In this document: positions 1-64,000 of the stretch, one piece after another
Position numbering within the stretch: position 1 is the first letter of the stretch
Layout of the letters: every line of letters starts with the position of its first letter
DNA from: a virus
Virus record (IMG/VR): IMGVR_UViG_3300021976_000006
Location: 30,232 to 94,231 of that record
Reading direction: 5' to 3' (one strand)
Length of the DNA stretch: 64,000 nt
Position numbers and translations under genes: made by a program
Notes under the pieces: model-generated
What the model was told of the DNA's origin: nothing
The model's database searches: none
Seen by the model: only the letters and a program-made list of their open reading frames with translations

Positions 1-1366
1 ATTGTTGACCTAAGTTATTATATATACTACCTCTTTGTTGTCTAATTTGATTATTTGCTTGTTCTTGTTGCATATAAACATCTGCTAATTGATTTTGTGT
101 ATTAGCAAATACATTATTTTTATTAGCTCTAGCAATAGGATCACTAGAAGTAGTATTATTAATTTGTCTAAATTGAGCAGATTGATTTCTATCAATACGT
201 CTTGCTAAAGGATTTAAACTAATTTCTTCTGGCATATTATTTAAAACCTGATTTGTATAAGGATTTAATAATGGTTGTACATTTTGTTGTTGTTCTACTT
301 TACCAAACATTCCTCTACCAATATTAATTAATGAAGGAGCATATTGAGCTATTGAATTAAGAACACTACCTATTCCTGGAGTATTACTTCCTCCACCATT
401 TTGTCCTAACTGAGGAGTATAAGCAGTTGTACTAGGAGCCATACCAGTTTGACCTATTTGACCAAATGGTCTTGTTGGAGGTTTAGCTCCAAATGCTGTT
501 CCTGGAGATTGTATTCCGGTATTAGCAGATGGTGAAGATATTGGTAATAATCCTCTAGATTGTTGTAATAACATTCCTGGATTAAAACCAGTCGCTGGAT
601 TTTGTGCTGATAAATAAGGAGGTTTAGTAGGATCAACAAATGAACCCAAAGCCATTTTATCAGTTGGTTTTTTACTATTCTTATAGTTTTTGATATTTTG
701 TAAAATAGTGTTTTGAGTTATTTTATCATTATTATCTAAAGCTTGTTGATAATCTTTACTCTCTTTACTAGTTATAATAAATGTTCCTGATTCTGCTGTA
801 ACAAAATTATTCTTAGTATCTTTACCTTTAGAGTGAGGTTCATATAAACCACCAGTTTCAGGATTAATACCAGTATATTTTCTTAATACTTTACCAGTAG
901 CAGGATCAATTTGTAATTCACCTTTTTCTATATTAATAACTTCATTAGGTAACACTTCACCACCATCAGCAAATACTAAATTACCATAAGGATTACTATT
1001 AACAGTATCAAATTGTGATTCAATAGTTGTATTATAATTAGTTTTAGTAGCTTGTAGCTCAGCTGCTTTACGGGCTTTTTCAGCTCTTTGTTTCTTATTA
1101 GATCCAAATATACCAGCTATACCACCAATTAAACCACCTCCAATAGCACCTATAGCAGTTCCAATACCTGGAATTACTGATCCTATAGAAGCTCCTAAAC
1201 CAGCACCACTACCTGCTCCTGATAAAAAACCACCAGCATCAGTATCCTGACCTACAGCAGCACCTAGGAGATTTCCTCCTAAGCCTGCTATATTACCTAC
1301 AACGTTTGGATCAACGTTGCCGCCCCATGCATATTTAGTATAATTTATTTTTTTATTTTTCTTCAT
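1..1366 (-). CDS. Glycine-rich cargo/ejection-type virion protein (partial, C-terminus beyond window)
   Basis: The reading frame opens at an ATG on the minus strand and stays open to the left edge of the window, so about 455 residues are visible and the C-terminus is missing. After a short basic, aromatic N-terminus comes a long Gly/Ala-rich hydrophobic stretch (about residues 20-90) that resembles a membrane-inserting glycine zipper. The rest is Gln/Asn/Pro-rich and low in complexity. It follows the muzzle-like gene directly. In crAss-like phages that place is usually taken by cargo proteins ejected with the DNA. The role is inferred from position and composition; no catalytic motif is visible. 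Confidence 0.6.
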   Translation of the reverse strand, partial: MKKNKKINYTKYAWGGNVDPNVVGNIAGLGGNLLGAAVGQDTDAGGFLSGAGSGAGLGASIGSVIPGIGTAIGAIGGGLIGGIAGIFGSNKKQRAEKARKAAELQATKTNYNTTIESQFDTVNSNPYGNLVFADGGEVLPNEVINIEKGELQIDPATGKVLRKYTGINPETGGLYEPHSKGKDTKNNFVTAESGTFIITSKESKDYQQALDNNDKITQNTILQNIKNYKNSKKPTDKMALGSFVDPTKPPYLSAQNPATGFNPGMLLQQSRGLLPISSPSANTGIQSPGTAFGAKPPTRPFGQIGQTGMAPSTTAYTPQLGQNGGGSNTPGIGSVLNSIAQYAPSLINIGRGMFGKVEQQQNVQPLLNPYTNQVLNNMPEEISLNPLARRIDRNQSAQFRQINNTTSSDPIARANKNNVFANTQNQLADVYMQQEQANNQIRQQRGSIYNNLGQQ

Positions 1367-1370
1367 TATA

Positions 1371-4300
1371 TTATCTTTGAGATAATTTGTAAATTGAGTT
1401 TACAAAGTTAACAATAATTTTGGACATTACCAAACTTTTATAGCTAAATCTTACAATTAAATACTTATCTCTTAATTTAGCTAACTTATACCATGGTTTG
1501 TTATAATCAATTGCTAATGGATTAACTACTTTATCCACATAATAATTATTTTTTATATCATTCCAACTTTTAGAAAATAAAGGTTTAATTGATTGTTCTT
1601 TACTTCTGTCAAAAAACTTATTAATATTCCAATCTTTTTCTTTTCTAGTAAGATTAGTACCATTTAAAGTTATAACATCTGTACACTGTTGATCATTATA
1701 TAATAATACAGTATCAAAGAAATCATTAAGTCTTTGTTCACCTAAAAATGATTCAGCATTAATATTTAATGAATCTGTTACTTTAGTATATAAAGGATTC
1801 TCATTAAATACAGTTTCTATAATAAACTCAGTATCATAACCTTCCCCATTAGATTTTAATAAATCATTATCATAATTATATGTTAAGAAATCTGTATTAT
1901 GAGAAATATACAATCTTGGTATATAACCATGATAACTTATCCATTTCTTAGAAATAGGATCATAAGATACTGTAAAAGATTTATTCTCAAATACATCAGG
2001 ATTATTATAATCTAGTTTAACACCATTTCTATAAATATACCCATTAACAAATGTTAAAGTACCAGTAGTATCAATAAGTTCAAAGTCTTTCTTAGTAACT
2101 ATTAATCTTTTTAATTCAGGATCAAAAGTAGCAATAATACCTATATCATTAATAGGATTATCAAAACCATTCTCTAACTCTAATTGAGGAAATTGTTTAT
2201 AAATATCTAATTTAAAATATTCATTTAATCCTAGTATATTAATATCTTCTAATTGCTCATTAAATAAGAAACATTTATTCTTATGTCTGTCTACAAATAA
2301 GTATCCATATGGACTCTCTACAAGACTAAATTTAGAAGTAGTTCCACCATATCCACCATCAATAGATATTAGCTCTGTAGGCTCTATACTAAGGAATTCA
2401 CCAGTACCTACAACTATATTATCAGCATTTTCAGATTTAATAGTCTGATTAGATGCAAATACATCATATAGACTATCTCTAGTAATAGTATATAGTTTAT
2501 CTTGTCTAGTAAAGAATATAGTAATAGGTCCTCTATTAAGAGGTAAATCTCTATAATTATTAGCTCTTGATATTCTATAGTTATCTATTTTATCTTCTAA
2601 ACTCTGTTTGTCAGAATATATAATTCTAGTCGAGTATCTTATACCATCATTTAATAATCCAAAATCAGCTAGCTCTGTAGAATTAGCAAAATAGTATTTT
2701 ATATAATGATTATTATAAGGAATTTCTATCTTATAAAACTCTTTACGTAAATTAGCTGTAGTATAACTTTCAAAAGTACTGTCTATTAAATAAGATTTAG
2801 GAAAGTATTTCTCATCAAGAGTAGAACCTTCTCTACGCATTCTAATATTAATATCAGTTTCACACATAAATGAACCAAATGTGGTAGCTCCCCATTCAAA
2901 TACTTGTACTACTCCTCCTGGAGCAGAATCTTTAATATTAATAGCATTAATTGTTGAACTAATAGGAATAGCTTCTCCCCAAGTTTTCTTATAATGATGC
3001 ATATCAATATATGTATCACCATTTCTACAGAATACTTCCATAATACCAAATGAGAAATTTCTTGCAGCTCCTATTTCTACATATTCTAAATCTTGTACTT
3101 GACCATATAAACTGTCGTTATTATTTATAACAGATATATAATAAGCAGTGTCATAACAAGATTTATCTTGCCATCTTGGATCAACACCATCTGCAAATTT
3201 TAATCCATCCATAGTTATAGTAGCAGAATTAGATCCTGCTGGATAATCTAAGTCAGAATAGTAATCTGCTAATAATGTAGGATCGCCAATAGGTTTTATA
3301 TCTAATGTTGATAATACAGGTAATTGTAATAAAGCAGTATCTTGACTTTGCCTAAAGTTTAAAGCAATACCTTCACTAGTTCCTACGAAGTTATTATCAA
3401 TATATATAATTTTATCTATATCTCTACTATAAATTTCATCTTTAGGAACAGCTCTTTTTAAGTACGGTATAGCAGAGTTCATTATCTTTTGCTTTCTACC
3501 AGATTCATCAGATGCTGTATTATTATAATAATAAATATAATGTGCATGAGTAGGATCAGCAGCTCTTTTATAACCTATATAATTTATAAATCCTTTATCT
3601 AATCCACAAACTTTTAATTTATATCCTGATATATTAGCTTGTTTAAATTTAAAAGCTACTTCAGGAGAAATAAATTCAAATTGTCTAGCACCAGATTGAG
3701 TTCCACCACTAGCTTGTTGAGTCTGTTCTATAGGACTAAATGAATCATTTTGATCAGTACCTTGTAATAGACCTTTAGCTAATATATTTTTATTAGACTC
3801 ATTTCTAGGAGTCATAAATATTTTAATCTTTTTAATTAGATCTCCATATTCAGCAGGTATAACTATATTTTCAAAAGATAGTTGAATACACCATTTAGTT
3901 AATTGATAATCAGTAGCTGTATTAATAGCGTTTTCATCACCTCCAACTATTGTAGTATATAAAGGATGTAATATATCAGAAGGCATCTTATGATGTCTTA
4001 TATAAGATTTACCATTAGAATCTTGTTCTCCATTAATAGGATAACCAAATCCATCAGGATACACTTCATTACTTCTCCAATAAGATAAATATCCTGTATC
4101 AGTAGCAGTATTTCGATCTCTCCACCAAGTGTTACCATCAGGAGATATACCGGTATCCCATCCACCACCAGGAACATATACTCTTCCATACTCTCCTAGT
4201 TTTGTACCTAAACCTGGAATTACATCGGGTAATCTTCCTGGAATATGAAATACTTCAGTTTCTGTACCATCTTTTAATTCAAACCCTACTCCAAATGAAT

Positions 4301-5576
4301 ATACAGCATCTCTCATAAATGATCTATTGTCATCTATAAGATTGTTATTTCCTAAATTAACTAAATATGATGGACTAATAGAATGTTTTCTAGGAGCATC
4401 ATAAGGAACATCAAATGAATGTGGTGTATCAAAATCTATATCTACAGCAGCATTAATTATAGTATCATCTTCAAATACTACATTATCAGCTACATTATAT
4501 TGTACTGTAATATTATTAGCTAATGCTTGATAATTAATCTGAGAAGCTGCTAATTTAACATTACCTCTAATAAGTCTATTATCTTTCTGAGTAATAGCTT
4601 CTGAAGCATAATATTTAATAGTACCCACTATAACTTCATTTAGAGATATAGAATCATCTATCTCTCCTTCATTACCTGTATATATATAAGTATCTCTTGT
4701 AATAGGAATATTTTTTACTATTTTAATAGTATAAGTACCATCAATTAATGGTTTTATAATTAATAAATTATAGCTAGTAAAATTAGGATCTAATGTACTA
4801 TTAATTCCAAATTCTCTAAAATCTACTAGTATAGATTTGTTAGTAGGAGTTGGTATAACATCACCATCTACTAATCCAAAATCTTTATTAGTGTAAGAAT
4901 CTATAGGTCGACCATCAAAAAAATCATAATAATTCTCTGTAGCTATAGACATAGGTCTAGATATAGTTAATACAGATGTAGTAAATGTGTCTCCTAGATT
5001 ATAACTTACTCCTATATAATATTGACCACTAGTAATATTACCTCCATTATTTTGTACAATAGGAGATATAATAGGTCTAAGAGCTGTATCTCCAAGAGAT
5101 AATAATGCTATATCTAATCCTGTAGAATCTATATCTATATTAAGTAATCTATCATCATTTAATCCATCTACCCAATAGATAATACGTTGTTGCTTATAAT
5201 TAATTCTATAAGTACCTTTAATCTCATAATTATCTTGAAAATTTAATAGTAAAGAATCATATAATACAGTAGTTATATTTTTAGGAGGATTAATATAAAT
5301 GATCTTATTATAAGCTGTTTCTTCTTCTAAGTTTTTAATAAAAAGAACATACTCTTCTGTACCTAACCATATATAGCCAAGTATAGTAGTGTTTGTTTCT
5401 CCATTTGGTTTATAGTATAAACTAAAAGACTTCTCGTTGGTGCGAGAAGTTCTATCAGTTACTATATTATTAATTATAGTATTAAAAGCAAAAGAATATG
5501 AGTTTTTAGGTTGTTTAGTAGGATTATCTACTCTAACAAGTCCATTCTCAAATGTATTTACAGTTTTATTAGACAT
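1371..5576 (-). CDS. Tail muzzle-like protein (crAss-like, 1401 aa)
   Basis: This is the largest gene in the window (1,401 residues). It is rich in Asn, Tyr, Ile and Thr, with beta-propeller-like spacing of Gly/Asp turns and no signal peptide or membrane helix. Its size and place, after two or three tail-ring genes and before a glycine-rich cargo-like gene, match the tail muzzle of crAss-like podoviruses, which closes the distal end of the short tail. Its start overlaps the stop of the preceding ring gene by 8 nt, indicating translational coupling. The identification rests on synteny and size rather than a diagnostic motif. Confidence 0.6.
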   Translation of the reverse strand: MSNKTVNTFENGLVRVDNPTKQPKNSYSFAFNTIINNIVTDRTSRTNEKSFSLYYKPNGETNTTILGYIWLGTEEYVLFIKNLEEETAYNKIIYINPPKNITTVLYDSLLLNFQDNYEIKGTYRINYKQQRIIYWVDGLNDDRLLNIDIDSTGLDIALLSLGDTALRPIISPIVQNNGGNITSGQYYIGVSYNLGDTFTTSVLTISRPMSIATENYYDFFDGRPIDSYTNKDFGLVDGDVIPTPTNKSILVDFREFGINSTLDPNFTSYNLLIIKPLIDGTYTIKIVKNIPITRDTYIYTGNEGEIDDSISLNEVIVGTIKYYASEAITQKDNRLIRGNVKLAASQINYQALANNITVQYNVADNVVFEDDTIINAAVDIDFDTPHSFDVPYDAPRKHSISPSYLVNLGNNNLIDDNRSFMRDAVYSFGVGFELKDGTETEVFHIPGRLPDVIPGLGTKLGEYGRVYVPGGGWDTGISPDGNTWWRDRNTATDTGYLSYWRSNEVYPDGFGYPINGEQDSNGKSYIRHHKMPSDILHPLYTTIVGGDENAINTATDYQLTKWCIQLSFENIVIPAEYGDLIKKIKIFMTPRNESNKNILAKGLLQGTDQNDSFSPIEQTQQASGGTQSGARQFEFISPEVAFKFKQANISGYKLKVCGLDKGFINYIGYKRAADPTHAHYIYYYNNTASDESGRKQKIMNSAIPYLKRAVPKDEIYSRDIDKIIYIDNNFVGTSEGIALNFRQSQDTALLQLPVLSTLDIKPIGDPTLLADYYSDLDYPAGSNSATITMDGLKFADGVDPRWQDKSCYDTAYYISVINNNDSLYGQVQDLEYVEIGAARNFSFGIMEVFCRNGDTYIDMHHYKKTWGEAIPISSTINAINIKDSAPGGVVQVFEWGATTFGSFMCETDINIRMRREGSTLDEKYFPKSYLIDSTFESYTTANLRKEFYKIEIPYNNHYIKYYFANSTELADFGLLNDGIRYSTRIIYSDKQSLEDKIDNYRISRANNYRDLPLNRGPITIFFTRQDKLYTITRDSLYDVFASNQTIKSENADNIVVGTGEFLSIEPTELISIDGGYGGTTSKFSLVESPYGYLFVDRHKNKCFLFNEQLEDINILGLNEYFKLDIYKQFPQLELENGFDNPINDIGIIATFDPELKRLIVTKKDFELIDTTGTLTFVNGYIYRNGVKLDYNNPDVFENKSFTVSYDPISKKWISYHGYIPRLYISHNTDFLTYNYDNDLLKSNGEGYDTEFIIETVFNENPLYTKVTDSLNINAESFLGEQRLNDFFDTVLLYNDQQCTDVITLNGTNLTRKEKDWNINKFFDRSKEQSIKPLFSKSWNDIKNNYYVDKVVNPLAIDYNKPWYKLAKLRDKYLIVRFSYKSLVMSKIIVNFVNSIYKLSQR
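1403..1434 (-). promoter_or_regulatory. Bacteroidota-type promoter for the cargo-like gene
   Basis: Read on the minus strand, TTTG (1431-1434) is followed after exactly 20 nt by TAACTTTG (1403-1410), matching the Bacteroidota vegetative consensus TTTG-N19-21-TAnnTTTG. It lies inside the 3' end of the muzzle-like gene, about 37 nt before the ATG at 1366. Confidence 0.6.
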
Positions 5577-6309
5577 TATTTAAATCGTTATAAAATTTAG
5601 TAAATTGAAACATATCTGGTTTAAGTCTATGAAAACTTCTCTTTAATGCTTCAAGTGTTTGTAGATCAGGCATCATAGCTTCTGCTCCAGCTTGGTTACA
5701 ATAGTATTGCCATTTAACATAAGCATCATCATAAAATCTAGGATCTATTTCTTTATTAAGAGCTTTAGCATATAAGTATTTATAAGTTATATACCAATAT
5801 AAAGCTTCTTTAAATGACTGATGATCTGGTACTAAAGGATAACCATCTTCATCTGATGGATAAGCGGTATATCTAATATTTAGAGTACCTTCTTTAAAAG
5901 AAGTTCTAAACCATGATCCTTCTATCCAGAATTCAGCATCTGGTCCTAACATATTACCTTTGACAAGTAATACATTGTTTATTTTCTCTTGATTATAAGA
6001 GTAAGGAGTATAGTATCTTCCTGATGGTGTTCTATCCTTTGGTCCATATAAATTACTCGAATAGAGCATATTAAAACCATTATATTCAACAGCATCTAGA
6101 CCTATATAATCACAAGGAAGTTCTCCTTTATAGTTCTTAATACATATACAAGCTGATTTATGAATATATTGAGGATAAACGTGTATAAAATCTAAAGCCT
6201 CGCTCATCCATTCTATAAAATCAGTAAATGCTTCTTCTTCTTTTAATTGAAGATCTCTATAGACTTTAGCAATAATAGTCTTACAACTAATTTGTTTTCC
6301 GTTTAACAT
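5569..6309 (-). CDS. Tail tubular/ring protein
   Basis: A 246-residue protein with a helical N-terminal half and a block around residues 150-185 containing YPSDEDGYPLVPDHQSFKEA, which I recognise as typical of crAss-like tail tubular (P22 gp4/T7 gp11-type) proteins that build the rings between portal and tail tip. It lies between a 157-aa gene and the muzzle-like gene, with a 1-nt gap and an 8-nt overlap respectively. The assignment is good at the level of tail-ring protein; which ring it forms is not resolved. Confidence 0.6.
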   Translation of the reverse strand: MLNGKQISCKTIIAKVYRDLQLKEEEAFTDFIEWMSEALDFIHVYPQYIHKSACICIKNYKGELPCDYIGLDAVEYNGFNMLYSSNLYGPKDRTPSGRYYTPYSYNQEKINNVLLVKGNMLGPDAEFWIEGSWFRTSFKEGTLNIRYTAYPSDEDGYPLVPDHQSFKEALYWYITYKYLYAKALNKEIDPRFYDDAYVKWQYYCNQAGAEAMMPDLQTLEALKRSFHRLKPDMFQFTKFYNDLNNV

Positions 6310-6783
6310 TTATTCAAAGTATTTATTTACTTGATTAATTCCATTTTCTTTAATTAACTTAGCTAGATTTCTTTTATTATCTCTAGTAGGAATGAAGGAA
6401 TAAGCAGCTTTATTTTTAATAATAGTAGCAACTCTTTTATTCCAATAGTATCTTACATAATAATTATTTGAATGCTCGTTAAGATGTTTATTTTTGTATT
6501 GTTCTTCTGATTTATTAAATAAACCAAAATCTGGTTTTAGATTTCTTAAATCTACTTTTCTTTTTTTGATTCTAATAGTTCCTAATCTATATGGCATATC
6601 TAAGAATAAACCATCCAATACTTGATTAGATAATTCTTTATTAAATTCTTCACATATAGTTCTGAATGTTTTATAATCTATATTATATTTAGATGTTTCT
6701 GATACATCTTTAATATAATATTCATAAATGTGTTTTAATGTTAAAACGTTTTGTATAATATTTTTACCTCTTAAGTCTGACAT
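6310..6783 (-). CDS. Conserved tail-region protein (157 aa)
   Basis: A small, very basic, Lys/Asn/Tyr-rich protein with RIKKRKVDL near residue 70 and many predicted helices. It sits inside the tail-ring block, 2 nt from the upstream gene and immediately before the tubular protein, so it is probably a virion or assembly component. No signal peptide, membrane helix or enzymatic motif is visible. Confidence 0.5.
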   Translation of the reverse strand: MSDLRGKNIIQNVLTLKHIYEYYIKDVSETSKYNIDYKTFRTICEEFNKELSNQVLDGLFLDMPYRLGTIRIKKRKVDLRNLKPDFGLFNKSEEQYKNKHLNEHSNNYYVRYYWNKRVATIIKNKAAYSFIPTRDNKRNLAKLIKENGINQVNKYFE

Positions 6784-6785
6784 AG

Positions 6786-7457
6786 TTATTGTTCTGATGA
6801 AGCATCATTAGTATTTTTCTCTGCAATTTGTAAAAATAGATCTAGTTCTTTACTTTTTATTAAAGTATTAAGATCAGAAATCATTTTACCTGATATTGGA
6901 TATTTATCCACATCTGGATTATAACAAGATGATCCATCTACTTTAGTAAATATAGTAGCTTCTTTAGGATTACTAAATACACCTTCTATATTAATATACT
7001 TAAGTAGTGGGTTATTACAGCCTGTAATAAAAACATAACCATTGCTATAGTAAGCCAAGGGTTCTTTAGATGCATACTTATTATATTGATTCCATCTAAC
7101 ATTTGCTTTAGTTTTATATGGGTATCCTGATTGTTTATCTAATCCACCTATATAAGTAAATAGATCCATTTGATCTAATTCAATAGGTTGAGGAATAGTT
7201 TTTACTGTTCTAAATATATTATTACCAACAACTATAGTTCCAGGAGCAGCAGTATCTACTGCTTGTACTTCTACTTGTCCTAAATCTTGTTTAATATTAG
7301 AACTAATAGATCTACCTTTTTGTAATTGTTGTACAATTAACTTTTCTCGAATATAATTAATCATAAACTGTATTTGACGATCACTTATATTAAGATCATC
7401 AGGACGAGCTATTTTTATTAAATTCCTTATATTATATGTTAATTCTTGAATTGTCAT
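6786..7457 (-). CDS. Tail ring/neck protein (223 aa)
   Basis: The N-terminus (about residues 1-55) is helical with ISDRQIQFMINYIREKLIVQ. The remainder is beta-rich and ends in an acidic tail. N-terminal helices followed by a sandwich domain are common in phage neck and tubular proteins, and the gene opens the tail unit (this gene, 157 aa, tubular, muzzle) behind its own promoter. A structural role is inferred from context. Confidence 0.5.
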   Translation of the reverse strand: MTIQELTYNIRNLIKIARPDDLNISDRQIQFMINYIREKLIVQQLQKGRSISSNIKQDLGQVEVQAVDTAAPGTIVVGNNIFRTVKTIPQPIELDQMDLFTYIGGLDKQSGYPYKTKANVRWNQYNKYASKEPLAYYSNGYVFITGCNNPLLKYINIEGVFSNPKEATIFTKVDGSSCYNPDVDKYPISGKMISDLNTLIKSKELDLFLQIAEKNTNDASSEQ

Positions 7458-7474
7458 TTGTTATATAATTTATA

Positions 7475-7506
7475 CAAAAATACATATTATTTTTCAATAA
7501 TACAAA
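7475..7506 (-). promoter_or_regulatory. Bacteroidota-type promoter for the tail-ring/muzzle unit
   Basis: On the minus strand TTTG (7503-7506), 20 nt, then TATTTTTG (7475-7482). The -7 box ends 18 nt before the ATG at 7457. It sits in the gap between the spanin gene and the tail genes. Confidence 0.6.
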
Positions 7507-7507
7507 T

Positions 7508-8077
7508 TTATATAGCTCTTTTAAAATATTTTTTACTAATATAGTAAAATACTCCTAGTACTCCAGTAGCAGATAGTATATACCATAGTATATTAACTGG
7601 TTCTTTCTGTTTGACAGAGTTCTTAGCTACAATAGCTTTCTTACCAGTTGAATCTTGTTTAGAATCTTTTGTTGTTTTAATATTATTTTTAATAGTGGTT
7701 TCTTTATCTAATTTAAAATTAATACCTTGAGATTTAACTTCTACTTCAGTTTTTAAAGAACCTCTTAAACTATCATAAGTTTGTCTAATATTAACAAAGT
7801 CATTATTAATTAAAGTTAAATTTTTAATATCACTAAGATTTTTAACAGGAATACTAGATTTATCTTTTTTGGGTTTTGTATATATAGTACTATCTGCTTT
7901 CTCTTTAATAGTAGTTACAGAGCTGTCACTAGAGACAACCTTTTCTTCTTTATGAGTAGTTGACTCAGATTGTTCTTTATACTTGTTAGAACTCTTAAAA
8001 ACCTTATTAAATACACCACAACTCGATAGAGTTGTAGCTATTAATAATATTGGTATAAACTTACTTAGCTTTATCAT
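7508..8077 (-). CDS. Unimolecular spanin (u-spanin), outer-membrane disruption
   Basis: The 189-residue product begins with a lipoprotein signal peptide and a lipobox ending in LSSC, with the lipidated Cys at residue 20. A long hydrophilic, Lys/Ser/Thr-rich periplasmic segment follows. The C-terminus has one membrane helix (about residues 160-182) and a basic cytoplasmic tail (KKYFKRAI). An N-terminal outer-membrane lipid anchor plus a C-terminal inner-membrane helix is the hallmark of u-spanins, which fuse the two membranes in the last step of lysis. It is the last gene of a lysis cassette and overlaps its neighbour by 17 nt. Confidence 0.75.
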   Translation of the reverse strand: MIKLSKFIPILLIATTLSSCGVFNKVFKSSNKYKEQSESTTHKEEKVVSSDSSVTTIKEKADSTIYTKPKKDKSSIPVKNLSDIKNLTLINNDFVNIRQTYDSLRGSLKTEVEVKSQGINFKLDKETTIKNNIKTTKDSKQDSTGKKAIVAKNSVKQKEPVNILWYILSATGVLGVFYYISKKYFKRAI

Positions 8078-8267
8078 TATTTTTACTTTTTAATTCTGAA
8101 AATATACTATCCAGTTTTTCTACACGATCAGCTATAGGATCTATATTTATTGAGTCTTCTGTTACAACTACATGAATTTTTCTTTCAGGAATACCCTCAG
8201 CTTTATTACTGAGAGTTGTTCCTGATAAAACTATGGTCATAAATATTAATATACATGCATATTTCAT
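8061..8267 (-). CDS. Small exported protein of the lysis cassette (68 aa)
   Basis: An N-terminal signal peptide or hydrophobic helix (residues 1-20) precedes an acidic/basic hydrophilic segment that may form a helix in the periplasm. It is wedged between the holin-like gene (1-nt overlap) and the u-spanin (17-nt overlap), so it is probably an auxiliary lysis protein. It has no lipobox Cys after the signal. Its function is not recognised. Confidence 0.5.
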   Translation of the reverse strand: MKYACILIFMTIVLSGTTLSNKAEGIPERKIHVVVTEDSINIDPIADRVEKLDSIFSELKSKNNDKAK

Positions 8268-8572
8268 TATTTTTTGTCCTTTTTAATATCTTTAATAGTT
8301 TGACTTGCATTATTTATTAATGTATCTAATCTAGGTAACTGATTATTAACCCTATTTTGAGTTTCTTCCATCTTTTCTACTAATTTATCTTGAGAGGCTT
8401 TTATTTCAGAAATCATTGCTTTATTTAACTCTCTTTCAGTATTTCTACCATCTATAAATAAATATCCGGTAGTAAAAGTAGTCACTATACACCACATTAC
8501 TAATGTTTGTTTACCTACGAGATCAGCTAACTTCGTTAAAGCAGTTACTTTCTCTTCTACATTTTCTAGCAT
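8267..8572 (-). CDS. Holin-like membrane protein (101 aa)
   Basis: One strong transmembrane helix (about residues 23-40) is followed by a charged coiled coil (about 45-100) ending in KDIKKDKK. Its small size, single helix, and place between the endolysin and the spanin suggest a holin that permits endolysin release. Single-helix holins are known but cannot be identified from sequence alone. Confidence 0.5.
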   Translation of the reverse strand: MLENVEEKVTALTKLADLVGKQTLVMWCIVTTFTTGYLFIDGRNTERELNKAMISEIKASQDKLVEKMEETQNRVNNQLPRLDTLINNASQTIKDIKKDKK

Positions 8573-8606
8573 TCATAATTATATTTTTTGGGTTTAAAAA
8601 TATTTG

Positions 8607-9074
8607 TTATATTAAGACATAACCATCTTTATCTACTTTACCTGCATTATATAATGCTAATAATTGTTTAACTGTATATCCAAAACTCATTTCAAAATGA
8701 GGATAATCTTTTATACTATTAAAATCTCCACCCCATTTAAATCCATATTTCTTAAATACTTCTACTACCTTTAACCAATTCTTATCTACTTTCCAATCTA
8801 TTTTACCATTAATTTGATTAGCAAAATCAATTGCCATTGCATAATTATGATATGAAGATCCGCCTTTAGCATTAGTTACTATTGATCCAGGTTTGGTTCT
8901 ACCTTGAGCATATAAAGCATCTGATCTTTCAAATGATCTTAATGTTTCAGTAATAAATGGGTGAACACCAATAGGCGTTACTTTTACTGCTTCTCTATAA
9001 GCTGCTATTGCTTTATCTCTTAACTTAGGATGTAACTTTTGAAGTCTTCCTATTGATATTAAATCTTCTGCCAT
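8607..9074 (-). CDS. Endolysin, M15-family L-Ala-D-Glu/D-Ala-D-Ala peptidase
   Basis: The 155-residue protein carries the zinc-peptidase M15 signature: SxHxxxxAxD with His76 and Asp83, and the distal metal ligand in DYPHFE at His126. The fold corresponds to VanY-like phage peptidases that cleave the peptide stem of peptidoglycan. There is no signal peptide, consistent with holin-dependent release, and no separate wall-binding domain. It starts the lysis cassette directly after the fibre genes. Confidence 0.85.
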   Translation of the reverse strand: MAEDLISIGRLQKLHPKLRDKAIAAYREAVKVTPIGVHPFITETLRSFERSDALYAQGRTKPGSIVTNAKGGSSYHNYAMAIDFANQINGKIDWKVDKNWLKVVEVFKKYGFKWGGDFNSIKDYPHFEMSFGYTVKQLLALYNAGKVDKDGYVLI

Positions 9075-9085
9075 TTTTATAATTT

Positions 9086-11530
9086 TTAAACTGCTAATGT
9101 AAATGTTTTCTTAGACCAAACTGCTGTAGCCTCTCTCCGGTATTCTTCAAGTAACGCTCTAAAAGATATGACTGTACCTATTGGATAAGATGCTACTGGA
9201 TAATTAGTATTCAGATATGCTAATGTAACAGTTGGAGGACCAAACTCTATAGGAACAAACTTCATTGGATTGTAATCAGATGTAATGATAGGAATCCAGC
9301 CGGTATTATCTGCATTAGTAGCCTTAAACCAGAATGATGAAGAACCTGTACTAACTTTTCTTTGGTATGTAGATCCCTGTAATGCTGTTATAACTCCGTT
9401 AGGATCTGCGGCTGTACCAGCAAAATTAAACCCAACTTTAGCCCCACTTACAAATACAGGCGGATCATTGGTTATTGCTAAAGCAGTACCAGTTACTAAT
9501 CCTGTTGATGAGTTTAGCCAAATAGTATTTGTCAAAGGATAGATACGTTCTATGAAATATTGAACACCTACAGCCGTTGCGACAAGGACGTAATCACCAA
9601 CATTTAAGTCAACAACACTTGACATACCTGTTATGATTCTGCTTCCAGTAGTAACATTTCCTGTTACAGCTATTGCATGCGCAGTACCCGCCCTAGAACA
9701 GTTATAGATTAAATCATCTCCTGATGATGGCAGTCTAGAAAACAATAACTGACCCACATCATATGTTCCAGATGTTGGGGGTAATGTTGATACTCTTTTT
9801 AGACCGTCAGAATATATCTTATTAGAATACGCACTGCTACTTTTAGCTTCGTTCTCTAATGAAAGTACCTGAAACGATTTTAATCTGGTAAAACCAGATG
9901 GACTTCCTATCAATAACAAAATACTCTTAACCTCTGGTTTAACAGAGAAGTAAACCGGAACTATACTAGGGGTAGGAGTGCCTGTTAAATAACAACCGCC
10001 ATAATTTGTTGAATAGGCAAACGTTTGAACACCTTGATTATATTCTACAGAAGTATCTAACATACTAGTTGTACTTGAAGTTATCTCTTCTCCAAAATCA
10101 TCAAAAAACTTGACTCCGATTTGTCCAGCACTTCCTGATAATCCACTTCTTATGACAGCAAATTTATGTCCTGTATCAGTAGTTAGTCTGACAGCAAAAG
10201 CATTTCTTTTAAGTTCAACATATTGACCATTGCCTTTATTTAGAAGTACAGCATCTACATCACCGACAATAGGACTGATAGGTGCTGCAACTCCTGTAGT
10301 AAAATCAGCAAATAACATCCCACTACAAGTGATTTGATTGTTAGCATACCTAACAGATTTCTCACCTAAATTACCAGAATCGTAAATGGTTCTACCAAAT
10401 TGAGCTTCTGCATATAGATTCTGGGAGCTTATATATCTATTCTGTTTAGTCTCACTATTATCTTGTAAAGCATTAGCCTCTCTTGCTCTTTGCCTGTCAA
10501 AAGTATAAGCTACTTCAATAACGTTATTTCTTGAGTCATTATTTATAATAAATGCAGGACCCGGCGGACTCGTATTAACCATGGATGAATTACCTTCATT
10601 TCTACAGTTTAATATCTTAGAGTCAAAGGCCCTATCCATCACAACGGCCTGAGAGAATCCAGGAGCAGATGTTTGCCAACTTAGTTCAAACGAGGGGCTA
10701 TAGTAGATATTATCATCTCCATACATCCTTACGCCAACCCGAGTCTGTCCAGGTAAATACCCTGTAGTAGTGGTAAATCTTCCTCCGTAGAATTTATTCT
10801 CATTACACCATCCTATATTTTCACCGTCACTTATAGTATCTTGATATACTCCATACTTATTTGAGTTGATAAACTGTAAATATACCTTGTTATAGGCAAA
10901 TCCAGCCTTATCCCCCATACAAACAAGCCCTTTGTAAAACCCATCTATTTTCTCAATATAGACATCACAAGTATCTAGGTTTGTAAGTCTTATGCCTTCA
11001 TATGCTGTATTATCCCATGATGTTAAAGTTCTTGTAGCTCTTATATTGAGTTTCAAAACGTTATTCCTGCTTGCCACATCAGGAGTTCCATACGATAATG
11101 CAGTTCTATCCTGAGTCCCAGCATAGAACAACTGACCCTTCATTTCAACATTAATGTTATCTTTAATATTAAGCGTATCTGTTATTCTAAAGATATAACC
11201 AGTAGGGAATAGTAAAGTTGACACCCTTGAATTGGGATTACTACCTAATAAATAAGCGACATCAGAAGCTCTTTGTAATGCAGCAGTATCATCTGCAATG
11301 TTATCTCCAACTGCACCAAATAATCGTACATCAATAGTATCAGAATAATTTAATTTAAAATATTCTATTCCTAATTTTCTATATATAGGAGTAGTTAATC
11401 CAATAAATGCATCATCTATAGGAGTAACATTATCAGGTTGTAATGTAACTTTAGTATAAGTAGAAACTTCTTTTGTCTTACTATTAATTATATTTGTTAG
11501 AGTATCACCTACTCTTATATATTCTGCCAT
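9086..11530 (-). CDS. Tail fibre/depolymerase-like protein with pectate-lyase-type beta helix (814 aa)
   Basis: Residues about 65-130 contain the pectate_lyase_3 entry signature IDVRLFGAVGDNIADDTAAL followed by the first coils of a right-handed beta helix, as in phage tailspikes. The C-terminal half is beta-rich, with sandwich-like modules up to an ending in KKTFTLAV. It shares an MAE- start and this N-terminal layout with the adjacent 742-aa fibre, suggesting a common virion-attachment module and divergent receptor-binding ends. The region from 9.1 to 11.3 kb is visibly more GC-rich than the genes around it. Whether it is an active depolymerase is unknown. Confidence 0.7.
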   Translation of the reverse strand: MAEYIRVGDTLTNIINSKTKEVSTYTKVTLQPDNVTPIDDAFIGLTTPIYRKLGIEYFKLNYSDTIDVRLFGAVGDNIADDTAALQRASDVAYLLGSNPNSRVSTLLFPTGYIFRITDTLNIKDNINVEMKGQLFYAGTQDRTALSYGTPDVASRNNVLKLNIRATRTLTSWDNTAYEGIRLTNLDTCDVYIEKIDGFYKGLVCMGDKAGFAYNKVYLQFINSNKYGVYQDTISDGENIGWCNENKFYGGRFTTTTGYLPGQTRVGVRMYGDDNIYYSPSFELSWQTSAPGFSQAVVMDRAFDSKILNCRNEGNSSMVNTSPPGPAFIINNDSRNNVIEVAYTFDRQRAREANALQDNSETKQNRYISSQNLYAEAQFGRTIYDSGNLGEKSVRYANNQITCSGMLFADFTTGVAAPISPIVGDVDAVLLNKGNGQYVELKRNAFAVRLTTDTGHKFAVIRSGLSGSAGQIGVKFFDDFGEEITSSTTSMLDTSVEYNQGVQTFAYSTNYGGCYLTGTPTPSIVPVYFSVKPEVKSILLLIGSPSGFTRLKSFQVLSLENEAKSSSAYSNKIYSDGLKRVSTLPPTSGTYDVGQLLFSRLPSSGDDLIYNCSRAGTAHAIAVTGNVTTGSRIITGMSSVVDLNVGDYVLVATAVGVQYFIERIYPLTNTIWLNSSTGLVTGTALAITNDPPVFVSGAKVGFNFAGTAADPNGVITALQGSTYQRKVSTGSSSFWFKATNADNTGWIPIITSDYNPMKFVPIEFGPPTVTLAYLNTNYPVASYPIGTVISFRALLEEYRREATAVWSKKTFTLAV

Positions 11531-11541
11531 TTCTTATTTAT

Positions 11542-13770
11542 TTAAACTGTTGTTCCTGTTGCGTCTTTCCAAGCAGCACCCCACCACCAAATTGGTTTTT
11601 GAAGTGTGGTATCAGCATACTGTCTCCCTATGTCTGATGCTCCGTATGTTGGTCTTTGTGCGGTTGTCCCACTTACAATCATAGCGACCCTATCGTAACT
11701 TTGCCAAACACCAGAAGCATCTTGTACTTGTAACCACAAACTCCTTTTACTCACATCCCCAGCAGCGGCAGACATAAATAATTTAAATGAACCTCCTGTT
11801 GTCGCTTCTGCATTTGATCTATAATAAACACCACCACCAGAAGCAGCAGGGAAGTTAGTTGCACCTACACCGGCTATAAAAGGCACTGATTTCGCTCCTG
11901 CACTTAAAGTTGTTCCAGGAACATTCGTGTTGCTATCTGTAATAGATATGTAAGCACCCCATATTTTCTCCCAACCTGTATTACCAATGAAAGCTCTTTT
12001 AATATATAAGCCATTACCGGATGTGGCATCATCTGTCCTCAACCACAATGATCCGGGAGTAGCTGTTACAACGCTTTCTGGATCACCTGTACCACTTAAT
12101 ATTTTAGTATTACCATTTAGTGTAAATCCTGTTGTATTTAATGTAGCAGCATTTACATCACCTATAGATATTATATTACCAGTTTTATGATCAAATGTTA
12201 TTGTAGCAACAGCAGTATTATCTGCTTTATATAATGTTGTTTTATATAATCCACTTGTATTAGTATTTCTACCAATAGATACTCCTCCTTCAGCAGTAGA
12301 TATTGTAGGAGAATTTATAGATAGTATTGAAGTACTATTACCAGTTGCTGGATCATGTGTTACATCGATAGGAATAACAGATATGTTATTCTCTTTAATC
12401 CCTCTATTTTGAGCAGCAGCACCTGAGTTTGTATAAGTTCTATTATTTAAATATGGGTTTGTCCTTGCTACTATAATATCATTTTTAGCAGAATAACTAC
12501 CTAAAGTATTTATAGGTCTATTCATTGACACTATTTTAGCTAGAGGATTAACTGTATTTGGAGTAAAGAAATTACCATCAAAATTAATATGTATCATTGC
12601 TGGAGTAAAAGCATTATATACAACATATGTATTATTTACTCCTGTAGGATCATAACTAGAGGTAATTTGATTTTCTACAAATGTATTACCAGATATATTT
12701 ATAACTAAACCAGCATCTACTGAAGGTATAGCTTCTATAATATGTACTTGTTCTGTAGTATATATAAAATTCTCTTTAAGATTGAGAATACAATTTTGAG
12801 GAATATCCCCAGAATTACCTAGATTTCTAAATCTAATAAAGGCTTTAGTACCTGCTAAATCTTTACAATTAAATTCTAAATATCCTCCTGTTATATTTAA
12901 GACTTTACATCTACCAATATACATCATATAAGATCCATTTAATTCAAAGTAGCAATTTCTAAAATTGATAACTTCTCCTAATGATCCTGCATTGAATCCT
13001 ATTCCTATATTTAGAGAGAATTGACAAGCATTAAATAATGCTCCATTTGCTAAAGTTTCCCCTACACATAAAAATCCATTACTTGCTGCTCTTGAGAACA
13101 TACATGATTCAAATACAGCATAATAAAAAGCGCCTGTTATTACTATATTATTTCTAAATGAAGTAACAGATACATTTTCCATTCTACCACATACAAATTG
13201 ATCGATAGTAATACCATCTATATCAGTTCTTAAAGTGGCATTATTAAGATAAATATTATGAAATGTAGAATCAGCTTGTCCTGCTGGACATTGTATAGCT
13301 GTTGTATATACTATATCTTCCCCAACCCAATTAATTTTAACTAAACCATCAGCTTTACCAAAAGTAGATCCTCTACGAGATAATCTTCCTTGACCTTGAA
13401 ATTTAATTTGTTTATTACTTGTTATATTTAAAGTTTTAGATATATTATAAGTTCCTTGTGGAAATACTAAGGTTTTATTATTAATAGTATCAATGGCTTT
13501 TTGAATAGCATCTGTATCATCAGTAATACCATCTCCTTTAACACCAAACCATTTTACATTAATATCTAAATCAAATATTCTTTTAAATACTTCAGTGCCA
13601 TGTTCTACAGTTATCATCTGTCTGTAGATATATCCATCTAAAGTAATTCCTACTGGATTGGGAACTTTTATAAGTTCTATTAACTCACCAGTAATAGAAT
13701 CCAGTACATTAGATAATACTATATCTCCATTATTTTTAACTGTTCTAATAAATTGCTTTATTTCTGCCAT
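11542..13770 (-). CDS. Tail fibre/tailspike-like protein with beta-helix domain (742 aa)
   Basis: About 75 residues of attachment module precede INVKWFGVKGDGITDDTDAI, the N-terminal signature of pectate-lyase-like beta helices in phage tailspikes, followed by parallel-helix repeats to about residue 430. The C-terminal 200 residues contain fibre-type segments (for example WLRTDDATSGNGLY) and end in a Trp-rich tip, PIWWWGAAWKDATGTTV. This C-terminal part is more GC-rich than the N-terminal part, consistent with tip exchange. It probably binds or degrades a surface glycan. Confidence 0.7.
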   Translation of the reverse strand: MAEIKQFIRTVKNNGDIVLSNVLDSITGELIELIKVPNPVGITLDGYIYRQMITVEHGTEVFKRIFDLDINVKWFGVKGDGITDDTDAIQKAIDTINNKTLVFPQGTYNISKTLNITSNKQIKFQGQGRLSRRGSTFGKADGLVKINWVGEDIVYTTAIQCPAGQADSTFHNIYLNNATLRTDIDGITIDQFVCGRMENVSVTSFRNNIVITGAFYYAVFESCMFSRAASNGFLCVGETLANGALFNACQFSLNIGIGFNAGSLGEVINFRNCYFELNGSYMMYIGRCKVLNITGGYLEFNCKDLAGTKAFIRFRNLGNSGDIPQNCILNLKENFIYTTEQVHIIEAIPSVDAGLVINISGNTFVENQITSSYDPTGVNNTYVVYNAFTPAMIHINFDGNFFTPNTVNPLAKIVSMNRPINTLGSYSAKNDIIVARTNPYLNNRTYTNSGAAAQNRGIKENNISVIPIDVTHDPATGNSTSILSINSPTISTAEGGVSIGRNTNTSGLYKTTLYKADNTAVATITFDHKTGNIISIGDVNAATLNTTGFTLNGNTKILSGTGDPESVVTATPGSLWLRTDDATSGNGLYIKRAFIGNTGWEKIWGAYISITDSNTNVPGTTLSAGAKSVPFIAGVGATNFPAASGGGVYYRSNAEATTGGSFKLFMSAAAGDVSKRSLWLQVQDASGVWQSYDRVAMIVSGTTAQRPTYGASDIGRQYADTTLQKPIWWWGAAWKDATGTTV

Positions 13771-13772
13771 TC

Positions 13773-13946
13773 TTATATTGTAAATATATCATCAGATTCT
13801 TCAGGTACAAAAGAATCACCTTGTTCTCCTTGAGGACCTGGAACTGAATTAGTTATTGAAGTAGATAAGTTATTAACTATATTAGGAGCTATTAAGCTTC
13901 CACAAGTACAGTTACAACTTCCACATTTATTACATTTGTTAAACAT
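13773..13946 (-). CDS. Tiny Cys-rich collagen-like protein (57 aa)
   Basis: The ORF begins MFNKCNKCGSCNCTCG (a dense cluster of five Cys), then a short collagen-like GPQGEQGD and an acidic end, ESDDIFTI. It is paralogous in layout to the next small gene (13970-14131) and lies just upstream of the 742-aa fibre. The Cys cluster could bind metal or form disulphides, and the Gly-X-Y segment suggests trimerisation or an adaptor role at the fibre base. These roles are inference; the coding call rests on intact start, stop and spacing. Confidence 0.5.
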   Translation of the reverse strand: MFNKCNKCGSCNCTCGSLIAPNIVNNLSTSITNSVPGPQGEQGDSFVPEESDDIFTI

Positions 13947-13969
13947 TATTATTTTATTTAAAATTATAA

Positions 13970-14131
13970 CTATGCGTCGAACAAATCGTCGCTGAAAATA
14001 GGTGTAGGAACTTCTCCTGCTGGACCTGCTGGTCCTTCTTCACCCGGCATTGAAACTATATATTGCCTAGTTAAATTAATCTCCGCATTATAGTCACAAC
14101 TACAATTATCTATATTACATTTTACACACAT
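13970..14131 (-). CDS. Tiny Cys-rich collagen-like protein (53 aa)
   Basis: It starts MCVKCNIDNCSCD, then has a linker, a collagen-like GEEGPAGPAGE and the acidic C-terminus FSDDLFDA, matching its neighbour motif by motif. Its start codon overlaps the stop of the 86-aa gene (TAATG), so it is translationally coupled. Probably a small virion adaptor; no characterised family is recognised. Confidence 0.5.
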   Translation of the reverse strand: MCVKCNIDNCSCDYNAEINLTRQYIVSMPGEEGPAGPAGEVPTPIFSDDLFDA

Positions 14132-14391
14132 TATGATAGTTTATTAACTTGTTTAAAAATTGCTTGTATAGCATTACTATTTAAATAATTAGTATATTGT
14201 AAGCTATTAAATTTATCTTGTTCCCAAGAACTTAAAGTCTTAGCATATAATAATAGTTCTTTGACTTTTAACTTACAACTATCCATACCAGATATTCTAG
14301 CTGTATAGTATTGTAAGATTTTATCATAAACTATTTTATCAGACTTAATCTTTAAATTATTGAATTCATCTAGAGTTAGAGTATTAGCCAT
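14131..14391 (-). CDS. Small helical structural-region protein (86 aa)
   Basis: A mostly helical hydrophilic protein with one internal Cys (CKLKVKELLLYAK). It is coupled to its neighbours: it begins immediately after the stop of the 266-aa gene and its stop overlaps the start of the Cys-rich gene. No known domain; presumably a fibre or neck accessory. Confidence 0.45.
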   Translation of the reverse strand: MANTLTLDEFNNLKIKSDKIVYDKILQYYTARISGMDSCKLKVKELLLYAKTLSSWEQDKFNSLQYTNYLNSNAIQAIFKQVNKLS

Positions 14392-15192
14392 TTAGCATCC
14401 ACAATTATAGTTACATGCTCTCTGAGCACTTACGATTAGTTCATTAGCCTTTACAAAGTCTCCATTATCAAATGCATACTGAGAAGCCCATTTAAGTAAC
14501 TCTATTTCGAATAAAGTATTTACTACATCATTATTATCACAATCACAACTAGTAGCTAATTTACCTACTTTATTATATAAACAAGTTGTAGTAGATACAT
14601 CAGTTATAAATTTAACATTAGCTTTATAAGATGGATAAAATAAATTAGTAGTATCTTGTAATTCTTCTACTAAGTATAAAATAGTACCACCATTAGTATC
14701 TTTAGTTTTATCTATATCATAAGTCTTCTCATTAACTAATACACTATCGTATTGTAGATAAGTAGCTAATCCAGTACCTGTAATAAAAGGATTACCAGTA
14801 GCAGCTATTACTCCTGTTTTAGCAGTAGTAAGTACACTATACATATTAAGATCAAATACTCCATCTTCAAATGGAATAAATATAGTTGTTTGTCCTAGAC
14901 TAATAGAAGTAATTTCTATTTCAGTACCAGAAGTAATTTGATTAATTGTAGGAGTAATAAAGTATTCTGGATGTAGTATATCTGCTACTCTAACATAAGT
15001 TTGTTTAAATATATCAGTAGTACTATATTGACTTATTGAAAATATAATTTTATTTATATCTCCTACAGCAGTATTAGGAAAACCATATCCAGTGGGATTT
15101 GATACTGAATAAATTCCTGTAGTATCTTTAACTCTGATAATACCACCAGTTTTATCTATATCTACAAAAGAGACTTTTGTTTGTAATGCCAT
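14392..15192 (-). CDS. Beta-rich virion protein with Cys-rich C-terminus (266 aa)
   Basis: The first 170 residues look like beta-sandwich domains (VSFVDIDKTGGIIRVKDTTG). The C-terminal 70 residues are helical and Cys-rich, with SCDCD and a final ACNYNCGC. It leads an operon (266 aa, 86 aa, two Cys-rich miniproteins, fibres) driven by a promoter 19 nt upstream of its ATG. Related arrangements upstream of fibres suggest an attachment-platform protein; this is inference from context. Confidence 0.45.
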   Translation of the reverse strand: MALQTKVSFVDIDKTGGIIRVKDTTGIYSVSNPTGYGFPNTAVGDINKIIFSISQYSTTDIFKQTYVRVADILHPEYFITPTINQITSGTEIEITSISLGQTTIFIPFEDGVFDLNMYSVLTTAKTGVIAATGNPFITGTGLATYLQYDSVLVNEKTYDIDKTKDTNGGTILYLVEELQDTTNLFYPSYKANVKFITDVSTTTCLYNKVGKLATSCDCDNNDVVNTLFEIELLKWASQYAFDNGDFVKANELIVSAQRACNYNCGC

Positions 15193-15210
15193 TATTTTTA
15201 TTGTTATTTA

Positions 15211-15242
15211 CAAAGTTACTAATAATTAATTATATTTCCAAA
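15211..15242 (-). promoter_or_regulatory. Bacteroidota-type promoter for the fibre operon
   Basis: Minus strand: TTTG (15239-15242), 20 nt, TAACTTTG (15211-15218), with the ATG 19 nt downstream. The -7 octamer is identical to that of the promoter at 1403-1410. Confidence 0.65.
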
Positions 15243-15248
15243 TATATT

Positions 15249-16253
15249 TTACGTTATGTTGAGTGTAGCTCCAGCATTTGTCGTAACTATTGACTTAACA
15301 CTGTCTACTGGTAATATATAAGAAGAATATGTGTAAGGAGGACGATATAAAGAATTAGTATTACCTGCCATAAAAATATCACCACAACTAACTAATTTAG
15401 TTGAACTCCATCCTGAGTTTTCTCCTGGAATAGGAGCTTCAGGAGTAGGATCAAAGTTATCTCTATATGGATTAAATACATTTTCCATAGAATTATTTTC
15501 TAATCGCATTCTACACCCACAATGACAAGCTATTGCATAACCGCCACTAGGTGCTTGAATATCCTGCATAAAGTTATTAAATAAATGAACTTCTCCCCAT
15601 AAAGTAGATGGGCCACGTTCCCATGTATCGTGATACCAATTACCATACAAAGTAGTTTTCAGATTAGCACTGTCATCAATAACTGCACTAAATCCTATAA
15701 GATTTGGGATTGGGTTGTGGTGCATCCTATTCCATGAACAGGTTACATAGCTTGCTCTATTCCCAATATCTAATAGTCCATCATAGAAATCATACCCACT
15801 ATCCAAATCTGAATATAAGTTGCAATGATCTACCCATACATGATGAGCATCTTCTTTAATTATGATATTGGATAACCCCTGTATCTTACCAATGGTCATA
15901 TTACGAATGATTACATTACTGTAGCCATACACCATCAAAGCAGCACCTTCCAGCACTGAACCAGTTACACCTAATATAGTCTTGTTAGATTTAATATTGA
16001 TGTATTCTGCACCATTACCATAAGCAATACCTCCTACCGGATCATATTTTATAATAATATGAAATGTTTCTGCAGCTTCACAAGCAGCTTTAAAATCTGC
16101 AAAATTAGTTGCTGTATACTCCTGAGTATCTGGATGATCTGCTCCACCAGTAGTAGTTCCATTTTCCATAGCATAGCCAAATATGTTAAACATAGGAGAA
16201 GGAGCTGTTGAGCTCCCACTACTTGCTATACTACCATATAATCCCCTTATCAT
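15249..16253 (-). CDS. Phage pectate lyase, PL1-type right-handed beta helix
   Basis: A 334-residue protein with strong PL1 features in order: NVIIRNMTIG, HHVWVDHCNL, then DGLLDIGNRASYVTCSWNRM, and a catalytic-loop equivalent WERGPSTLW followed by GEVHLFNNF. The first Arg of the loop, equivalent to the catalytic Arg of PelC-like enzymes, is present. The second conserved Arg is replaced by Leu, so activity or specificity may differ. Such lyases cleave acidic uronan chains by beta-elimination. No signal peptide is present, and it sits between fibre genes, so it is probably a virion-borne depolymerase. It is more GC-rich than its neighbours. Confidence 0.75.
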   Translation of the reverse strand: MIRGLYGSIASSGSSTAPSPMFNIFGYAMENGTTTGGADHPDTQEYTATNFADFKAACEAAETFHIIIKYDPVGGIAYGNGAEYINIKSNKTILGVTGSVLEGAALMVYGYSNVIIRNMTIGKIQGLSNIIIKEDAHHVWVDHCNLYSDLDSGYDFYDGLLDIGNRASYVTCSWNRMHHNPIPNLIGFSAVIDDSANLKTTLYGNWYHDTWERGPSTLWGEVHLFNNFMQDIQAPSGGYAIACHCGCRMRLENNSMENVFNPYRDNFDPTPEAPIPGENSGWSSTKLVSCGDIFMAGNTNSLYRPPYTYSSYILPVDSVKSIVTTNAGATLNIT

Positions 16254-16257
16254 TATC

Positions 16258-17058
16258 TTAGACTGCTAAATCACCCGATACTAACCAAACATCAGTTCCT
16301 GTTTTAATTAAAGTAGCAGTTGAAAATTGTACATTAGTTTTTAATTTACCTCCAGCTGAATTTAGTGTTACTCCTCCAATTGGAGTTATTGTTACTTGAC
16401 CAGCACCTAATTGGCTAACCATTATATTAGCTCCTATTGGAAAAGCTACTGTTGCATTAAGTGGTATTGTTAAAGTATTAGCACCAGCAACATTCATATT
16501 TATTAATTTCGTATTATCAGCTAATACTAATGTATAATTAGCTACCGGAGTATTAATAACTATGTTAATATCACTCTTACCATTTAACTGAGTTTGTATA
16601 GAACTAGTAACACCATCAACATAACTTAATTCTGTATTAGTTATTGTACCAATAGAAGTTGTTGCAGGTAATACTACAGTTCCTGTAAAGGTTGGTGAAG
16701 CAGAGTTTGCTTTTAAGCCTATTGCGGTGGCTTGTGCTGTACTAACTGGTTTAGCTGCATCAGATGTATTATTAACAGATCCTAGTCCAACCATAGCAGC
16801 AGTAATACCAGTAACTGTACCAGTAAATGCTGGATTAGCTAATGGAGCTTTTAAATCCAATGCTGCTTGTATCTCTGGAGTAATACCTCCACTACCACCA
16901 CCAATTGCTGGTAGACTATTAAAGGGAGTTTTACCATCAGCTATTTTAATTTTGGAAGTATCATTATAAAAGGTTATAACTGTATCTTTAGGAAATATTG
17001 TATTACCCGATACTGCTGATGCTTCTACTACTTCAATTACATTATATTTTTTTGCCAT
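16258..17058 (-). CDS. Head or tail fibre with phage fibre repeats (266 aa)
   Basis: The N-terminal domain (1-55) is a small attachment module. It is followed by a Gly-rich linker and fibre repeats such as LKAPLANPAFTGTVTGI and LKANSASPTFTGTVVLP, with the classic GLGSVNNTSDAAKPVSTA. The C-terminal 90 residues form a beta domain. It follows the capsid/neck genes and precedes the pectate lyase, so it may be the stalk to which the lyase or other fibres attach. Assignment as a fibre is firm; head versus tail is not. Confidence 0.7.
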   Translation of the reverse strand: MAKKYNVIEVVEASAVSGNTIFPKDTVITFYNDTSKIKIADGKTPFNSLPAIGGGSGGITPEIQAALDLKAPLANPAFTGTVTGITAAMVGLGSVNNTSDAAKPVSTAQATAIGLKANSASPTFTGTVVLPATTSIGTITNTELSYVDGVTSSIQTQLNGKSDINIVINTPVANYTLVLADNTKLINMNVAGANTLTIPLNATVAFPIGANIMVSQLGAGQVTITPIGGVTLNSAGGKLKTNVQFSTATLIKTGTDVWLVSGDLAV

Positions 17059-17069
17059 TTATTTAAACT

Positions 17070-17111
17070 AAAAAAGGAGTAATCAATAATCTATTGACTA
17101 TTAATCACTCC
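17070..17111 (-). terminator. Rho-independent terminator before the fibre gene
   Basis: On the minus strand a 12-bp stem (17100-17111 pairing with 17076-17087, two G-U pairs) is followed by six U residues (17070-17075). It separates the 316-aa virion gene from the fibre gene. Confidence 0.75.
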
Positions 17112-17136
17112 CTTTAATTAAAGATTAATTATTTAA

Positions 17137-18087
17137 TTATCCTTCTACTGTAAGTGCTTCAGCTGGCTCAGATGCAATATATGGAGTAAGGATAGCTTCA
17201 AAAGCTGTGCCTGCACCTGCAGTAATTGCAATATAAGTTGTCCTTGGAGCTGCTTTTTCTCCCTCTACTACTGAATTAGTATCATGAATATGATCTTCTT
17301 CAATTACATAAGTATCGTAATTTGTACCAGCTACAGACAAATATTGACCTGATGGTGCTGGGAATGAAGTCCAGTTAGTTTTACCAACATAACCTTGACC
17401 ACGTTGTTCTAATGTACGTACTTGTGAGAAATTACCATTTCCAAATCCTGGAGCAGTAGTATAAACTATTGTACCTGAAGCTGCTGGAAAAGCAATTGGA
17501 TAAACTGTATTATCAAGAGATGTTGAAAATACATCAAAGAAGTATTGAGCAGGATACTCACCAATATAATTGGCTGTACCAGCTACTGATTTTGCTGTCA
17601 AAATCAAAGTAGTTGTACCAGTTGCAGTTACAGTTGAAGCAGGATCAGCATTAATCTGTGTCCTAAATTTATCTCCTAAAGTAGTTGCTGTTTCACCGGT
17701 TACTGCTATTACAGAATAAGTACGTTTGTTTTGACGAGCCTGAAGAATTTCTTTATCAGATTTATCAATTACAGAAACTGTGTACTCAATTCCTACAACA
17801 GGAGCGGCTAAAGTTACTGTTACTACTTGTTCAACTCTCGCTGCATAAACTTGCTTTTCATAGCTTCTAACATCCTTCAATGAGATTAAATCAGAAAAGA
17901 CTCTTGTTCCATCAGGGGCACCTACTACAATACGAAATTTATCACCAGCGGCAATAGTATCTGCAGGAGCATAAGGAGTTCCGTCTTTCTTAACTATAAT
18001 CCATTGACCTGCTGTTAAAGCTGCAACTGTTGCAGCGGCTGCACCACCAGTGGTTACTAAGACTTTATAAACTCTGTTTGTTACCAT
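17137..18087 (-). CDS. Virion structural protein, Ala/Thr/Val-rich (316 aa)
   Basis: An abundant-protein-like composition (Ala, Thr, Val, Gly) with beta-rich segments and an acidic C-terminus EPAEALTVEG. It lies one gene after the 224-aa neck-like gene and ends at a strong terminator. It may be a tail-sheath-like, auxiliary capsid or head-fibre protein; I cannot assign it to a named family. Higher GC3 than most genes here is consistent with strong expression. Confidence 0.55.
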   Translation of the reverse strand: MVTNRVYKVLVTTGGAAAATVAALTAGQWIIVKKDGTPYAPADTIAAGDKFRIVVGAPDGTRVFSDLISLKDVRSYEKQVYAARVEQVVTVTLAAPVVGIEYTVSVIDKSDKEILQARQNKRTYSVIAVTGETATTLGDKFRTQINADPASTVTATGTTTLILTAKSVAGTANYIGEYPAQYFFDVFSTSLDNTVYPIAFPAASGTIVYTTAPGFGNGNFSQVRTLEQRGQGYVGKTNWTSFPAPSGQYLSVAGTNYDTYVIEEDHIHDTNSVVEGEKAAPRTTYIAITAGAGTAFEAILTPYIASEPAEALTVEG

Positions 18088-18104
18088 TATTTTATTTTAT
18101 TTAT

Positions 18105-18779
18105 TTAATTTTTATTTAATTCATTTAAATTTGTCTGATACCTTGGAGACTCAAAGTTTTCAAGTACCATTGAAACTGCCATATTTAGTATATCACTATG
18201 AACATGAGAACTTAATTCACAATCTACATCTGTAGTTGGTATTATATATTCTGTTCCTAATCTAATACTAACAGGTACTTTAATATAAGTAATTGTTACA
18301 TTTGATAATGTATAGTTTCCTTTAGTTTCATATACAATATTTTTACCTTGTATATAGTATAGTGGCTCATCAGCTGAAGGTGTCCAAAAAGGATCTTTCA
18401 ACATTTGATTAATAAACTCATGTGTAGTTTGTATACCACCAACAATATGAGTTCCACAAGTATCTCCACCTGTTGTAGTACATGAATGTCTTACTAAATG
18501 TAGATAATCTGCTGGTAAAGCTAAAGTATATCCAGTAGCTGTAGGAGTAGGACTTAAGCTAGCAGTTTTAACTATCCAGCTTAAATCATCTATTCTTTGT
18601 TGGTCTTGTTCAAAACCAAGTTGTCTCTTATCATTTGGATAAGCTCTATCTTCAATAAATTGATCTTGAGCTTTATTTAACCAATAGTCTTTTTGTTCAG
18701 CTAATATATAAGGAAATTCAAAGTCTTTAGTTTTATCAACTTCTATATCAAAGTTATTATGAAAATCCCTTGCTGTCAT
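18105..18779 (-). CDS. Neck/head-tail connector-type protein (224 aa)
   Basis: Helical N-terminus with DYWLNKAQDQFIEDR, then a beta domain ALPADYLHLVRHSC and a C-terminal helix. This helix/beta layout is common among head-completion and ring proteins. Its start overlaps the stop of the 261-aa gene by one base. It is placed after the capsid gene as in other crAss-like phages; the function is inferred. Confidence 0.5.
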   Translation of the reverse strand: MTARDFHNNFDIEVDKTKDFEFPYILAEQKDYWLNKAQDQFIEDRAYPNDKRQLGFEQDQQRIDDLSWIVKTASLSPTPTATGYTLALPADYLHLVRHSCTTTGGDTCGTHIVGGIQTTHEFINQMLKDPFWTPSADEPLYYIQGKNIVYETKGNYTLSNVTITYIKVPVSIRLGTEYIIPTTDVDCELSSHVHSDILNMAVSMVLENFESPRYQTNLNELNKN

Positions 18780-19564
18780 TATTTACCTTTTTTCTTATCA
18801 GAACTATTTAATTGAGCCATTAAATCTACTTTGAGACTTTGTCTTGATGGGTCATCAATATAAGTCAATGCTGATTCCTCATCATGACCTATGAAGTCAT
18901 CTCCATAGTAATATGAACTCTTATTTTTTCTAAGGATAGTTGCTTGTACCAATTCTTTTAATAGAATTTTACTATCACGTTTTTTATCTTTAGCTTGTGC
19001 TACAAACTTAGCAGGATCTTTTTCTAATTGTTCATATAGTTTAGCTTCTATTACAGAAGGTGAAACACTATCAAGATTAGTAAATCCTGGGTAAAGTTTT
19101 AAAATATCTTTTTTATTTTCAGCAGATAGAGATCCATATAGTGTATACGCTTCAATTTTAACTGATGCTTTACTATTTGCAACTTCTGCTTCTTTATTTT
19201 CATCAATAATGTAGTAGTCTTTAATACCAAAATCAGAATCTGTAATAGACCTTGCTATCCTTTTATGACCACCTATTAAAAACAGATATTGAAGTTCTTG
19301 TTTTGCAGTTGAGATATCAAGCTCTTGCTCTTTATCTGACATAACAATAGCAAATTCATGCCAGTATTGTGATGTATTACTTAAATCAACTTGTAATTTT
19401 TTACCTAGTCTAACTTCATCTTCTTCACTAAGACCTGTATATAGAACTCCTCTTTCATCATAATAAGAAGTAATATAATCTTTAGTATTTTTATATCTAA
19501 CGAAACCATTAAATGCGTTAGTACCTGTTTTCTCTATTAGTTTAATCTTTACTATTTTACTCAT
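18779..19564 (-). CDS. Conserved virion-region protein (261 aa)
   Basis: A charged, mostly helical protein between the major capsid gene and the neck gene, with a Lys-rich C-terminus SSDKKKGK and a predicted helical region at residues 150-230. No enzymatic motif. Its position directly behind the capsid suggests an auxiliary capsid or assembly protein. Confidence 0.5.
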   Translation of the reverse strand: MSKIVKIKLIEKTGTNAFNGFVRYKNTKDYITSYYDERGVLYTGLSEEDEVRLGKKLQVDLSNTSQYWHEFAIVMSDKEQELDISTAKQELQYLFLIGGHKRIARSITDSDFGIKDYYIIDENKEAEVANSKASVKIEAYTLYGSLSAENKKDILKLYPGFTNLDSVSPSVIEAKLYEQLEKDPAKFVAQAKDKKRDSKILLKELVQATILRKNKSSYYYGDDFIGHDEESALTYIDDPSRQSLKVDLMAQLNSSDKKKGK

Positions 19565-19581
19565 AAAATTTTTTGAAATAA

Positions 19582-19601
19582 GGGTAGCTTAATTGCTACC
19601 C
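19582..19601 (-). terminator. Hairpin after the major capsid gene (terminator/attenuator)
   Basis: A perfect 7-bp stem GGGTAGC/GCTACCC with a 6-nt loop lies just past the capsid stop codon. The U tract after it is interrupted, so it probably lowers, rather than ends, expression of downstream genes. Confidence 0.55.
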
Positions 19602-19617
19602 TCACTAAATTATTTAA

Positions 19618-21051
19618 TTACGCCGCAAGGATCAATTCTCCGCAGCTCATTGGATTTTGAAGCATGATACCAGTTTCAGCCAAAGCATGTACTGCATATC
19701 CATCAAATGTACTAGATCCCAATCTTGATGCTGAAGTTGAGTGACCAGCAGGTGATGTTGAACCACCAGTGTACCACATTACAGCTTCACGATCTTTCTT
19801 AGCAACTTTCATGATGTTAGATTCACCGTTATACATTCCATAATCAATAAAGGTTGCTCTATATGATTCTACTGGACGACCAGTAAGTGGATTTAATTTA
19901 CGATTATGAATTGGATCATCATACAAAGGTTGATGTACTACTGTCATTTCAATTCCATTAATACCTTTATAAGTTAAGAACTGACCGCCTAATGTAAGGT
20001 TTTGTCCTGAACCAGTAATAAATGTTGAATCTACCAATGTCCATCCTTTAATTGATTCTTTCATTGCTCTATCAAAAGCATCCATGAAACCCCAACCAGC
20101 CATAGCGATGAATTTAGCATCACCATCACCTTTAACATTATATGTTAAATCGATCATAAATTCACGAATAACATTCTCTGTCAATTGAGTATAGTACCTT
20201 TTGTTAGAAGGTGAAATTTGCTGACGCAAACCTGCACCAATATAAACTGGACGACCAGTTTCTCCTTTTAGACTTACTGAACCATTTGGATTAGCATTAT
20301 ACACTGAGTACAATTGTGATCTATCCAATTCACGATACCATTGTGCAAGGAAAGTCCATTCCTGAACATCAGCCCATAAGAAAGAAGATTTACCTGAAGC
20401 AGGATCTTTCATTACAATAGCCATAACATCTGTTTGAGCTGAACCAGTGATCTCACGTGTTTTACGTTGAGTAGTCAAATGATTCCTCATTTCAAATGGA
20501 CTACCATAAGTAGTAATACCTGATCTGCTAGATCCTTCTTCAAATGCTGAGTAATCTTTCGAGAACTCTTTACCAGCCGCAATTAGAGCAGGTGGAATAA
20601 AAGCAGCTGAATCTGGATTAAGAAGCCTTAAGGTGTAAATAAATCCTTCTCCATCTTGAATTGCATCTCCCTCTACGATAACAGGATACTCTCTGTCATC
20701 TGGAATAAGCACCTCACCGGAAACAAATTCTTTTTCTGCTAGTACTACTCTAAAAGTTTGATTATACAAACCTGGAGTAGATCCACCATCACCTAGATTC
20801 CTTAATACTTTAATTGGTCTTTCTAAATCACCAATAAGTCTCCAACCATATTCTCTGTTGTTAAGTATTCTAGTTCTACCAAGACCACCAGTAAACAAAG
20901 ACAATGGGTTCTTGTATTTCCAACCAAACACAAATGATAGTGTGTTATTAACCATTTCTGGTTCAGTTAGGAATGCAGTAGCCAAGTTATTGGTATCTGT
21001 AAGTCCTGCAAACTTTTTACCTTGATAAAGTTGTAAATTGTTTACGTTCAT
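19618..21051 (-). CDS. Major capsid protein (crAss-like, HK97-type fold expected)
   Basis: At 477 residues it has the usual crAss-like capsid length. Recognisable segments are the N-terminal MNVNNLQLYQGKKFAGLTD, the glycine-rich GDGDAKFIAMAGWGFMDAFD and the C-terminal NPMSCGELILAA. It follows portal and scaffold-like genes, carries more balanced codon use than its neighbours, and is followed by a hairpin, as expected for the most abundant virion protein. The HK97 fold is known for the family and not visible directly. Confidence 0.85.
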   Translation of the reverse strand: MNVNNLQLYQGKKFAGLTDTNNLATAFLTEPEMVNNTLSFVFGWKYKNPLSLFTGGLGRTRILNNREYGWRLIGDLERPIKVLRNLGDGGSTPGLYNQTFRVVLAEKEFVSGEVLIPDDREYPVIVEGDAIQDGEGFIYTLRLLNPDSAAFIPPALIAAGKEFSKDYSAFEEGSSRSGITTYGSPFEMRNHLTTQRKTREITGSAQTDVMAIVMKDPASGKSSFLWADVQEWTFLAQWYRELDRSQLYSVYNANPNGSVSLKGETGRPVYIGAGLRQQISPSNKRYYTQLTENVIREFMIDLTYNVKGDGDAKFIAMAGWGFMDAFDRAMKESIKGWTLVDSTFITGSGQNLTLGGQFLTYKGINGIEMTVVHQPLYDDPIHNRKLNPLTGRPVESYRATFIDYGMYNGESNIMKVAKKDREAVMWYTGGSTSPAGHSTSASRLGSSTFDGYAVHALAETGIMLQNPMSCGELILAA

Positions 21052-21085
21052 TATTTATTATTTAATTTTTAATTTATTTATTTGT

Positions 21086-22153
21086 TTATTTACGTTTTGG
21101 AATAAATGATTTAAATGCATCAAAATTACTCTCTTCTTTTGGATCACTTGAACTTTTACCACCTTTAACAGTTGTTTCATTATTCTTTAATGTCCAATTC
21201 AGTTTTTTAGTTAATGCTGTAGCTCCTGCTTTTTTAGCTGAACTAAAATCATATTTTTTATACTTAAGATAAGCTAACTCTAATTGTATTTTAACTGGAT
21301 CTGCTTGATATTCTCTTTCATAATCTGTTAAACCATCTTTGCCTCTTACTAATAGATATTTCCTAAAAGCATCTTTCTCTGCTTTAGTAACATCTAATCC
21401 TGCTAGACTTTCTGAACTATCAATTGTATTACTAACTGTATGAATATATTGATTATACTGTTCTTTTTGTGCTTCTGCTTGAAGCTCTTGATTCTTTAAT
21501 AGAATCTCAGTTTGTTTCTCAAAAGCTTTTTCTAATTGCTTAGCAGCAATCTTAGATTGTTTATCAAGTATCAAACCATCTTTATAATCAGTTACGGTTT
21601 CTTTAATTTCTTCAGCAGTATAATTTTGAAGTTTTAGATACTCAGTTAATACTCTTTCTTGATCTGCTTCAGAATCTAAATCTAATGTATTTAAATCTAG
21701 TGGTTTCTGAAGAGTTTCAAGATATTTATTAATATCACCACCTTTCTCTAGATAATCTAAGAATTGTCTTCCTTGTTCAGGAATTGATTCTTTGTATTGA
21801 TTAATACCTGTTTCAATTGTTTTCTTAACTGATTCATATACTACATCAACATTATCTGGAATATCTTCTTTATCCTCAAAAGTTACTAAACCTTCATCAC
21901 TTAAATGTGATAGAAAAGCTTTATAAGAAAATGCTGGAATCTCATCATCTGATTCTTCCTCTTCTGACTCTTCTTGATTTTCTTTCTCTTCTTCTTTTTC
22001 CTCTACTGGTGGTACAAAAGTATCATCTGTCTCTATACCATCTAAAGTATTGATAGTTTCAATTCCATCATCAGTTCCATCATTAATAATTTGAGATTCT
22101 TGTTCTTCAAATCCATCTAGGAAACTACTTGTTTCGTTTATTGTTTCTAACAT
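21086..22153 (-). CDS. Scaffolding-like acidic protein (355 aa)
   Basis: The N-terminal 75 residues are extremely acidic (runs such as EEKEEEKENQEESEEEESDD). A long helical coiled-coil domain (about 85-300) follows, then a basic C-terminus ending FIPKRK. This charge layout, together with its place between portal and capsid genes, is typical of capsid scaffolds, whose basic end contacts the capsid. A weak promoter-like TAATTTTG lies at 22158-22165. Confidence 0.65.
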   Translation of the reverse strand: MLETINETSSFLDGFEEQESQIINDGTDDGIETINTLDGIETDDTFVPPVEEKEEEKENQEESEEEESDDEIPAFSYKAFLSHLSDEGLVTFEDKEDIPDNVDVVYESVKKTIETGINQYKESIPEQGRQFLDYLEKGGDINKYLETLQKPLDLNTLDLDSEADQERVLTEYLKLQNYTAEEIKETVTDYKDGLILDKQSKIAAKQLEKAFEKQTEILLKNQELQAEAQKEQYNQYIHTVSNTIDSSESLAGLDVTKAEKDAFRKYLLVRGKDGLTDYEREYQADPVKIQLELAYLKYKKYDFSSAKKAGATALTKKLNWTLKNNETTVKGGKSSSDPKEESNFDAFKSFIPKRK

Positions 22154-22232
22154 AGTGCAAAATTACTATTTATTTTTTAATATAAAAAATTTTATTACTC
22201 TTTTTATTTATTTGTTAATATTTCTATAGCTT

Positions 22233-24602
22233 TTATGAAGATTTAGGTTTTGACCTAGCTTTAATTTTATCTGCTGCTATCTTTTTTTCAGCTATTTCTT
22301 TATCATTTTTCATTTTCTCACGCTCAACTTGAAGTTTTCTATTTTCAAGATCCATTTTATCTGAGTGTTCAGCTGCCGCTTGATCTAATTTATCATATTC
22401 TACAATATCTGGAATACCATTATTATCAGTATCTTCAGTAGCACTATTATTAACACCACCAAAGGTTTTAATATATGTGATCTCTTTATTAATATCACCT
22501 TTAATAACTTCACGATTATCCAAACGATCTTGTAGATCAGATTGCATTTTAGCTTGAGCTTCCAACATCTGTTGTTGTAGAGCTTGTGCTTGTTGTCCTT
22601 CTTCTTGTCTTTGTGCATCTGCTCTTGCTTCAGCTCTTTTAACAGTATTTTTAATATCTGCCACTGAATCAGAATCAAATATAGCTACTAACTCTGTAAG
22701 TGATATAATACCTGAAGCTACTGCTTGTTGAGCAATCATCTTAAGATCTTCTAGAACTTTAACTTCTTTAGAAGTATTAGTAACAAAGACACCATAATCA
22801 GCATTTCTAAAATCATCACTGATTTCTAAAAATACTCTTGTCATATCATCACCAATATAATTTATCTTTTTACCTTCTGGTAATGCTACTTTAGCACATT
22901 CTATAAGTTGAGTAAGTACGTGCTTCTTAACTTCATTATGTACATAGAATAAAGGCTCTGTAATATGAGAAGATTGTACTACTGACCTTTCTACTCCACC
23001 AACTGTTTCAGATGAACTAATAGCTCCCTGACGTTGTTTAGATACACCTATCAATGAATCACATTGATCTTCTATCTTATTTAATATCATTAGATACTGA
23101 CCTACTGATTGAGATAAACTCATATCAACAGCTGTAAATTGATTAAATTGGGAAGTCTGTCCTTGGAATTTACCTTTACCTTCTTCAAATGAATTAATAA
23201 AAGCAATACCCATACTATCAAAATAGTACATCCATTTCTCAAGATCAATACCTTGTGATCGTGGTATCTGAGCTAAATCCATTACCATTTTTTTACCTTT
23301 GGCTTTAGCTATCTCAAACTCCATACGATACATTATAATGTTATATAGATACTGATGATGTTTAACTAGATCAACTAATGATGTAGCTTCTGAATTTCTT
23401 CCATTATATACAGTACCAACATATCCAAGTTTACATTGTGAAGGATTATCGATACTTCTGTATTGTACAGATTTAGGTCTAATCCTAACATAGATGTCTC
23501 CACCTATTTTAGTACCTTCCCATACTTCATTAATCCATACCCAGTTAACTGTTTCACCTCTATCTTCTTGAACCTTATATGTTTCATCTACAATAGTTTC
23601 TTGTTCTTCTAAGTTATCATCATAATAACATAAGAATCCAATCTTACGTAGAGATTTCCATTCAACTCTAATTACAGGAATATAATTAGCCATTGAACTT
23701 TGATTCTGATTAGATGGTGCTGTATAAGTAATATCGATTTTACCATCAGAAGGATCTAATCCTAAATTAGTAGATCTGAAACTATTAGTTTCTATTTGAT
23801 CTACTTCTCCTGGTGTTAAGTCATCGTAATAACTATCAATAACCTCAGAGCATGTACAGTACTTAGTATGTGCAGCCCATTGACCGTCTTGTATATAATC
23901 TAAATCTGGATTTTTATCATATCTAAAATCTAATGGATTTACTACTTCAACTATTGGAGACGATGATTCTATACCAACATAATAGTATTCTTTAGCTGAT
24001 ATACATAAGTCTTTAAATCCTTTATTAAATTTATATAATAGGTTTTGTTCAGGTATCAAGTACTTAGCAATCTTATTAGCTACTGACTCTCTTACATCAG
24101 CATCAGAGTAAGTCATATACTTCTCAATTTCTTCAGGAGTCATAGCTTGCTCAGGATTCTCAATATTTACACCTTGTTGCATTAAATCACCAACTAACTC
24201 TGATTCTAAATACTGTAATAAAAGTTCTTTACGCTTTTCTTGTATTTGAGATACAGCTTCTGAATTAACAGCCGCTACTCTAAAGTTAAATGGTCTTTTA
24301 ATTTCTTCACCTTCTAATAGTTTAATCTTAGAAGTTATAATATTATAGTTATTTAAACGGGCAGGAAACTCATCTGCAAATCCATATGGATTAGTAACAT
24401 AAGCAAAGTCCTTCTTATCTATAATATTGTTATACAAATCATAGTTAATTCTATCTTTAGCAAATAGAGCTGTATTAGTAACTCCTGCCATTCTGATAAC
24501 ATTTTCTACATTCTGTATTCCCCAGTCTTTATTTTTCTTTGATCTAGCGATCTTCTGTCTAGGTGATAAATTATCACTGGGTATTAAAACTGAATTCGTC
24601 AT
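22233..24602 (-). CDS. Portal protein (789 aa)
   Basis: The size and place (after terminase, before scaffold and capsid) are those of crAss-like portals, the dodecameric DNA gate of the head. The protein has a mixed N-terminal wing, a central region with a long helix around MYRMEFEIAKAKGKKMV, and a C-terminal Gln/Lys-rich coiled coil (about 655-789). The assignment rests on synteny, length and architecture. Confidence 0.8.
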   Translation of the reverse strand: MTNSVLIPSDNLSPRQKIARSKKNKDWGIQNVENVIRMAGVTNTALFAKDRINYDLYNNIIDKKDFAYVTNPYGFADEFPARLNNYNIITSKIKLLEGEEIKRPFNFRVAAVNSEAVSQIQEKRKELLLQYLESELVGDLMQQGVNIENPEQAMTPEEIEKYMTYSDADVRESVANKIAKYLIPEQNLLYKFNKGFKDLCISAKEYYYVGIESSSPIVEVVNPLDFRYDKNPDLDYIQDGQWAAHTKYCTCSEVIDSYYDDLTPGEVDQIETNSFRSTNLGLDPSDGKIDITYTAPSNQNQSSMANYIPVIRVEWKSLRKIGFLCYYDDNLEEQETIVDETYKVQEDRGETVNWVWINEVWEGTKIGGDIYVRIRPKSVQYRSIDNPSQCKLGYVGTVYNGRNSEATSLVDLVKHHQYLYNIIMYRMEFEIAKAKGKKMVMDLAQIPRSQGIDLEKWMYYFDSMGIAFINSFEEGKGKFQGQTSQFNQFTAVDMSLSQSVGQYLMILNKIEDQCDSLIGVSKQRQGAISSSETVGGVERSVVQSSHITEPLFYVHNEVKKHVLTQLIECAKVALPEGKKINYIGDDMTRVFLEISDDFRNADYGVFVTNTSKEVKVLEDLKMIAQQAVASGIISLTELVAIFDSDSVADIKNTVKRAEARADAQRQEEGQQAQALQQQMLEAQAKMQSDLQDRLDNREVIKGDINKEITYIKTFGGVNNSATEDTDNNGIPDIVEYDKLDQAAAEHSDKMDLENRKLQVEREKMKNDKEIAEKKIAADKIKARSKPKSS

Positions 24603-24626
24603 TTGTAATTAATTATTTTGTGAAAT

Positions 24627-26798
24627 CTAAACAAATAGTTTCTTTGTAAAGAATTTATCCATTGATGATTCTTCTTGTGCTTCTTCAACTGTTATATTAT
24701 GCATCTCTACAGCTTGTAGTATACATAAGGCAAATGATATAAATCTATCAAAGTTACCTTCATCATTGTAAGCTATCAACTCTGTTAATAAAGGAATTGA
24801 TAATATCTTAGTAAGTTGTAGAATACCTGGCTCTATTTCTTCTTTAAGCCAATCTCTCATCTTAATTTCTAAATCATCTTTAATCTGTTTACTCATATGA
24901 ATACCATAACCACGTTCTACCTTACTAGAAGGAGATATTGATTTAATAATATTAGGTTGAGTATGCAATAAATGTAAACAATTTCTTGTTTGAAAATATT
25001 GTTTTAATCCTGTATTTTGATTTTCATATAATGCTCTACATTGATACCATTCTAATAATCTCCTACATTGTTCATAGAAGTCATTAGCAAAATCAGGTCT
25101 ACCAGTATATTCTGCAACTGGTAAATTATATGTTTGTCCTGAGTGTACAAATCTTTTGTATATGAAGATAGAACCATATGAAACAGAGTTCTCTGCTTTA
25201 TCTTGATCATAAGGGTCAATCCCTGCAATATATTGTCCATAACCAATAGTCTCTGTAGGTTCTTCCCACACAACTACTGCTCCTTTAGGATCTACTGATT
25301 TATTAGTAGGATATGTAGCAGGTATTAAATCTTCACCTTTAAAGTAAGCTTTACCATCTGATGAACTTCTATACATCCATCCTGGAGTACCAAGTGATTT
25401 CTTTCTCTCTGTTGACTCTAAACTAGCAAGATGCTCCTTTAGTTCTGCTACAGGAAATAAGTTACCTGTAAGTACTAAGAATGCTTCTGATGGAAGAACA
25501 GGTCTATTCTGTAACTCTGAATATAAAGGCTGTTTAGATTTACCATTAGCTAATTTCTCTCTTTCTTTTACTAGATATTCCTTAGCAGCTTGTTCATTAG
25601 TAATTCCCTCTTCATCTTTGTACTGATTGAGTGTCTTCCACGCAGGTACAAAATAACCAATTTTTCCTTTATTCTCAAATTCATCATCAAAAACTAAACA
25701 GTCATATGCTTCAGGGTCATAGAATACTTTTTTAACAGCTTCTGTTGTACCACCTTCCATATCACCACCTGTACCAAACATCCATATAGTACCAAATTTC
25801 TCAGCACCATTTGCAGTACATTCTTTTAAAGCACCTAGAGCTGCCTCTAAGTTACCCATAAATCCTATCTCTTCTAAAGCAGTAAAACCAGGCCTTGTAC
25901 CATTGGCTGCTAATGGATTATCTTTAAAAGATCTATGATAAATCATAGACTTACTTCCTTTTTTAATCCAAGTATCTCCTACTTTAGTTTCATACTCAGC
26001 AACAATAGTTTTACCTGATTGCCAAGTACCTGAGTATTTCTTTAACATTGGTGCTGGATAATATCTATCACCCATCTCTACACCACCTGTAAGGTTCTCA
26101 AAACCTAATATAACTTTCTTAATTAAACCAGAGCTGTATTTAGTATCAATAGCACCAATAAGTGTTTCTGATTTTGGTTTAGCTCTTAAGTCATCATACC
26201 AAAATACTCCATCATGCAAAAAGTTCCAACCTATTAAGTTAGAACCAAAGAATGATTTACCTCCACCCCTAGATTCTATATCTACTACATTTCTAGCTTG
26301 GTTTTCCATAAGTGGTCTACCTAGATTACCTTCATGTATCTTCTGGAGATATTCTCTAGCTTCTACATATTGTATCTCTTTAAACCTTCTACTGTTCTCT
26401 CTGATAAGTTCATAATCTGATTCAGTAGGACTTATAATCCTTTTGTTCTCAAACTCATCATAGAACATTGCAGAGTCTTTTAATTCTCTGTCACATGTAT
26501 GGTAGTTATCATGTTCAAAGCCAGAGAATCCTCTAGCTTCTAAAAATAATCTACCTTTTTCCCATTCAAGATCTCTTAAGAAAGGATGGTCAATAACCTT
26601 CTGTTTAGAGTTCTTTCCTTTATTTAATTCAATCTTCCAATGGTTTATATATTGGTAAACTGGACCAGGCATATATTTACCCCCAACCCAGTATCCCTCT
26701 ATACATCTTCGTCTTTCTTCTTTCCAGAAAGATCTATATTCCATAGATAAAGGATTTAATCTCTCTATCTGTGTTTTAAATAATGCGTTATTAATCAT
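24627..26798 (-). CDS. terL: Terminase large subunit (TerL, 723 aa)
   Basis: The ATPase domain shows a Walker A loop SRGGGKS (about residue 174) and an acidic Walker B-like TALEEIGFMG. The nuclease domain starts around YIAGIDPYDQDKAE with the first metal-binding Asp. The enzyme powers DNA packaging and cuts concatemers. The start overlaps the end of the preceding 85-aa gene. The 723-residue length fits crAss-like terminases. Confidence 0.9.
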   Translation of the reverse strand: MINNALFKTQIERLNPLSMEYRSFWKEERRRCIEGYWVGGKYMPGPVYQYINHWKIELNKGKNSKQKVIDHPFLRDLEWEKGRLFLEARGFSGFEHDNYHTCDRELKDSAMFYDEFENKRIISPTESDYELIRENSRRFKEIQYVEAREYLQKIHEGNLGRPLMENQARNVVDIESRGGGKSFFGSNLIGWNFLHDGVFWYDDLRAKPKSETLIGAIDTKYSSGLIKKVILGFENLTGGVEMGDRYYPAPMLKKYSGTWQSGKTIVAEYETKVGDTWIKKGSKSMIYHRSFKDNPLAANGTRPGFTALEEIGFMGNLEAALGALKECTANGAEKFGTIWMFGTGGDMEGGTTEAVKKVFYDPEAYDCLVFDDEFENKGKIGYFVPAWKTLNQYKDEEGITNEQAAKEYLVKEREKLANGKSKQPLYSELQNRPVLPSEAFLVLTGNLFPVAELKEHLASLESTERKKSLGTPGWMYRSSSDGKAYFKGEDLIPATYPTNKSVDPKGAVVVWEEPTETIGYGQYIAGIDPYDQDKAENSVSYGSIFIYKRFVHSGQTYNLPVAEYTGRPDFANDFYEQCRRLLEWYQCRALYENQNTGLKQYFQTRNCLHLLHTQPNIIKSISPSSKVERGYGIHMSKQIKDDLEIKMRDWLKEEIEPGILQLTKILSIPLLTELIAYNDEGNFDRFISFALCILQAVEMHNITVEEAQEESSMDKFFTKKLFV

Positions 26799-27048
26799 AG
26801 TTTATATTCTTTCCAAAGTCTTCAATGTCTACAACTTTTCCTGCTTTACTCATTATTGCTTGTAAATGCTGTTCTATATATTCAGAACAAAAAGTTTCAA
26901 TCATTGCTAACCCTAGATTAGCATCATCTAATCTATTCTTTAATAGTTTTAAATCAGCTTCTTTTGTATATATTTCATTCTTTAATAATCTAATTTGTGT
27001 ATTTAAACTATCTCTAAATCGAACTATATCTTCATGTGTATATTCCAT
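26791..27048 (-). CDS. Small coiled-coil protein before terminase (85 aa)
   Basis: Residues 5-50 form a heptad-rich helix (RDSLNTQIRLLKNEIYTKE). It sits immediately upstream of TerL and overlaps it by 8 nt. It could be a packaging accessory or part of a small-terminase function; no specific family is recognised. Confidence 0.45.
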   Translation of the reverse strand: MEYTHEDIVRFRDSLNTQIRLLKNEIYTKEADLKLLKNRLDDANLGLAMIETFCSEYIEQHLQAIMSKAGKVVDIEDFGKNINYD

Positions 27049-27051
27049 ATA

Positions 27052-27576
27052 TTATATTTCTTCACTATCAGCTAATGAAGGTTGAGCATTACTCTTAGTA
27101 GTACCTTGTCCTTCTTGTTTATCCATAGCAGCTTGTAGTTTATCAAAGGTAGCAAGTAGAGCTGAAGTATTAGCAGCCATCTTATCTAACTTATCATAAT
27201 TATCTATATCATAATCCATCTTTCTAAGGAAGTTAGTTCTCTTCTCTATAGTTTCTACCCATTGTCTATAATGACGCCTAAAAGCAGTATCTGATATAGA
27301 CTCCCATCTAGTTATTGCACCAGATATCTTTATCTTATTATTCTTATAAAAGTCTTTATCTTTCAAATAATCTTTACCAAGAAGTTCTGTTTTATCTTTC
27401 TCAGGCATATTAAAGAATTTAGAACCAGTATCAAAAGCTAATACTATAAACCACATCACATCTGATGAATTGGTATAGTCTTTCTGTAATTTCTTAAACT
27501 CTTCTACTTTCTTTAAATCTGGATATAGTTTCCAGAAGTTAAATTCTGGATCTATTGTATGTAGTATTTTACTCAT
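27052..27576 (-). CDS. Candidate small terminase/packaging protein (174 aa)
   Basis: A helical, charged protein with an ITRWESISDTAFRRHYRQWVE segment and a flexible Gln/Ser-rich C-terminus. It lies two genes upstream of TerL, where a DNA-recognition small subunit would be expected. No clear helix-turn-helix is visible, so the assignment is tentative. Confidence 0.4.
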   Translation of the reverse strand: MSKILHTIDPEFNFWKLYPDLKKVEEFKKLQKDYTNSSDVMWFIVLAFDTGSKFFNMPEKDKTELLGKDYLKDKDFYKNNKIKISGAITRWESISDTAFRRHYRQWVETIEKRTNFLRKMDYDIDNYDKLDKMAANTSALLATFDKLQAAMDKQEGQGTTKSNAQPSLADSEEI

Positions 27577-27808
27577 CCTTTTTAATCATTGAATATTTAT
27601 CAAAGAATAATCTTATTAATAATCCCATATCTTCTGGGTTACCAGTATATTTATTATCTTTATTATATATTAGAGAAGGTCCAATTTTAGTATAAGCTGT
27701 TTCTTCTTTGATAGGATTCATGTAAACTATTTTTAATTCAGCTTCATCTGGTAATTCTTCTATAACTTCTCTTAAATGACCTATTGTCATATATTTGTAT
27801 TTACTCAT
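27569..27808 (-). CDS. Conserved hypothetical protein (79 aa)
   Basis: Begins MSKYKYMTIGHLREVIEELPDEAELKIVY, a small alpha/beta pattern seen in many phage proteins of unknown role. Overlaps the next gene by 8 nt within the packaging operon. Confidence 0.45.
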   Translation of the reverse strand: MSKYKYMTIGHLREVIEELPDEAELKIVYMNPIKEETAYTKIGPSLIYNKDNKYTGNPEDMGLLIRLFFDKYSMIKKDE

Positions 27809-27809
27809 A

Positions 27810-28139
27810 TTAATAAAATTTGAATCCTACTGATTTGTTAATTGTATTATTAGTATTAAAGACAATAGGATCAATATCTCTATACCTACCTAATACTACA
27901 ATAGGATCTCTATTTCTAACACCAATCTCAGTTCTTTGTCTTCTGACATTACCTTTACTATTAAATACTTCTCTGACGTATGCAATATCATATTTCCATA
28001 CTTTCTCTTTAGTTTTAACAGCTCTTTTAACTAAGTGGTATTCATCATTATCTCCTTTGTCATATACATCACTAACTGAATAAAATTCTATGTAGTCTGT
28101 ATTTTTATATTTGGAGAAATCATACTCTTTGTTTATCAT
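27810..28139 (-). CDS. Hypothetical protein (109 aa)
   Basis: A basic, beta-rich protein (EKVWKYDIAYVREVF, RRQRTEIGVRNRDP) within the packaging operon. It overlaps the IHF-like gene by 20 nt. No recognised domain. Confidence 0.4.
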   Translation of the reverse strand: MINKEYDFSKYKNTDYIEFYSVSDVYDKGDNDEYHLVKRAVKTKEKVWKYDIAYVREVFNSKGNVRRQRTEIGVRNRDPIVVLGRYRDIDPIVFNTNNTINKSVGFKFY

Positions 28140-28320
28140 CTAATCTCTTAATAGCATTAGGTTTAACGGCAAACTTTCCCCAGTAGTGTAGATGAACAGA
28201 TTGAAATTCACCTGCTTGCATAGTTTCAGCTACAAACTTAAACTCTGTTCTAACAGCTTTTTCTACAATCTCTTCATCTATACCTAATCTACCAGCGATT
28301 ATCTTTATAATATTATTCAT
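28120..28320 (-). CDS. IHF/HU-like DNA-binding protein (66 aa)
   Basis: The 66-residue product matches the IHF-subunit-like protein conserved next to the structural genes of crAss-like phages. It has an N-terminal helical hairpin (IIKIIAGRLGIDEEIVEKAV) and a C-terminal beta arm with VHLHYWGKFAVKPNAI. It is much shorter than host HU/IHF (about 90-100 aa). Such a protein would bend DNA, perhaps in packaging or transcription. It overlaps both neighbours. Confidence 0.65.
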   Translation of the reverse strand: MNNIIKIIAGRLGIDEEIVEKAVRTEFKFVAETMQAGEFQSVHLHYWGKFAVKPNAIKRLDDKQRV

Positions 28321-28720
28321 CTATTTTATCTATAGTATTAATATCAGTAGATACTTCCATTACTCTAGATGTATTTCTCTTAGTGGTTTCTTCTACATTA
28401 ATATCTTCAATAGGTTGACCATCAGTTACATATTCATAAATATCTCTTTTACATTTAACTAGAAAGTCTTTTAACTCACTAAAACCAGTATCTCCTAAAT
28501 GTGTAACAGGATAAGTAATTCTTTCTCCTGAATCAACTTGTTTAAAAGATTTCCAAAGAATCTTATTATTAATTCTTTTAGTATATTCATTATATCCTAT
28601 ATAAAGAAAATCTGTTTCATTAATTGGATATATCAGGGTATCATATTTTTTATCATACATAGATGATCTTTTACTAGGTTTAAAACCTAAAGAGATCATT
28701 TGCTGAGTAGTAAGAGCCAT
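28313..28720 (-). CDS. Hypothetical protein upstream of IHF-like gene (135 aa)
   Basis: Starts MALTTQQMISLGFKPSKRSSMYDKKYDTLIYP, followed by beta strands and an acidic C-terminus. Coupled to the IHF-like gene by an 8-nt overlap. A similar short protein is common in phages of gut Bacteroidota, but I cannot name its function. Confidence 0.45.
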   Translation of the reverse strand: MALTTQQMISLGFKPSKRSSMYDKKYDTLIYPINETDFLYIGYNEYTKRINNKILWKSFKQVDSGERITYPVTHLGDTGFSELKDFLVKCKRDIYEYVTDGQPIEDINVEETTKRNTSRVMEVSTDINTIDKIDE

Positions 28721-28721
28721 A

Positions 28722-28907
28722 TTATTCTTGTATTAAGTTAATGCTTAAGTAAAATCTATTATCTTTTGATACTGTTACTGTACTCTCATACTTATTAGCA
28801 ATACCTTTCTCTTCTATATATTGTTCTATTCTATCTTCAATAATATGTTGACGTTCTATCAACTCTTCCATGGAATCATAAGAGGTTCCAATTGTATCTA
28901 TAATCAT
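28722..28907 (-). CDS. Hypothetical protein (61 aa)
   Basis: A short acidic, helical protein with one beta hairpin (STVTVSKDNRFYLSINL), located 2 nt from each neighbour in an operon. Function unknown. Confidence 0.4.
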   Translation of the reverse strand: MIIDTIGTSYDSMEELIERQHIIEDRIEQYIEEKGIANKYESTVTVSKDNRFYLSINLIQE

Positions 28908-28909
28908 AT

Positions 28910-29284
28910 TTATAATTCTATTTTGAAACTAACTATATATGTACTATCAGTATCAGGTACATATACTCTAGGATGTACAATTTGAATATTATCTATCTTA
29001 GTTACGTAGTTTTTATCTCTAAGAGATTTCATAATGTTATTCAAATTGAAAGAAGAAATACCTAATGTGGTTCTAATCTCTTCTCTTGATAATGAACTAA
29101 ATATCATCTTAGATAGTTTATTATCTGCATAACCTTCTTTAGTATATTTAGATTGTAGTTTACATAACTCTGTAAGTACATCTAGTTCTCTATTAGTTAG
29201 ATTCATATGACCATTTAAGGTCTTTAAATAAACTTTGTAGAAATCTTTTAATTCTACTTTCCTTCTTAATATTTTTTCATTCAT
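28910..29284 (-). CDS. Winged-helix DNA-binding protein (124 aa)
   Basis: Residues about 62-95 (LSREEIRTTLGISSFNLNNIMKSLRDKNYV) read as a helix-turn-helix plus wing, following a helical region with LTNRELDVLTELCKL. It leads the packaging operon. A transcriptional or replication regulator is likely. The leader contains an 8-bp hairpin (29301-29308 with 29319-29326). Confidence 0.55.
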   Translation of the reverse strand: MNEKILRRKVELKDFYKVYLKTLNGHMNLTNRELDVLTELCKLQSKYTKEGYADNKLSKMIFSSLSREEIRTTLGISSFNLNNIMKSLRDKNYVTKIDNIQIVHPRVYVPDTDSTYIVSFKIEL

Positions 29285-29449
29285 AATTTAATATTTTAAA
29301 ACTAATTGTTTAAAGGTACAATTAGTAAAACCGGATGACCCCTAGCAGGATCATAGAGAAGACTAACTCTACTGATGTGATTACATCCCTTCTGTCTTTT
29401 TTAGGTGGGTTGAGTAGACTAACTCAACAAAATTTAAAGTCCTTTTAGG

Positions 29450-29522
29450 TAGCGGGTAGTGGATCTGCACCACTGATCTCCGGGTAATGAGCCCAGCGAG
29501 ATAACTACTTCTCTAACCCGCA
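29450..29522 (-). tRNA. Initiator-like tRNA-Met (CAT)
   Basis: On the minus strand the sequence folds as a complete cloverleaf: a 7-nt acceptor arm with an unpaired 1:72 position, U8 and A9, a 4-bp D stem with purine11-pyrimidine24, an anticodon stem with three consecutive G:C pairs above the loop CTCATTA, a 5-nt variable region and a 5-bp T stem. The 1:72 mismatch, the GGG/CCC stem and the 11:24 pair are initiator-tRNA identity features. CCA is not encoded; CCT follows. The T loop is TGCAGAT, lacking the usual TTC, which is atypical. Confidence 0.75.
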
Positions 29523-29530
29523 CTATATTT

Positions 29531-29587
29531 TAAAACTAATACCTCATTTGTGGCTACTCACTTGTTAGGGCTCGAGTATTAGTTTTA
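29531..29587 (-). ncRNA. Closing-stem RNA element next to the tRNA
   Basis: A perfect 12-bp stem (29531-29542 with 29576-29587) encloses 33 nt that contain two related 8-mers, CAAGTGAG and CAAATGAG. It lies between the 62-aa gene and the tRNA, in the same transcript. It may guide tRNA processing; it resembles the plus-strand closing-stem RNAs only in architecture. Confidence 0.4.
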
Positions 29588-29591
29588 TATT

Positions 29592-29780
29592 TTAAAGTAT
29601 ATTAATTAATTCAGCTAATTTAACTTCAGCTTGATCTCTTAGTTTACCTTGAAGAATACCTTGTTGTAAAGGTTGTATTTGTACTTTCTCTCCAATAACT
29701 TCAGTAGACTTAAACTGTGGTACCATTACCATTGTACCTAAAGCTTTAATTAATATTTCTATCTTGTGTCCTGTTTCCAT
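29592..29780 (-). CDS. Hypothetical protein (62 aa)
   Basis: Short hydrophilic protein beginning METGHKIEILIKALG, with a Gln-rich centre. It is the first gene after a promoter and upstream of the tRNA. No family recognised. Confidence 0.45.
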   Translation of the reverse strand: METGHKIEILIKALGTMVMVPQFKSTEVIGEKVQIQPLQQGILQGKLRDQAEVKLAELINIL

Positions 29781-29799
29781 AACTTAATTTATTATCCTA

Positions 29800-29831
29800 C
29801 AAAGATAAGTAAAAAAAATGAGAAAAACAAG
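29800..29831 (-). promoter_or_regulatory. Bacteroidota-type promoter upstream of the tRNA unit
   Basis: Minus strand: CTTG (29828-29831, one mismatch to TTTG), 20 nt, TATCTTTG (29800-29807). It overlaps the terminator of the previous gene and would drive the 62-aa gene, the tRNA and possibly the packaging genes. Confidence 0.55.
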
Positions 29832-29839
29832 TTTTCTCA
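29811..29839 (-). terminator. Rho-independent terminator after the PD-(D/E)XK nuclease gene
   Basis: An 8-bp stem TGAGAAAA/TTTTCTCA (29819-29826 with 29832-29839) followed on the minus strand by eight U residues (29811-29818). Confidence 0.75.
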
Positions 29840-29854
29840 CAATTATTTTTTTTA

Positions 29855-30211
29855 TTATTTTAATTTATATTGTTTTATTAACTTCTGTAATTCAATATCA
29901 AGATGATAATAATGTTTAGAGTTAAACCTAACTATTTTAATACCATTGTTTCTACAGAAGATATTTTTGATATTATCATTAGTTTTATTCCTATGATATA
30001 ACTTACCATCATATTCTAATATTAAATTAGACTGAGGAAAGAAGAAATCATATCTATAATATCCTCCTTTAGGTGATGTAAAGCCTTTAAAGCTTACTTC
30101 TCTTTCGTACTTGATGTTATTCTTATTAAGAAAGTAAATGATTAAATCTTCAGCTTTAGAAGGTTCTACATTAGTAGTAAAGTATTGTAATTTAGACTTC
30201 TTTATCTTCAT
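29855..30211 (-). CDS. VSR/DUF559-like PD-(D/E)XK endonuclease (118 aa)
   Basis: The core reads YYRYDFFFPQSNLILEYDGK with a preceding Glu (EREVSF) and a following KIVRF strand. This is the arrangement of very-short-patch-repair-like and DUF559 nucleases, several of which act as freestanding homing endonucleases in phages. It is followed immediately by its own terminator and lies near the tRNA, consistent with a mobile insertion. No DNA-target information is available from sequence. Confidence 0.6.
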   Translation of the reverse strand: MKIKKSKLQYFTTNVEPSKAEDLIIYFLNKNNIKYEREVSFKGFTSPKGGYYRYDFFFPQSNLILEYDGKLYHRNKTNDNIKNIFCRNNGIKIVRFNSKHYYHLDIELQKLIKQYKLK

Positions 30212-30350
30212 ACTTTTCTATAACTTCATTTAACTTAGTAACATCTTTATTATCAACAGCATCTTTAATACTTAACCAGAACTCTAATTGAAGAGTTGCT
30301 TCTTCCCACATTAAACTCCATTGTTCTGATGATATTTGATTGTCTTCCAT
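30192..30350 (-). CDS. Hypothetical acidic protein (52 aa)
   Basis: ATG-initiated frame MEDNQISSEQWSLMWEEATL continuing through an acidic helical protein to TAA. It overlaps the start of the nuclease gene by 20 nt and follows a 32-aa frame with almost no gap, as in an operon. Function unknown. Confidence 0.45.
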   Translation of the reverse strand: MEDNQISSEQWSLMWEEATLQLEFWLSIKDAVDNKDVTKLNEVIEKYEDKEV

Positions 30351-30351
30351 A

Positions 30352-30450
30352 TTATTTATAATTTTGATAACTTAACTCTTTAACCCAGTTTGTATTATCA
30401 AGATAATAAAGTTTACCATCAATATTAATTACAATTGTATTATTCTCCAT
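30352..30450 (-). CDS. Hypothetical micro-protein (32 aa)
   Basis: Short frame MENNTIVINIDGKLYYLDNT packed between two neighbours (11-nt overlap upstream, 1-nt gap downstream). Compact operon packing is the main support. Confidence 0.35.
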   Translation of the reverse strand: MENNTIVINIDGKLYYLDNTNWVKELSYQNYK

Positions 30451-30607
30451 CTTCTTTAACTTCCATATTAATATTCTTAGCTTTTAAAGCTTTTCTGAAT
30501 TCTCTAAGGAATTCTTCACCAGCAGGTAGATTACTATAGTCTTCAAAGTTCTTAACTAGTTCTCGTAGCTTAATAGTCTTTCTTAGTGCACTTTTATTTT
30601 TTATCAT
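30440..30607 (-). CDS. Hypothetical helical protein (55 aa)
   Basis: Frame MIKNKSALRKTIKLRELVKN is helical and basic at the N-terminus, acidic at the C-terminus. Overlaps the next frame by 11 nt and follows the previous stop by one base. No family recognised. Confidence 0.4.
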   Translation of the reverse strand: MIKNKSALRKTIKLRELVKNFEDYSNLPAGEEFLREFRKALKAKNINMEVKEDGE

Positions 30608-30608
30608 A

Positions 30609-30743
30609 TTAATTATTTTGTTCCCAGTCTGTAAACTTTACTGTTTTATATTTGCTTGCCCATGTACCTTTCTTTCTTTTAGAAACTTGTACTGTACCAA
30701 ATTGTTTTCTTATACCTAATTTTTTAAAATACTTTTTTGCCAT
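30609..30743 (-). CDS. Small basic protein (44 aa)
   Basis: Very basic frame MAKKYFKKLGIRKQFGTVQV with further Lys/Arg clusters. Could bind nucleic acid. First of a run of four tightly packed small genes on the minus strand. Confidence 0.4.
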   Translation of the reverse strand: MAKKYFKKLGIRKQFGTVQVSKRKKGTWASKYKTVKFTDWEQNN

Positions 30744-30777
30744 AGTTTTATGAATATAAAATAGTTTATAATTTTAT

Positions 30778-30969
30778 TCATTTATTAATTAACATGTCCT
30801 TAGGACATAGAGAGGTTTCCTGCAAGAATCTCTTCTTACATTCTCCTTGGCTTACATATTGATTGAAGTCGTCATACCTCTCAAAACCCGTTAATACTGG
30901 AGAGTGCTTATACCCATCTTTTATCCAGTCAACAATCACTATTGTAAGTTGCTTAAACTCATGATACAA
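30778..30969 (-). CDS. Doubtful TTG-started ORF or structured RNA (63 aa)
   Basis: The frame is open but has only a TTG start, which lies inside a promoter-like octamer TACCTTTG (30967-30974, with TTAG at the -33 position). The region is more GC-rich than its neighbours and contains two inverted repeats (CTCTC/GAGAG and TGTCCT/AGGACA). It may therefore encode a structured RNA starting near 30962 rather than a protein. Confidence 0.3.
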   Translation of the reverse strand: MYHEFKQLTIVIVDWIKDGYKHSPVLTGFERYDDFNQYVSQGECKKRFLQETSLCPKDMLINK

Positions 30970-31010
30970 AGGTAAGTAAAATAATTGATAAATCCTAATA
31001 ATATTGGATA

Positions 31011-31370
31011 TTATTTTACTTTATCTACAAATTTTTGTATCTCATTCATCATCCAAGTTAATAAATAAGCATGAGCTTCATCATTATCATTATCTGCTGG
31101 TATACCAACATGTTCCATTATATAATTAGTACAATGTAAACATTCATGTGCCCATATTCCCCAACTATTAATATTCTCAGGTCTCATAAATATATAAACA
31201 CATCTATGATCTTTATAATAACCATTAAAGGCTAATGCTTTACAATCTAAATCTCTATCTGTAAAACTTAATTTAAGTTCTTTACCACTTTCATTAAAAT
31301 CATCAGTAATAACTACTACTAATCTCTTTGGATAAAGAGGTATTTTCTTTATTAATTTATTCATGGACAT
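31011..31370 (-). CDS. Metallopeptidase-like HExxH protein (119 aa)
   Basis: A short alpha/beta protein with WAHECLHCTNYIME (HExxH, about residue 73) and a downstream NDNDEAHAYLLTWM that can supply a third metal ligand. Similar small HExxH proteins are common in phages, and their substrates are unknown. It lacks a signal peptide. Its start overlaps the 3' end of the GIY-YIG gene. Confidence 0.55.
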   Translation of the reverse strand: MSMNKLIKKIPLYPKRLVVVITDDFNESGKELKLSFTDRDLDCKALAFNGYYKDHRCVYIFMRPENINSWGIWAHECLHCTNYIMEHVGIPADNDNDEAHAYLLTWMMNEIQKFVDKVK

Positions 31371-31932
31371 ATTTATAACCTTTTATGTGATTTACTTTAA
31401 TTTCTTTTCCTTTAACTCTTTTAAAACCATTAATAGCATTCCTTAATCTTTCTGCTCTAAAACCTTCTTCTTCACAACAAATTCTAGAAGACTCATATTT
31501 AGCAACTATTTCATTTGTTTTTATATCAATTTTTAATATTGGTTTACATCTATATTTCTCAGGATTCTCTCTAATTCTTTTATTTATAGTTTCTTTATTA
31601 GATGAACCAGTAATATTTCCACCACCTCCAGATCCTATACAATCTTCAACATTTGTTAAACCACATATATTTTTATATTTATTATAATAAAATTGTTCCC
31701 AATATTTCCATTCTTCAATAGGAACTTCATCTAATATAATTAATACTGGTTTTTGTCCTTTTGTTATTAAAGATCTTATCCAGTTATTTTTATGTGTTTT
31801 ATATTGATCTTCATAATCATATTTAGAAATATGAATTGAATATCTATGTTTTGGATTATTAGCTTTACCTATATATCTAATATTTGAAATGTTATCAGGT
31901 TCTGATAGAGCATATATAAATGTTGTTTTCAT
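31357..31932 (-). CDS. GIY-YIG homing endonuclease (191 aa)
   Basis: Starting at the ATG at 31932 (an upstream extension would run into the promoter), the protein begins MKTTFIYALSEPD and continues ISNIRYIGKANNPKHRYSIH, giving the GIY and YIG elements and the catalytic Arg region. EQFYYNKYK supplies the conserved Glu. The C-terminus contains a NUMOD-type DNA-binding segment (ILKIDIKTNEIVAKYESS). It has its own host-type promoter and appears freestanding, at the edge of the divergence region. Confidence 0.8.
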   Translation of the reverse strand: MKTTFIYALSEPDNISNIRYIGKANNPKHRYSIHISKYDYEDQYKTHKNNWIRSLITKGQKPVLIILDEVPIEEWKYWEQFYYNKYKNICGLTNVEDCIGSGGGGNITGSSNKETINKRIRENPEKYRCKPILKIDIKTNEIVAKYESSRICCEEEGFRAERLRNAINGFKRVKGKEIKVNHIKGYKYVHE

Positions 31933-31936
31933 AATA

Positions 31937-31968
31937 CAAAGATACAAATAATATTTTATAAAAACAAA
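31937..31968 (-). promoter_or_regulatory. Bacteroidota-type promoter of the GIY-YIG gene
   Basis: Minus strand: TTTG (31965-31968), 20 nt, TATCTTTG (31937-31944). Only four bases separate the -7 box from the ATG, so the mRNA may be leaderless. Confidence 0.65.
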
Positions 31969-32050
31969 TGTAGGGGGTACTTTTTTTAAAAATTTTAAAA
32001 AATATATGTGTTTAATGTCACCAGGAAGCCTGACAAACACTCCCCCTACA
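31969..32050. ncRNA. Inverted-repeat element at the strand divergence point
   Basis: A perfect 9-bp repeat TGTAGGGGG/CCCCCTACA (31969-31977 with 32042-32050) encloses A/T tracts and an inner hairpin CAGG-AAG-CCTG. G/C runs are rare in this genome, so the pairing stands out. It may be a structured RNA, a regulatory hairpin or part of a replication origin; strand cannot be fixed. Confidence 0.4.
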
Positions 32051-32106
32051 TAATTTCACATTGGTACACGGGGTACTAATTCCTTTACACATTAAACAAA
32101 ACTGCT

Positions 32107-32349
32107 ATGTATTCATTAAAAGTATTACACGTATCAAAATCAGCTAAATCAGCATTAGTAGAAGTAACTAAAGAGTTTGGTTTCTTAACATCTACTGTAG
32201 CTAGAGGCTTTATCAGGTTGAATAAAGAAACAACAGTTGGTGCTACTATGGAACTACCTGCTACTACTAAGGTATCAGAAAGAGTTCACACAGATACTAA
32301 CAAAGACACTGGTGAAACAGCATCATTCACTTGGGTTGTACTAGATTAA
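32107..32349 (+). CDS. Small conserved early-region protein (80 aa)
   Basis: First plus-strand gene after the divergence. The protein begins MYSLKVLHVSKSAKSALVEV and looks like a compact beta-barrel with Thr/Val-rich strands ending TASFTWVVLD. It is followed at once by a strong terminator, suggesting a single, highly expressed gene. Possibly a nucleic-acid-binding protein; function unknown. Confidence 0.55.
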   Translation: MYSLKVLHVSKSAKSALVEVTKEFGFLTSTVARGFIRLNKETTVGATMELPATTKVSERVHTDTNKDTGETASFTWVVLD

Positions 32350-32359
32350 CACACAAATT

Positions 32360-32380
32360 GGCTCTTCATTGAGCCTTTTT
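32360..32380 (+). terminator. Rho-independent terminator
   Basis: GGCTC/GAGCC 5-bp stem with a 6-nt loop followed by TTTTT, 11 nt after the stop of the 80-aa gene. Confidence 0.8.
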
Positions 32381-32408
32381 GCTTATTTATCCACTTTAAT
32401 ACTTTACT

Positions 32409-32582
32409 ATGAAAGCTCAAAACATTATTGGCACTATTGGTGCTACAGAAAACACTCCAACAGTTGGTTCAGTTGATAAATCTATTCTTAAAAGAATGAA
32501 GAAATCAGCAGTTAAACCTATTGGTAGGACAGTTGGTTCATTTGGTTCATTAAGATTTATGAGTCATGTTCAAACTAAATAA
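32409..32582 (+). CDS. Small basic protein (57 aa)
   Basis: ATG frame MKAQNIIGTIGATENTPTVG followed by a Lys-rich centre (ILKRMKKSAVKPIGR) and a C-terminus ending SHVQTK. It overlaps the next micro-gene by 17 nt. Unknown role. Confidence 0.45.
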   Translation: MKAQNIIGTIGATENTPTVGSVDKSILKRMKKSAVKPIGRTVGSFGSLRFMSHVQTK

Positions 32583-32658
32583 AAGAACTAAAAAACGTAT
32601 CAAAAGAGATAAACAGGAAGCTTTAGAGCTATTCTTATTCCTTGATACTTACTGCTAA
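32566..32658 (+). CDS. Basic micro-protein (30 aa)
   Basis: Frame MFKLNKRTKKRIKRDKQEAL, highly basic at the N-terminus and amphipathic at the C-terminus. Overlaps the 57-aa gene. Support is limited to packing and composition. Confidence 0.3.
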   Translation: MFKLNKRTKKRIKRDKQEALELFLFLDTYC

Positions 32659-32771
32659 TGCAGACAATACTCCTAAGCATGAGTTATAAACTGCTTATTT
32701 ACTTTATTAAGTAATTAAAGATATTAATCGAACATACGAAGTATGTGAAGATATTACATAGCAGTAATTAG

Positions 32772-32835
32772 ACAACTAGTAGTAATGTAAATCTCATAGT
32801 TACCATAGGGTCGAGTAGTATTTACTATTAGTTGT
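32772..32835 (+). ncRNA. Closing-stem RNA element (64 nt)
   Basis: A 14-bp terminal stem (32772-32785 with 32822-32835, one G-U pair) encloses 36 nt. It lies in the 328-nt gap between 32,658 and 32,987 that has no gene. A second hairpin, CATAC-GAA-GTATG, lies just upstream. Confidence 0.4.
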
Positions 32836-32872
32836 TCTTAATACACTATTAAAACATGCAATTATAGTTGTA

Positions 32873-32937
32873 AAAGAGAGGTTTTTGTGTTTATCTTATT
32901 AGTTAGCTGATACACATTGCACATTAACTCTCTCTTT
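32873..32937 (+). ncRNA. Closing-stem RNA element (65 nt)
   Basis: AAAGAGAG (32873-32880) pairs with CTCTCTTT (32930-32937), with an inner TGTG/CACA helix. Same gap as the preceding element. Weaker support than the longer stems. Confidence 0.3.
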
Positions 32938-32986
32938 ATTAAAAACCCAATTAACCTAATCATTAAAACCAATTAATATAGCTATT

Positions 32987-33130
32987 ATGAACATTTCACT
33001 TGGAATACTACTAGTTATATTAGTAGTTTCAGCTATTGTAATATTAAACCTTTTAGTAGGTTTACACAATAAAATACTAGATATTACAACTAAATTAGAG
33101 CAAATTGATAATAAACTTGATGAATTATGA
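32987..33130 (+). CDS. Small membrane protein (47 aa)
   Basis: One N-terminal membrane helix (ISLGILLVILVVSAIVILNL) then an amphipathic coil. Its stop overlaps the next start (ATGA), indicating coupling in a chain of tiny membrane genes. Confidence 0.5.
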   Translation: MNISLGILLVILVVSAIVILNLLVGLHNKILDITTKLEQIDNKLDEL

Positions 33131-33222
33131 ATAGTATACCATCATCTCCATTTAATAAAAATGAATGGACATTATTAGGAATAGCATTAATAGCATTCAT
33201 TATACTATTATATAATCTATGA
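33127..33222 (+). CDS. Single-helix membrane micro-protein (31 aa)
   Basis: A hydrophilic 13-residue start is followed by LLGIALIAFIILLYNL. ATGA overlaps at both ends link it to its neighbours. Function unknown. Confidence 0.45.
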   Translation: MNSIPSSPFNKNEWTLLGIALIAFIILLYNL

Positions 33223-33296
33223 TAACTAAACTAAAAACATACGGTATAAAAGCATTTCAATTATACTATAAATACTCCTATTTATTTAACAGATAA
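33219..33296 (+). CDS. Micro-protein (25 aa)
   Basis: Frame begins MITKLKTYGIKAFQLYYKYS and is coupled by ATGA to the previous stop. Basic and aromatic. Small size makes this tentative. Confidence 0.3.
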   Translation: MITKLKTYGIKAFQLYYKYSYLFNR

Positions 33297-33308
33297 ATCT
33301 AAACAACT

Positions 33309-33518
33309 ATGAAATTATTATTAATAGCCAATTGTATTTACTTACCATTTAATTTACCAAACAGTAAATATGTATCTGGAAGTATATCAGGAAATATATT
33401 CTTAAATGAAATATATACTATTGAAGAAATAAAAGAGAAGCATAAAGATAGTAATTATCCATTAATAGAATGTGATGATTTACATGATTTATGTAAGAAA
33501 TGGGGAACTAAACTTTAA
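33309..33518 (+). CDS. Hypothetical protein (69 aa)
   Basis: Begins MKLLLIANCIYLPFNLPNSK, possibly alpha/beta rather than a signal peptide; ends CKKWGTKL. Located 12 nt from the preceding micro-gene. No known family. Confidence 0.45.
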   Translation: MKLLLIANCIYLPFNLPNSKYVSGSISGNIFLNEIYTIEEIKEKHKDSNYPLIECDDLHDLCKKWGTKL

Positions 33519-33527
33519 ACTATAACT

Positions 33528-33704
33528 ATGAAAAAGATATTAATATTACTAACAATAGTAATAATGAGTTCCTGTACTAAGAGTATAGTAGAAGCTCCAG
33601 AACAACCTAAAACAGAACAAGTAAAAGATATTATAAGAGCTGAAACTCTAATGGTATCACCTGATTTTGTTAAAGGTACAGATAACAAACAACTAATTAA
33701 ATAG
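33528..33704 (+). CDS. Small lipoprotein (58 aa)
   Basis: A signal peptide MKKILILLTIVIMSSC contains a lipobox with Cys at residue 16, followed by a short Lys/Glu/Thr-rich mature part. Predicted envelope lipoprotein, perhaps involved in superinfection exclusion; that role is speculation. Confidence 0.55.
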   Translation: MKKILILLTIVIMSSCTKSIVEAPEQPKTEQVKDIIRAETLMVSPDFVKGTDNKQLIK

Positions 33705-33707
33705 ATC

Positions 33708-34100
33708 ATGAGTATATTAATATTTACAATAATACTAATAGCAGCAATAGCTATGTTAGCATTTGGTACATATATGAGCTGTAATGATGCTGATGCATCA
33801 TTTTTTATAATTGCATCAGCTATGGCTTTTTGTGCAATAATGACCATATATATTTATACTTCTAATGAATTAGATAATAAATCAAAAATACATTATTACA
33901 AAGTAAAAGAATTAGAAAGAAATACAATGTTTACTATTACTGATAGTATTGGTGGATATAATAATATTCAGAAAAATACAACTATATCAGGTAGAACTGA
34001 ACTATATGCTGATACAATATGGGTTAATATGAATACACTTAAAATAGATACTAAAGATAGTACAGCTATGATGTGTGTTATTATTAATGAAATAGAATAA
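33708..34100 (+). CDS. Membrane protein with cytoplasmic domain (130 aa)
   Basis: Two N-terminal membrane helices (about residues 2-20 and 28-50), then a soluble domain of about 75 residues. Starts three bases after the lipoprotein gene. Unknown role, possibly at the envelope during early infection. Confidence 0.5.
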   Translation: MSILIFTIILIAAIAMLAFGTYMSCNDADASFFIIASAMAFCAIMTIYIYTSNELDNKSKIHYYKVKELERNTMFTITDSIGGYNNIQKNTTISGRTELYADTIWVNMNTLKIDTKDSTAMMCVIINEIE

Positions 34101-34109
34101 AAAAGCTAA

Positions 34110-34240
34110 TTAAGCTAGTTTATGAACAGCAACAGGTTTTAACTAAAGGCATCTTAAATGAGTAAGCGTCCTTAAAGAAACTGAAAGAGGTGTGATTCCT
34201 TTATAGAAAATAGTGCTAAGTAACACCGTAAACTGCTTAA
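34110..34240 (+). ncRNA. Closing-stem RNA element (131 nt)
   Basis: TTAAGC-(T bulge)-AGTTTA (34110-34122) pairs with TAAACTGCTTAA (34229-34240), giving 12 bp with one bulged base. The enclosed 105 nt contain no ORF. It begins 10 nt after a stop codon and ends before the next ATG. Confidence 0.45.
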
Positions 34241-34295
34241 ATAAACAAATTAAACACTAGTTATATCATTGAATATAACACAAAAACAAAACACT

Positions 34296-34724
34296 ATGAA
34301 CACAAGTAATGTAAAACTAGCTAGTCTAGGAGATGTAAAAATTGCAAAAGATGGTCGTGGATATTATGCTGCAAGCTTTCAAGATCCAACAAATCCATTT
34401 GCTAAAACAGTAACACGTAATTTTTGGCAACAAAAGAATGCTGCTGGTGAAGCTATTTGGAGAGGTGCTGATCCTTTACAAGTAAAACCATTTTTGAATA
34501 AAACTATTCCTGGTTATTTAGCTACACGTAAAGTACAACCATATGCCATTACTGGTAGTGATAATGTAGAACGTTCAGCTGATACTTACACAACTGTTAT
34601 TTTAGGTAATGAATTAGATTCTCAAGTTTTTAAAGCTTTAGGTCATCCATTAGCTGAAGAACCAATGGTTGCTGCACCTGCAGAAGTAGTAGCTGCTCAT
34701 CAAGAAGATATTGCAATTGCATAA
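34296..34724 (+). CDS. Conserved early protein, possible ssDNA-binding role (142 aa)
   Basis: The ATG at 34296 (MNTSNVKLASLGDVKIAKDG) is preferred over an upstream TTG. The protein is beta-rich, with VTRNFWQQKNAAGEAIWRGA and an Ala/Glu-rich acidic tail, the usual layout of phage single-stranded DNA-binding proteins. Composition is more balanced than in adjacent genes, suggesting high expression. The role is inferred from layout only. Confidence 0.5.
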   Translation: MNTSNVKLASLGDVKIAKDGRGYYAASFQDPTNPFAKTVTRNFWQQKNAAGEAIWRGADPLQVKPFLNKTIPGYLATRKVQPYAITGSDNVERSADTYTTVILGNELDSQVFKALGHPLAEEPMVAAPAEVVAAHQEDIAIA

Positions 34725-34740
34725 TCTTAAGACCAATTAA

Positions 34741-34776
34741 ATAAATAGAGAGTGTAGAAATATACTCTCTATTTAT
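34741..34776 (+). terminator. Hairpin after the 142-aa gene
   Basis: A 13-bp stem (34741-34753 with 34764-34776, ATAAATAGAGAGT with ACTCTCTATTTAT) with a 10-nt loop. There is no clean U tract, so it may be an RNA-stability hairpin rather than a true terminator. Confidence 0.5.
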
Positions 34777-34807
34777 ATTATTTAAACCTAACTTAAATAA
34801 TAAAACT

Positions 34808-35449
34808 ATGAAAACTAAAGAATTAAAACTTTCTAATAAAACTAAGAAAGAAGAACAACAATTAGATCATTTACAAATTCTATTAAGATATATATTTGAT
34901 TTATTTGCTACAACAGCAAGAGTATTTAATATGTCTAAATACATAGAGAATAATATTTCTAAACGTAAAGAAGAAGGTAAAAATGAAGGACAGTGGGGAT
35001 TTATTCAAAGTTCTCGAATTGATAATTTAATACTTATATTAAATAGATTAGAAATTGGTTCATTTGTTGATCTAGGATCAGGATGTGGTATATTAATAAC
35101 TATTGTTAAAATATATTATCTACATATATATAATAAATTTATTAAAGTAGCAGGTTATGAAATTGAAGATGATTTAGTTAAAATTGGATCATATTATCAT
35201 GTTTGTAGAAAAAATATATTAACTTTAGATAAAGAAGATATTAAATCATTTGAAGCATTATATTTTTATGAACCATTACAAAGTCCTACATTAGCTAAAG
35301 AATTTGTTGAAAATCTTGAATCTATAATGTATAGTGGACAATATATTATTTATGCTCGTGCTGGATCAATTTATGAATATTTAAATAAATGTGAATTATT
35401 AATATATTTAGGTGAGCATTTTAATCATTATATTTATAAAAAGATATAA
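34808..35449 (+). CDS. Class I SAM-dependent methyltransferase-like protein (213 aa)
   Basis: Motif I is clear: FVDLGSGCGILITIVKI (about residue 80), followed by an acidic GYEIEDD at the end of strand 2. A plausible motif IV is FEALYFYEPLQSP. The layout is a Rossmann methyltransferase with an N-terminal helical extension, as in DOT1-like or ribosomal protein methylases. Substrate unknown. Very AT-rich codons. Confidence 0.6.
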   Translation: MKTKELKLSNKTKKEEQQLDHLQILLRYIFDLFATTARVFNMSKYIENNISKRKEEGKNEGQWGFIQSSRIDNLILILNRLEIGSFVDLGSGCGILITIVKIYYLHIYNKFIKVAGYEIEDDLVKIGSYYHVCRKNILTLDKEDIKSFEALYFYEPLQSPTLAKEFVENLESIMYSGQYIIYARAGSIYEYLNKCELLIYLGEHFNHYIYKKI

Positions 35450-35451
35450 TC

Positions 35452-35631
35452 ATGAATAAATATTTTATAAGTTATAATGCTATTGATATAGCATCTAACC
35501 AACAAATATCTGATACAATAATAATAAGATTATTTGAAGATCAATTAGAAATTAATACTATTATATTCAAAATAAATAATAAAGATAAATCAATAAGAAA
35601 TATTAATATAATAAATATATCTAAATTATGA
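35452..35631 (+). CDS. Hypothetical protein (59 aa)
   Basis: Starts two bases after the methyltransferase stop; MNKYFISYNAIDIASNQQIS. Alternating beta pattern. Its TGA overlaps the next ATG. Confidence 0.4.
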   Translation: MNKYFISYNAIDIASNQQISDTIIIRLFEDQLEINTIIFKINNKDKSIRNINIINISKL

Positions 35632-35990
35632 GTAATACAATAATTGTAACAATTGTTATAGTATCATTTGTTACTATGGTCATTATATCTAGTATGATTA
35701 TTGAACCATTAGCTATGTTATTAGCATTTAGAGTACAACCAAAAACATTTAGATTACATAAACCAAAGAATGATAATAATTATTATTTACAAGTAAGATT
35801 ATTCTTTATTTATTATTATGTTTATCGAACACTAGATGATTATAATATAACTCTACATTTAGATAAATTTTGCTTAAATTATCCAAATCATATAATAATC
35901 AGTAAAAGAAAAATGATATTTGATGATAGATATAAAGTAATTAAATTCTTTAGTGATATGAGTAATCCATCAGATAATATAAACTTATAA
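35628..35990 (+). CDS. Membrane-anchored hypothetical protein (120 aa)
   Basis: An N-terminal membrane helix or pair (residues 4-34) is followed by a soluble part rich in Tyr, Asn and Lys. Coupled to the upstream gene by ATGA. Unknown function. Confidence 0.45.
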   Translation: MSNTIIVTIVIVSFVTMVIISSMIIEPLAMLLAFRVQPKTFRLHKPKNDNNYYLQVRLFFIYYYVYRTLDDYNITLHLDKFCLNYPNHIIISKRKMIFDDRYKVIKFFSDMSNPSDNINL

Positions 35991-35992
35991 TT

Positions 35993-36247
35993 ATGAAAAA
36001 GATAATAATACCAAATATAACTGGCGATGAAATACCTATTGAAAACATTAAAAAACGTGATAAAATATTAGTTAAAGACAGAAGTAATAATATACTTGGT
36101 ATAGTTGCAATTATTGAAGATGGTAGTGGTGATGATTATTTTAAAATTATACAGTTTAATGGTAAACATAGTGATCAACATTCTAAAACATTAAATCAAT
36201 TAATGATACTTTACAACAATTATAATTTCTATTTATTAGAAGAATAA
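35993..36247 (+). CDS. Hypothetical protein (84 aa)
   Basis: Begins MKKIIIPNITGDEIPIENIK with a small beta-barrel-like pattern (DKILVKDRSNNILGIVAI). Last gene before an 840-nt stretch with no gene and several RNA structures. Confidence 0.45.
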   Translation: MKKIIIPNITGDEIPIENIKKRDKILVKDRSNNILGIVAIIEDGSGDDYFKIIQFNGKHSDQHSKTLNQLMILYNNYNFYLLEE

Positions 36248-36278
36248 CCATTAATTTCTCAACAAGTTTATGACTTCT

Positions 36279-36331
36279 GTATATATTGATTAAATATAAT
36301 AGCTTCAGGGCTATCACCTATTGATATATAC
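36279..36331 (+). ncRNA. Closing-stem RNA element (53 nt)
   Basis: GTATATAT/ATATATAC ends (36279-36286 with 36324-36331) enclose an inner hairpin ATAGC/GCTAT with a 6-nt loop. First of a series in the gene-free stretch 36,248-37,090. Confidence 0.35.
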
Positions 36332-36575
36332 GCATAGATTTACATAAATGGCACGGCAAAACCAGTTGAAATTTAATACCAATATATCTGCTAAGAAGTA
36401 TATTATTTATAGTATATAAGCTGTAAATTGAGAAAATAGGCGTAAAATATAATAAAAGAATGGTAAATTGAGTAGTGGTATTTATATCATGAACATATGA
36501 AAACAGAGTAACTATTATATTACTACCTAGAAGTAAGATTTAAGAATGAGGATTCAACTTCCTCTATATTGGCAA

Positions 36576-36722
36576 AAATAAATATCTATCCAACAAAATA
36601 TGTTATAACATAGCAGGTAGTTTACTACAATTTACACAAGTTCCCCAGCTAATAGAATAATTTTGTAGTTAAAATCTATTGGGTAAAGGAAATTCAAGGT
36701 GCAACCTTGTAGATATTTATTT
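36576..36722 (+). ncRNA. Closing-stem RNA element (147 nt)
   Basis: A perfect 13-bp terminal stem (36576-36588 with 36710-36722) encloses about 121 nt with an inner AAGGT/ACCTT hairpin near the 3' side and the palindrome TGTTATAACA. No ORF fits. Confidence 0.5.
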
Positions 36723-36729
36723 AAAAACA

Positions 36730-36818
36730 TTAACCAATTAATCTGTGCAATAGGAGATAATCAGTGGGCACTGTTCTCTATCTACAGTGGGATGGGCTTA
36801 CCACACCTAATTGGTTAA
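36730..36818 (+). ncRNA. Closing-stem RNA element (89 nt)
   Basis: A perfect 11-bp stem (36730-36740 with 36808-36818) encloses two candidate helices, GTGC/GCAC and GTGG/CCAC. It starts 7 nt after the previous element ends, suggesting processing from a common precursor. Confidence 0.5.
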
Positions 36819-36827
36819 AAAAAACAT

Positions 36828-36982
36828 AATAGACTTCCTGCTCGATGCAGATAAATGAGAGGGGATTCTAACTCATAAGCTAATCCAATAGCTGTTGTCT
36901 GACTAGAGATAGTGGAGAGAAGACCCTTAAATGTCATAATAACATTTGACATCTATTCCTTTGGAAAGACAGGAAGTTTATT
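36828..36982 (+). ncRNA. Closing-stem RNA element (155 nt)
   Basis: A 13-bp stem (36828-36840 with 36970-36982, one G-U pair) encloses several hairpins: AGCT/AGCT, ACTA-GAGA-TAGT with a GNRA tetraloop, AAATGT/ACATTT and TTCC/GGAA. It contains the 13-mer TTAAATGTCATAA that recurs in the next element. The best-structured member of the series. Confidence 0.55.
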
Positions 36983-37019
36983 TAAAAATACTAATTTCAT
37001 AGTTAGTTAAGTTTAGGGT

Positions 37020-37077
37020 TAAATAGTAAGGTGTACTCCCGGAGAGATTAAATGTCATAAAGCAGCCTTACTATTTA
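37020..37077 (+). ncRNA. Closing-stem RNA element (58 nt)
   Basis: A 12-bp stem (37020-37031 with 37066-37077) encloses TACTCCCGGAGAGA and the shared 13-mer TTAAATGTCATAA (37048-37060). It ends 13 nt before the next ATG, so it could also act as a leader. Confidence 0.5.
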
Positions 37078-37090
37078 TTAAATCAAAGAA

Positions 37091-37309
37091 ATGAAACTAC
37101 CAAGAAAATTAAAGAAGAAGTTTTACAAGATAAGACTTCATCGCTACAAATTATATTTGCAACAAGATTTTAATTGGATATTTAAAAGAAGAATGGTTAT
37201 TGTATATAATTATGTATTAGCCAATATTCCAATTAAATTATCTAATAATGATTTAATATTTATAAAAAATGGTTTATTAAGTAGTCCTAAATTTAAAAAA
37301 GATGTATAA
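37091..37309 (+). CDS. Basic hypothetical protein (72 aa)
   Basis: Starts MKLPRKLKKKFYKIRLHRYK, strongly basic and aromatic, suggesting nucleic-acid or membrane-surface binding. Overlaps the next gene by 8 nt. Confidence 0.4.
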   Translation: MKLPRKLKKKFYKIRLHRYKLYLQQDFNWIFKRRMVIVYNYVLANIPIKLSNNDLIFIKNGLLSSPKFKKDV

Positions 37310-37496
37310 AATAACAATTGAAATAAATATGTGGAGCAACTATGTTGTTACTTTACACAGAAGATTTTTATTTATCTATTGGAGATTAGGTGAATATATT
37401 ACTCCTAACGAAAGTAGAATGAAAGGTCAAATCTTTCAATGGATGAATAAATATAAAATATCATCAGAAAAAGTAATTTACTTAAACAATAATTAA
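37302..37496 (+). CDS. Hypothetical protein (64 aa)
   Basis: Contains a Trp/Phe-rich central segment RRFLFIYWRLGEYI. Overlaps its upstream neighbour by 8 nt and is followed after one base by the next gene. Unknown. Confidence 0.4.
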   Translation: MYKITIEINMWSNYVVTLHRRFLFIYWRLGEYITPNESRMKGQIFQWMNKYKISSEKVIYLNNN

Positions 37497-37497
37497 T

Positions 37498-37725
37498 ATG
37501 AAAACAATTTATAAGAAATTAATACTATTAGTAGTATTATTAGCTTTAATATCAGCAATATTATATGGTGCTGGTGCGGGTAGTAATGGTTTATTATCAA
37601 TAGCTAAATGGAGTGAAGAATCAAGAGCTTGCTTAATGGGTTTTTGGGCAGTATTTGCATTAATATCTGTAATAGTTGCTTTAACAATAGATAATGATGG
37701 TATTAATACTATAATGGGTGATTAA
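37498..37725 (+). CDS. Two-helix membrane protein (75 aa)
   Basis: Helices at about residues 6-26 and 45-65 flank a Gly-rich, charged loop (YGAGAGSNGLLSIAKW). Inner-membrane location expected; role unknown. Confidence 0.5.
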   Translation: MKTIYKKLILLVVLLALISAILYGAGAGSNGLLSIAKWSEESRACLMGFWAVFALISVIVALTIDNDGINTIMGD

Positions 37726-37727
37726 TT

Positions 37728-37907
37728 ATGCCAATAATATTAAGATTATGTATAGTACTATTAATATTATTTACATTATTATTTTCAGCAATTGAGCTAA
37801 TATTATTTATACCAATATATTTATTTACTGGTAAAATGTTTATAACAGCATCATATGTTGATGAACTATTAAAAAGAATAAGAAAAAATTTAAAAAACTA
37901 TGAATAA
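37728..37907 (+). CDS. Small membrane protein (59 aa)
   Basis: ATG at 37728, two bases after the previous stop. Strong hydrophobic N-terminal half and a basic C-terminal helix (LKRIRKNLKNYE). Overlaps the next gene by 8 nt. Confidence 0.45.
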   Translation: MPIILRLCIVLLILFTLLFSAIELILFIPIYLFTGKMFITASYVDELLKRIRKNLKNYE

Positions 37908-38643
37908 AATAACCACAAGGTGGAGTATACTAGGTATATTTCTACTATCTTTAGTATTCTTTAATACTAATGCACAGGATAAACATATTATTGAAAAATT
38001 AGATGGTACAAAAGTAGTTGTAACTACATTAAATAGTTATGATAAAACTGTAGCTCAAGTATCAAATGGTGTAGGAACTGTTTATGATGATTTAAAATCA
38101 GCTGCACCTAAAGTAGGTGATGCTATTAAAAGTCTCTCTAAAGAGCTTAAAGTAGGTGCTAATAAAGTATGGGATGTGTTAGTTAAACAACAACTTGTTT
38201 GGTCTGTTGCATTTTTACTATTAACATTAACATCAATAACCAATTGGTATATATTTTATAAGCGTAATTTTCCTAAACTCAATAAAGATTCATTTATTAT
38301 GGGTAAAAGAGATAATTATGTTAATATACCTAATCCAGAATTTAGTCAAAATTGGTATGATATATGGTCAGGTGATAATAGTAATTATAATGCTGATAAG
38401 AAAAGAGATATTCGATACCAAAAAACTATTAGAGTATTAGAAGGTCAAATTGATATTGTATTACCCAAACCAGATTTATCAAAAGAATACGGTATGAGTG
38501 GATTTAAATATTTACATCTTGTAATTTGTATTTTATTATCATTGCTATCTTTTTATCATTTTAATGATATGTTAACAGGTTTTATGAATCCGGAGTTTGG
38601 TGCGATGAAAACTATTGCAGAGATTGCATCTCAAATTAAATAA
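37900..38643 (+). CDS. Exported/membrane protein with signal peptide (247 aa)
   Basis: A signal peptide (residues 1-25, ending FFNTNAQ) leads to a periplasmic helical region (about 30-95). Two membrane segments follow (about 97-118 and 205-222) with a Tyr/Asn-rich domain between them. The topology places domains on both sides of the inner membrane. It is the largest of a chain of early membrane genes; such genes may remodel the envelope or exclude other phages, but no family is recognised. Confidence 0.5.
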   Translation: MNKITTRWSILGIFLLSLVFFNTNAQDKHIIEKLDGTKVVVTTLNSYDKTVAQVSNGVGTVYDDLKSAAPKVGDAIKSLSKELKVGANKVWDVLVKQQLVWSVAFLLLTLTSITNWYIFYKRNFPKLNKDSFIMGKRDNYVNIPNPEFSQNWYDIWSGDNSNYNADKKRDIRYQKTIRVLEGQIDIVLPKPDLSKEYGMSGFKYLHLVICILLSLLSFYHFNDMLTGFMNPEFGAMKTIAEIASQIK

Positions 38644-38645
38644 TT

Positions 38646-38828
38646 ATGTTGTTTGCAATATTAAAAGTTCTAATATTCTCCTTATTAGGAGGATTTATAG
38701 GACAACTAATTTTCAGACATAGATCTGATTGTGCTTATGAAATATTCAGAGAAATATTTGAAATTAGTTTAATCATTACAGGAGTTTTTACAATATTAAT
38801 TATATTATCTTTATTTATAAATATATAA
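38646..38828 (+). CDS. Two-helix membrane protein (60 aa)
   Basis: Hydrophobic segments at residues 1-22 and 38-58 with a charged loop. Three bases after the previous stop; part of the membrane gene chain. Confidence 0.45.
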   Translation: MLFAILKVLIFSLLGGFIGQLIFRHRSDCAYEIFREIFEISLIITGVFTILIILSLFINI

Positions 38829-38830
38829 CC

Positions 38831-39016
38831 ATGGCAGTGATTTTAACAATACACGGAAAAGACGAAACAAAGCAAGTAACTAAAATGACTAATGTTGTTT
38901 TGTTAGATCATAAGAATAAACCATTATCTACTGATAAATGGTTAGAGAAGTTATATGAAATAGCTTCAACAATTGCAGGTAAAAATTACAGAGGTCATAA
39001 ATTTGAAATAACATGA
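38831..39016 (+). CDS. Hypothetical soluble protein (61 aa)
   Basis: Begins MAVILTIHGKDETKQVTKMT with a small alpha/beta pattern. Its stop overlaps the next start (ATGA). Unknown. Confidence 0.45.
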   Translation: MAVILTIHGKDETKQVTKMTNVVLLDHKNKPLSTDKWLEKLYEIASTIAGKNYRGHKFEIT

Positions 39017-39195
39017 TATTAATAATTGTACTACTCGTAATACTTTCTACTATAATAGATTGTATAATTTATTATTCATTAGAAAAACCATTCAGAGAAC
39101 CATGGATGTTAGTTCCATATTCTTGTTTACTTTATACATCTATAATAGTAATTTTATTATTATGGTGGAGATTTAAATATCCATTAAGGAAATAG
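39013..39195 (+). CDS. Two-helix membrane protein (60 aa)
   Basis: Two hydrophobic helices (residues 1-18 and 34-54) with a short basic tail. Last gene before the tmRNA region. Confidence 0.45.
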   Translation: MILIIVLLVILSTIIDCIIYYSLEKPFREPWMLVPYSCLLYTSIIVILLLWWRFKYPLRK

Positions 39196-39259
39196 AAGAA
39201 GAGGGGTTTTTTGTTTAAAGTTTTGTTTATCCTTAAAATAAATCAAAACTTATTAAACT

Positions 39260-39629
39260 GGGGGTGCCTGGTTTTGACATTTAGTGATTATTATATTTTC
39301 AGCGGTTGGAAGCTTATATACAACCTTAAAATTTTAAGTAAACAATAACAGGCAAAACAATTAAATTGTCAGAAACAACTTTCAACGATATAATGCGTCA
39401 AGTATCTAACGTTGAATTAGAAATGGCTGCGTAAGCAATCATTAGATTAGGATATTAAGGGATTTTTAACCTTCAACTTAAAATTCCATCATTTTCCCAA
39501 TTTAGATTAGTGTAAATTGGATAACTTTTTCTAGGTTTTTTGAATAAAAATCTAGTTATTTTGTTAAAAGCTGTAACAAGAGATATAGTATTTTTTAGAT
39601 GGACAAGGGTTCGACTCCCTTCACCTCCA
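39260..39629 (+). ncRNA. ssrA: Phage-encoded tmRNA (transfer-messenger RNA)
   Basis: The 5' end GGGGGTGCCTGGTTTTGACA and the 3' end with a T arm (AAGGG-TTCGACT-CCCTT) and CACCTCC-A form a tRNA-like domain; the 7-bp acceptor pairs 39260-39266 with 39622-39628. A tag frame begins at a GGC resume codon (39351) and ends at TAA (39432-39434). It encodes 27 residues starting GKTIKLSETT and ending VELEMAA. The final Ala-Ala is typical of degradation tags, but the tag is longer than the short tags usual in Bacteroidota. CCA is not encoded. tmRNA rescues stalled ribosomes with SmpB, which is not in this window. Confidence 0.85.
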
Positions 39630-39732
39630 CGTAATACCCTGATTATCAATTAATTAGATAATATTCTACACGTTTGATTAGCGTTGGGATAAATAAATCG
39701 ATCTGCTTGTAGGCTCAAGGTAACCTTCAATA

Positions 39733-39784
39733 AATAATACAGGTGACACGTAGTCTTTGTACTCTCGGGAGTAACTGTATTATT
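39733..39784 (+). ncRNA. Closing-stem RNA element after tmRNA (52 nt)
   Basis: A 10-bp stem (39733-39742 with 39775-39784) encloses a hairpin TACTC-TCGG-GAGTA. The inner part resembles the TACTCCCGGAGAGA region of the element at 37020-37077. The rest of the gap 39,630-39,808 shows one weak hairpin (ATTATC/GATAAT) and no gene. Confidence 0.4.
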
Positions 39785-39808
39785 ATTTTAAACTTAAATT
39801 AAATAATT

Positions 39809-40285
39809 ATGAAAAAGAAATTAGAATTAGATGATCAAACTGCAAGATCAATATATAAAATAGCAGATATAGCAACTAAATTAGTATTAGAATCTAACTG
39901 GGGAAAAGAATTTTTTAGTGAAAAATTATCTGATAGAATTAAATCGTATGTAGATGTTTGTAAAGAATTATGTAGACCTATTTTAACAATAAAAGATTTT
40001 AAATTTTTACCTGAAAATCAAAGAGCTAAAGCTTTAGCAAATCACCAATGGGAAAATATTAGTGAATTATTTAACCAAGGATGGAAACCAGATTTTACAA
40101 ATATAAATCAAGCTAAATATTATGTTTGGTATGAAAGAAAATCTACTGGTTGGGTGGTGTGCTACTTCAGCGATCGGGGCTACTATTCTATCTGTGGGTC
40201 TGGTTTTTACTTTAAAGATTCAGAAACAGCTTTATATGTAGCTAATACATTTTTACCAATAATGACCATTATTTTAGAACCATAG
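39809..40285 (+). CDS. DGR target protein 1 (158 aa) with C-terminal variable region
   Basis: The N-terminal 100 residues are helical (DDQTARSIYKIADIATKLVL), followed by NQGWKPDFTNINQAKYYVWY and a C-terminal domain of about 45 residues containing the variable region. Codons 113-134 carry the varied positions (GWVVCYFSDRGYY). The GC-rich patch at 40148-40206 contrasts with the AT-rich rest and reflects A-to-G/T/C changes relative to the template. It has no signal peptide or fibre features, so it is probably intracellular. It shares the KYY/WYP-W-F domain layout with target 2. Binding partner unknown. Confidence 0.8.
   Translation: MKKKLELDDQTARSIYKIADIATKLVLESNWGKEFFSEKLSDRIKSYVDVCKELCRPILTIKDFKFLPENQRAKALANHQWENISELFNQGWKPDFTNINQAKYYVWYERKSTGWVVCYFSDRGYYSICGSGFYFKDSETALYVANTFLPIMTIILEP
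40146..40210 (+). repeat. DGR variable repeat VR1
   Basis: 65 bp aligned without gaps to TR1 (40315-40379). There are 17 differences, 16 of them where TR1 has adenine and one C-to-T near the 3' end. TR1 has 23 adenines, so about two thirds are substituted. It lies in the 3' part of target gene 1. Confidence 0.9.
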
Positions 40286-40404
40286 GGTTACATATTTTAC
40301 TTATAGTTTTATATCTAGTTAGGTAGTGAACTACTACAACAATCAGAACTACAATTCTAACTATGAGTCTAGTTTCTACTCAATAATAAATACTAATATG
40401 AACC
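40286..40404 (+). repeat. DGR template repeat TR1 within a stem-bounded RNA
   Basis: The template itself is 40315-40379. It contains AAC/AAT codons in the target frame and an in-frame TAG that becomes TGG in VR1, so it is not itself translated. The segment starts at the base after the target stop codon and is bounded by an inverted repeat, GGTT-(A)-CATATT (40286-40296) with AATATGAACC (40395-40404). A further hairpin, CACC-TCTT-GGTG, and an AAGACATT/AATGTCTT stem follow before the RT gene. Confidence 0.85.
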
Positions 40405-40482
40405 TCACCTCTTGGTGAAAAAAAGCGAAATCCAGAAAAGACATTAGTATATTAATAGAAAATGTCTTATGTTGAGTAAAAA

Positions 40483-41439
40483 ATGAAAAGAATAAATAAC
40501 CTCTATAATGATATTTGTAGTATTAATAATCTTATTCTAGCTGATAAAAAAGCTAGAATAGGAAAGTTAAAACAACTAGATATTATAAAACACGATAAAG
40601 CAAAAGGATGTAATATTTTAAAACTTCATAATATATTAATGGAGGAAAAATATAAAACATCTAAATATCATATATTTACTATATATGAAGGTAAGAAAAG
40701 AGAAATATATAAATTACCATATTATCCTGATAGAATAGTTCATCATGCTATTATGAATAAACTTGAATCTATTTTTGTATCTATATTTATTTCTAATACA
40801 TTTAATTGTATTAAAAATAGAGGAATAATGGGAGCTTATAAAGCTGTTAAAAAATCATTATTAGATATAGAAAATACTCAATATTGTTTAAAATTAGATA
40901 TAAGAAAATTTTATCCTAATATTAATAATAATATTTTAAAACTATTATTAAGAAAAAAGTTCAAAGATGAAAAATTACTAAAATTATTAGATGAAATTAT
41001 TAATAGTACAAAAGGACTACCAATTGGAAATTATTTAAGTCAATATTTTGCTAATTTTTATTTAACATATTTTGATCATTGGTTAAAAGAAATTAAAGGT
41101 GTTAAATATTATTTTAGATATTGTGATGATTTAGTTATATTATCTAGTAATAAGGAATATTTACATTTGCTATTTTTAGATATTCAAGATTATTTATCAA
41201 ATATATTAAAATTAGAAATTAAAAAAAACTATCAAATATTTCCAGTTAATATAAGAGGTATTGATTTTGTTGGTTATAAATTTTATCATAAATATATTTT
41301 ACTTAGAAAATCTATAAAGAAAAGATTCATTAAAGTTGCAAAATATAGTAAAGCTATACAATCATTAGCTGCTTATTTTGGATGGTTAAAATATTGTAAT
41401 AGCATAAACTTAAGAAATAAATATTTAAAAGATGAATAA
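40483..41439 (+). CDS. DGR reverse transcriptase (318 aa)
   Basis: Motifs in order: LKLDIRKFYPNI (motif A), IGNYLSQ (about residues 181-187, the [IVL]GxxxSQ form that marks DGR reverse transcriptases rather than the QGxxxSP of group II introns), YFRYCDDLVIL (YxDD catalytic box near residue 213), IDFVGYKF, and a C-terminal FGWLKYCNSINL. The enzyme copies the template RNA with errors at adenines. No maturase or endonuclease domain is attached, and no separate accessory gene (Avd) is visible. It overlaps target 2 by 8 nt. Confidence 0.92.
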   Translation: MKRINNLYNDICSINNLILADKKARIGKLKQLDIIKHDKAKGCNILKLHNILMEEKYKTSKYHIFTIYEGKKREIYKLPYYPDRIVHHAIMNKLESIFVSIFISNTFNCIKNRGIMGAYKAVKKSLLDIENTQYCLKLDIRKFYPNINNNILKLLLRKKFKDEKLLKLLDEIINSTKGLPIGNYLSQYFANFYLTYFDHWLKEIKGVKYYFRYCDDLVILSSNKEYLHLLFLDIQDYLSNILKLEIKKNYQIFPVNIRGIDFVGYKFYHKYILLRKSIKKRFIKVAKYSKAIQSLAAYFGWLKYCNSINLRNKYLKDE

Positions 41440-41827
41440 GAAAGAAGCAGAAAAAGCTTTAAATAAGCTACAATTAGAAGTTAATAAACTCAGAGATATA
41501 ATAGATGCTCCTGAAAGTTTATTTGATATTACTACATATACAGAAGTATGTAAAAGATTAAATATTACAGAGAAGTCTTTAAGTGAATTTGAAACTCTTA
41601 AAGAGTATAGATACCATCAGATATTAAATATTCAGAAATTATTCAATGAAGATGCTGTAAATCCTAGATGGTATCCTTGGTTCTCTAGAACTGGTTCTGG
41701 TCTGGTTTTCTTCATTTCTTCCTGCTTCAGTGACTGCTACTATGGGCAGGTTGCTTACTTCAAAGATAAAAAAACCTCTGATTATATAGGTAAGACATTT
41801 AAATTTATCTATAACGATTTAAAATAA
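41432..41827 (+). CDS. DGR target protein 2 (131 aa) with C-terminal variable region
   Basis: An N-terminal coiled coil (KKEAEKALNKLQLEVNKLRD) and helical region precede NPRWYPWF, then the variable region (residues about 86-109, TGSGLVFFISSCFSDCYYG) and a constant C-terminus VAYFKDKKTSDYIGKTF. It overlaps the RT gene by 8 nt and is followed by its own template. It has no export or fibre signals. Shorter than target 1, and similar to it mainly in the C-terminal domain. Confidence 0.8.
   Translation: MNKKEAEKALNKLQLEVNKLRDIIDAPESLFDITTYTEVCKRLNITEKSLSEFETLKEYRYHQILNIQKLFNEDAVNPRWYPWFSRTGSGLVFFISSCFSDCYYGQVAYFKDKKTSDYIGKTFKFIYNDLK
41689..41756 (+). repeat. DGR variable repeat VR2
   Basis: 68 bp aligned without gaps to TR2 (41846-41913): 18 differences, all 18 at template adenines (26 adenines available). 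Changes are to G, T and C, as expected for adenine-specific mutagenesis rather than drift. The flanks diverge on both sides, with a 2-nt offset downstream. Confidence 0.92.
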
Positions 41828-41834
41828 TAATATA

Positions 41835-41939
41835 GGTCAATATTAAACTAGTTCTAGTCTAGTTTTCAACAATTCTAACTACAACAATGACAACTACAAT
41901 GAGCAAGTTACTTTTACTTTAACAATATTGATGTTGACC
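41835..41939 (+). repeat. DGR template repeat TR2 within a stem-bounded RNA
   Basis: The template core is 41846-41913. In the target frame it is rich in AAC/AAT codons, the usual diversification codons. It is bounded by GGTCAATATT (41835-41844) and AATATT-GATG-TTGACC (41924-41939), an inverted repeat with a 4-nt bulge. It lies 8 nt after the target 2 stop. Confidence 0.85.
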
Positions 41940-42041
41940 ATAGCTCTTGCTAAAAAAATAAAATTAATAAAAAAGTCTTTAGTAATATTTATGAAAGAGA
42001 CTTATAAAAGTAAAATTAATATTAAAAACCTAAATTAAATA

Positions 42042-42530
42042 ATGAAGAAATTACTATACTTTGCTTATGGTAGCAATTTACTAAGTGCTAGATTAAGAGC
42101 TAGAATTGGTAGTGCTATCCATTTTAAGAACTATCGACTCAAAGACTATAAACTAACATTTGATTGTCAAGGATATGCTAATATACAAAGATCTATTGGA
42201 GATCATGTAGAAGGATGTTTATACAGTGTATCAGGTGAAGAATTAGCAATGTTAAATCAATATGAAGCTTTATATCATGCAGAGTTCTTTGAGTATGATT
42301 CTGATACTATAATTGCTATTTATATTGGTAATTATGAACCTGTTAAACACTCAAGAGTACATAATTTAGCTCCAATGAGAGCATACTTAGAAATTGTTAT
42401 GTTAGGTATGTTAGAGAAAGGATTAAAGCTATCTCATGACAAAGTTAAAAGGATTTATGATTCATTACCATTAGAAAGAGTTCATATTAAGTCTAACAGA
42501 AAAGCTAAACGCTTTAGAAAAAGAAAATAA
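42042..42530 (+). CDS. Gamma-glutamylcyclotransferase-like protein (162 aa)
   Basis: The N-terminus LLYFAYGSNLLSARLRARIG is the substrate-binding YGSNL loop of the GGCT/AIG2 fold, and NQYEALYHAEFF carries the probable catalytic Glu. Family members release gamma-glutamyl groups as 5-oxoproline. Phage copies often accompany amidoligase genes, as here at 46-61 kb. A Lys/Arg-rich C-terminal tail (KAKRFRKRK) is added. Substrate unknown. Confidence 0.8.
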   Translation: MKKLLYFAYGSNLLSARLRARIGSAIHFKNYRLKDYKLTFDCQGYANIQRSIGDHVEGCLYSVSGEELAMLNQYEALYHAEFFEYDSDTIIAIYIGNYEPVKHSRVHNLAPMRAYLEIVMLGMLEKGLKLSHDKVKRIYDSLPLERVHIKSNRKAKRFRKRK

Positions 42531-42642
42531 CCAGTAAAATGTGCCTTTTTAAGGTAGAGGAACAATAACGTATTTGAGTAGCCAAAAGCTAATGTCAAAT
42601 GGAACAACCTCATAGCTTCATTTAGTTATCAATTTACACCCA

Positions 42643-42749
42643 GGTAGGATAGTATAAATTATATATAAAATACTTTGATATTTTATATATTTCTGGAATT
42701 ACGATAGGCTCGTTGTCTTATTGATGGTGATTCGAGTTCACCTCCTACA
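42643..42749 (+). ncRNA. tRNA-like element with canonical T arm (107 nt)
   Basis: GGTAGGA at 42643 pairs (6 of 7) with TCCTACA at 42743, next to a perfect T arm GGTGA-TTCGAGT-TCACC. The middle does not form a normal D or anticodon arm; an 11-bp hairpin TATATAAAATA/TATTTTATATA is found instead. It may be a degenerate tRNA, a disrupted tRNA or a tRNA mimic. Confidence 0.4.
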
Positions 42750-42844
42750 ACAAAGTAGTAATACTTAGTAAGTTGATTATCTGATCTTACTTTAAATAAA
42801 ACAGGTTGTGGTTAAGTGATGAAAGATTTGTGAAATAAATGGTT

Positions 42845-42873
42845 AACTGGTAGGTAGTTTTTATCTACCAGTT
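42845..42873 (+). promoter_or_regulatory. Leader hairpin before the 233-aa gene
   Basis: AACTGGTAG (42845-42853) pairs with CTACCAGTT (42865-42873), a 9-bp stem ending 16 nt before the ATG. The rest of the gap 42,531-42,889 holds the tRNA-like element and a 6-bp AGTAAG/CTTACT hairpin, and no gene. Confidence 0.4.
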
Positions 42874-42889
42874 ATTTAAAATAAAAAAT

Positions 42890-43591
42890 ATGTACAATTT
42901 AGATACAAATATATTAGGTTTATTGAATAAGCCTGATAGTGAAGAGAAAGTTAAGGAACTATTGTCAGATTGGACATCCCAATTAGCAGATAGAACAATT
43001 AGATTTAGAAAAGATCAATCTCCTAGAAGTTTTAAAGATTTATTATATAAATTCTTTTACGAAAAAATACCTACTTATGAAGGTAGATCAAAACAATGTG
43101 ATCAAGGTAGAAGAAGAAGTTTAATAGATTTCTTTATGTTACAAAAGCATTATTTAGTTAAACCATTATCTATAGAAGAATGTTATGATATATATTTTAA
43201 TAGACTTAATAGAAGTGTAGATGATTATGCTAAAAGGCTAAAAACAATGGCTTACGGTGATATATATATACAAAACTCAATAATGAGAGAATTAACTCAT
43301 TATTATTGTCCTACTGTAAAGAGAAATGTATTTATTAAACATGTTCCTTATGAACCAATATTCTATGATGAAAATTATAGAAGAATAATTAAAGAAGACA
43401 CTAGAACTATTGATCAAAAATATAAAGATGACAAATTAGATCAATTTGATAAATATGACGCTAAAATAACTAGTGATAGAAGAAAAGTATCAGAAGTTAT
43501 ATCAGATACTATTGAAATAACCAAAGAGAAAATTGGTAAAATAAATATTAAAATGGCTACTAGACTACCTATGTTTAGTAATAACACTTGA
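42890..43591 (+). CDS. Hypothetical protein (233 aa)
   Basis: A charged, helical protein with a Lys/Asp-rich second half and no membrane segment. I recognise no motif. Between its stop and 43,681 no ORF with a standard start is evident. Confidence 0.5.
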   Translation: MYNLDTNILGLLNKPDSEEKVKELLSDWTSQLADRTIRFRKDQSPRSFKDLLYKFFYEKIPTYEGRSKQCDQGRRRSLIDFFMLQKHYLVKPLSIEECYDIYFNRLNRSVDDYAKRLKTMAYGDIYIQNSIMRELTHYYCPTVKRNVFIKHVPYEPIFYDENYRRIIKEDTRTIDQKYKDDKLDQFDKYDAKITSDRRKVSEVISDTIEITKEKIGKINIKMATRLPMFSNNT

Positions 43592-43680
43592 AGAGATACA
43601 AATCCTAGATTTACTAATAAATCAAAAGGATTTAAAACATATAATAGAAAAATTATTAAATAATAAACTTAAAACTAATT

Positions 43681-44826
43681 ATGAAACAGTATAAATTAAT
43701 AAAAGAATATCCCGGATCTCTTAAATTAAATGTAAAAATACATAGAAACTTTGAAACAGGTTATGGATATAGCTGGGTTGGTGGAGGTATTATACATGGA
43801 GGATTAACAGATGAACATGTATATAATAATCCAGAATTTTGGGAGGAAATAGTTGAAAAAGATTATGAAGTATTAGCTATAATAGGAAATACATCTGGTA
43901 TAATTTACAATTTAGATGGTAATAAATTCATTGATAAAGATGGATATAAAATAACTAATTTTCCACATAATAATAGTGGTTGTAAAATTCTTACTGTAAA
44001 ACGCTTATATGATAATCAAATATTTATAGTGGGAGATGATATTCTTGAACAAAATGAACATTCTAAAATAGAATATTTTGAATTAAGAGGAGATGATTTA
44101 GTTTTAAGAATTAATCATCAGGTAACCAAAGGATCATCAACTATTGATATTAATAGTAAATTTGAGAAATATGTTCCTAAAGATTATGAGATATTATCTT
44201 TTAGAGATAAAAATGGTACTGGTATTTTTAAATCAGCATTAGTAATTAGAACCTCTAAAAATTTATTTGGTTGGGAATTTAACCAAACTGCTGGATATAG
44301 TACTGAAGAAGATATGTTATTAACTATTGAACAAAATGTATTTGAAATTCATTCAGTAAAAAGATTATCAGACGGAGAAGTATTTACTATCGGTGATAAG
44401 ATAGAAAATATAAAATATGATACTGTTCGAGGAAATATAAACAAAATAATATTAGAAGATGGTTATATTCAAATATGGTATAAATGTAATACAAATTCAT
44501 TTGATAGATTAGAAAATATATATATAATTACAAATCCATTATTCAAAACAGAAGACGGTGTTGATATATTTGTAGGTGATACTATTTATTGTGTATCTCT
44601 TTATTCATTTGCTTTATGGAATGGAAAAATGAGTACAACTAATTATAGAACTTATTATCATAAGAGAAATAAAACGTTTTCAACTAAAGAAGCAGCGGAA
44701 GAATATATTATAATGAATAAACCTTGTTTATCTTTAGAAGATGTGTATGGATGTACAGAAACACATTCTATGACACTTGCTGCATGTACTTTAACAAAAT
44801 TAGTAAAATCAAGAATATGCCAATAG
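43681..44826 (+). CDS. Repeat-containing hypothetical protein (381 aa)
   Basis: Three copies of a small beta module are visible: ILTVKRLYDNQIFIVGDDI, IHSVKRLSDGEVFTIGDKI and FKTEDGVDIFVGDTIYCVS, each with a (D/N)G-x-x-(I/V)F-x-(V/I)GD turn. Near the C-terminus is NKTFSTKEAAEEYIIMNKP. The repeats suggest a binding protein built from SH3-like or KOW-like barrels. Function unknown. Confidence 0.5.
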   Translation: MKQYKLIKEYPGSLKLNVKIHRNFETGYGYSWVGGGIIHGGLTDEHVYNNPEFWEEIVEKDYEVLAIIGNTSGIIYNLDGNKFIDKDGYKITNFPHNNSGCKILTVKRLYDNQIFIVGDDILEQNEHSKIEYFELRGDDLVLRINHQVTKGSSTIDINSKFEKYVPKDYEILSFRDKNGTGIFKSALVIRTSKNLFGWEFNQTAGYSTEEDMLLTIEQNVFEIHSVKRLSDGEVFTIGDKIENIKYDTVRGNINKIILEDGYIQIWYKCNTNSFDRLENIYIITNPLFKTEDGVDIFVGDTIYCVSLYSFALWNGKMSTTNYRTYYHKRNKTFSTKEAAEEYIIMNKPCLSLEDVYGCTETHSMTLAACTLTKLVKSRICQ

Positions 44827-45041
44827 AATTAATAATACTTATTACTTATATTATAATAGCAATAATAGCAGCAGCTATAGCAAATGTATATTTTCCTTTT
44901 AATCAAGGAGATAATCCACCAGAATTTATTTTTGGAATGCTTTGGCCATTAGTTATAGTAATATTTACAGTTCATTTACCTTATAAATATTTAGTAATTT
45001 TAATACAAAACCTTAAAAATCATGTTAATACCAAAGAATAA
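44817..45041 (+). CDS. Two-helix membrane protein (74 aa)
   Basis: The ATG at 44817 (MPIELIILITYIIIAIIAAA) is preferred over an upstream start inside the previous gene. Helices at about 3-23 and 40-60. Overlaps both neighbours (10 and 20 nt). Confidence 0.5.
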   Translation: MPIELIILITYIIIAIIAAAIANVYFPFNQGDNPPEFIFGMLWPLVIVIFTVHLPYKYLVILIQNLKNHVNTKE

Positions 45042-45261
45042 CTATTTAAAAAATGTATCAACATTCTTTATTGAATTGTTGAATTTTACTATGATGATAT
45101 TCATAGTTTTTGTGTCAATTATATTATCTTCATTGGTAATAGAATTTGCAAAGTTTCAAGAAGTTTGGGCTAATTTATTCATAATGGTAGGTACATTAGT
45201 ATTTGCATTAAGATTAACTTATTTTCTAAAGATTAAATCACAATTAGATGAAATCACTTGA
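45022..45261 (+). CDS. Two-helix membrane protein (79 aa)
   Basis: Hydrophobic helices at about residues 17-40 and 50-70, ending KIKSQLDEIT. Overlaps the previous gene by 20 nt and the next by 14 nt. Confidence 0.45.
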   Translation: MLIPKNNYLKNVSTFFIELLNFTMMIFIVFVSIILSSLVIEFAKFQEVWANLFIMVGTLVFALRLTYFLKIKSQLDEIT

Positions 45262-45628
45262 AATAACGAATAACCAAAAATTGATGATTCTGGAAATGGC
45301 TAAAAAGTTGTTTCCAGAATTTGATATTTTATTTAATCAAGTGGGTTTTGAAGATTATGTGTTTTTTGATATAAAAGATGAACAATCTGATAATTTATTT
45401 AGGATTATTGATAGTAATCATCCTATACAAAAAGAAGAATGTAGAATTCATTGGTTTGAATTTTGTATGGTACATTTACCTGAAAGATTCTATCCAAAAT
45501 ATGACACATTTATAAATGGTACAGGAGCCGATTTTTCTGAAGATCATTTTGCAGAATGTATTATACGCAAATTAGAACACCCTGTAGAATATATTTATAA
45601 ACAATTTAAAAATATGTATTCAAAATGA
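45248..45628 (+). CDS. Hypothetical protein (126 aa)
   Basis: An acidic alpha/beta protein with CRIHWFEFCMVHLPERFYPK near residue 75. It looks like the short soluble proteins common in Bacteroidota phage early regions. Overlaps its neighbours. No assigned function. Confidence 0.45.
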   Translation: MKSLEITNNQKLMILEMAKKLFPEFDILFNQVGFEDYVFFDIKDEQSDNLFRIIDSNHPIQKEECRIHWFEFCMVHLPERFYPKYDTFINGTGADFSEDHFAECIIRKLEHPVEYIYKQFKNMYSK

Positions 45629-45804
45629 TTGGTATAATTAGTAAAGCAGTTAAACCAGAAGAGGCGTTAAAGATGATAAATAGATTTATATCATCATCCT
45701 TATTTGGTGAGGCCTCTACTAAAGAAAAAGAATTATTAGTAAGAATAAAACAAGAGTTAAAAAAACAAATAAATAATAAACTAAAACTTTCAAATGATGA
45801 ATAA
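45625..45804 (+). CDS. Small helical protein (59 aa)
   Basis: ATGA overlap with the previous stop; MIGIISKAVKPEEALKMINR then a Lys-rich coil. Overlaps the next gene by 11 nt. Unknown. Confidence 0.45.
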   Translation: MIGIISKAVKPEEALKMINRFISSSLFGEASTKEKELLVRIKQELKKQINNKLKLSNDE

Positions 45805-46111
45805 TCAAGAAAAAAAACCATTGTATTTCTATGGTCAAAAACCATATACTGTAACTAAAAATAATAAAAAAGAGAAAATTGTTCGTCGTTTTGCATTAGC
45901 TGGTCTAATTGGTAATGATGGCATAATTAGTATTGGTAAAGCTGTATGTTCTGAAAAGGACATATTTACAAAGAAAAAAGCAAGAGCTATTGCTACTGGT
46001 AGAGCTGGTAAAAAACAAAAGCAAGAAGGCTTGTTAAAAGTAAAAGAAGGAGAAACTCCTGGTGCTAGTTTTGTAAATTATGCTAAAAAATATCAAAAAG
46101 AGGAGGAATAG
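45794..46111 (+). CDS. Basic hypothetical protein (105 aa)
   Basis: A Lys-rich protein with GLIGNDGIISIGKAVCSEKD and a basic helix KKARAIATGRAGKKQKQ that suggests nucleic-acid binding. The stop overlaps the next GTG start by one base. Confidence 0.45.
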   Translation: MMNNQEKKPLYFYGQKPYTVTKNNKKEKIVRRFALAGLIGNDGIISIGKAVCSEKDIFTKKKARAIATGRAGKKQKQEGLLKVKEGETPGASFVNYAKKYQKEEE

Positions 46112-46599
46112 TGGATTTACGCGATAAAGTGGCGTTAACAAAAGAAGCAGTATTAGAAAAAATACAAAAAGCAGAAAACTATTATAAAACTCTTGAGAAA
46201 CTTGAATTTAGGAAATTACCTTCAGATAAAGTTAAGATGAGAAAAGATAATACAGCTGAAAGCTTTGTAAGAAAGTTCTTTGACAAATTTAATACTGAAT
46301 TTGCTACATATTACTCTGTAAGTGGTAATTTATATTGTAATATTGATACTCGTAGAAGTATTGGTGATGTATATCGTACAGCACAATGTTATTTAGGTAA
46401 GAAAATTACTCTAAAAGATATTATGATTGAAACATATAAACGTGTATTAGATCAAAAAATATGTGAGAACTATTGTTATCAAATAAATAAAAGAGTATAT
46501 AAAGAACGTGGTCCAAATAAAAATGGACAATATTATGACCCATCACAATTAGATGAGTTTGGATTAACCAAAGCTCATTATGATTTACTAATTAGTTAA
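46111..46599 (+). CDS. Hypothetical protein (162 aa)
   Basis: GTG start preceded by a strong Shine-Dalgarno AGAGGAGGA, which fixes the start. The protein is basic and helical, with RRSIGDVYRTAQCYLG in the middle. No family recognised. It marks the beginning of the Shine-Dalgarno-using replication/metabolism block. Confidence 0.5.
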   Translation: MDLRDKVALTKEAVLEKIQKAENYYKTLEKLEFRKLPSDKVKMRKDNTAESFVRKFFDKFNTEFATYYSVSGNLYCNIDTRRSIGDVYRTAQCYLGKKITLKDIMIETYKRVLDQKICENYCYQINKRVYKERGPNKNGQYYDPSQLDEFGLTKAHYDLLIS

Positions 46600-46616
46600 A
46601 CAAAAAAATCTTTCAC

Positions 46617-47384
46617 ATGTCACAAAAAAAGAAATTATTAATAGGTATTCCAGGATTTAGTAACTCTGATAAAATGTTTGGTGTAACTGGTAATTATATG
46701 CATTTTGCCAATAAATATGGTAATGTGCGTATTATTATGCCACATGAAGAGTTCGTAGAAGTGGACTTATTAATATTACCAGGAGGACTGGATTTATCTC
46801 CAAGTTCATATGGAAAAATCCCTGGTTATCAAACGTCAAACCATGATGTATTTAAAGAATATTTCTTTAAAAATAGGCTAGCAACCTATGTAGAAAAAGG
46901 TACACCTATCTTTGGTATTTGTTTAGGTTTTCAAAGTCTTAATGTTTTCTTTGGTGGAACATTAACTCAAAATTTACCTTTTCATCCACAAAGCCGTAAT
47001 AGATGGGAAGCAGCTCATGAGGTGATTTTAACTCAACAATATATACAATATCTTAAGAAACATCCTAAGCCAAAAACTAAGGATGAGAAAAAGAATATTC
47101 CAACTATTGAAGTTAATTCACATCACCATCAAGCTGTATGTATAACTACGAATGATGCTAATGAAATAATAAAAAGCGATCTTGCTAAAGGTTTCTATAT
47201 GGTAGCACATTATCCAGAAAGTTATGATACAAACGTTGTAGAAGCATTCAAACATGAAACTCTTCCTATTGCAGGAGTTCAATATCACCCTGAAGAATTC
47301 TTTGATGTTATATCTGATCAATTGATAAGGTCTATTTTACCTAAAGAGGTAGAAGAACCAAAGGAACAGTTAGAAGTTCAATAA
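46617..47384 (+). CDS. Class I glutamine amidotransferase-like peptidase (255 aa)
   Basis: The nucleophile elbow is PIFGICLGFQ with Cys102, and the His-Glu pair lies in GVQYHPEEFF. The oxyanion region LLILPGGLDLSP is typical of the PuuD/gamma-glutamyl-GABA hydrolase group of triad amidotransferases. Such enzymes cut gamma-glutamyl amide bonds or supply ammonia. It is the first of four glutaminase-type genes downstream and may trim a gamma-linked product. C-terminal acidic tail. Confidence 0.8.
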   Translation: MSQKKKLLIGIPGFSNSDKMFGVTGNYMHFANKYGNVRIIMPHEEFVEVDLLILPGGLDLSPSSYGKIPGYQTSNHDVFKEYFFKNRLATYVEKGTPIFGICLGFQSLNVFFGGTLTQNLPFHPQSRNRWEAAHEVILTQQYIQYLKKHPKPKTKDEKKNIPTIEVNSHHHQAVCITTNDANEIIKSDLAKGFYMVAHYPESYDTNVVEAFKHETLPIAGVQYHPEEFFDVISDQLIRSILPKEVEEPKEQLEVQ

Positions 47385-47389
47385 AAAAT

Positions 47390-47457
47390 AATAAGTAGTA
47401 GGTGCGTGTGCGTATTAGCAGGCTTAATTTGGGCTATTGGTCAACCTACTACTTATT
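47390..47457 (+). ncRNA. Closing-stem RNA element before polB (68 nt)
   Basis: A perfect 14-bp stem (47390-47403 with 47444-47457) encloses 40 nt with short G/C-containing hairpins. It ends 21 nt before the polymerase start codon, so it may also act as a leader. Confidence 0.5.
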
Positions 47458-47478
47458 TATTAAAAGAGAGGGAGATTA

Positions 47479-49392
47479 GTGAGTGAGGAAATAAAAGATA
47501 GAAAAACGTTTGTATATGATATTGAAACAATTAAATCAGTATTCACGTATACAGCTATTAATATCGATACACTAGAAATAGTAAAATATGTAATACATAA
47601 AGAAAGAAATGATTTATTTTTATTAATAAAACATTTAAAACAATGTAAAGGATTAATTGGATTTAATAATCTCAATTTTGATTATCCAATAATACATATG
47701 ATACTAACAGATCATATTGATTGGTTAGATTTTTCTAATGAAGAAGTAATTGATATTATATATAGAAAAGCTCAATATATAATTAATGGTCAAAATCAAG
47801 AAGGATTTTTTCCTTCAATAAGAGATAAAGAAGTTATAATTCCACAACTAGATTTATTTAGAGTTTGGCATTATAATAATAAAGCTAGAATGACATCATT
47901 AAAATCTTTACAGATTAGTATGAATTATCCAAATGTATTGGATATGCCTATTCATCATAGTAAAGAAGATGTAACTATAGAAGAAGTAGAAGAAATTCTA
48001 AAATACAATCTTAATGATGTGCTATCAACTTTTGAATTCTATAAGAAATCAATTGAGAAAGTAGCATTAAGAAAACAAATACAAGCTAAATATAAAATAC
48101 CTTGTATTAACTATAGTGATAGTAAAATAGGTGAAAGCTTATTATTAAGTTTATATAGTAATCAAACTGGTGAGAATTCTTGGGACATTAAGAAATTAAG
48201 ATCTTATAGAAGTTCAATAGCCTTTAAAGATATTATACTAGACTACATTAAATTTGAATCAAAAGAGTTCAATGAACTACTAAGTTATCTAAAGAACAGA
48301 ACAATAACAGAAACTAAAAAAGCTTTTGAAAAATCTGTAAGATATAAGGGATTTCAATATGATTATGGTACTGGTGGTATTCATGGCTGTATAAAATCTG
48401 GAGTGTATGAATCTGATGATAAATATATAATAATAGATGCTGATGTCGCTTCTCTATATCCTAATGTAGCAATTAAGAATAGAATGTACATAGAGCATCT
48501 AGGAGAGACTTTCATTGATCTATATGATAAAGATATAGTACAAGAAAGATTAAGAGCTAAGAAAGCAGGAGAGATGTCTATTTCAGATGCTCTTAAGTTA
48601 AGTGCTAATAGTGTATATGGTAAATCAAATGATGAGAATAGTTTTCTCTATGATCCTAAATATACTATGGCTACAACTATTAATGGTCAATTATTGCTAA
48701 CTATGTTAGCAGAGATGATTGTTGATGGTGTTAAAGATATAACAGTACTTCAGGTTAATACTGATGGTATAACTGTTAGAATTCCTAGAGAACAACAAGA
48801 AGTATACTATGCTTATTGTAAAGAATGGGAAAAGAAAACTAATTTAGATTTAGAATATGTTGAATATTCTAAAATGGTAATTAGAGACGTCAATAATTAT
48901 ATTAGTGTTAAATTAGACGGTAAAACTAAAAATAAAGGTGCTTTTGAAATTAATAAAATAGTTGGTAATGAACCAGCTTATCATAAAGATAATAGTTTTA
49001 AGGTAATACCTATTGCTATTGAGAAGTATTTTGTTGAAGGAATTCCTGTTTCTGATACTATTTATAATCATAAAAATATATATGATTTTTGTGGTAGACA
49101 GAAATTTGGAAGAGATTCATCAGGAGAAATTCATTATCTTGAAAATTCTACTATTAAAATAGAAAAACAACAAAAGAATGTTAGATATTATATATCTAAA
49201 TCTGGAAAATCCTTTGTAAAGAAATATACAAAAGGTTCAAATGAGGCAATAAATAAAGGATTTCAAGTTGAAATCTTTAATGAATATATAGAAAAAGATA
49301 TTAAAGATTATAATATAAATTATAGTTTTTATATTAATGAGGCATATAAGATTATATATGCTGTTCAAAATGATCAAATAGCACTTTTATAA
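47479..49392 (+). CDS. Family B DNA polymerase with 3'-5' exonuclease (637 aa)
   Basis: The exonuclease domain shows FVYDIETI (Exo I, about residue 13), GLIGFNNLNFDYPI (Exo II) and LKYNLNDVLSTF (Exo III). The polymerase domain has DADVASLYPNV (motif A, about residue 318), LKLSANSVYGK (motif B) and VNTDGI (motif C, with Gly in place of the usual Ser/Thr). It is compact for family B. The GTG start is supported by an AGGGAG ribosome site. Some crAss-like lineages carry PolB where others carry PolA. It replicates the phage genome. Confidence 0.9.
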   Translation: MSEEIKDRKTFVYDIETIKSVFTYTAINIDTLEIVKYVIHKERNDLFLLIKHLKQCKGLIGFNNLNFDYPIIHMILTDHIDWLDFSNEEVIDIIYRKAQYIINGQNQEGFFPSIRDKEVIIPQLDLFRVWHYNNKARMTSLKSLQISMNYPNVLDMPIHHSKEDVTIEEVEEILKYNLNDVLSTFEFYKKSIEKVALRKQIQAKYKIPCINYSDSKIGESLLLSLYSNQTGENSWDIKKLRSYRSSIAFKDIILDYIKFESKEFNELLSYLKNRTITETKKAFEKSVRYKGFQYDYGTGGIHGCIKSGVYESDDKYIIIDADVASLYPNVAIKNRMYIEHLGETFIDLYDKDIVQERLRAKKAGEMSISDALKLSANSVYGKSNDENSFLYDPKYTMATTINGQLLLTMLAEMIVDGVKDITVLQVNTDGITVRIPREQQEVYYAYCKEWEKKTNLDLEYVEYSKMVIRDVNNYISVKLDGKTKNKGAFEINKIVGNEPAYHKDNSFKVIPIAIEKYFVEGIPVSDTIYNHKNIYDFCGRQKFGRDSSGEIHYLENSTIKIEKQQKNVRYYISKSGKSFVKKYTKGSNEAINKGFQVEIFNEYIEKDIKDYNINYSFYINEAYKIIYAVQNDQIALL

Positions 49393-49409
49393 ATAAATTT
49401 AAATACATC

Positions 49410-50147
49410 ATGGAAAAAAAGGTATTATACAAAACCAAATTTGGTAAACCTATTGTCGAAGGACAAAAATATTCTGTTGTTACCAAAGATAACAGAGTAA
49501 TACAAACAGTTGCATCTACAAGAACACCTGAAGATGAATCAATTGTTGAAAGATTTTTAACAAAAACTGGAGCTGACAAATTTGTTAAAGCTCAATTAGT
49601 TAAACCAGGACCAACAAGATCTGCTAAAGAAGCTGCTGAAGATATAATAGCTAAATTACCTATTTTTGAACAATTGGAATATATTTGTGAAAAAGAAGAA
49701 TTTGTTGAATGGTTAAAACGTAATACTTTAAAAGTAAATTCTAACTCTACTGGTGTATTTTTACTTCAAGGAAATACTAGTCGTAGATTAATGTCATTTA
49801 CTTGGAATATGAGAAGTAATACAATGTCTTGTTGTGGAGCTACAGAAATGAATAATCATAGTGGTGAATTAGATGCTACTGCTGCTAGATCTTTAACAAA
49901 GGAAAGACTTATAATTTTAGCAGAATATCTAGTTAATGATTTTAATTTAGCATGTAGAATGGGTGCTAAAAATAGAGGAGTTGTAACCTATGTTAGAAAT
50001 CCAGATAACTTATCAGATTTATCTGCTAGAATTGGATTCTTATTAGCAGCATCAGATTTGTTTGTTAAAACAGGTCGATTTATAAATCCTAATTCAAGTA
50101 ACACTTTAGATGTATATGCTATATCTGATAAATGGTATGTGAGTTAA
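49410..50147 (+). CDS. Conserved hypothetical protein (245 aa)
   Basis: Soluble alpha/beta protein with two adjacent Cys in TMSCCGATEMNNHSGEL and a helical C-terminus. It lies between the polymerase and the 658-aa gene. No recognised motif; a replication accessory is possible by position. Confidence 0.5.
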   Translation: MEKKVLYKTKFGKPIVEGQKYSVVTKDNRVIQTVASTRTPEDESIVERFLTKTGADKFVKAQLVKPGPTRSAKEAAEDIIAKLPIFEQLEYICEKEEFVEWLKRNTLKVNSNSTGVFLLQGNTSRRLMSFTWNMRSNTMSCCGATEMNNHSGELDATAARSLTKERLIILAEYLVNDFNLACRMGAKNRGVVTYVRNPDNLSDLSARIGFLLAASDLFVKTGRFINPNSSNTLDVYAISDKWYVS

Positions 50148-50162
50148 TAAAAACTAAAAATA

Positions 50163-52139
50163 ATGAATGAGGAAGAAATAAAAGTAGCAGAAACAGAATA
50201 TTCTAGAGCTATAAGTGAGGATGAAATAAAAGAAAAATTTAATTCATATAGAGAAAGTATAAAATCAGGAGTTGATCCTTACATAAACTATAGAAATCAA
50301 CAACTAAATGCTGAATATCTTCAAAATAATAATCCTTTTATGAATGATGTATTTGGCTCAAAACCTAAAACTCCTATAGAGTCATATAGAACAGTTTTTA
50401 TGGATACTAGTGATGCACCTGATACTTATAATGGGAGTTTTAATATTCAATTCAAAGATAATCCTGCTTTTAATATAAAAAATGAAGAAATAGAGACAAT
50501 ACCAGAGCCAAGAATAAAAGTACCAGAACCAGTAGTTGGATCAATGGCTTGGTATACTGAAAAATTTGGAAAAACTATTGCTGAAAAAGTTGTTAAAAAA
50601 GCATATAGTAAAGAATTACTACAGTCTATTGGTAATTCAAATAGTGACCAATATGGTCAAGCAAAACCAGTAAATATTAGTAAAATAATGGTTAATAATA
50701 ATACTGTAAATTATAAATATGGATCTTATACTAATTTACCAGAAGCGGTTCCTGAAGAAAATATACAAGTAGGTGCCTTTGATTTTGATGACTTACCAGA
50801 TTTAGATTGGGATAATGCAGAAAAATTAGAAAATGAAGTAGAAGAACAACCAAAAGTAATGAAAAAAGATTATCAATATAGAGTAATCTTATCTCATAAT
50901 AAGATGAAAATTAATTATATTCAATGTCCTGTTGATTACAAAGGTTCAGATGCTGATTTATTAGCAACCGCTACTGTTGGAAGTAATAGAGATATAAGAT
51001 TAATTGGTTATATTCCTAAATTTGATAAGAGCGGTAAAGAAATAATACCACCAAAGAAAAAAGGTAAATATATGCCTCCTAAATATCCTGGTCTAGTTAA
51101 TAGAAATACAATTCCTATATCAGAGTTTATTGAAAAAACAAATAGTATATTTACTAGAGAAATAACTTTTGATGAATTTTTTAGAGCTAAAAGTATTTCT
51201 AGAATGAATAAAAGACAACTTAATCAACGAATAGTTGATGAAAATTGTCCAATTAATATGTTAGTTTATGATAATATTTCTAGTCAATATGGTATCACTA
51301 CTGGAAATATCAGAAATAATACATTTTTAGAGGTTATTACTATTGCTAATATGCATGGTGCTAATGGATATATTGATAAATCTCAATTTAGGTTAGAGGA
51401 ATTCAATTCTGCCGTTATTGATATTGTCGCTGATGACAGAATATTAATGAGATTTTTTAGAGCTAAACCTGGAAGTTCACTTAAATCTAGAACTCTTTAC
51501 GGAGGTACCATAGCTGAAAGAAAGAGATTAGATGGTAAAATATTAGGTGATGATAGAATATTAATACGTGAAAACTATGTAATTGATATTAATAAACCTG
51601 GTAATTTAGTATTACAAATTGTTAACGATAATAGAGACGCATATATATATACATTAGCTGAAGAATCTAAATTATTAACAATTAATCCTGATCAACTTCA
51701 AAAACTTAGAGGTAAAACTATTAAAAAAGTTGAGAAAAATAAACAAGCTATTATTAGAGATGATAGAAGACTTAAGGGTCTTAAAAAAGGAGATGTAGTA
51801 TTGGTGGAGGCCATATTGACAAAACCAAGTAAAAGTTTATCTTTAGTAACAATTATGGCTAATGGTAAAAGACAAACAATTTTCTTAAAACAATTAAAGC
51901 CTTATGCTGAAATCGATAAAAAAACCGTTAAAAAAGAGAGTAAACCAAGTGGTATCATCGACGTCAGTAAAACGTCAGGCAGTCTCTACAACGAAAGTAG
52001 TAAAGAAACCACTAGTGAAATTAAACCTAAAGCCGTTGTTAAAAAAAGAGCAGCCAAAACAACTGTTATCAGCGAAGGTATTAGTTCGTACATCTTCTCA
52101 AACAAAGATCACTCAAACATCGTCGAGCTCCCTTTTTAA
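50163..52139 (+). CDS. Large hypothetical protein next to the ligase cluster (658 aa)
   Basis: The N-terminal 240 residues are hydrophilic and low in complexity. A central region (about 330-500) contains paired DDRILMRFFRAKPG and DDRILIRENYVIDI units. The C-terminal 90 residues are Lys/Ser/Thr-rich. The last 236 nt overlap the ATP-grasp gene in another frame. It might be a substrate or scaffold for the adjacent ligases, but that is speculation; no domain is recognised. Confidence 0.5.
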   Translation: MNEEEIKVAETEYSRAISEDEIKEKFNSYRESIKSGVDPYINYRNQQLNAEYLQNNNPFMNDVFGSKPKTPIESYRTVFMDTSDAPDTYNGSFNIQFKDNPAFNIKNEEIETIPEPRIKVPEPVVGSMAWYTEKFGKTIAEKVVKKAYSKELLQSIGNSNSDQYGQAKPVNISKIMVNNNTVNYKYGSYTNLPEAVPEENIQVGAFDFDDLPDLDWDNAEKLENEVEEQPKVMKKDYQYRVILSHNKMKINYIQCPVDYKGSDADLLATATVGSNRDIRLIGYIPKFDKSGKEIIPPKKKGKYMPPKYPGLVNRNTIPISEFIEKTNSIFTREITFDEFFRAKSISRMNKRQLNQRIVDENCPINMLVYDNISSQYGITTGNIRNNTFLEVITIANMHGANGYIDKSQFRLEEFNSAVIDIVADDRILMRFFRAKPGSSLKSRTLYGGTIAERKRLDGKILGDDRILIRENYVIDINKPGNLVLQIVNDNRDAYIYTLAEESKLLTINPDQLQKLRGKTIKKVEKNKQAIIRDDRRLKGLKKGDVVLVEAILTKPSKSLSLVTIMANGKRQTIFLKQLKPYAEIDKKTVKKESKPSGIIDVSKTSGSLYNESSKETTSEIKPKAVVKKRAAKTTVISEGISSYIFSNKDHSNIVELPF

Positions 52140-53010
52140 GACTAAAGCCAAAGAAAGAGTTGAGAAATCTAAAGGGCCTTGGAAACCAAAGATAAGAAGT
52201 AGACATCCATCTCATAGTATTTTGAGAAGGAAACTACCTTTTTTACCTTTTTTATCCGTTGTTCGTTTAGGATCTACTACTGAAGTACCTGATACTTTAG
52301 ATAAAGGTGGAAGACGTATTGAATGTAATTCTATTGAAGCTATTAGGAATAGTTCTTCTAAATTTAGAATGAAAGAATGTTTTATGAAAGCTGAAGTAAA
52401 AACAGCTAATTGGACAGATAAAGTAGATAATATTGGAACTTTACATGAAGATTGGAAAACCCCAATTGTAGCTAAAAGTATCTATGGATCTAAAGGTAAA
52501 GGTAATACTTTAATTAGAACACAAGATGAATTTGATCAGTGGAGAAAAGGTAGAGATATAAATCACTATATTTTTGAAGCTTTTTATAATTATTCATTAG
52601 AATATCGACTTCATATTACAAGTGAAGGTTGCTTCTACACATGTAGAAAGGCTTTAAAGCCAGATGTACCTGAATCTGAAAAATGGAGAAGACATGATGA
52701 TGTTTGTGTATGGTTAATGGAAACCAATGAAGGTTTTAAAAGACCTAATAGCTGGAATGATATTGTTAGTGATTGCATCAAAGCTTTAAAAGCTGTTGGT
52801 GCAGATGTATTATCCTTTGATGTAAAAGTCCAAGGAGGAAATACAGGAAAAGGGAAACAGAGAGAGTATCAAGACTATATATTAATCGAGTGTAATTCTG
52901 CAAGTTCTATGTCAAATGGTGTAGACGAAGTGTCAGTTTGTGCTAGTAAATATATTGAGGAGATACCAAAAATATTGCGTAGAAAACATGGGTTACAAAA
53001 CAAACTATAA
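51904..53010 (+). CDS. ATP-grasp ligase (368 aa)
   Basis: From about residue 115 the ATP-grasp fold is visible: VVRLGSTTEV, then TPIVAKSIYGSKGKGNTLIR (the nucleotide-binding Lys/Gly loop), YIFEAFYNYSLEYRL, VLSFDVKVQG and ILIECNSASS (metal-binding Glu/Asn). The first 100 residues are Lys/Ser/Thr-rich and mostly encoded in the overlap with the 658-aa gene, so the start is uncertain. Enzymes of this fold join carboxylates to amines via acyl-phosphate. Neighbouring amidoligase and amidotransferase genes suggest peptide or protein modification. Confidence 0.8.
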   Translation: MLKSIKKPLKKRVNQVVSSTSVKRQAVSTTKVVKKPLVKLNLKPLLKKEQPKQLLSAKVLVRTSSQTKITQTSSSSLFKTKAKERVEKSKGPWKPKIRSRHPSHSILRRKLPFLPFLSVVRLGSTTEVPDTLDKGGRRIECNSIEAIRNSSSKFRMKECFMKAEVKTANWTDKVDNIGTLHEDWKTPIVAKSIYGSKGKGNTLIRTQDEFDQWRKGRDINHYIFEAFYNYSLEYRLHITSEGCFYTCRKALKPDVPESEKWRRHDDVCVWLMETNEGFKRPNSWNDIVSDCIKALKAVGADVLSFDVKVQGGNTGKGKQREYQDYILIECNSASSMSNGVDEVSVCASKYIEEIPKILRRKHGLQNKL

Positions 53011-53785
53011 AATATTTAATACATCAGATAAAACAACGGTATTCTCTAATAGGAGTACCGCTTGTTTTGCTGAATGGAGTAGTGTACCATCTGATGATAA
53101 AGCTAAAGGCTTTAAAAAAGAATGGAGTATGGAAGTCTATTCAACATTATCTGATATGAATCTAAAAGATTATTCTTTAGTGAAATATTGGATGGAGATA
53201 TTAAATGATTTAGGATTAAAAGCTACTTATGAAAAAGTAGATTTAAAAAAATATGTTGGTGAATTACCAATAGGACTTGATAAAACAGATAAAGCTTGGA
53301 TGTGGACATTTCATTTTGCAGATTATACATCAAAAGCACAATTACGATTTGCTTTACATTTGATGAGATATCTATATGAAGTAGATATGTGGAAAGCAAT
53401 TGAAGAAACCAAAAAACTATCTAAAGAATATCCAAATATACATCCATTTGAGTTATTTCAATATGCTCAAATGTGGACTTGTGGATATTTAGGAGGTGGT
53501 CATATATTATGGAGCAGTAGAAGCTTTAAAAGATTTGTAACTAAATCTGATTTAGAAACTTATTATAAAAAATGGGCTATAGAAAAAGAAAATTACAATG
53601 AAGTACATGGTATGTTAGCTAAATATAGTTTATATACCTATAAATATGTATCTTATACTTTACCAAAAGATGAAAAATCTGAAAGAAATAGAATACTACA
53701 AGATAAATTAATGAAGGGACCTTTATTAACTATTGAACAATATAAAGAAGAAATTAAAAAATTTGAAAATGACGAAACCAAATGA
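52988..53785 (+). CDS. Conserved protein of the ligase cluster (265 aa)
   Basis: The ATG at 52988 (MGYKTNYKIFNTSDKTTVFS) is chosen over an upstream start that would overlap the ATP-grasp gene further. Trp- and Tyr-rich alpha/beta protein with LRFALHLMRYLYEVDMWKAI. It is coupled to the ATP-grasp gene (23-nt overlap) and the next amidotransferase (17-nt overlap), so it likely serves the same pathway. I do not recognise the family. Confidence 0.5.
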   Translation: MGYKTNYKIFNTSDKTTVFSNRSTACFAEWSSVPSDDKAKGFKKEWSMEVYSTLSDMNLKDYSLVKYWMEILNDLGLKATYEKVDLKKYVGELPIGLDKTDKAWMWTFHFADYTSKAQLRFALHLMRYLYEVDMWKAIEETKKLSKEYPNIHPFELFQYAQMWTCGYLGGGHILWSSRSFKRFVTKSDLETYYKKWAIEKENYNEVHGMLAKYSLYTYKYVSYTLPKDEKSERNRILQDKLMKGPLLTIEQYKEEIKKFENDETK

Positions 53786-54494
53786 TAAAATTCAAAACCA
53801 GTGGAAAGACAAGTTTAAAGTATTTGTTATAGGAGGTAATAGATTTTATGCCAATTGGGTAGGTGAGACAGTAGCTACTATGGAAGAAGCTGATATAGTC
53901 TTATTTACAGGTGGAGAAGATGTTACTCCAGAACTATACAATGAACCTCAACATCCAAAAACCTTCTGTAATCCGGAAAGAGATGCTGATGAGTCTAAAG
54001 CTTTTGATAAAGCTCAAGAACTTAAAAAGCATTGTCTTGGAATTTGCCGCGGAAGTCAGTTTTTGTGCGTTATGGCAGGAGGAAAATTAGTACAACATCA
54101 AGAAAATCCGGTATTTGTTCATAATACTATTTCATATGATCTAGATGAAAGTTTTGAAATTACTTCAACACATCATCAAGCACAATATCCATATGATTTA
54201 CCAAAAGATAATTATAGAGTATTAGCATGGACAAAAGGAATAAGTAATATTCACCAAGATGGTAGTGGCCAAGAAATGCCTTTACCAGGTGAAAAAGAAT
54301 GTGAAATTGTATTTTATAAAAATACAAAATCATTAGGAATCCAAGGACATCCAGAAATGATGTTTAGAAAAGATAAATATGAACATAGTTTTAAAATATT
54401 GAATAAAATACTTATAAATTTTATGAACAATGTTTATAATATGACTTGTGGAAGAACAATGGTACAAATAATGGATATAGAACCAGAATTATAA
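53769..54494 (+). CDS. Class I glutamine amidotransferase-like protein (241 aa)
   Basis: Starts at 53769 (MTKPNDKIQNQWKDKFKVFV). The nucleophile elbow is CLGICRGSQFLCVMAGG and the His-Glu dyad is SLGIQGHPEMMF. DIVLFTGGEDVTPELY forms the oxyanion side. The STHHQAQYPYDLP region matches gamma-glutamyl hydrolase-type members. Diverged from the 255-aa copy at 46.6 kb, so the two probably have distinct substrates. Confidence 0.8.
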   Translation: MTKPNDKIQNQWKDKFKVFVIGGNRFYANWVGETVATMEEADIVLFTGGEDVTPELYNEPQHPKTFCNPERDADESKAFDKAQELKKHCLGICRGSQFLCVMAGGKLVQHQENPVFVHNTISYDLDESFEITSTHHQAQYPYDLPKDNYRVLAWTKGISNIHQDGSGQEMPLPGEKECEIVFYKNTKSLGIQGHPEMMFRKDKYEHSFKILNKILINFMNNVYNMTCGRTMVQIMDIEPEL

Positions 54495-54496
54495 GA

Positions 54497-54877
54497 ATGA
54501 TAAATAAAAAAATATTGGTCTATGGAAGCCTAAGATCAGGAGAATTTAATTTTAACAGATTTAAAGAATATTTTCCAAATGGAATTGAATACATTAAAAC
54601 AACAACGGTAAAAGGATTTGATCTACATAGTTTAGGTTCTTATCCTGGTATAGTTAAATCTAAAGATCCAGAAAAAGAATTAGTAGTAGATATTATGCAT
54701 TGTGATAATCCTTGCTACTATGCTATTAATGGTATGGAATTAGGTGCTGGATATAAAAATGAAGATGTTTTAATTGAAGGTGTTCCTCATACAATTTATG
54801 TATATCAAGGTAATCCAAATAGACTAGTAGAGTCTGGTGATTGGAGTAAACACTTAAAAGATGTCAAAACTAGATAA
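54497..54877 (+). CDS. Gamma-glutamylcyclotransferase-like (AIG2-type) protein (126 aa)
   Basis: The ATG at 54497 begins MINKKILVYGSLRSGEFNFN, containing the YGSL substrate loop; INGMELGAGYKNED supplies the conserved Glu and the GAGY segment. Compact AIG2-like members of this fold usually act on small gamma-glutamyl amines. It lies between an amidotransferase and a COOH-NH2 ligase, as in other predicted phage amide-bond clusters. Confidence 0.75.
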   Translation: MINKKILVYGSLRSGEFNFNRFKEYFPNGIEYIKTTTVKGFDLHSLGSYPGIVKSKDPEKELVVDIMHCDNPCYYAINGMELGAGYKNEDVLIEGVPHTIYVYQGNPNRLVESGDWSKHLKDVKTR

Positions 54878-55055
54878 AAGTTGGAAAGAAGAAGTACCTA
54901 ATTATACAGATAGTTGTAAAACTACTTATATAGCAGGTGCTTCTGCTTTTCAAGAAAGAACTATTAGAAAGCTAAAAAGAGAAATATCTATACACAAAAA
55001 ATGCTCCTCTTGGTATAAGAAAAGTAGGACTAAAAATTGCGTTAGAAATTATTAA
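54861..55055 (+). CDS. Small Cys-containing basic protein (64 aa)
   Basis: Begins MSKLDKSWKEEVPNYTDSCK and is Lys/Arg/Ser-rich with Cys residues spread through it. Overlaps the GGCT-like gene by 17 nt. Given its genomic setting it could be a small modified substrate, but nothing shows this directly. Confidence 0.4.
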   Translation: MSKLDKSWKEEVPNYTDSCKTTYIAGASAFQERTIRKLKREISIHKKCSSWYKKSRTKNCVRNY

Positions 55056-55083
55056 AAATTTAAAATCACATTAACCATTAGAT

Positions 55084-55902
55084 ATGGAAAATAAAATTAA
55101 TATGGGTAGCATCTTAGTAGGTGCTGATCCTGAAGCATTTGTAAGAGATAAATATACAGGAGAAATTGTTTCAGCAATTGGACATATTCCTGGTGATAAA
55201 GATCGTCCTCACCCTATTAGTGAGCAAGGGCATGCTATTCAAACAGATAATGTTATGGTAGAGTTTTGTGTTCCACCATCTAAATCAGGTAAAGAACTAT
55301 TTGGTCATATTACCTATTGTTTAGGTATTATTAATAGTATGTTACCAGCTAACATAGAAACTATTGTACAGGCATCTGCAACTTTAGATAAACGATTTTT
55401 AAAATGTAAACAAGCAAAAACATTTGGATGTGATCCTGATTTTGATGTTTATACTTTAGCTCCTAATACTCCTCCTGATTCAAAAGGTCAATTGAGAAGT
55501 GCTGGTGGACATATTCATGTTGGATATGAACAACCTAACTTTCAACATAATCTTAAGATTGTAAGAGCTATGGATTTATTCTTAGGTATTCCATCTATTT
55601 TATTAGATAAAGATACTGAAAGAAAGAAAATGTATGGTAAAGCAGGAGCTTATAGAGAAAAACCATATGGTGTTGAATATCGTGTATTATCTAATTTTTG
55701 GATAGAAAATGAAATAACTACTGAATGGGCATTTAATCAAACTATGAAAGCTGTTCAATATGCTTCTGAAGAAGATTGGATTGATGATGAAACATCAGTT
55801 AATATTCAATTAGCAATTAATAACCAAGATTTAGCTTTAGCTTGTACAATTGCTAAACGTTTTGATATACTTTTGGACTTTCAAGAGAGATATTTAGTTT
55901 AA
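55084..55902 (+). CDS. Phage COOH-NH2 ligase, glutamine-synthetase-like fold (272 aa)
   Basis: The N-terminal ILVGADPEAFVRDK and the metal-binding SAGGHIHVGYE are signatures of the phage COOH-NH2 ligase family, distant relatives of glutamine synthetase and gamma-glutamylcysteine ligase. QTDNVMVEFCVPPS gives the conserved acidic strand. It would form amide bonds using ATP. Full length, no membrane segment. Adjacent class I and II amidotransferases support a shared pathway. Confidence 0.85.
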   Translation: MENKINMGSILVGADPEAFVRDKYTGEIVSAIGHIPGDKDRPHPISEQGHAIQTDNVMVEFCVPPSKSGKELFGHITYCLGIINSMLPANIETIVQASATLDKRFLKCKQAKTFGCDPDFDVYTLAPNTPPDSKGQLRSAGGHIHVGYEQPNFQHNLKIVRAMDLFLGIPSILLDKDTERKKMYGKAGAYREKPYGVEYRVLSNFWIENEITTEWAFNQTMKAVQYASEEDWIDDETSVNIQLAINNQDLALACTIAKRFDILLDFQERYLV

Positions 55903-55918
55903 TATAAAATAATTAAAA

Positions 55919-57664
55919 ATGAATTTAGAAAACATTATACTTACAATAGTCTTAATAAATACCATTGCCTTTGGTATTACAAAATTTATATTTAAGCGTA
56001 GATATACAGCATTTTTTTGTGGTATAATTGGTTTTAGTTCAAAAAAGAATTCTAATCCTGATAAGCTATCTTTGTTAATGCTTCATAACTCTCTAAAAAG
56101 AGGTGAAGATAATACAGGTAGTTATAGTCCAGAAAATGGAGTTCTTAAGTCTACTAAAAACGCAACAGATTTTTTATCTGAATTTGAGATGCCTAAAACA
56201 CATCTATTTATAGGTCACGTTAGAAAATCTAGCGTTGGATCTAAAATAGAACAAAATGCTCATCCAATTGAATATGATAATATAGTACTTGCTCATAATG
56301 GTACTTTGAAAAATTATTGGAAAATGCTAGCTGATGCTAAAATTGACAGTAAAGATATTAATACTGATACTCAAGTTTTAACAAAATTGTTAGATGAAGA
56401 TAGTAAGAAAGAAAATGTAGTGTTTTCTACATTAAGTTTATATGAAGGAGCCGCTGCATTATTATTCACAGATAAAAGACAACCAGATATTCTATATGCT
56501 TATAGAAATAATGAAAGACCATTATTTTGGGGTATGGTAGAAGGAAGTATGTATATATCTTCAATGGAAGAAAGTTTAAAAATTATAGGATGTGTTGAAA
56601 CTGAAGAATTTCTACCATTATATGTTCATACTATTAAAGGTGGGAAGATATTATCATCTACATTTTATAAAGAAAGAGAAGAACCAGTTATTGCAAGACA
56701 TACTACTTATCGTCCAACAGAGTATGGAAATATTACAAATGTTAAATATAAAAACGCTGAAGATAGTGCTGAAGAATTTGTTAAAAAAATAAAAGCAGCA
56801 GAAAGCGTTAATACAGAGAAATTAGTTGATAAATGGGTAAAAGCAACAATTGATTTTGACGATGAATATGGTGATGAAACAAATAAAGCAAAAATAACCA
56901 GAGGTAAATGGTATTTTATCGATGATAGCTCAGTTACTAATGAGTTTGATATTCAATTTAAAGATGATGCTAACAATAGTGTGTGGTTAAACAAATTTAT
57001 GTTTAATACTACTTTTATTGGTTATCCAAATGGATATTGTCAAGCAGTTGTTAATATTTTTGATTTAGATAAAAATCCAGCAAGTGTCTTATTCACAAAA
57101 GATACAATTATATCATTAGCGCCAAATGCAATTATTGATAAAGAAAATAAATTAAGCTGTGTTGCAAACTCAGATATTTTTGATATTGAAGTTAGTTGTA
57201 TTCGTCCTGTTGAAGACAGTGAAGTTGAAAAGTTTGCAGAGAAATCTATGAAACAAATTAATGAAGAACTGAAAGGAGGCTCGCAGAAAGCTATAAATTT
57301 TACTGATGTGGTACTGAAAAAAGACGGTACCAATATCTCAGAATTTGTAATGAACTCTGATAGAGATGATGATACAATGATAATATTACCACAAATGAAA
57401 ATTGTTAAAGATGATAAAGAAGAATCACCGTTTGTAGATGCTGAAACTGAAATAATAATAGAACCTGATGAAACTGAAGAAGTAGTTCATTATATTCTAG
57501 ATGTTCTCAGTGGACCAATGGATGATATTCAAGAATTAGTTATGGCAACTACATTTACAGAATTACAAGAAAAAGTTCAAGAATTTAAAGACTTAATGGA
57601 TGAATCATATAATGTTCAGATGGTTAAGGAGACTTTACTTGATGATAGTCAAACTGAAAGCTAA
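55919..57664 (+). CDS. Membrane-anchored class II glutamine amidotransferase-like protein (581 aa)
   Basis: An Ntn-type glutaminase domain begins at Cys34 (CGIIGFS), followed by GEDNTGSYSP, HLFIGHVRKSSVG and NIVLAHNGTLKNY, as in PurF/GlmS-type domains that release ammonia. Unusually, Cys34 is preceded by a hydrophobic helix (residues 5-25) and a basic RR patch, with no start codon just before the Cys. Either this is a propeptide removed by self-cleavage or the domain is displayed at the membrane in inactive form. The C-terminal 300 residues are acidic and unassigned. Confidence 0.75.
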   Translation: MNLENIILTIVLINTIAFGITKFIFKRRYTAFFCGIIGFSSKKNSNPDKLSLLMLHNSLKRGEDNTGSYSPENGVLKSTKNATDFLSEFEMPKTHLFIGHVRKSSVGSKIEQNAHPIEYDNIVLAHNGTLKNYWKMLADAKIDSKDINTDTQVLTKLLDEDSKKENVVFSTLSLYEGAAALLFTDKRQPDILYAYRNNERPLFWGMVEGSMYISSMEESLKIIGCVETEEFLPLYVHTIKGGKILSSTFYKEREEPVIARHTTYRPTEYGNITNVKYKNAEDSAEEFVKKIKAAESVNTEKLVDKWVKATIDFDDEYGDETNKAKITRGKWYFIDDSSVTNEFDIQFKDDANNSVWLNKFMFNTTFIGYPNGYCQAVVNIFDLDKNPASVLFTKDTIISLAPNAIIDKENKLSCVANSDIFDIEVSCIRPVEDSEVEKFAEKSMKQINEELKGGSQKAINFTDVVLKKDGTNISEFVMNSDRDDDTMIILPQMKIVKDDKEESPFVDAETEIIIEPDETEEVVHYILDVLSGPMDDIQELVMATTFTELQEKVQEFKDLMDESYNVQMVKETLLDDSQTES

Positions 57665-57668
57665 AATT

Positions 57669-58310
57669 ATGAAAGAAGTAATAATAGACGGAAAACCTTA
57701 TCCCGCAGATAGTAAATACATAACTCAAGATTATATTAGTGGACAGTATATATTAACCTCAAAAGCAATAAATGTTTTAACATCTATAAATCTATTAAGA
57801 GATACAGGTTATGATGGAGAGGGAACAATTAAGCTAATGAGTATAGCTGAGGTTCCTCGCTATTTAAGAGAAGGTTTAATTAAAGTATTAATAACCAGAT
57901 TTGGTGATATTTACATTATTCCTAATGTAGCAATACGAGGAAGAGGTATATTACACGAATCTAGAAATGCAGATACTGCACATTTTATGTATGATGATTA
58001 TACACATCCTCGTCAAAATGTTGCTAATAAATTTAGAGCTTTTGATAATATTGTTAAAGCATTTAGAGATATTGACAATAGATTGATTCCTCAAGAAGAT
58101 AGAAGAATGCTTATGAAGAGGAATTTTGAGTATGGTGTTGATTCTACTACCTATAAAATACTTGGTGGATTTGGTTACACTTTTGGAGTTGAACTAGAGA
58201 CAAACTCTGGTAGACTATCACAAGATGATGTAATTGGATTAAATCTTAGATGTGAATTTGATGGTTCATTAAGAGATAACCCAGATCAAAGAAAAGAAGA
58301 TGTTCTTGGT
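57669..58310 (+). CDS. Amidoligase (second COOH-NH2 ligase type), exon 1
   Basis: The ATG at 57669 (MKEVIIDGKPYPADSKYITQ) is chosen over an upstream in-frame start inside the previous gene. The frame contains the amidoligase entry motif GYTFGVELETNSGRL and CEFDGSLRDNP. It then loses similarity at about 58310 and soon hits a stop. Joined to exon 2 it gives a 489-residue protein whose CGVHVHIGG motif lies in exon 2. The enzyme family forms amide bonds with ATP. Confidence 0.8.
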
Positions 58311-58331
58311 AAAAGAAAAAAATCATAAATT

Positions 58332-58363
58332 ATTTGTTTAATTTATAAATTATATGTATATTT
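58332..58363 (+). promoter_or_regulatory. Bacteroidota-type promoter inside the amidoligase intron
   Basis: TTTG (58332-58335), 20 nt, TATATTTG (58356-58363), then a GGAGGAG ribosome site and the ATG of the endonuclease at 58383. Confidence 0.65.
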
Positions 58364-58382
58364 GTACTGGAGGAGAATGTTA

Positions 58383-59084
58383 ATGAAAACTCAAGTACAA
58401 GAAGATATTTTTGATAATTTAAATAATGAAAAAGTAAATTATTTTTTAGGATTACTAGCTACAGATGGTTCAATATATGAAAATAGAATTGAATTAGCTT
58501 TAGCTGAAAAAGATTTAGATATAGTAGAACAATTTAAAGAATTTTTAGATAATAAAGTTACAATAAGAGAGAAATATAAAACTATAAAAGATAAAACTTT
58601 TAAGTCATATAGATCTGCTTTTAGAAGTAATAATATTGTTAACACTTTAAATGGTTATGGAATAACTAAAAGAAAAACATTAAATTTAAAATTAACAATA
58701 CCATTTAATTATAATTTATTGAGAGGTATAATAGATGGAGATGGTTGTTTTTTATTTAACCCTGAAAAATATTGTAGTAAACTACATATAGTCTCAGCTT
58801 CTAAAGATTTTATAAATCAAATTATAAAATTTTATGAACAAGAAAACTATAAATATAATTTACTAGTTGTTATTCGTGGAAAATCAATTTACTACAATTT
58901 AAATATTTGTGGTCAAAAGGATTTATTAAGAATAATAAATAATTTATATCTAAACGCTAATGTATTTTCAAAAAGAAAATACGCAACGGCCCAACAGATT
59001 AGAAATAATCTTGTTGAAAGACTCGAAACTCAGGGAACCAGCGTTAGGAATCCTGAAGCAAGCCTGCAACTAAATGAAGAATAA
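58383..59084 (+). CDS. LAGLIDADG homing endonuclease (233 aa), intron-encoded
   Basis: ATG 58383 follows a strong GGAGGAG site, which decides the start. Two LAGLIDADG helices are visible: YFLGLLATDGSIYE (about residue 21) and LLRGIIDGDGCFLF (about 113), so the protein is a single-chain monomer. The C-terminal 35 residues overlap the intron core sequence. It would cut intronless amidoligase alleles and spread the intron. Confidence 0.88.
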   Translation: MKTQVQEDIFDNLNNEKVNYFLGLLATDGSIYENRIELALAEKDLDIVEQFKEFLDNKVTIREKYKTIKDKTFKSYRSAFRSNNIVNTLNGYGITKRKTLNLKLTIPFNYNLLRGIIDGDGCFLFNPEKYCSKLHIVSASKDFINQIIKFYEQENYKYNLLVVIRGKSIYYNLNICGQKDLLRIINNLYLNANVFSKRKYATAQQIRNNLVERLETQGTSVRNPEASLQLNEE

Positions 59085-59215
59085 TTAAAGGAAAAAATGT
59101 GATTTAATTATTTTATGATATTTAGCCAAGAGGAAGCAGCAACGACTATAATGGGTCCATCTTAATATTAAGTTAAAGATGAAGGGATAGTCTAGGTGGA
59201 GAAAACCACTAGGGG

Positions 59216-60043
59216 GAATATATTACAGGAGTTCTAAAAGGAGATGCAGGAATGTATCAATTACAGAAAGTATGTAATAAGCTTGCTCAAAGATGTACAA
59301 TCAACAATAAATGTGGAGTTCACGTTCATATAGGTGGAGCAAAATTCACTAAAGAAAATATTGTATATATGTATATGTTAGGAGAGATTCTACAAAATGA
59401 AGTATATCAAATGCTACCAGCTTCAAGGAGAAGTAATAGTTATTGTAAGAAATTAAAAAATCTTACATTAAGTCCTAAAGCTTTAGCAGGTGTTAATACT
59501 TCTATTGGATATGAAATCCTAATAGATGATTTTTACAATAAAATTTTCAAAGAAGTTTCTCATGGTAAAGCACCAGATAGAAACTCTAATAAGAGAACAA
59601 ACCATCCAATGGGTAGTAAATGTGGTTATAATAAAGATACTCAGCGTTATTGCTGGTTAAACTTTGTTACTGCTATGTTTAATACTAAAAATAATCCAGA
59701 AGCTATGACTCTAGAGTTTAGATCTCATAGTGCAACTTTAAACTATAATAAGGTTAAAGCTTGGGTTAAAATTTGTATGGCATTTGTTTCTTTTGTTGAG
59801 AATAACAAAGCTTCTATCAAAAGAGGTTATTGGTTAGACTCAGAGAAAAATGAATATTCAATTGATTTATCTACAATTATTAAAGCAGCTTATCCTAAAG
59901 GATACAAACTTCTATTGAAGTATGTAGAAGAAAGGAAAAATAAGTTCTTTTATGATAAAGGAGACATTGAAGAAGAAGAGTATAAAACAGACAAAGACGG
60001 TATTAAACAACTAACTATTAAGGAGGACAGCCAATGTGTGTAA
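59216..60043 (+). CDS. Amidoligase, exon 2
   Basis: The frame runs from EYITGVLKGDAGMYQL through NNKCGVHVHIGGAKFT, the metal-binding motif of the amidoligase family, to a Lys/Glu-rich C-terminus. Only together with exon 1 does it form a full enzyme (489 aa). The first ATG in this exon (59252) would give a truncated product, so splicing is expected. The stop overlaps the start of the next gene by 10 nt. Confidence 0.8.
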   Translation, partial: EYITGVLKGDAGMYQLQKVCNKLAQRCTINNKCGVHVHIGGAKFTKENIVYMYMLGEILQNEVYQMLPASRRSNSYCKKLKNLTLSPKALAGVNTSIGYEILIDDFYNKIFKEVSHGKAPDRNSNKRTNHPMGSKCGYNKDTQRYCWLNFVTAMFNTKNNPEAMTLEFRSHSATLNYNKVKAWVKICMAFVSFVENNKASIKRGYWLDSEKNEYSIDLSTIIKAAYPKGYKLLLKYVEERKNKFFYDKGDIEEEEYKTDKDGIKQLTIKEDSQCV

Positions 60044-61284
60044 TACTCATCGCAGGAAAAGGTACAGATAAGTATTCAGATTTTTTTACAAATGCTATTA
60101 GGATAGCAGGAACAAGGAATAGAGATGGTTTTGGATTTGCTTATAAAAAAGCATCTACCAAAACTGTCTATATGGCAAAAGGATTCATGGTTATGGACAG
60201 AATGATTGATGAAATCAAATGTCAAAACCTAAAAGAAGAAGATGAATTAATTGTTCATGTAAGGATGAAATCAGCTGGAGCAATAACTCCAGAAAATACT
60301 CATCCTTTTGAATTAAATTATGCTAATCTTAATAGTCCTGTTAGTTATGCAACTCATGGTAAAACTACCTTATATCCTGTAATGTTTCACAATGGAACTT
60401 TTGCAGACTTTAAGGATTTTGTACTAGCTACTCAAATGAGTGATACTTATCACTTTGCTAATAATTTTATGAAGTCTAGACAAATTTGGAATTTTTTGAA
60501 AGAAGATTCTAAGAAATTTATCAAAACTTTTAGAGATGTTATAGGTTTTAATAAACTTGTATTTTTAAGTAGAGAATGTCCAATGATTACTATTGGAGAA
60601 TTTATAACTGATAATGGTTATATTTTTTCTAATACTGGTTATAAATCAACATTAATGCCTTTTAATTATAGTAGTAATGTACAACAAAGACCAAAAATTA
60701 CAGACAGAACTGAAGATGGGCCTGTTAATAGTTTAAATACCAATATTGTTAAAATTGATAAAACTAATTTTAATCATTTTTATCTTAAATCACACTGTAG
60801 AAGCGTAGGTGGAGGATCTAAAATTGAAGAAGGTGAATATTTTGTTATCAAAACATATAATGATAAAGATAGAACTTGTCTTTTAGAGGAGAAAAACTAT
60901 AATGGTTCTTTCAAATTTATATCATTTGATGTTCTTGATAGTGTATTTATTCGTATACCAAAACCTGGTTACAGTAAAAGATATATGGATTATATCAAAT
61001 TAGTTGGTAAAGTAGAAGCTACAAAGTCTGCTATTAAAAAAATATTTAATAAAGTTCTACAAGTTAGTGGAAGAAAGAAATCAGGTAAACCTGAAACTAT
61101 TGATATTAAATATAAAAATAACATTGTCAAGTATGATTATATAGGTGTACTAATGTTCTTAAATGATTATAAGCATTATATTGATGCTTACAGAGTTGAT
61201 GAATTGTTAAAACTTAGTGAACCTATTGAACAAACTAAAGAAGTTATATTACTTCCAGCAGAAGGTGCAAGTTGTGAATGTTAA
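60034..61284 (+). CDS. Class II glutamine amidotransferase-like protein (416 aa)
   Basis: An AAGGAGG ribosome site places the start so that Cys2 (MCVILIAGK) becomes the N-terminal nucleophile after Met removal. NRDGFGFAYK, ELIVHVRMKSAG and VMFHNGTFADF are the expected substrate and oxyanion motifs. The C-terminal 200 residues are unassigned. It differs from the membrane-anchored copy at 55.9 kb. Ammonia or glutamyl transfer for the adjacent ligases is a reasonable inference. Confidence 0.8.
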   Translation: MCVILIAGKGTDKYSDFFTNAIRIAGTRNRDGFGFAYKKASTKTVYMAKGFMVMDRMIDEIKCQNLKEEDELIVHVRMKSAGAITPENTHPFELNYANLNSPVSYATHGKTTLYPVMFHNGTFADFKDFVLATQMSDTYHFANNFMKSRQIWNFLKEDSKKFIKTFRDVIGFNKLVFLSRECPMITIGEFITDNGYIFSNTGYKSTLMPFNYSSNVQQRPKITDRTEDGPVNSLNTNIVKIDKTNFNHFYLKSHCRSVGGGSKIEEGEYFVIKTYNDKDRTCLLEEKNYNGSFKFISFDVLDSVFIRIPKPGYSKRYMDYIKLVGKVEATKSAIKKIFNKVLQVSGRKKSGKPETIDIKYKNNIVKYDYIGVLMFLNDYKHYIDAYRVDELLKLSEPIEQTKEVILLPAEGASCEC

Positions 61285-61298
61285 ATAATAAATAATGA

Positions 61299-62231
61299 AT
61301 GATAAATAAAGAGAAAGATAAGATTCAAGAAGAAGCTGTAAAGCTTTCAGAATCTTATCCCTCTTTACTATTATCACTAGCTACAGGTGTAGGAAAATCA
61401 CTTGCAGCTATTAAAATTATAGAGCGTAATAGTGAAGAGAATTGGTATATATTATGTAAAGAAACTAATCATATAGGAAACTGGTTAAAAGAATTTATAA
61501 CTCATGGTAAGGAACACTTACTATCAAAAGTAACAATATTTTGTTATGATAGTTTACATAAGTATATAGGAACAGAAGCTAATTTAGTATTGGATGAAGG
61601 TCATGCAATTACTGAATTAAGACTTAAGCAAATTAAACAAATAAAAAGCAATAAAGTAGTAATATTATCTGCTACCGTTGAACAAGATAAAAAATACCTA
61701 TTAGAACAGATTACAGGCTCTTTAAAAGAATATCATATATCTATAGCAGATGCTATTAATAAAGGTCTCTTACCTGCTCCTAAGGTGTTTATAGTTGATG
61801 TAATACTTACTAATGAACAGAGAATAACTTATAATAAGTTAACAAACTCTGTTGATTATTTTAAAGGTATGTATATGCAGTCTAGAGATCAAGGTTACCA
61901 ATTTAAATGGTTGAACACAGCTCTTAAAAGAAAGCAATTTTTATCTAATTGTAAAACAAGTAAAGCAGAAGAAATATTAAAACATTTAAGTAATAAAAGA
62001 TTAGTTTGTTTCACAGGATCAATACAACAATGTATAGATTTAGGTGGAAAAAATGTAGTTCATTCAAAGAATAAAGACAAAGCAAATATCATTCATAGAT
62101 TTAATAATCTTAATATTGATAAATTATTTGCAGTTAATATGCTTAGAGAAGCTATGAATTTAACTAATATAGAAGCTGGTATAATAGTACAGCTAGATAA
62201 CAAGAAACTTTCATTTATTCAAATGTTGGGT
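61299..62231 (+). CDS. Superfamily 2 helicase, exon 1
   Basis: Helicase motifs in order: I LATGVGKSLAA, II LVLDEGHAI, III VILSATV, and motif VI beginning QMLG at the very end. After codon GGT (62229-62231) the frame leaves the helicase pattern and stops at 62264. With exon 2 the protein has 351 residues. It is short and probably a DNA helicase of the replication or recombination block. Confidence 0.85.
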
Positions 62232-62396
62232 AAATACTTTGCCCATATCCCTTTAACTCGGTGAAACCTTAACTTGAAAGAAGAAGGCAATACCGAGCCA
62301 AGCCTAGAAATAGGAAGGTGTAGAGACTATCCGCTTTGTAGCGGAGTAGGCTTATCTGATAAATAAGTCGAAACAGGGGACTTTTTATAAATAAAT

Positions 62397-62427
62397 TTTG
62401 ATATTCCAAATATTCTTCGTACCTTTG
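62397..62427 (+). promoter_or_regulatory. Bacteroidota-type promoter inside the helicase intron
   Basis: TTTG (62397-62400), 19 nt, TACCTTTG (62420-62427), 16 nt before the HNH gene ATG at 62444. Confidence 0.65.
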
Positions 62428-62443
62428 TACAAATAAAAAGAAT

Positions 62444-63037
62444 ATGGAAATTTGGAAAAAAATAGAAAACAGTTATTACTATGCTGTTTCAAATAAAGGA
62501 AGAATAAAAAGATTAGCACATCAAACATGGTCAGTTAGAAATAATTCATATTCTCAATATAAAGAGAGAATATTAAAATTATCTAATAATAATTCAAAAA
62601 AATATTGGAGACTTACTATTGATTATTTAGATAATATTTCTAAAGCAGAATCAATTCATAGATTAGTAGCATTAAATTTTATTGAAAATCCAAATAATTT
62701 ACCACAAGTAAATCATAAAGATGGTAATAAAGATAATAATAATGTTGATAATTTAGAATGGTGTACTAATTTATATAATATGCAACATGCTATTAGAACA
62801 GGATTAAGGGATAATTTCTTACTAAGTTTACAGGGAGAAAAATCTAATTTTAACAAATATTCAGAAGAAACTTTAATGAAAATACCTAAATTAATTGAAG
62901 AAGGTAATTCATATAAAAAAATAGGAGAAATATTAAATATTCCTCCAACATTAATTTCTGAAATAAAATCTAAAAGAGCATGGAAACATTTAAATATAAT
63001 TATTCCTGAATCAAAATTATATAAAAAGAAGATATAG
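62444..63037 (+). CDS. HNH homing endonuclease (197 aa), intron-encoded
   Basis: The N-terminal NUMOD4 segment EIWKKIENSYYYAVSNKGRI is followed by the HNH core LPQVNHKDGNKDNNNVDNLE and a C-terminal helix-turn-helix (YKKIGEILNIPPTLISEIKS). This is the standard layout of phage intron HNH enzymes. It has its own host-type promoter and a TAG stop in the P7 strand. Confidence 0.9.
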   Translation: MEIWKKIENSYYYAVSNKGRIKRLAHQTWSVRNNSYSQYKERILKLSNNNSKKYWRLTIDYLDNISKAESIHRLVALNFIENPNNLPQVNHKDGNKDNNNVDNLEWCTNLYNMQHAIRTGLRDNFLLSLQGEKSNFNKYSEETLMKIPKLIEEGNSYKKIGEILNIPPTLISEIKSKRAWKHLNIIIPESKLYKKKI

Positions 63038-63095
63038 TCCGATCCTCAGAGAAATCTGAGTCTTTGACAATTATCATGTTAAAGAAAAACAAAAG

Positions 63096-63218
63096 AGAGT
63101 ATTTAGAGCTGATTTACCAGAATGTTATGTATTAGTAGTAAAAAATACTCAAGATGAAGTATATCTTGAGACAGTATTAGAGGGATTTGATACAAAATAT
63201 TTATATAAATATGACTAG
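63096..63218 (+). CDS. Superfamily 2 helicase, exon 2
   Basis: The frame RVFRADLPECYVLVVKNTQD completes motif VI: QMLG from exon 1 plus RVFR gives QxxGRxxR with both Arg residues. It ends TKYLYKYD at a TAG. Forty residues. Its stop overlaps the next gene start (ATGACTAG). Confidence 0.85.
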   Translation, partial: RVFRADLPECYVLVVKNTQDEVYLETVLEGFDTKYLYKYD

Positions 63219-63444
63219 AAAAATTGAAAAATTAATTAATGACTTTACTTTAGATGAACTATTAAAATACAAAAAATCTTTAGAACAGTTTATAGAGAAT
63301 ATTGATATTGCTTATAAAATTAAGTTATCAAGAAAAATTAATAAAAATCTAAAAAATAAATGTCAAATTGATGGTGATAAAACTTGTGATTGTTATTTAT
63401 GGTGTAAATCTAAAGATAAACAATTTGATAGTTTAGGTATGTAA
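63211..63444 (+). CDS. Small Cys-containing protein (77 aa)
   Basis: ATG 63211 (MTRKIEKLINDFTLDELLKY) is preferred; a helical hairpin precedes CQIDGDKTCDCYLWC, which could bind metal. It overlaps the helicase stop by 8 nt. Function unknown. Confidence 0.45.
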   Translation: MTRKIEKLINDFTLDELLKYKKSLEQFIENIDIAYKIKLSRKINKNLKNKCQIDGDKTCDCYLWCKSKDKQFDSLGM

Positions 63445-63460
63445 TATAAAATAAATTTTG

Positions 63461-63468
63461 TATCTTTG
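63461..63468 (+). promoter_or_regulatory. -7 box-like element before the reductase gene
   Basis: TATCTTTG matches the Bacteroidota -7 element, but no TTTG lies 19-21 nt upstream. A hairpin CTCTTTTTCA/TGAAAGAG follows, then a GAGGAG ribosome site for the ATG at 63514. Confidence 0.4.
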
Positions 63469-63513
63469 TAGCCCTCTTTTTCAATTGTGTGAAAGAGATA
63501 AGTGAGGAGATTA

Positions 63514-64000
63514 ATGAATAAAGAACAACAGATTTTATCTGAGGTAACAATATTTGGAAAATATTCTAAATATGTGCCTAAATTACAAAGAAGAGAATCA
63601 TGGTCTGAAATCTGTAATAGATATGAAGACATGATGTTAGAGAAGTATCCTAGATTAACTGAAGTCATCGTAGATGGTATGAAGTTAGTTAGAGATAAAA
63701 AGATTTTACCTTCTATGAGAGCAATGCAATTTGCGGGTAAACCTATCAATATTAATAATTCAAGAATATACAATTGTGCATATTTACCAATTGATGATTA
63801 TAGAGCTTTTTCTGAAGCTATGTTCTTATTACTTGGTGGTACTGGAGTAGGTTACTCTGTACAATTCAAACATATAGAGAAGCTACCAGAGATAACTATG
63901 CCTACTAAAACTAGAAGATACTTAGTTGGAGATAGTATTGAAGGATGGGCTGATAGTATTAAAATATTATTAAAGTCATATTTTGATACTATCAGCCCAT
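63514..64000 (+). CDS. Class II (adenosylcobalamin-type) ribonucleotide reductase, N-terminal part
   Basis: The first 162 residues are visible. ILPSMRAMQFAGKPI, SRIYNCAYLPIDDYRAFSEA and LLLGGTGVGYSVQF match the N-terminal part of class II ribonucleoside-triphosphate reductases, with the first active-site Cys in YNCAY. The enzyme makes deoxynucleotides for phage replication; class II members use coenzyme B12. The gene runs off the right edge. Confidence 0.85.
   Translation, partial: MNKEQQILSEVTIFGKYSKYVPKLQRRESWSEICNRYEDMMLEKYPRLTEVIVDGMKLVRDKKILPSMRAMQFAGKPININNSRIYNCAYLPIDDYRAFSEAMFLLLGGTGVGYSVQFKHIEKLPEITMPTKTRRYLVGDSIEGWADSIKILLKSYFDTISP

Follow-up and report, generated by a model that had tools for sequence, protein, structure and literature searches.

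That phages can bear tmRNAs, among them permuted ones, is established, and the interesting part of the locus described here is an apparent switch of gene form together with long tags shared among phages. According to PMC9004378, a tmRNA is carried by 402 of 18,146 phages and 53 of 133 unique structures are two-piece; the permuted tmRNA of Melnitz and other aquatic phages described there is phage-borne, as is the one treated here, but it is of the alphaproteobacterial type and belongs to unrelated phages. PMC11915505 counts 79 bacteriophage tmRNA sequences, gives 10 as the most frequent tag length and places circular permutation of tmRNA in three main bacterial clades and in mitochondria. Passages mentioning tmRNA in PMC6235969, PMC9805569 and PMC8863827 concern software or references only. 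Literature searches on tmRNA in crAss-like phages, on permuted tmRNA in phages and on two-piece tmRNA in Bacteroidota listed no paper on the form of the tmRNA in crAss-like phages, though the supplement of PMC11915505 may list some of the genes. As annotations, crAss-like tmRNAs are not new; those of cr124_1 and cr10_1 are already annotated as tmRNA in GenBank.

The DNA analysed in this work (the window) is a stretch of 64,000 nucleotides corresponding to positions 30,232 to 94,231 of a 94,231-base virus record (IMGVR_UViG_3300021976_000006, here labelled G000). From its proteins, the phage was assigned to the crAss-like phages, nearest to Suoliviridae. Its capsid, portal and terminase matched PHROG families (phrog_11589, 6547, and 6681) and a large structural protein matched the crassvirus muzzle (PF25731). 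The capsid matched 146 phage records, the best of them 50% identical, and eight of the nine capsid-matching records inspected were Crassvirales of the Suoliviridae (41–50% identity for records of this family); the ninth was FpV4, which is classified under Fipvunavirus with no order given and has a capsid 31% identical. Searches for DNA similarity of the window to known phages, near or distant, gave no match.

The earlier note on this DNA had claimed a full phage ssrA gene, and this was borne out. Positions 39260–39630 of the plus strand were read by ARAGORN as a tmRNA with the tag GKTIKLSETTFNDIMRQVSNVELEMAA followed by a stop, and the Rfam covariance model RF00023 matched 39260–39632 (+) at full length, scoring 58.7 bits and so exceeding the curated cut-off, 47 (E-value 2.1e-20 for the 64 kb window searched with all 4227 Rfam families), which settles in the affirmative the covariance-model check that the note had named; the same record encodes a capsid, portal, terminase and muzzle of crAss-like type. 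The permuted tmRNA model RF04321 had no match anywhere in G000. The tRNA-like ends with a T arm that the note described were also recovered, with seven of seven acceptor pairs, the alanine identity pair G3-U70 and a T arm aligned by cmscan at high posterior. The gene end given there, 39629, is the discriminator base, and the 3' end reads CAC-GTA, so that no CCA is encoded. Likewise, the frame from a GGC resume codon (39351) to TAA (39432–39434) yielded with ARAGORN the same tag of 27 codons (Table 1).

Table 1. Features of the tmRNA gene, in window coordinates.
Feature	Position	Strand	Basis
tmRNA (ssrA) gene, standard one-piece form	39260..39632	+	RF00023 and ARAGORN; RF04321 without match
Acceptor stem, 5' strand GGGGGUG	39260..39266	+	7/7 pairs with 39622-39628, G3-U70 present
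PK1-like pseudoknot directly before the tag	39298..39339	+	39304-39308 with 39321-39325; 39312-39316 with 39335-39339 (interleaved stems, script)
Tag reading frame GKTIKLSETTFNDIMRQVSNVELEMAA, GGC resume codon to TAA	39351..39434	+	ARAGORN; likeness to phage tag family A
T arm AAGGG UUCGACU CCCUU	39605..39621	+	cmscan alignment, high posterior
Acceptor stem, 3' strand CACCUCC, plus discriminator A	39622..39629	+	CCA not encoded

Folding of the RNA as a single strand gave a z-score of -2.77, equalled by 1 of 100 shuffles. Downstream of the tag the Rfam alignment was of low confidence, and the PK1-like stems (GGUUG/CAACC with GCUUA/UAAGU) were matched by 54 of 300 shuffles and are suggestive only. 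A terminator-like site was not found for the gene, and promoter-like sites were no commoner than in shuffled sequences. The window gene is a complete standard-form tmRNA of a phage. It shares with the bacterial standard tmRNA (RF00023) the model match, acceptor, T arm, G3-U70 pair, resume codon, tag and stop, and differs from it in being phage-borne and AT-rich, without encoded CCA, and in its 27-residue tag ending in MAA.

The surroundings of the gene held several other elements. Between the tmRNA and the first target gene of a retroelement lies a non-coding stretch (39640–39808) with an inverted repeat (39721–39742/39775–39796). The diversity-generating retroelement itself occupies 39809–42000, 180 nt downstream of the tmRNA, with its reverse transcriptase at 40483–41439 and two template/variable pairs (about 40311–40390 to 40142–40220, and 41841–41916 to 41684–41759), in which mismatches fall almost exclusively at template adenines and each template directly follows its own target gene. 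An Rfam RT-18 RNA (40406–40482; 44.6 bits, cut-off 41.3) between the first template repeat and the reverse transcriptase may be part of the template RNA of the retroelement. Further on, at 46617–61284, there is a gene cluster with glutamine amidotransferase, COOH.NH2 ligase and amidoligase genes.

In order to place the tag, a reference set of 69 unique standard tmRNAs, 62 of them viral, was assembled from the stretches of an IMG/VR scan with a D-arm plus T-arm motif (83 stretches), the loci sharing the 30-nt 3' end of the window gene, the window gene itself and that of FpV4. Two loci stayed outside the set, L084 (tmRNA at 66.2 bits) and L093, ARAGORN having made no tmRNA call in them. Six tags that ARAGORN had started too late (L160, L174, L218, L211, L182, and L185) were extended in frame by hand, and the 13-residue tag of L233 is probably still misread. 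All 69 tmRNAs displayed seven of seven acceptor pairs and G3-U70 while using 15 different acceptor 5' strands, which indicated that the acceptor pairs co-vary.

The usual tag of Bacteroidota is GENNYALAA; in this comparison it turned up in viral contigs only (L164, L176, and L222). The window tag differs from such host-like tags, and to this extent its description as unusual in the earlier note was right; among phage tmRNAs, on the other hand, it is ordinary, since 50 of the 62 unique viral standard tags, a motif-selected sample, have at least 20 residues (the remaining 12 are no longer than 16) and five end in MAA.

Two families of long tags recurred: family A, LSTxTFEDAMxFV...AA, with 19 distinct tags, and family B, QIxANMNxVxxIL, with seven, the latter occurring, for example, in L187 and L195 (records of 72–73 kb), L182 and L211. 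The window tag shares with family A (e.g., DVELSTMTFEDAMAFVGADYAVAA) the core LS-x-x-TF-x-D-x-M, and its ELEMAA end is identical with that of L165 and L186. In pairwise alignment, the score of its best family A match was reached by none of 4000 shuffles that left the AA end in place, by 2 of 4000 after removal of the last three residues and by 0 of 4000 after removal of the last six. The family A profile gave 9.5 bits (attained by 1 of 5000 shuffles), falling to a weak 1.4 bits (918 of 20000) without the last five residues of the tag. Pairwise alignment with family B was not significant, and for the other long tags p was 0.0185 when the AA end was included and 0.23 and 0.35 when the tag was trimmed. 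Used as tblastn queries against phages, neither the window tag nor a family A tag gave a match, and the family A records run against the capsid profile showed no crass-type capsid.

The body of the RNA told otherwise. Its resume codon is GGC, whereas family A uses mostly GAC or GCA, and in a FastTree nucleotide tree the window gene stood beside L185 (support 0.77) among family B tmRNAs, outside the family A clade, so that tag and RNA body do not fit together neatly. The first 20 nt and the last 30 nt equal those of the family A members L082, L085, L087, L088, L091 and L092, a likeness of ends inflated by the selection of the standard set with a D-arm/T-arm motif that the window gene also bears. 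On these comparisons, the window tmRNA is probably akin to phage tmRNAs in general, whereas for family A specifically it is the tag alone that points to kinship.

The same 30-nt 3' end was identical in 12 IMG/VR stretches and also in eight stretches of bacterial and archaeal genome collections, from Clostridia (two), Selenomonadales (three), Succiniclasticum, Anaerococcus and Fibrobacteraceae. Capture from one of these bacteria was considered and rejected: ARAGORN found a tmRNA in seven of the eight stretches, with tags of 9–13 residues unlike that of the window, and the identity of the 30 nt therefore looks independent in origin.

Between same-length pairs of family A tag frames, 141 differences fell on the first codon position, 108 on the second and 345 on the third; where codons differed by a single base, the change was synonymous in 193 cases and non-synonymous in 78. 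This bias by codon position and the excess of synonymous changes indicated that the tags are under coding selection. Such selection on the tag frames of related phage tmRNAs bears on a reading in which the RNA would bind host SmpB or ribosomes and mainly block host trans-translation. A CDS-less form from phage DS6A is reported, in PMC11915505, to inhibit the endogenous tmRNA in E. coli; such a decoy, however, needs no tag, whereas the window gene has kept an unbroken tag frame from resume codon to stop, and we consider this reading improbable. The conservation of the tag front in family A suggests that the front part of the tag may serve as a binding site or initiation segment.

The nearest large relative of the window phage, G001 (92,469 bases; capsid 84% identical), carried a tmRNA of the other form. 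Its gene is circularly permuted (RF04321, 68.3 bits, cut-off 47), with the 3' half and an encoded CCA first, then 62 bases and the 5' half, and its tag is AKVIPMTGMQVRLAA. Both genes lie in the same interval, flanked by the same conserved genes; the distance to a shared downstream gene is about 6.2 kb in the window and 6.0 kb in G001, and both genes point the same way with respect to the DNA polymerase gene and the replication genes. Within the 11 whole records searched (G000, G059 and nine named phages), RF04321 exceeded its cut-off in three (cr124_1, cr130_1, and cr10_1); below it were cr52_1 (41.3 bits), cr115_1 (37.5 bits) and a weak partial match in G059 (26.8 bits). From 347 IMG/VR capsid relatives in all, 80 were taken and 45 of these, picked by length, were searched for tmRNA: two permuted genes (G001 and G032) and no standard one were above cut-off. 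Neither form was found in G004, close by capsid but a 44-kb fragment, nor in G018 (81 kb).

Seven of eight permuted genes checked by script had all seven acceptor pairs and G3-U70, the gene of G025 not being detected by the script. The permuted tmRNAs of G001, G032, cr124_1, cr130_1 and cr10_1 share with the window gene the phage order and, for G001, interval and orientation as well; they differ from it in their swapped halves, with 21–104 nt between them, and in tags of 12–16 residues. The match in G025 (37.6 bits) had by eye a non-standard T loop and was treated as degenerate; a tRNA-Tyr-like gene lies within its intervening sequence (L325, 1500–1700), and one tRNA-Ala case of this kind is reported as unique in PMC11915505. 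A permuted call in G013/L089 overlapped a tRNA-Ala and was left out of the count, and a pattern built from the permuted crAss resume sites was uninformative, since ARAGORN called no tmRNA in any of the 29 stretches that it matched. RAGATH-20 (119.6 bits; L152, 1910–2012, cr52_1) and RAGATH-9 (97.0 bits; L153, 2732–2910, cr10_1) motifs were located upstream of the permuted tmRNAs of these two gut crAss-like phages.

These relatives also speak to the notion that the window gene is a functionless copy of a host ssrA, a passenger or former attachment site left by imprecise excision. According to PMC11915505 and PMC9004378, integration at host ssrA is common; the window gene, however, is whole at both ends with all acceptor pairs kept, its tag is not host-like, and relatives keep a tmRNA in the same interval in the other form. 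Such an origin appears highly implausible.

Standard tmRNAs occurred again in more distant crass-like phages. The cultured phage FpV4, with a crass-like capsid, has an unannotated one (58.2 bits). Its tag, which by eye comprises 35 residues, recurs unchanged across 29 F. psychrophilum phage records, among them KT876724.1 (81947–82361, locus L150). G059, with a full crass-type capsid (E 5.5e-72), has a standard tmRNA at 102.6 bits. The FpV4-group and G059 tmRNAs resemble the window gene in crass-like capsid, standard form and long tag (35 and 28 residues), while belonging to other tag families and much more distant phages. The standard tag of G059, AKEAKVVPMFPQGVNVGQSEGVQLRVAA, read by hand, resembled the permuted tag of G001 (local alignment, 1 of 20000 shuffles; global, 0 of 20000) in a comparison that was picked only once the resemblance had been seen.

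A capsid tree built from 20 records grouped G000 (standard) with G001 (permuted) and G004 at a support of 1.00 (inner branch 0.52) and placed FpV4 and G059 outside. The close kinship of a standard and a permuted bearer implies at least one change of form near the window, by replacement or by rearrangement, and from these sequences the form of the gene seems to switch within this phage order. Rearrangement would mean that the permuted gene of the sister was turned back into one piece within the window lineage, with no replacement from outside; the shared interval and similar distances to the same downstream gene fit this, and the likeness of the G059 and G001 tags implies that the form can change with the tag staying. 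The window tag, however, is unlike that of G001 (alignment score 16, against 42 for the best family A match), and the window ends are nearer to those of standard phage tmRNAs, seven permuted tmRNAs ranking 47–75 of 75 in closeness to them, in a comparison whose standard set was motif-selected. We regard such a reversal as unlikely. The low rank of the permuted ends favours replacement, and an origin of the standard gene of the window by replacement is thus favoured on moderate evidence.

No SmpB gene was found in G000, G001, G003 or G004 with a search that was positive in 10 of 14 control genomes, so the window tmRNA most likely relies on host SmpB, AlaRS and proteases. Very probably, it is a standard one-piece tmRNA of a crAss-like phage that acts through these host factors and derives from a pool of long-tag phage tmRNAs. 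CCA would be added by the host and the RNA charged with alanine by the host AlaRS; with host SmpB it would then reach ribosomes that have stalled, during infection, on cut or truncated mRNAs. There translation would move onto the tag, and the unfinished protein would be released carrying an added Ala and the 27 tag residues. Its new MAA end, a hydrophobic residue followed by AA, is expected to be read by a host protease of the ClpXP type, and the longer front of the tag probably aids the start of unfolding or binds an adaptor. For the phage, the benefit would be freed ribosomes and recycled amino acids; the note had also proposed that the RNA might replace or compete with the tmRNA of the host or redirect tagged proteins. 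The ancestry of the gene lies most likely in a phage-exchanged pool of long-tag standard tmRNAs rather than in a fresh copy of host ssrA, with the gene now placed in the interval held by a permuted two-piece tmRNA in the sister phage.

More broadly, we tentatively propose, at somewhat less than even confidence, that Crassvirales may be a further lineage with permuted tmRNAs, in which the form switches with the tag kept (G059/G001) or through replacement from the phage pool (window), and in which the conserved tag fronts may act as a second signal, such as a docking site for an adaptor or protease, steering unfinished proteins. Close relatives with the standard and the permuted form in one interval would offer a way to study permutation and its reversal, and with the conserved long tags and the cultured hosts of the FpV4 group, the question of why phages carry their own ribosome-rescue RNA comes within experimental reach.

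Follow-up and report, generated by a model that had tools for sequence, protein, structure and literature searches.

The locus described here raises the question of whether one reverse transcriptase (RT) can serve two separate templates within a diversity-generating retroelement (DGR), and what kind of protein such an element diversifies. The window, that is, the whole stretch of 64,000 nucleotides that was analysed, corresponds to bases 30232-94231 of a virus record of 94,231 bp. The source genome is assigned to the crAss-like phages because of its portal, terminase and DNA polymerase profiles and the matches of its RT to gut crAss-like phages. The cassette is located on the + strand, and the portal and terminase genes are on the - strand. 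Directly upstream of the cassette is a tmRNA gene (39260-39630); a tmRNA near a gene of phrog_11581, the target family described below, can also be found in several gut crAss-like relatives. Another stretch of the window (42540-42880, ~340 bp) is without a long open reading frame (ORF) and has a tRNA T-arm-like sequence near 42730, with no match in Rfam.

Two template/variable pairs are evident. VR1 (40146..40210, + strand), the variable region of the target gene T1, differs from its template repeat TR1 (40315..40379, + strand) at 17 sites over 65 bp, 16 of which are template adenines (P = 5.6e-9, hypergeometric test). VR2 (41688..41756, + strand), the variable region of the target gene T2, differs from TR2 (41845..41913, + strand) at template adenines only, with 18 of 18 differences at A over the 68 nt considered in the first-pass annotation, an earlier reading of the letters alone in which the A-bias of both pairs had been claimed. 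The two pairs have detector scores of 41.1 and 44.4, and the best scores in shuffles of the same DNA are 13.9-16.6; a record-wide scan for TRs gave 41.1 and 39.8 versus a shuffled maximum of 9.8-12.2. When the pairs are crossed, VR1 with TR2 and VR2 with TR1 show no match beyond ~60% of the non-A bases. The TR adenines are mainly at codon positions 1 and 2 of the target frames. TR1 has an in-frame TAG where VR1 has TGG, which is unusual for a template; with its A left unmutated, T1 would often be truncated. No third match to TR1 or TR2 was found in the 94,231-bp record, and exact searches of viral contigs with TR1 and TR2, made for population variation, gave no match.

The RT gene (40483..41439, + strand) encodes 318 amino acids and carries both IGNYLSQ and YCDD, in agreement with the earlier claim of a DGR-type RT with the [IVL]GxxxSQ and YxDD motifs. 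It matches RVT_1 in Pfam (1.7e-14), the PHROG reverse transcriptase family (7e-99) and, in PDB, 8ub7 'Reverse transcriptase' (7.5e-36), which we take to be the DGR RT of the Bordetella phage BPP-1. The window resembles BPP-1 in its RT (31.5% identity over 97%) and in the A-specific TR-VR differences; the DGR of BPP-1 has Avd, one TR and a lectin-fold tail protein, Mtd. The closest relatives of the RT share at most 67% identity, and RTs of single-TR relatives that adjoin TR/VR pairs share 61-67%. In the RT tree, loci group by target type, and the window RT is nearest to the type with phrog_11581 targets, a placement without support. The gene order T1-TR1-RT-T2-TR2 was confirmed, and no accessory Avd-like gene was recognised within the cassette, as had also been described.

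We have observed that the stretch from TR to RT aligns in 52 related loci and folds into short helices, with compensatory changes in 9 of the 9 predicted pairs. A covariance model, R1, was built from the sequences of these 52 relatives, none being taken from the window. Within the 94-kb record R1 matches only directly after TR1 (40381..40485, + strand; 46.7 bits, E = 2.5e-7) and directly after TR2 (41916..42014, + strand; 41.5 bits, E = 3e-6), and these matches are the predicted 3′ structured parts of template RNAs 1 and 2. Because the same covarying spacer RNA is also found behind TR2, TR2 is, on the evidence of sequence, a complete second template despite having no RT gene behind it. The finding of a spacer RNA copy at each TR upholds the earlier reading of one RT with two complete template/target pairs, and also, together with the lack of cross-matching between the pairs, the claim that each target has its own template and shares none. 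The two-cassette arrangement, which the first-pass annotation proposed to search for in related contigs, was not found in the related loci: R1 matches exactly once per locus in 74 of the 74, a count that is given for copy number per locus and includes the 52 model-training loci and some near-duplicates. R1 also matches the DGR loci of gut crAss-like phages. The Rfam family RT-18 (RF03021) has a match at 40406-40482 (44.6 bits, above the gathering score) and misses spacer 2. Since this match coincides with spacer 1, RF03021 appears to be a DGR template-RNA spacer. One locus in Dysgonomonas sp. PH5-45 (L180:3610-5371) has two similar TRs with a single spacer RNA and may be partly duplicated. An apparent second TR at another locus (L018) was rejected, as it is a VR-to-VR match.

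T1 (39809..40285, + strand) encodes a protein of 158 amino acids that belongs to phrog_11581, a family of unknown function (E = 3.6e-12). T2 (41432..41827, + strand; 131 amino acids) is a paralogue of T1 (BLASTP, E = 1e-10) and, having no PHROG match of its own, joins phrog_11581 through T1. The distance from the end of the VR to the stop codon is 24 and 22 codons in the window, and the family median is 25. With T1 or T2 alone as the query no match was found among viral contigs, nor was one found for T2 in the phage collection, and a search of plasmids gave no match; the family was traced via T1 homologues in the gut crAss-like phages cr60_1 and cr109_1. A single-round family HMM was used, since an iterated version had drifted onto targets of 116 nt and was discarded. 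When the RT relatives in viral contigs and genomes were examined, ~71 loci in addition to that of the window proved to have a VR within a phrog_11581-family member, usually with one to three tandem family genes on one TR. By these sequence comparisons, small phrog_11581 proteins are diversified by many DGRs of Bacteroidota phages and prophages. These ~71 Bacteroidota loci share with the window an RT of up to 67% identity, the same spacer RNA, the target family and the VR position, but each has a single TR-spacer unit, and in most of them the RT is followed by a ~100-aa ORF.

The same family is also diversified at a distance. Five gut crAss-like phages have a small phrog_11581-family protein, encoded in the early block, with a remote second VR (cr52_1, L102:3228-3290; cr53_1, L104:3201-3264; cr56_1, L101:3228-3292; cr60_1, L098:3207-3269; cr115_1, L105:3199-3263), which matches the single TR beside a tail gene and the RT, with 12-16 differences at A sites and 0-2 at others. 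A TR adjoining the T1 homologues of cr60_1 and cr109_1 was looked for and is absent; the VR matches a remote TR instead. Similarly, the remote VR and the TR differ at 19 A sites and 0 others in LoVEphage, at 15 and 1 in phage Versailles, and at 13 and 0 in Bacteroides phage BT-TP2, and the diversified protein of LoVEphage is a member of phrog_11581 (3.6e-47). In BT-TP2 (L107:2890-3255, L197) the family gene, which contains the clean VR, has no annotation, and the ends of the deposited record divide it into two parts.

T1 and T2 might be virion proteins for the tail or receptor binding, in which case the cassette would be an ordinary tropism-switching DGR with a duplicated target gene. Phage DGRs mostly diversify tail proteins (PMC8144416), and in gut crAss-like phages one TR is used for both a tail protein and a phrog_11581-family protein. 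The VR part of the LoVEphage and Versailles homologues also matches the end of the tail family phrog_5302, but this match is limited to 45-48 residues around the VR. Furthermore, in crAss-like phages and LoVEphage the family genes are separated from those for the tail, and in related cassettes they are beside replication genes. No tail family matches were obtained for T1 or T2, and the 94-kb record has no third VR of any kind; as this linear record may not be complete, a VR in a tail gene could be located beyond its ends. Structure models were obtained with AlphaFold2 for T1 (pLDDT 91.7) and a relative, L024 (pLDDT 87.1). Both are mostly helical with one hairpin, and in the T1 model the VR corresponds to the second hairpin strand and the following loop. 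Comparison of the two models with PDB gave nothing better than E = 0.5, and the C-type lectin fold is absent among the matches listed; matches in a viral structure library are unnamed phage proteins, several of them from crAss-like phages. The predicted fold of T1 and L024 is thus not obviously a C-type lectin, the VR loop being modelled with the lowest certainty in both, and the models speak against a lectin-type tail protein. We consider a virion role rather unlikely, and T1 and T2 are probably proteins outside the virion and not tail fibres. The neighbours in four related cassettes include genes for an anti-repressor, methyltransferase, replication initiation, resolvase, exonuclease, transposition ATPase and primase. 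These are early or replication genes, a setting that resembles those described for Quimbyvirus (PMC8008677) and four gut prophages (PMC12629997). From gene neighbourhood alone, we hypothesize a counter-defence role for the T proteins.

We then consider whether both units are functional. A ~100-aa ORF is found directly 3′ of the RT in 64 of the 72 related loci (e.g., L035:5950-6246, L139:6950-7252 and L146:6950-7246, which match phrog_19665, of unknown function, and nothing in Pfam) and is possibly a substitute for Avd. No such ORF was found in the window's record, so the cassette may be weakened here or may depend on another factor. It could accordingly be argued that the whole cassette is silent, or that TR1-T1 alone is active and TR2-T2 is a relic of duplication, the more so as the spacer of TR2 has a slightly lower score and no Rfam match. 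However, a relic would collect non-A differences and VR2/TR2 has none, base pairing is preserved in spacer 2, the reading frame of T2 is open, and both RT motifs are intact, all of which make such decay improbable. An assembly artefact or a chance similarity is scarcely credible for the second unit: the cassette is known from a single virus record with no close relative in the collections searched, but the pairs score ~2.5 to 4 times the best shuffled score, TR1 differs from TR2 and T1 from T2 with both frames open, and the spacer RNA model matches at both predicted places.

The reading that we favor, and consider likely, is that of a two-template crAss-like DGR in which one RT serves separate TR1-T1 and TR2-T2 channels with probably non-virion targets. 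The RT would read two template RNAs, each consisting of a TR and its 3′ structured spacer. A-mutagenised cDNA from TR1 would replace VR1 in T1, and that from TR2 would replace VR2 in T2; copying of the TR RNA with errors at A and transfer of the cDNA into its own VR would follow from established DGR biology. The two channels should not cross because the non-A bases of TR1 and TR2 have diverged. The cassette is of the widespread Bacteroidota type, with one to three tandem phrog_11581 targets on one TR before the RT, and differs in having another target-TR-spacer unit behind the RT. The variable hairpin and loop of T1 and T2 would bind a changing host ligand, perhaps inside the cell and plausibly a defence component. 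We infer the activity of both units and the separation of the channels in vivo, as well as the ligand and function of the T proteins.

Parts of this arrangement have precedents. Among 271 DGRs with multiple VRs, ~80% have one TR and roughly a fifth have more (PMC6642488). Two zeta crAss-like phages, Lera and ct1yV3, have three TR-VR pairs, two of which show non-A differences (PMC12386605). They share with the window the crAss-like affiliation and the presence of more than one TR-VR pair, but their targets are tail fibres and they have Avd genes (PMC12386605). A distal, probably non-structural second DGR target has been described in Quimbyvirus (PMC8008677), and four gut prophages have distal second VRs near counter-defence genes (PMC12629997). 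The window resembles the Quimbyvirus and LoVEphage type in that the diversified protein is probably non-structural and lies among methyltransferase, nuclease and tRNA-ligase genes. In that type and in the four gut prophages, however, one TR serves a distal second gene in addition to a structural gene, whereas the window has two TRs, and T1 and T2 both belong to the small family. The papers on crAss-like DGRs that were consulted, including PMC12386605, give the targets as tail or receptor-binding proteins. In the literature searched, mostly non-subscription, phrog_11581 is nowhere named as a family of DGR targets, and we saw no account of the remote VR of gut crAss-like phages or of a DGR in which two phrog_11581-type paralogues are served by two TR-spacer units. 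Thus, precedents exist for multiple TRs and for distal second targets, and what is new here is the combination of no detected tail target with two distinct templates.

A single RT combined with two independent template RNAs offers a natural experiment on template recognition by DGR RTs, with the spacer conserved and the TR free to change. Distal second VRs that had been reported separately can be linked through phrog_11581, a single protein family that spans phages of Bacteroidota. The C-type lectin fold is near-universal among DGR targets (PMC8144416), and phrog_11581 may depart from this rule as a well-populated family of DGR targets with another predicted fold. It is possible, and we suggest it tentatively, that the DGR in the window is devoted wholly to intracellular proteins that are neither virion components nor C-type lectins, and that through its two template RNAs it would provide an antibody-like repertoire against host defence. 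If the T proteins do act inside the cell, DGRs would serve phage counter-defence and not tropism only.
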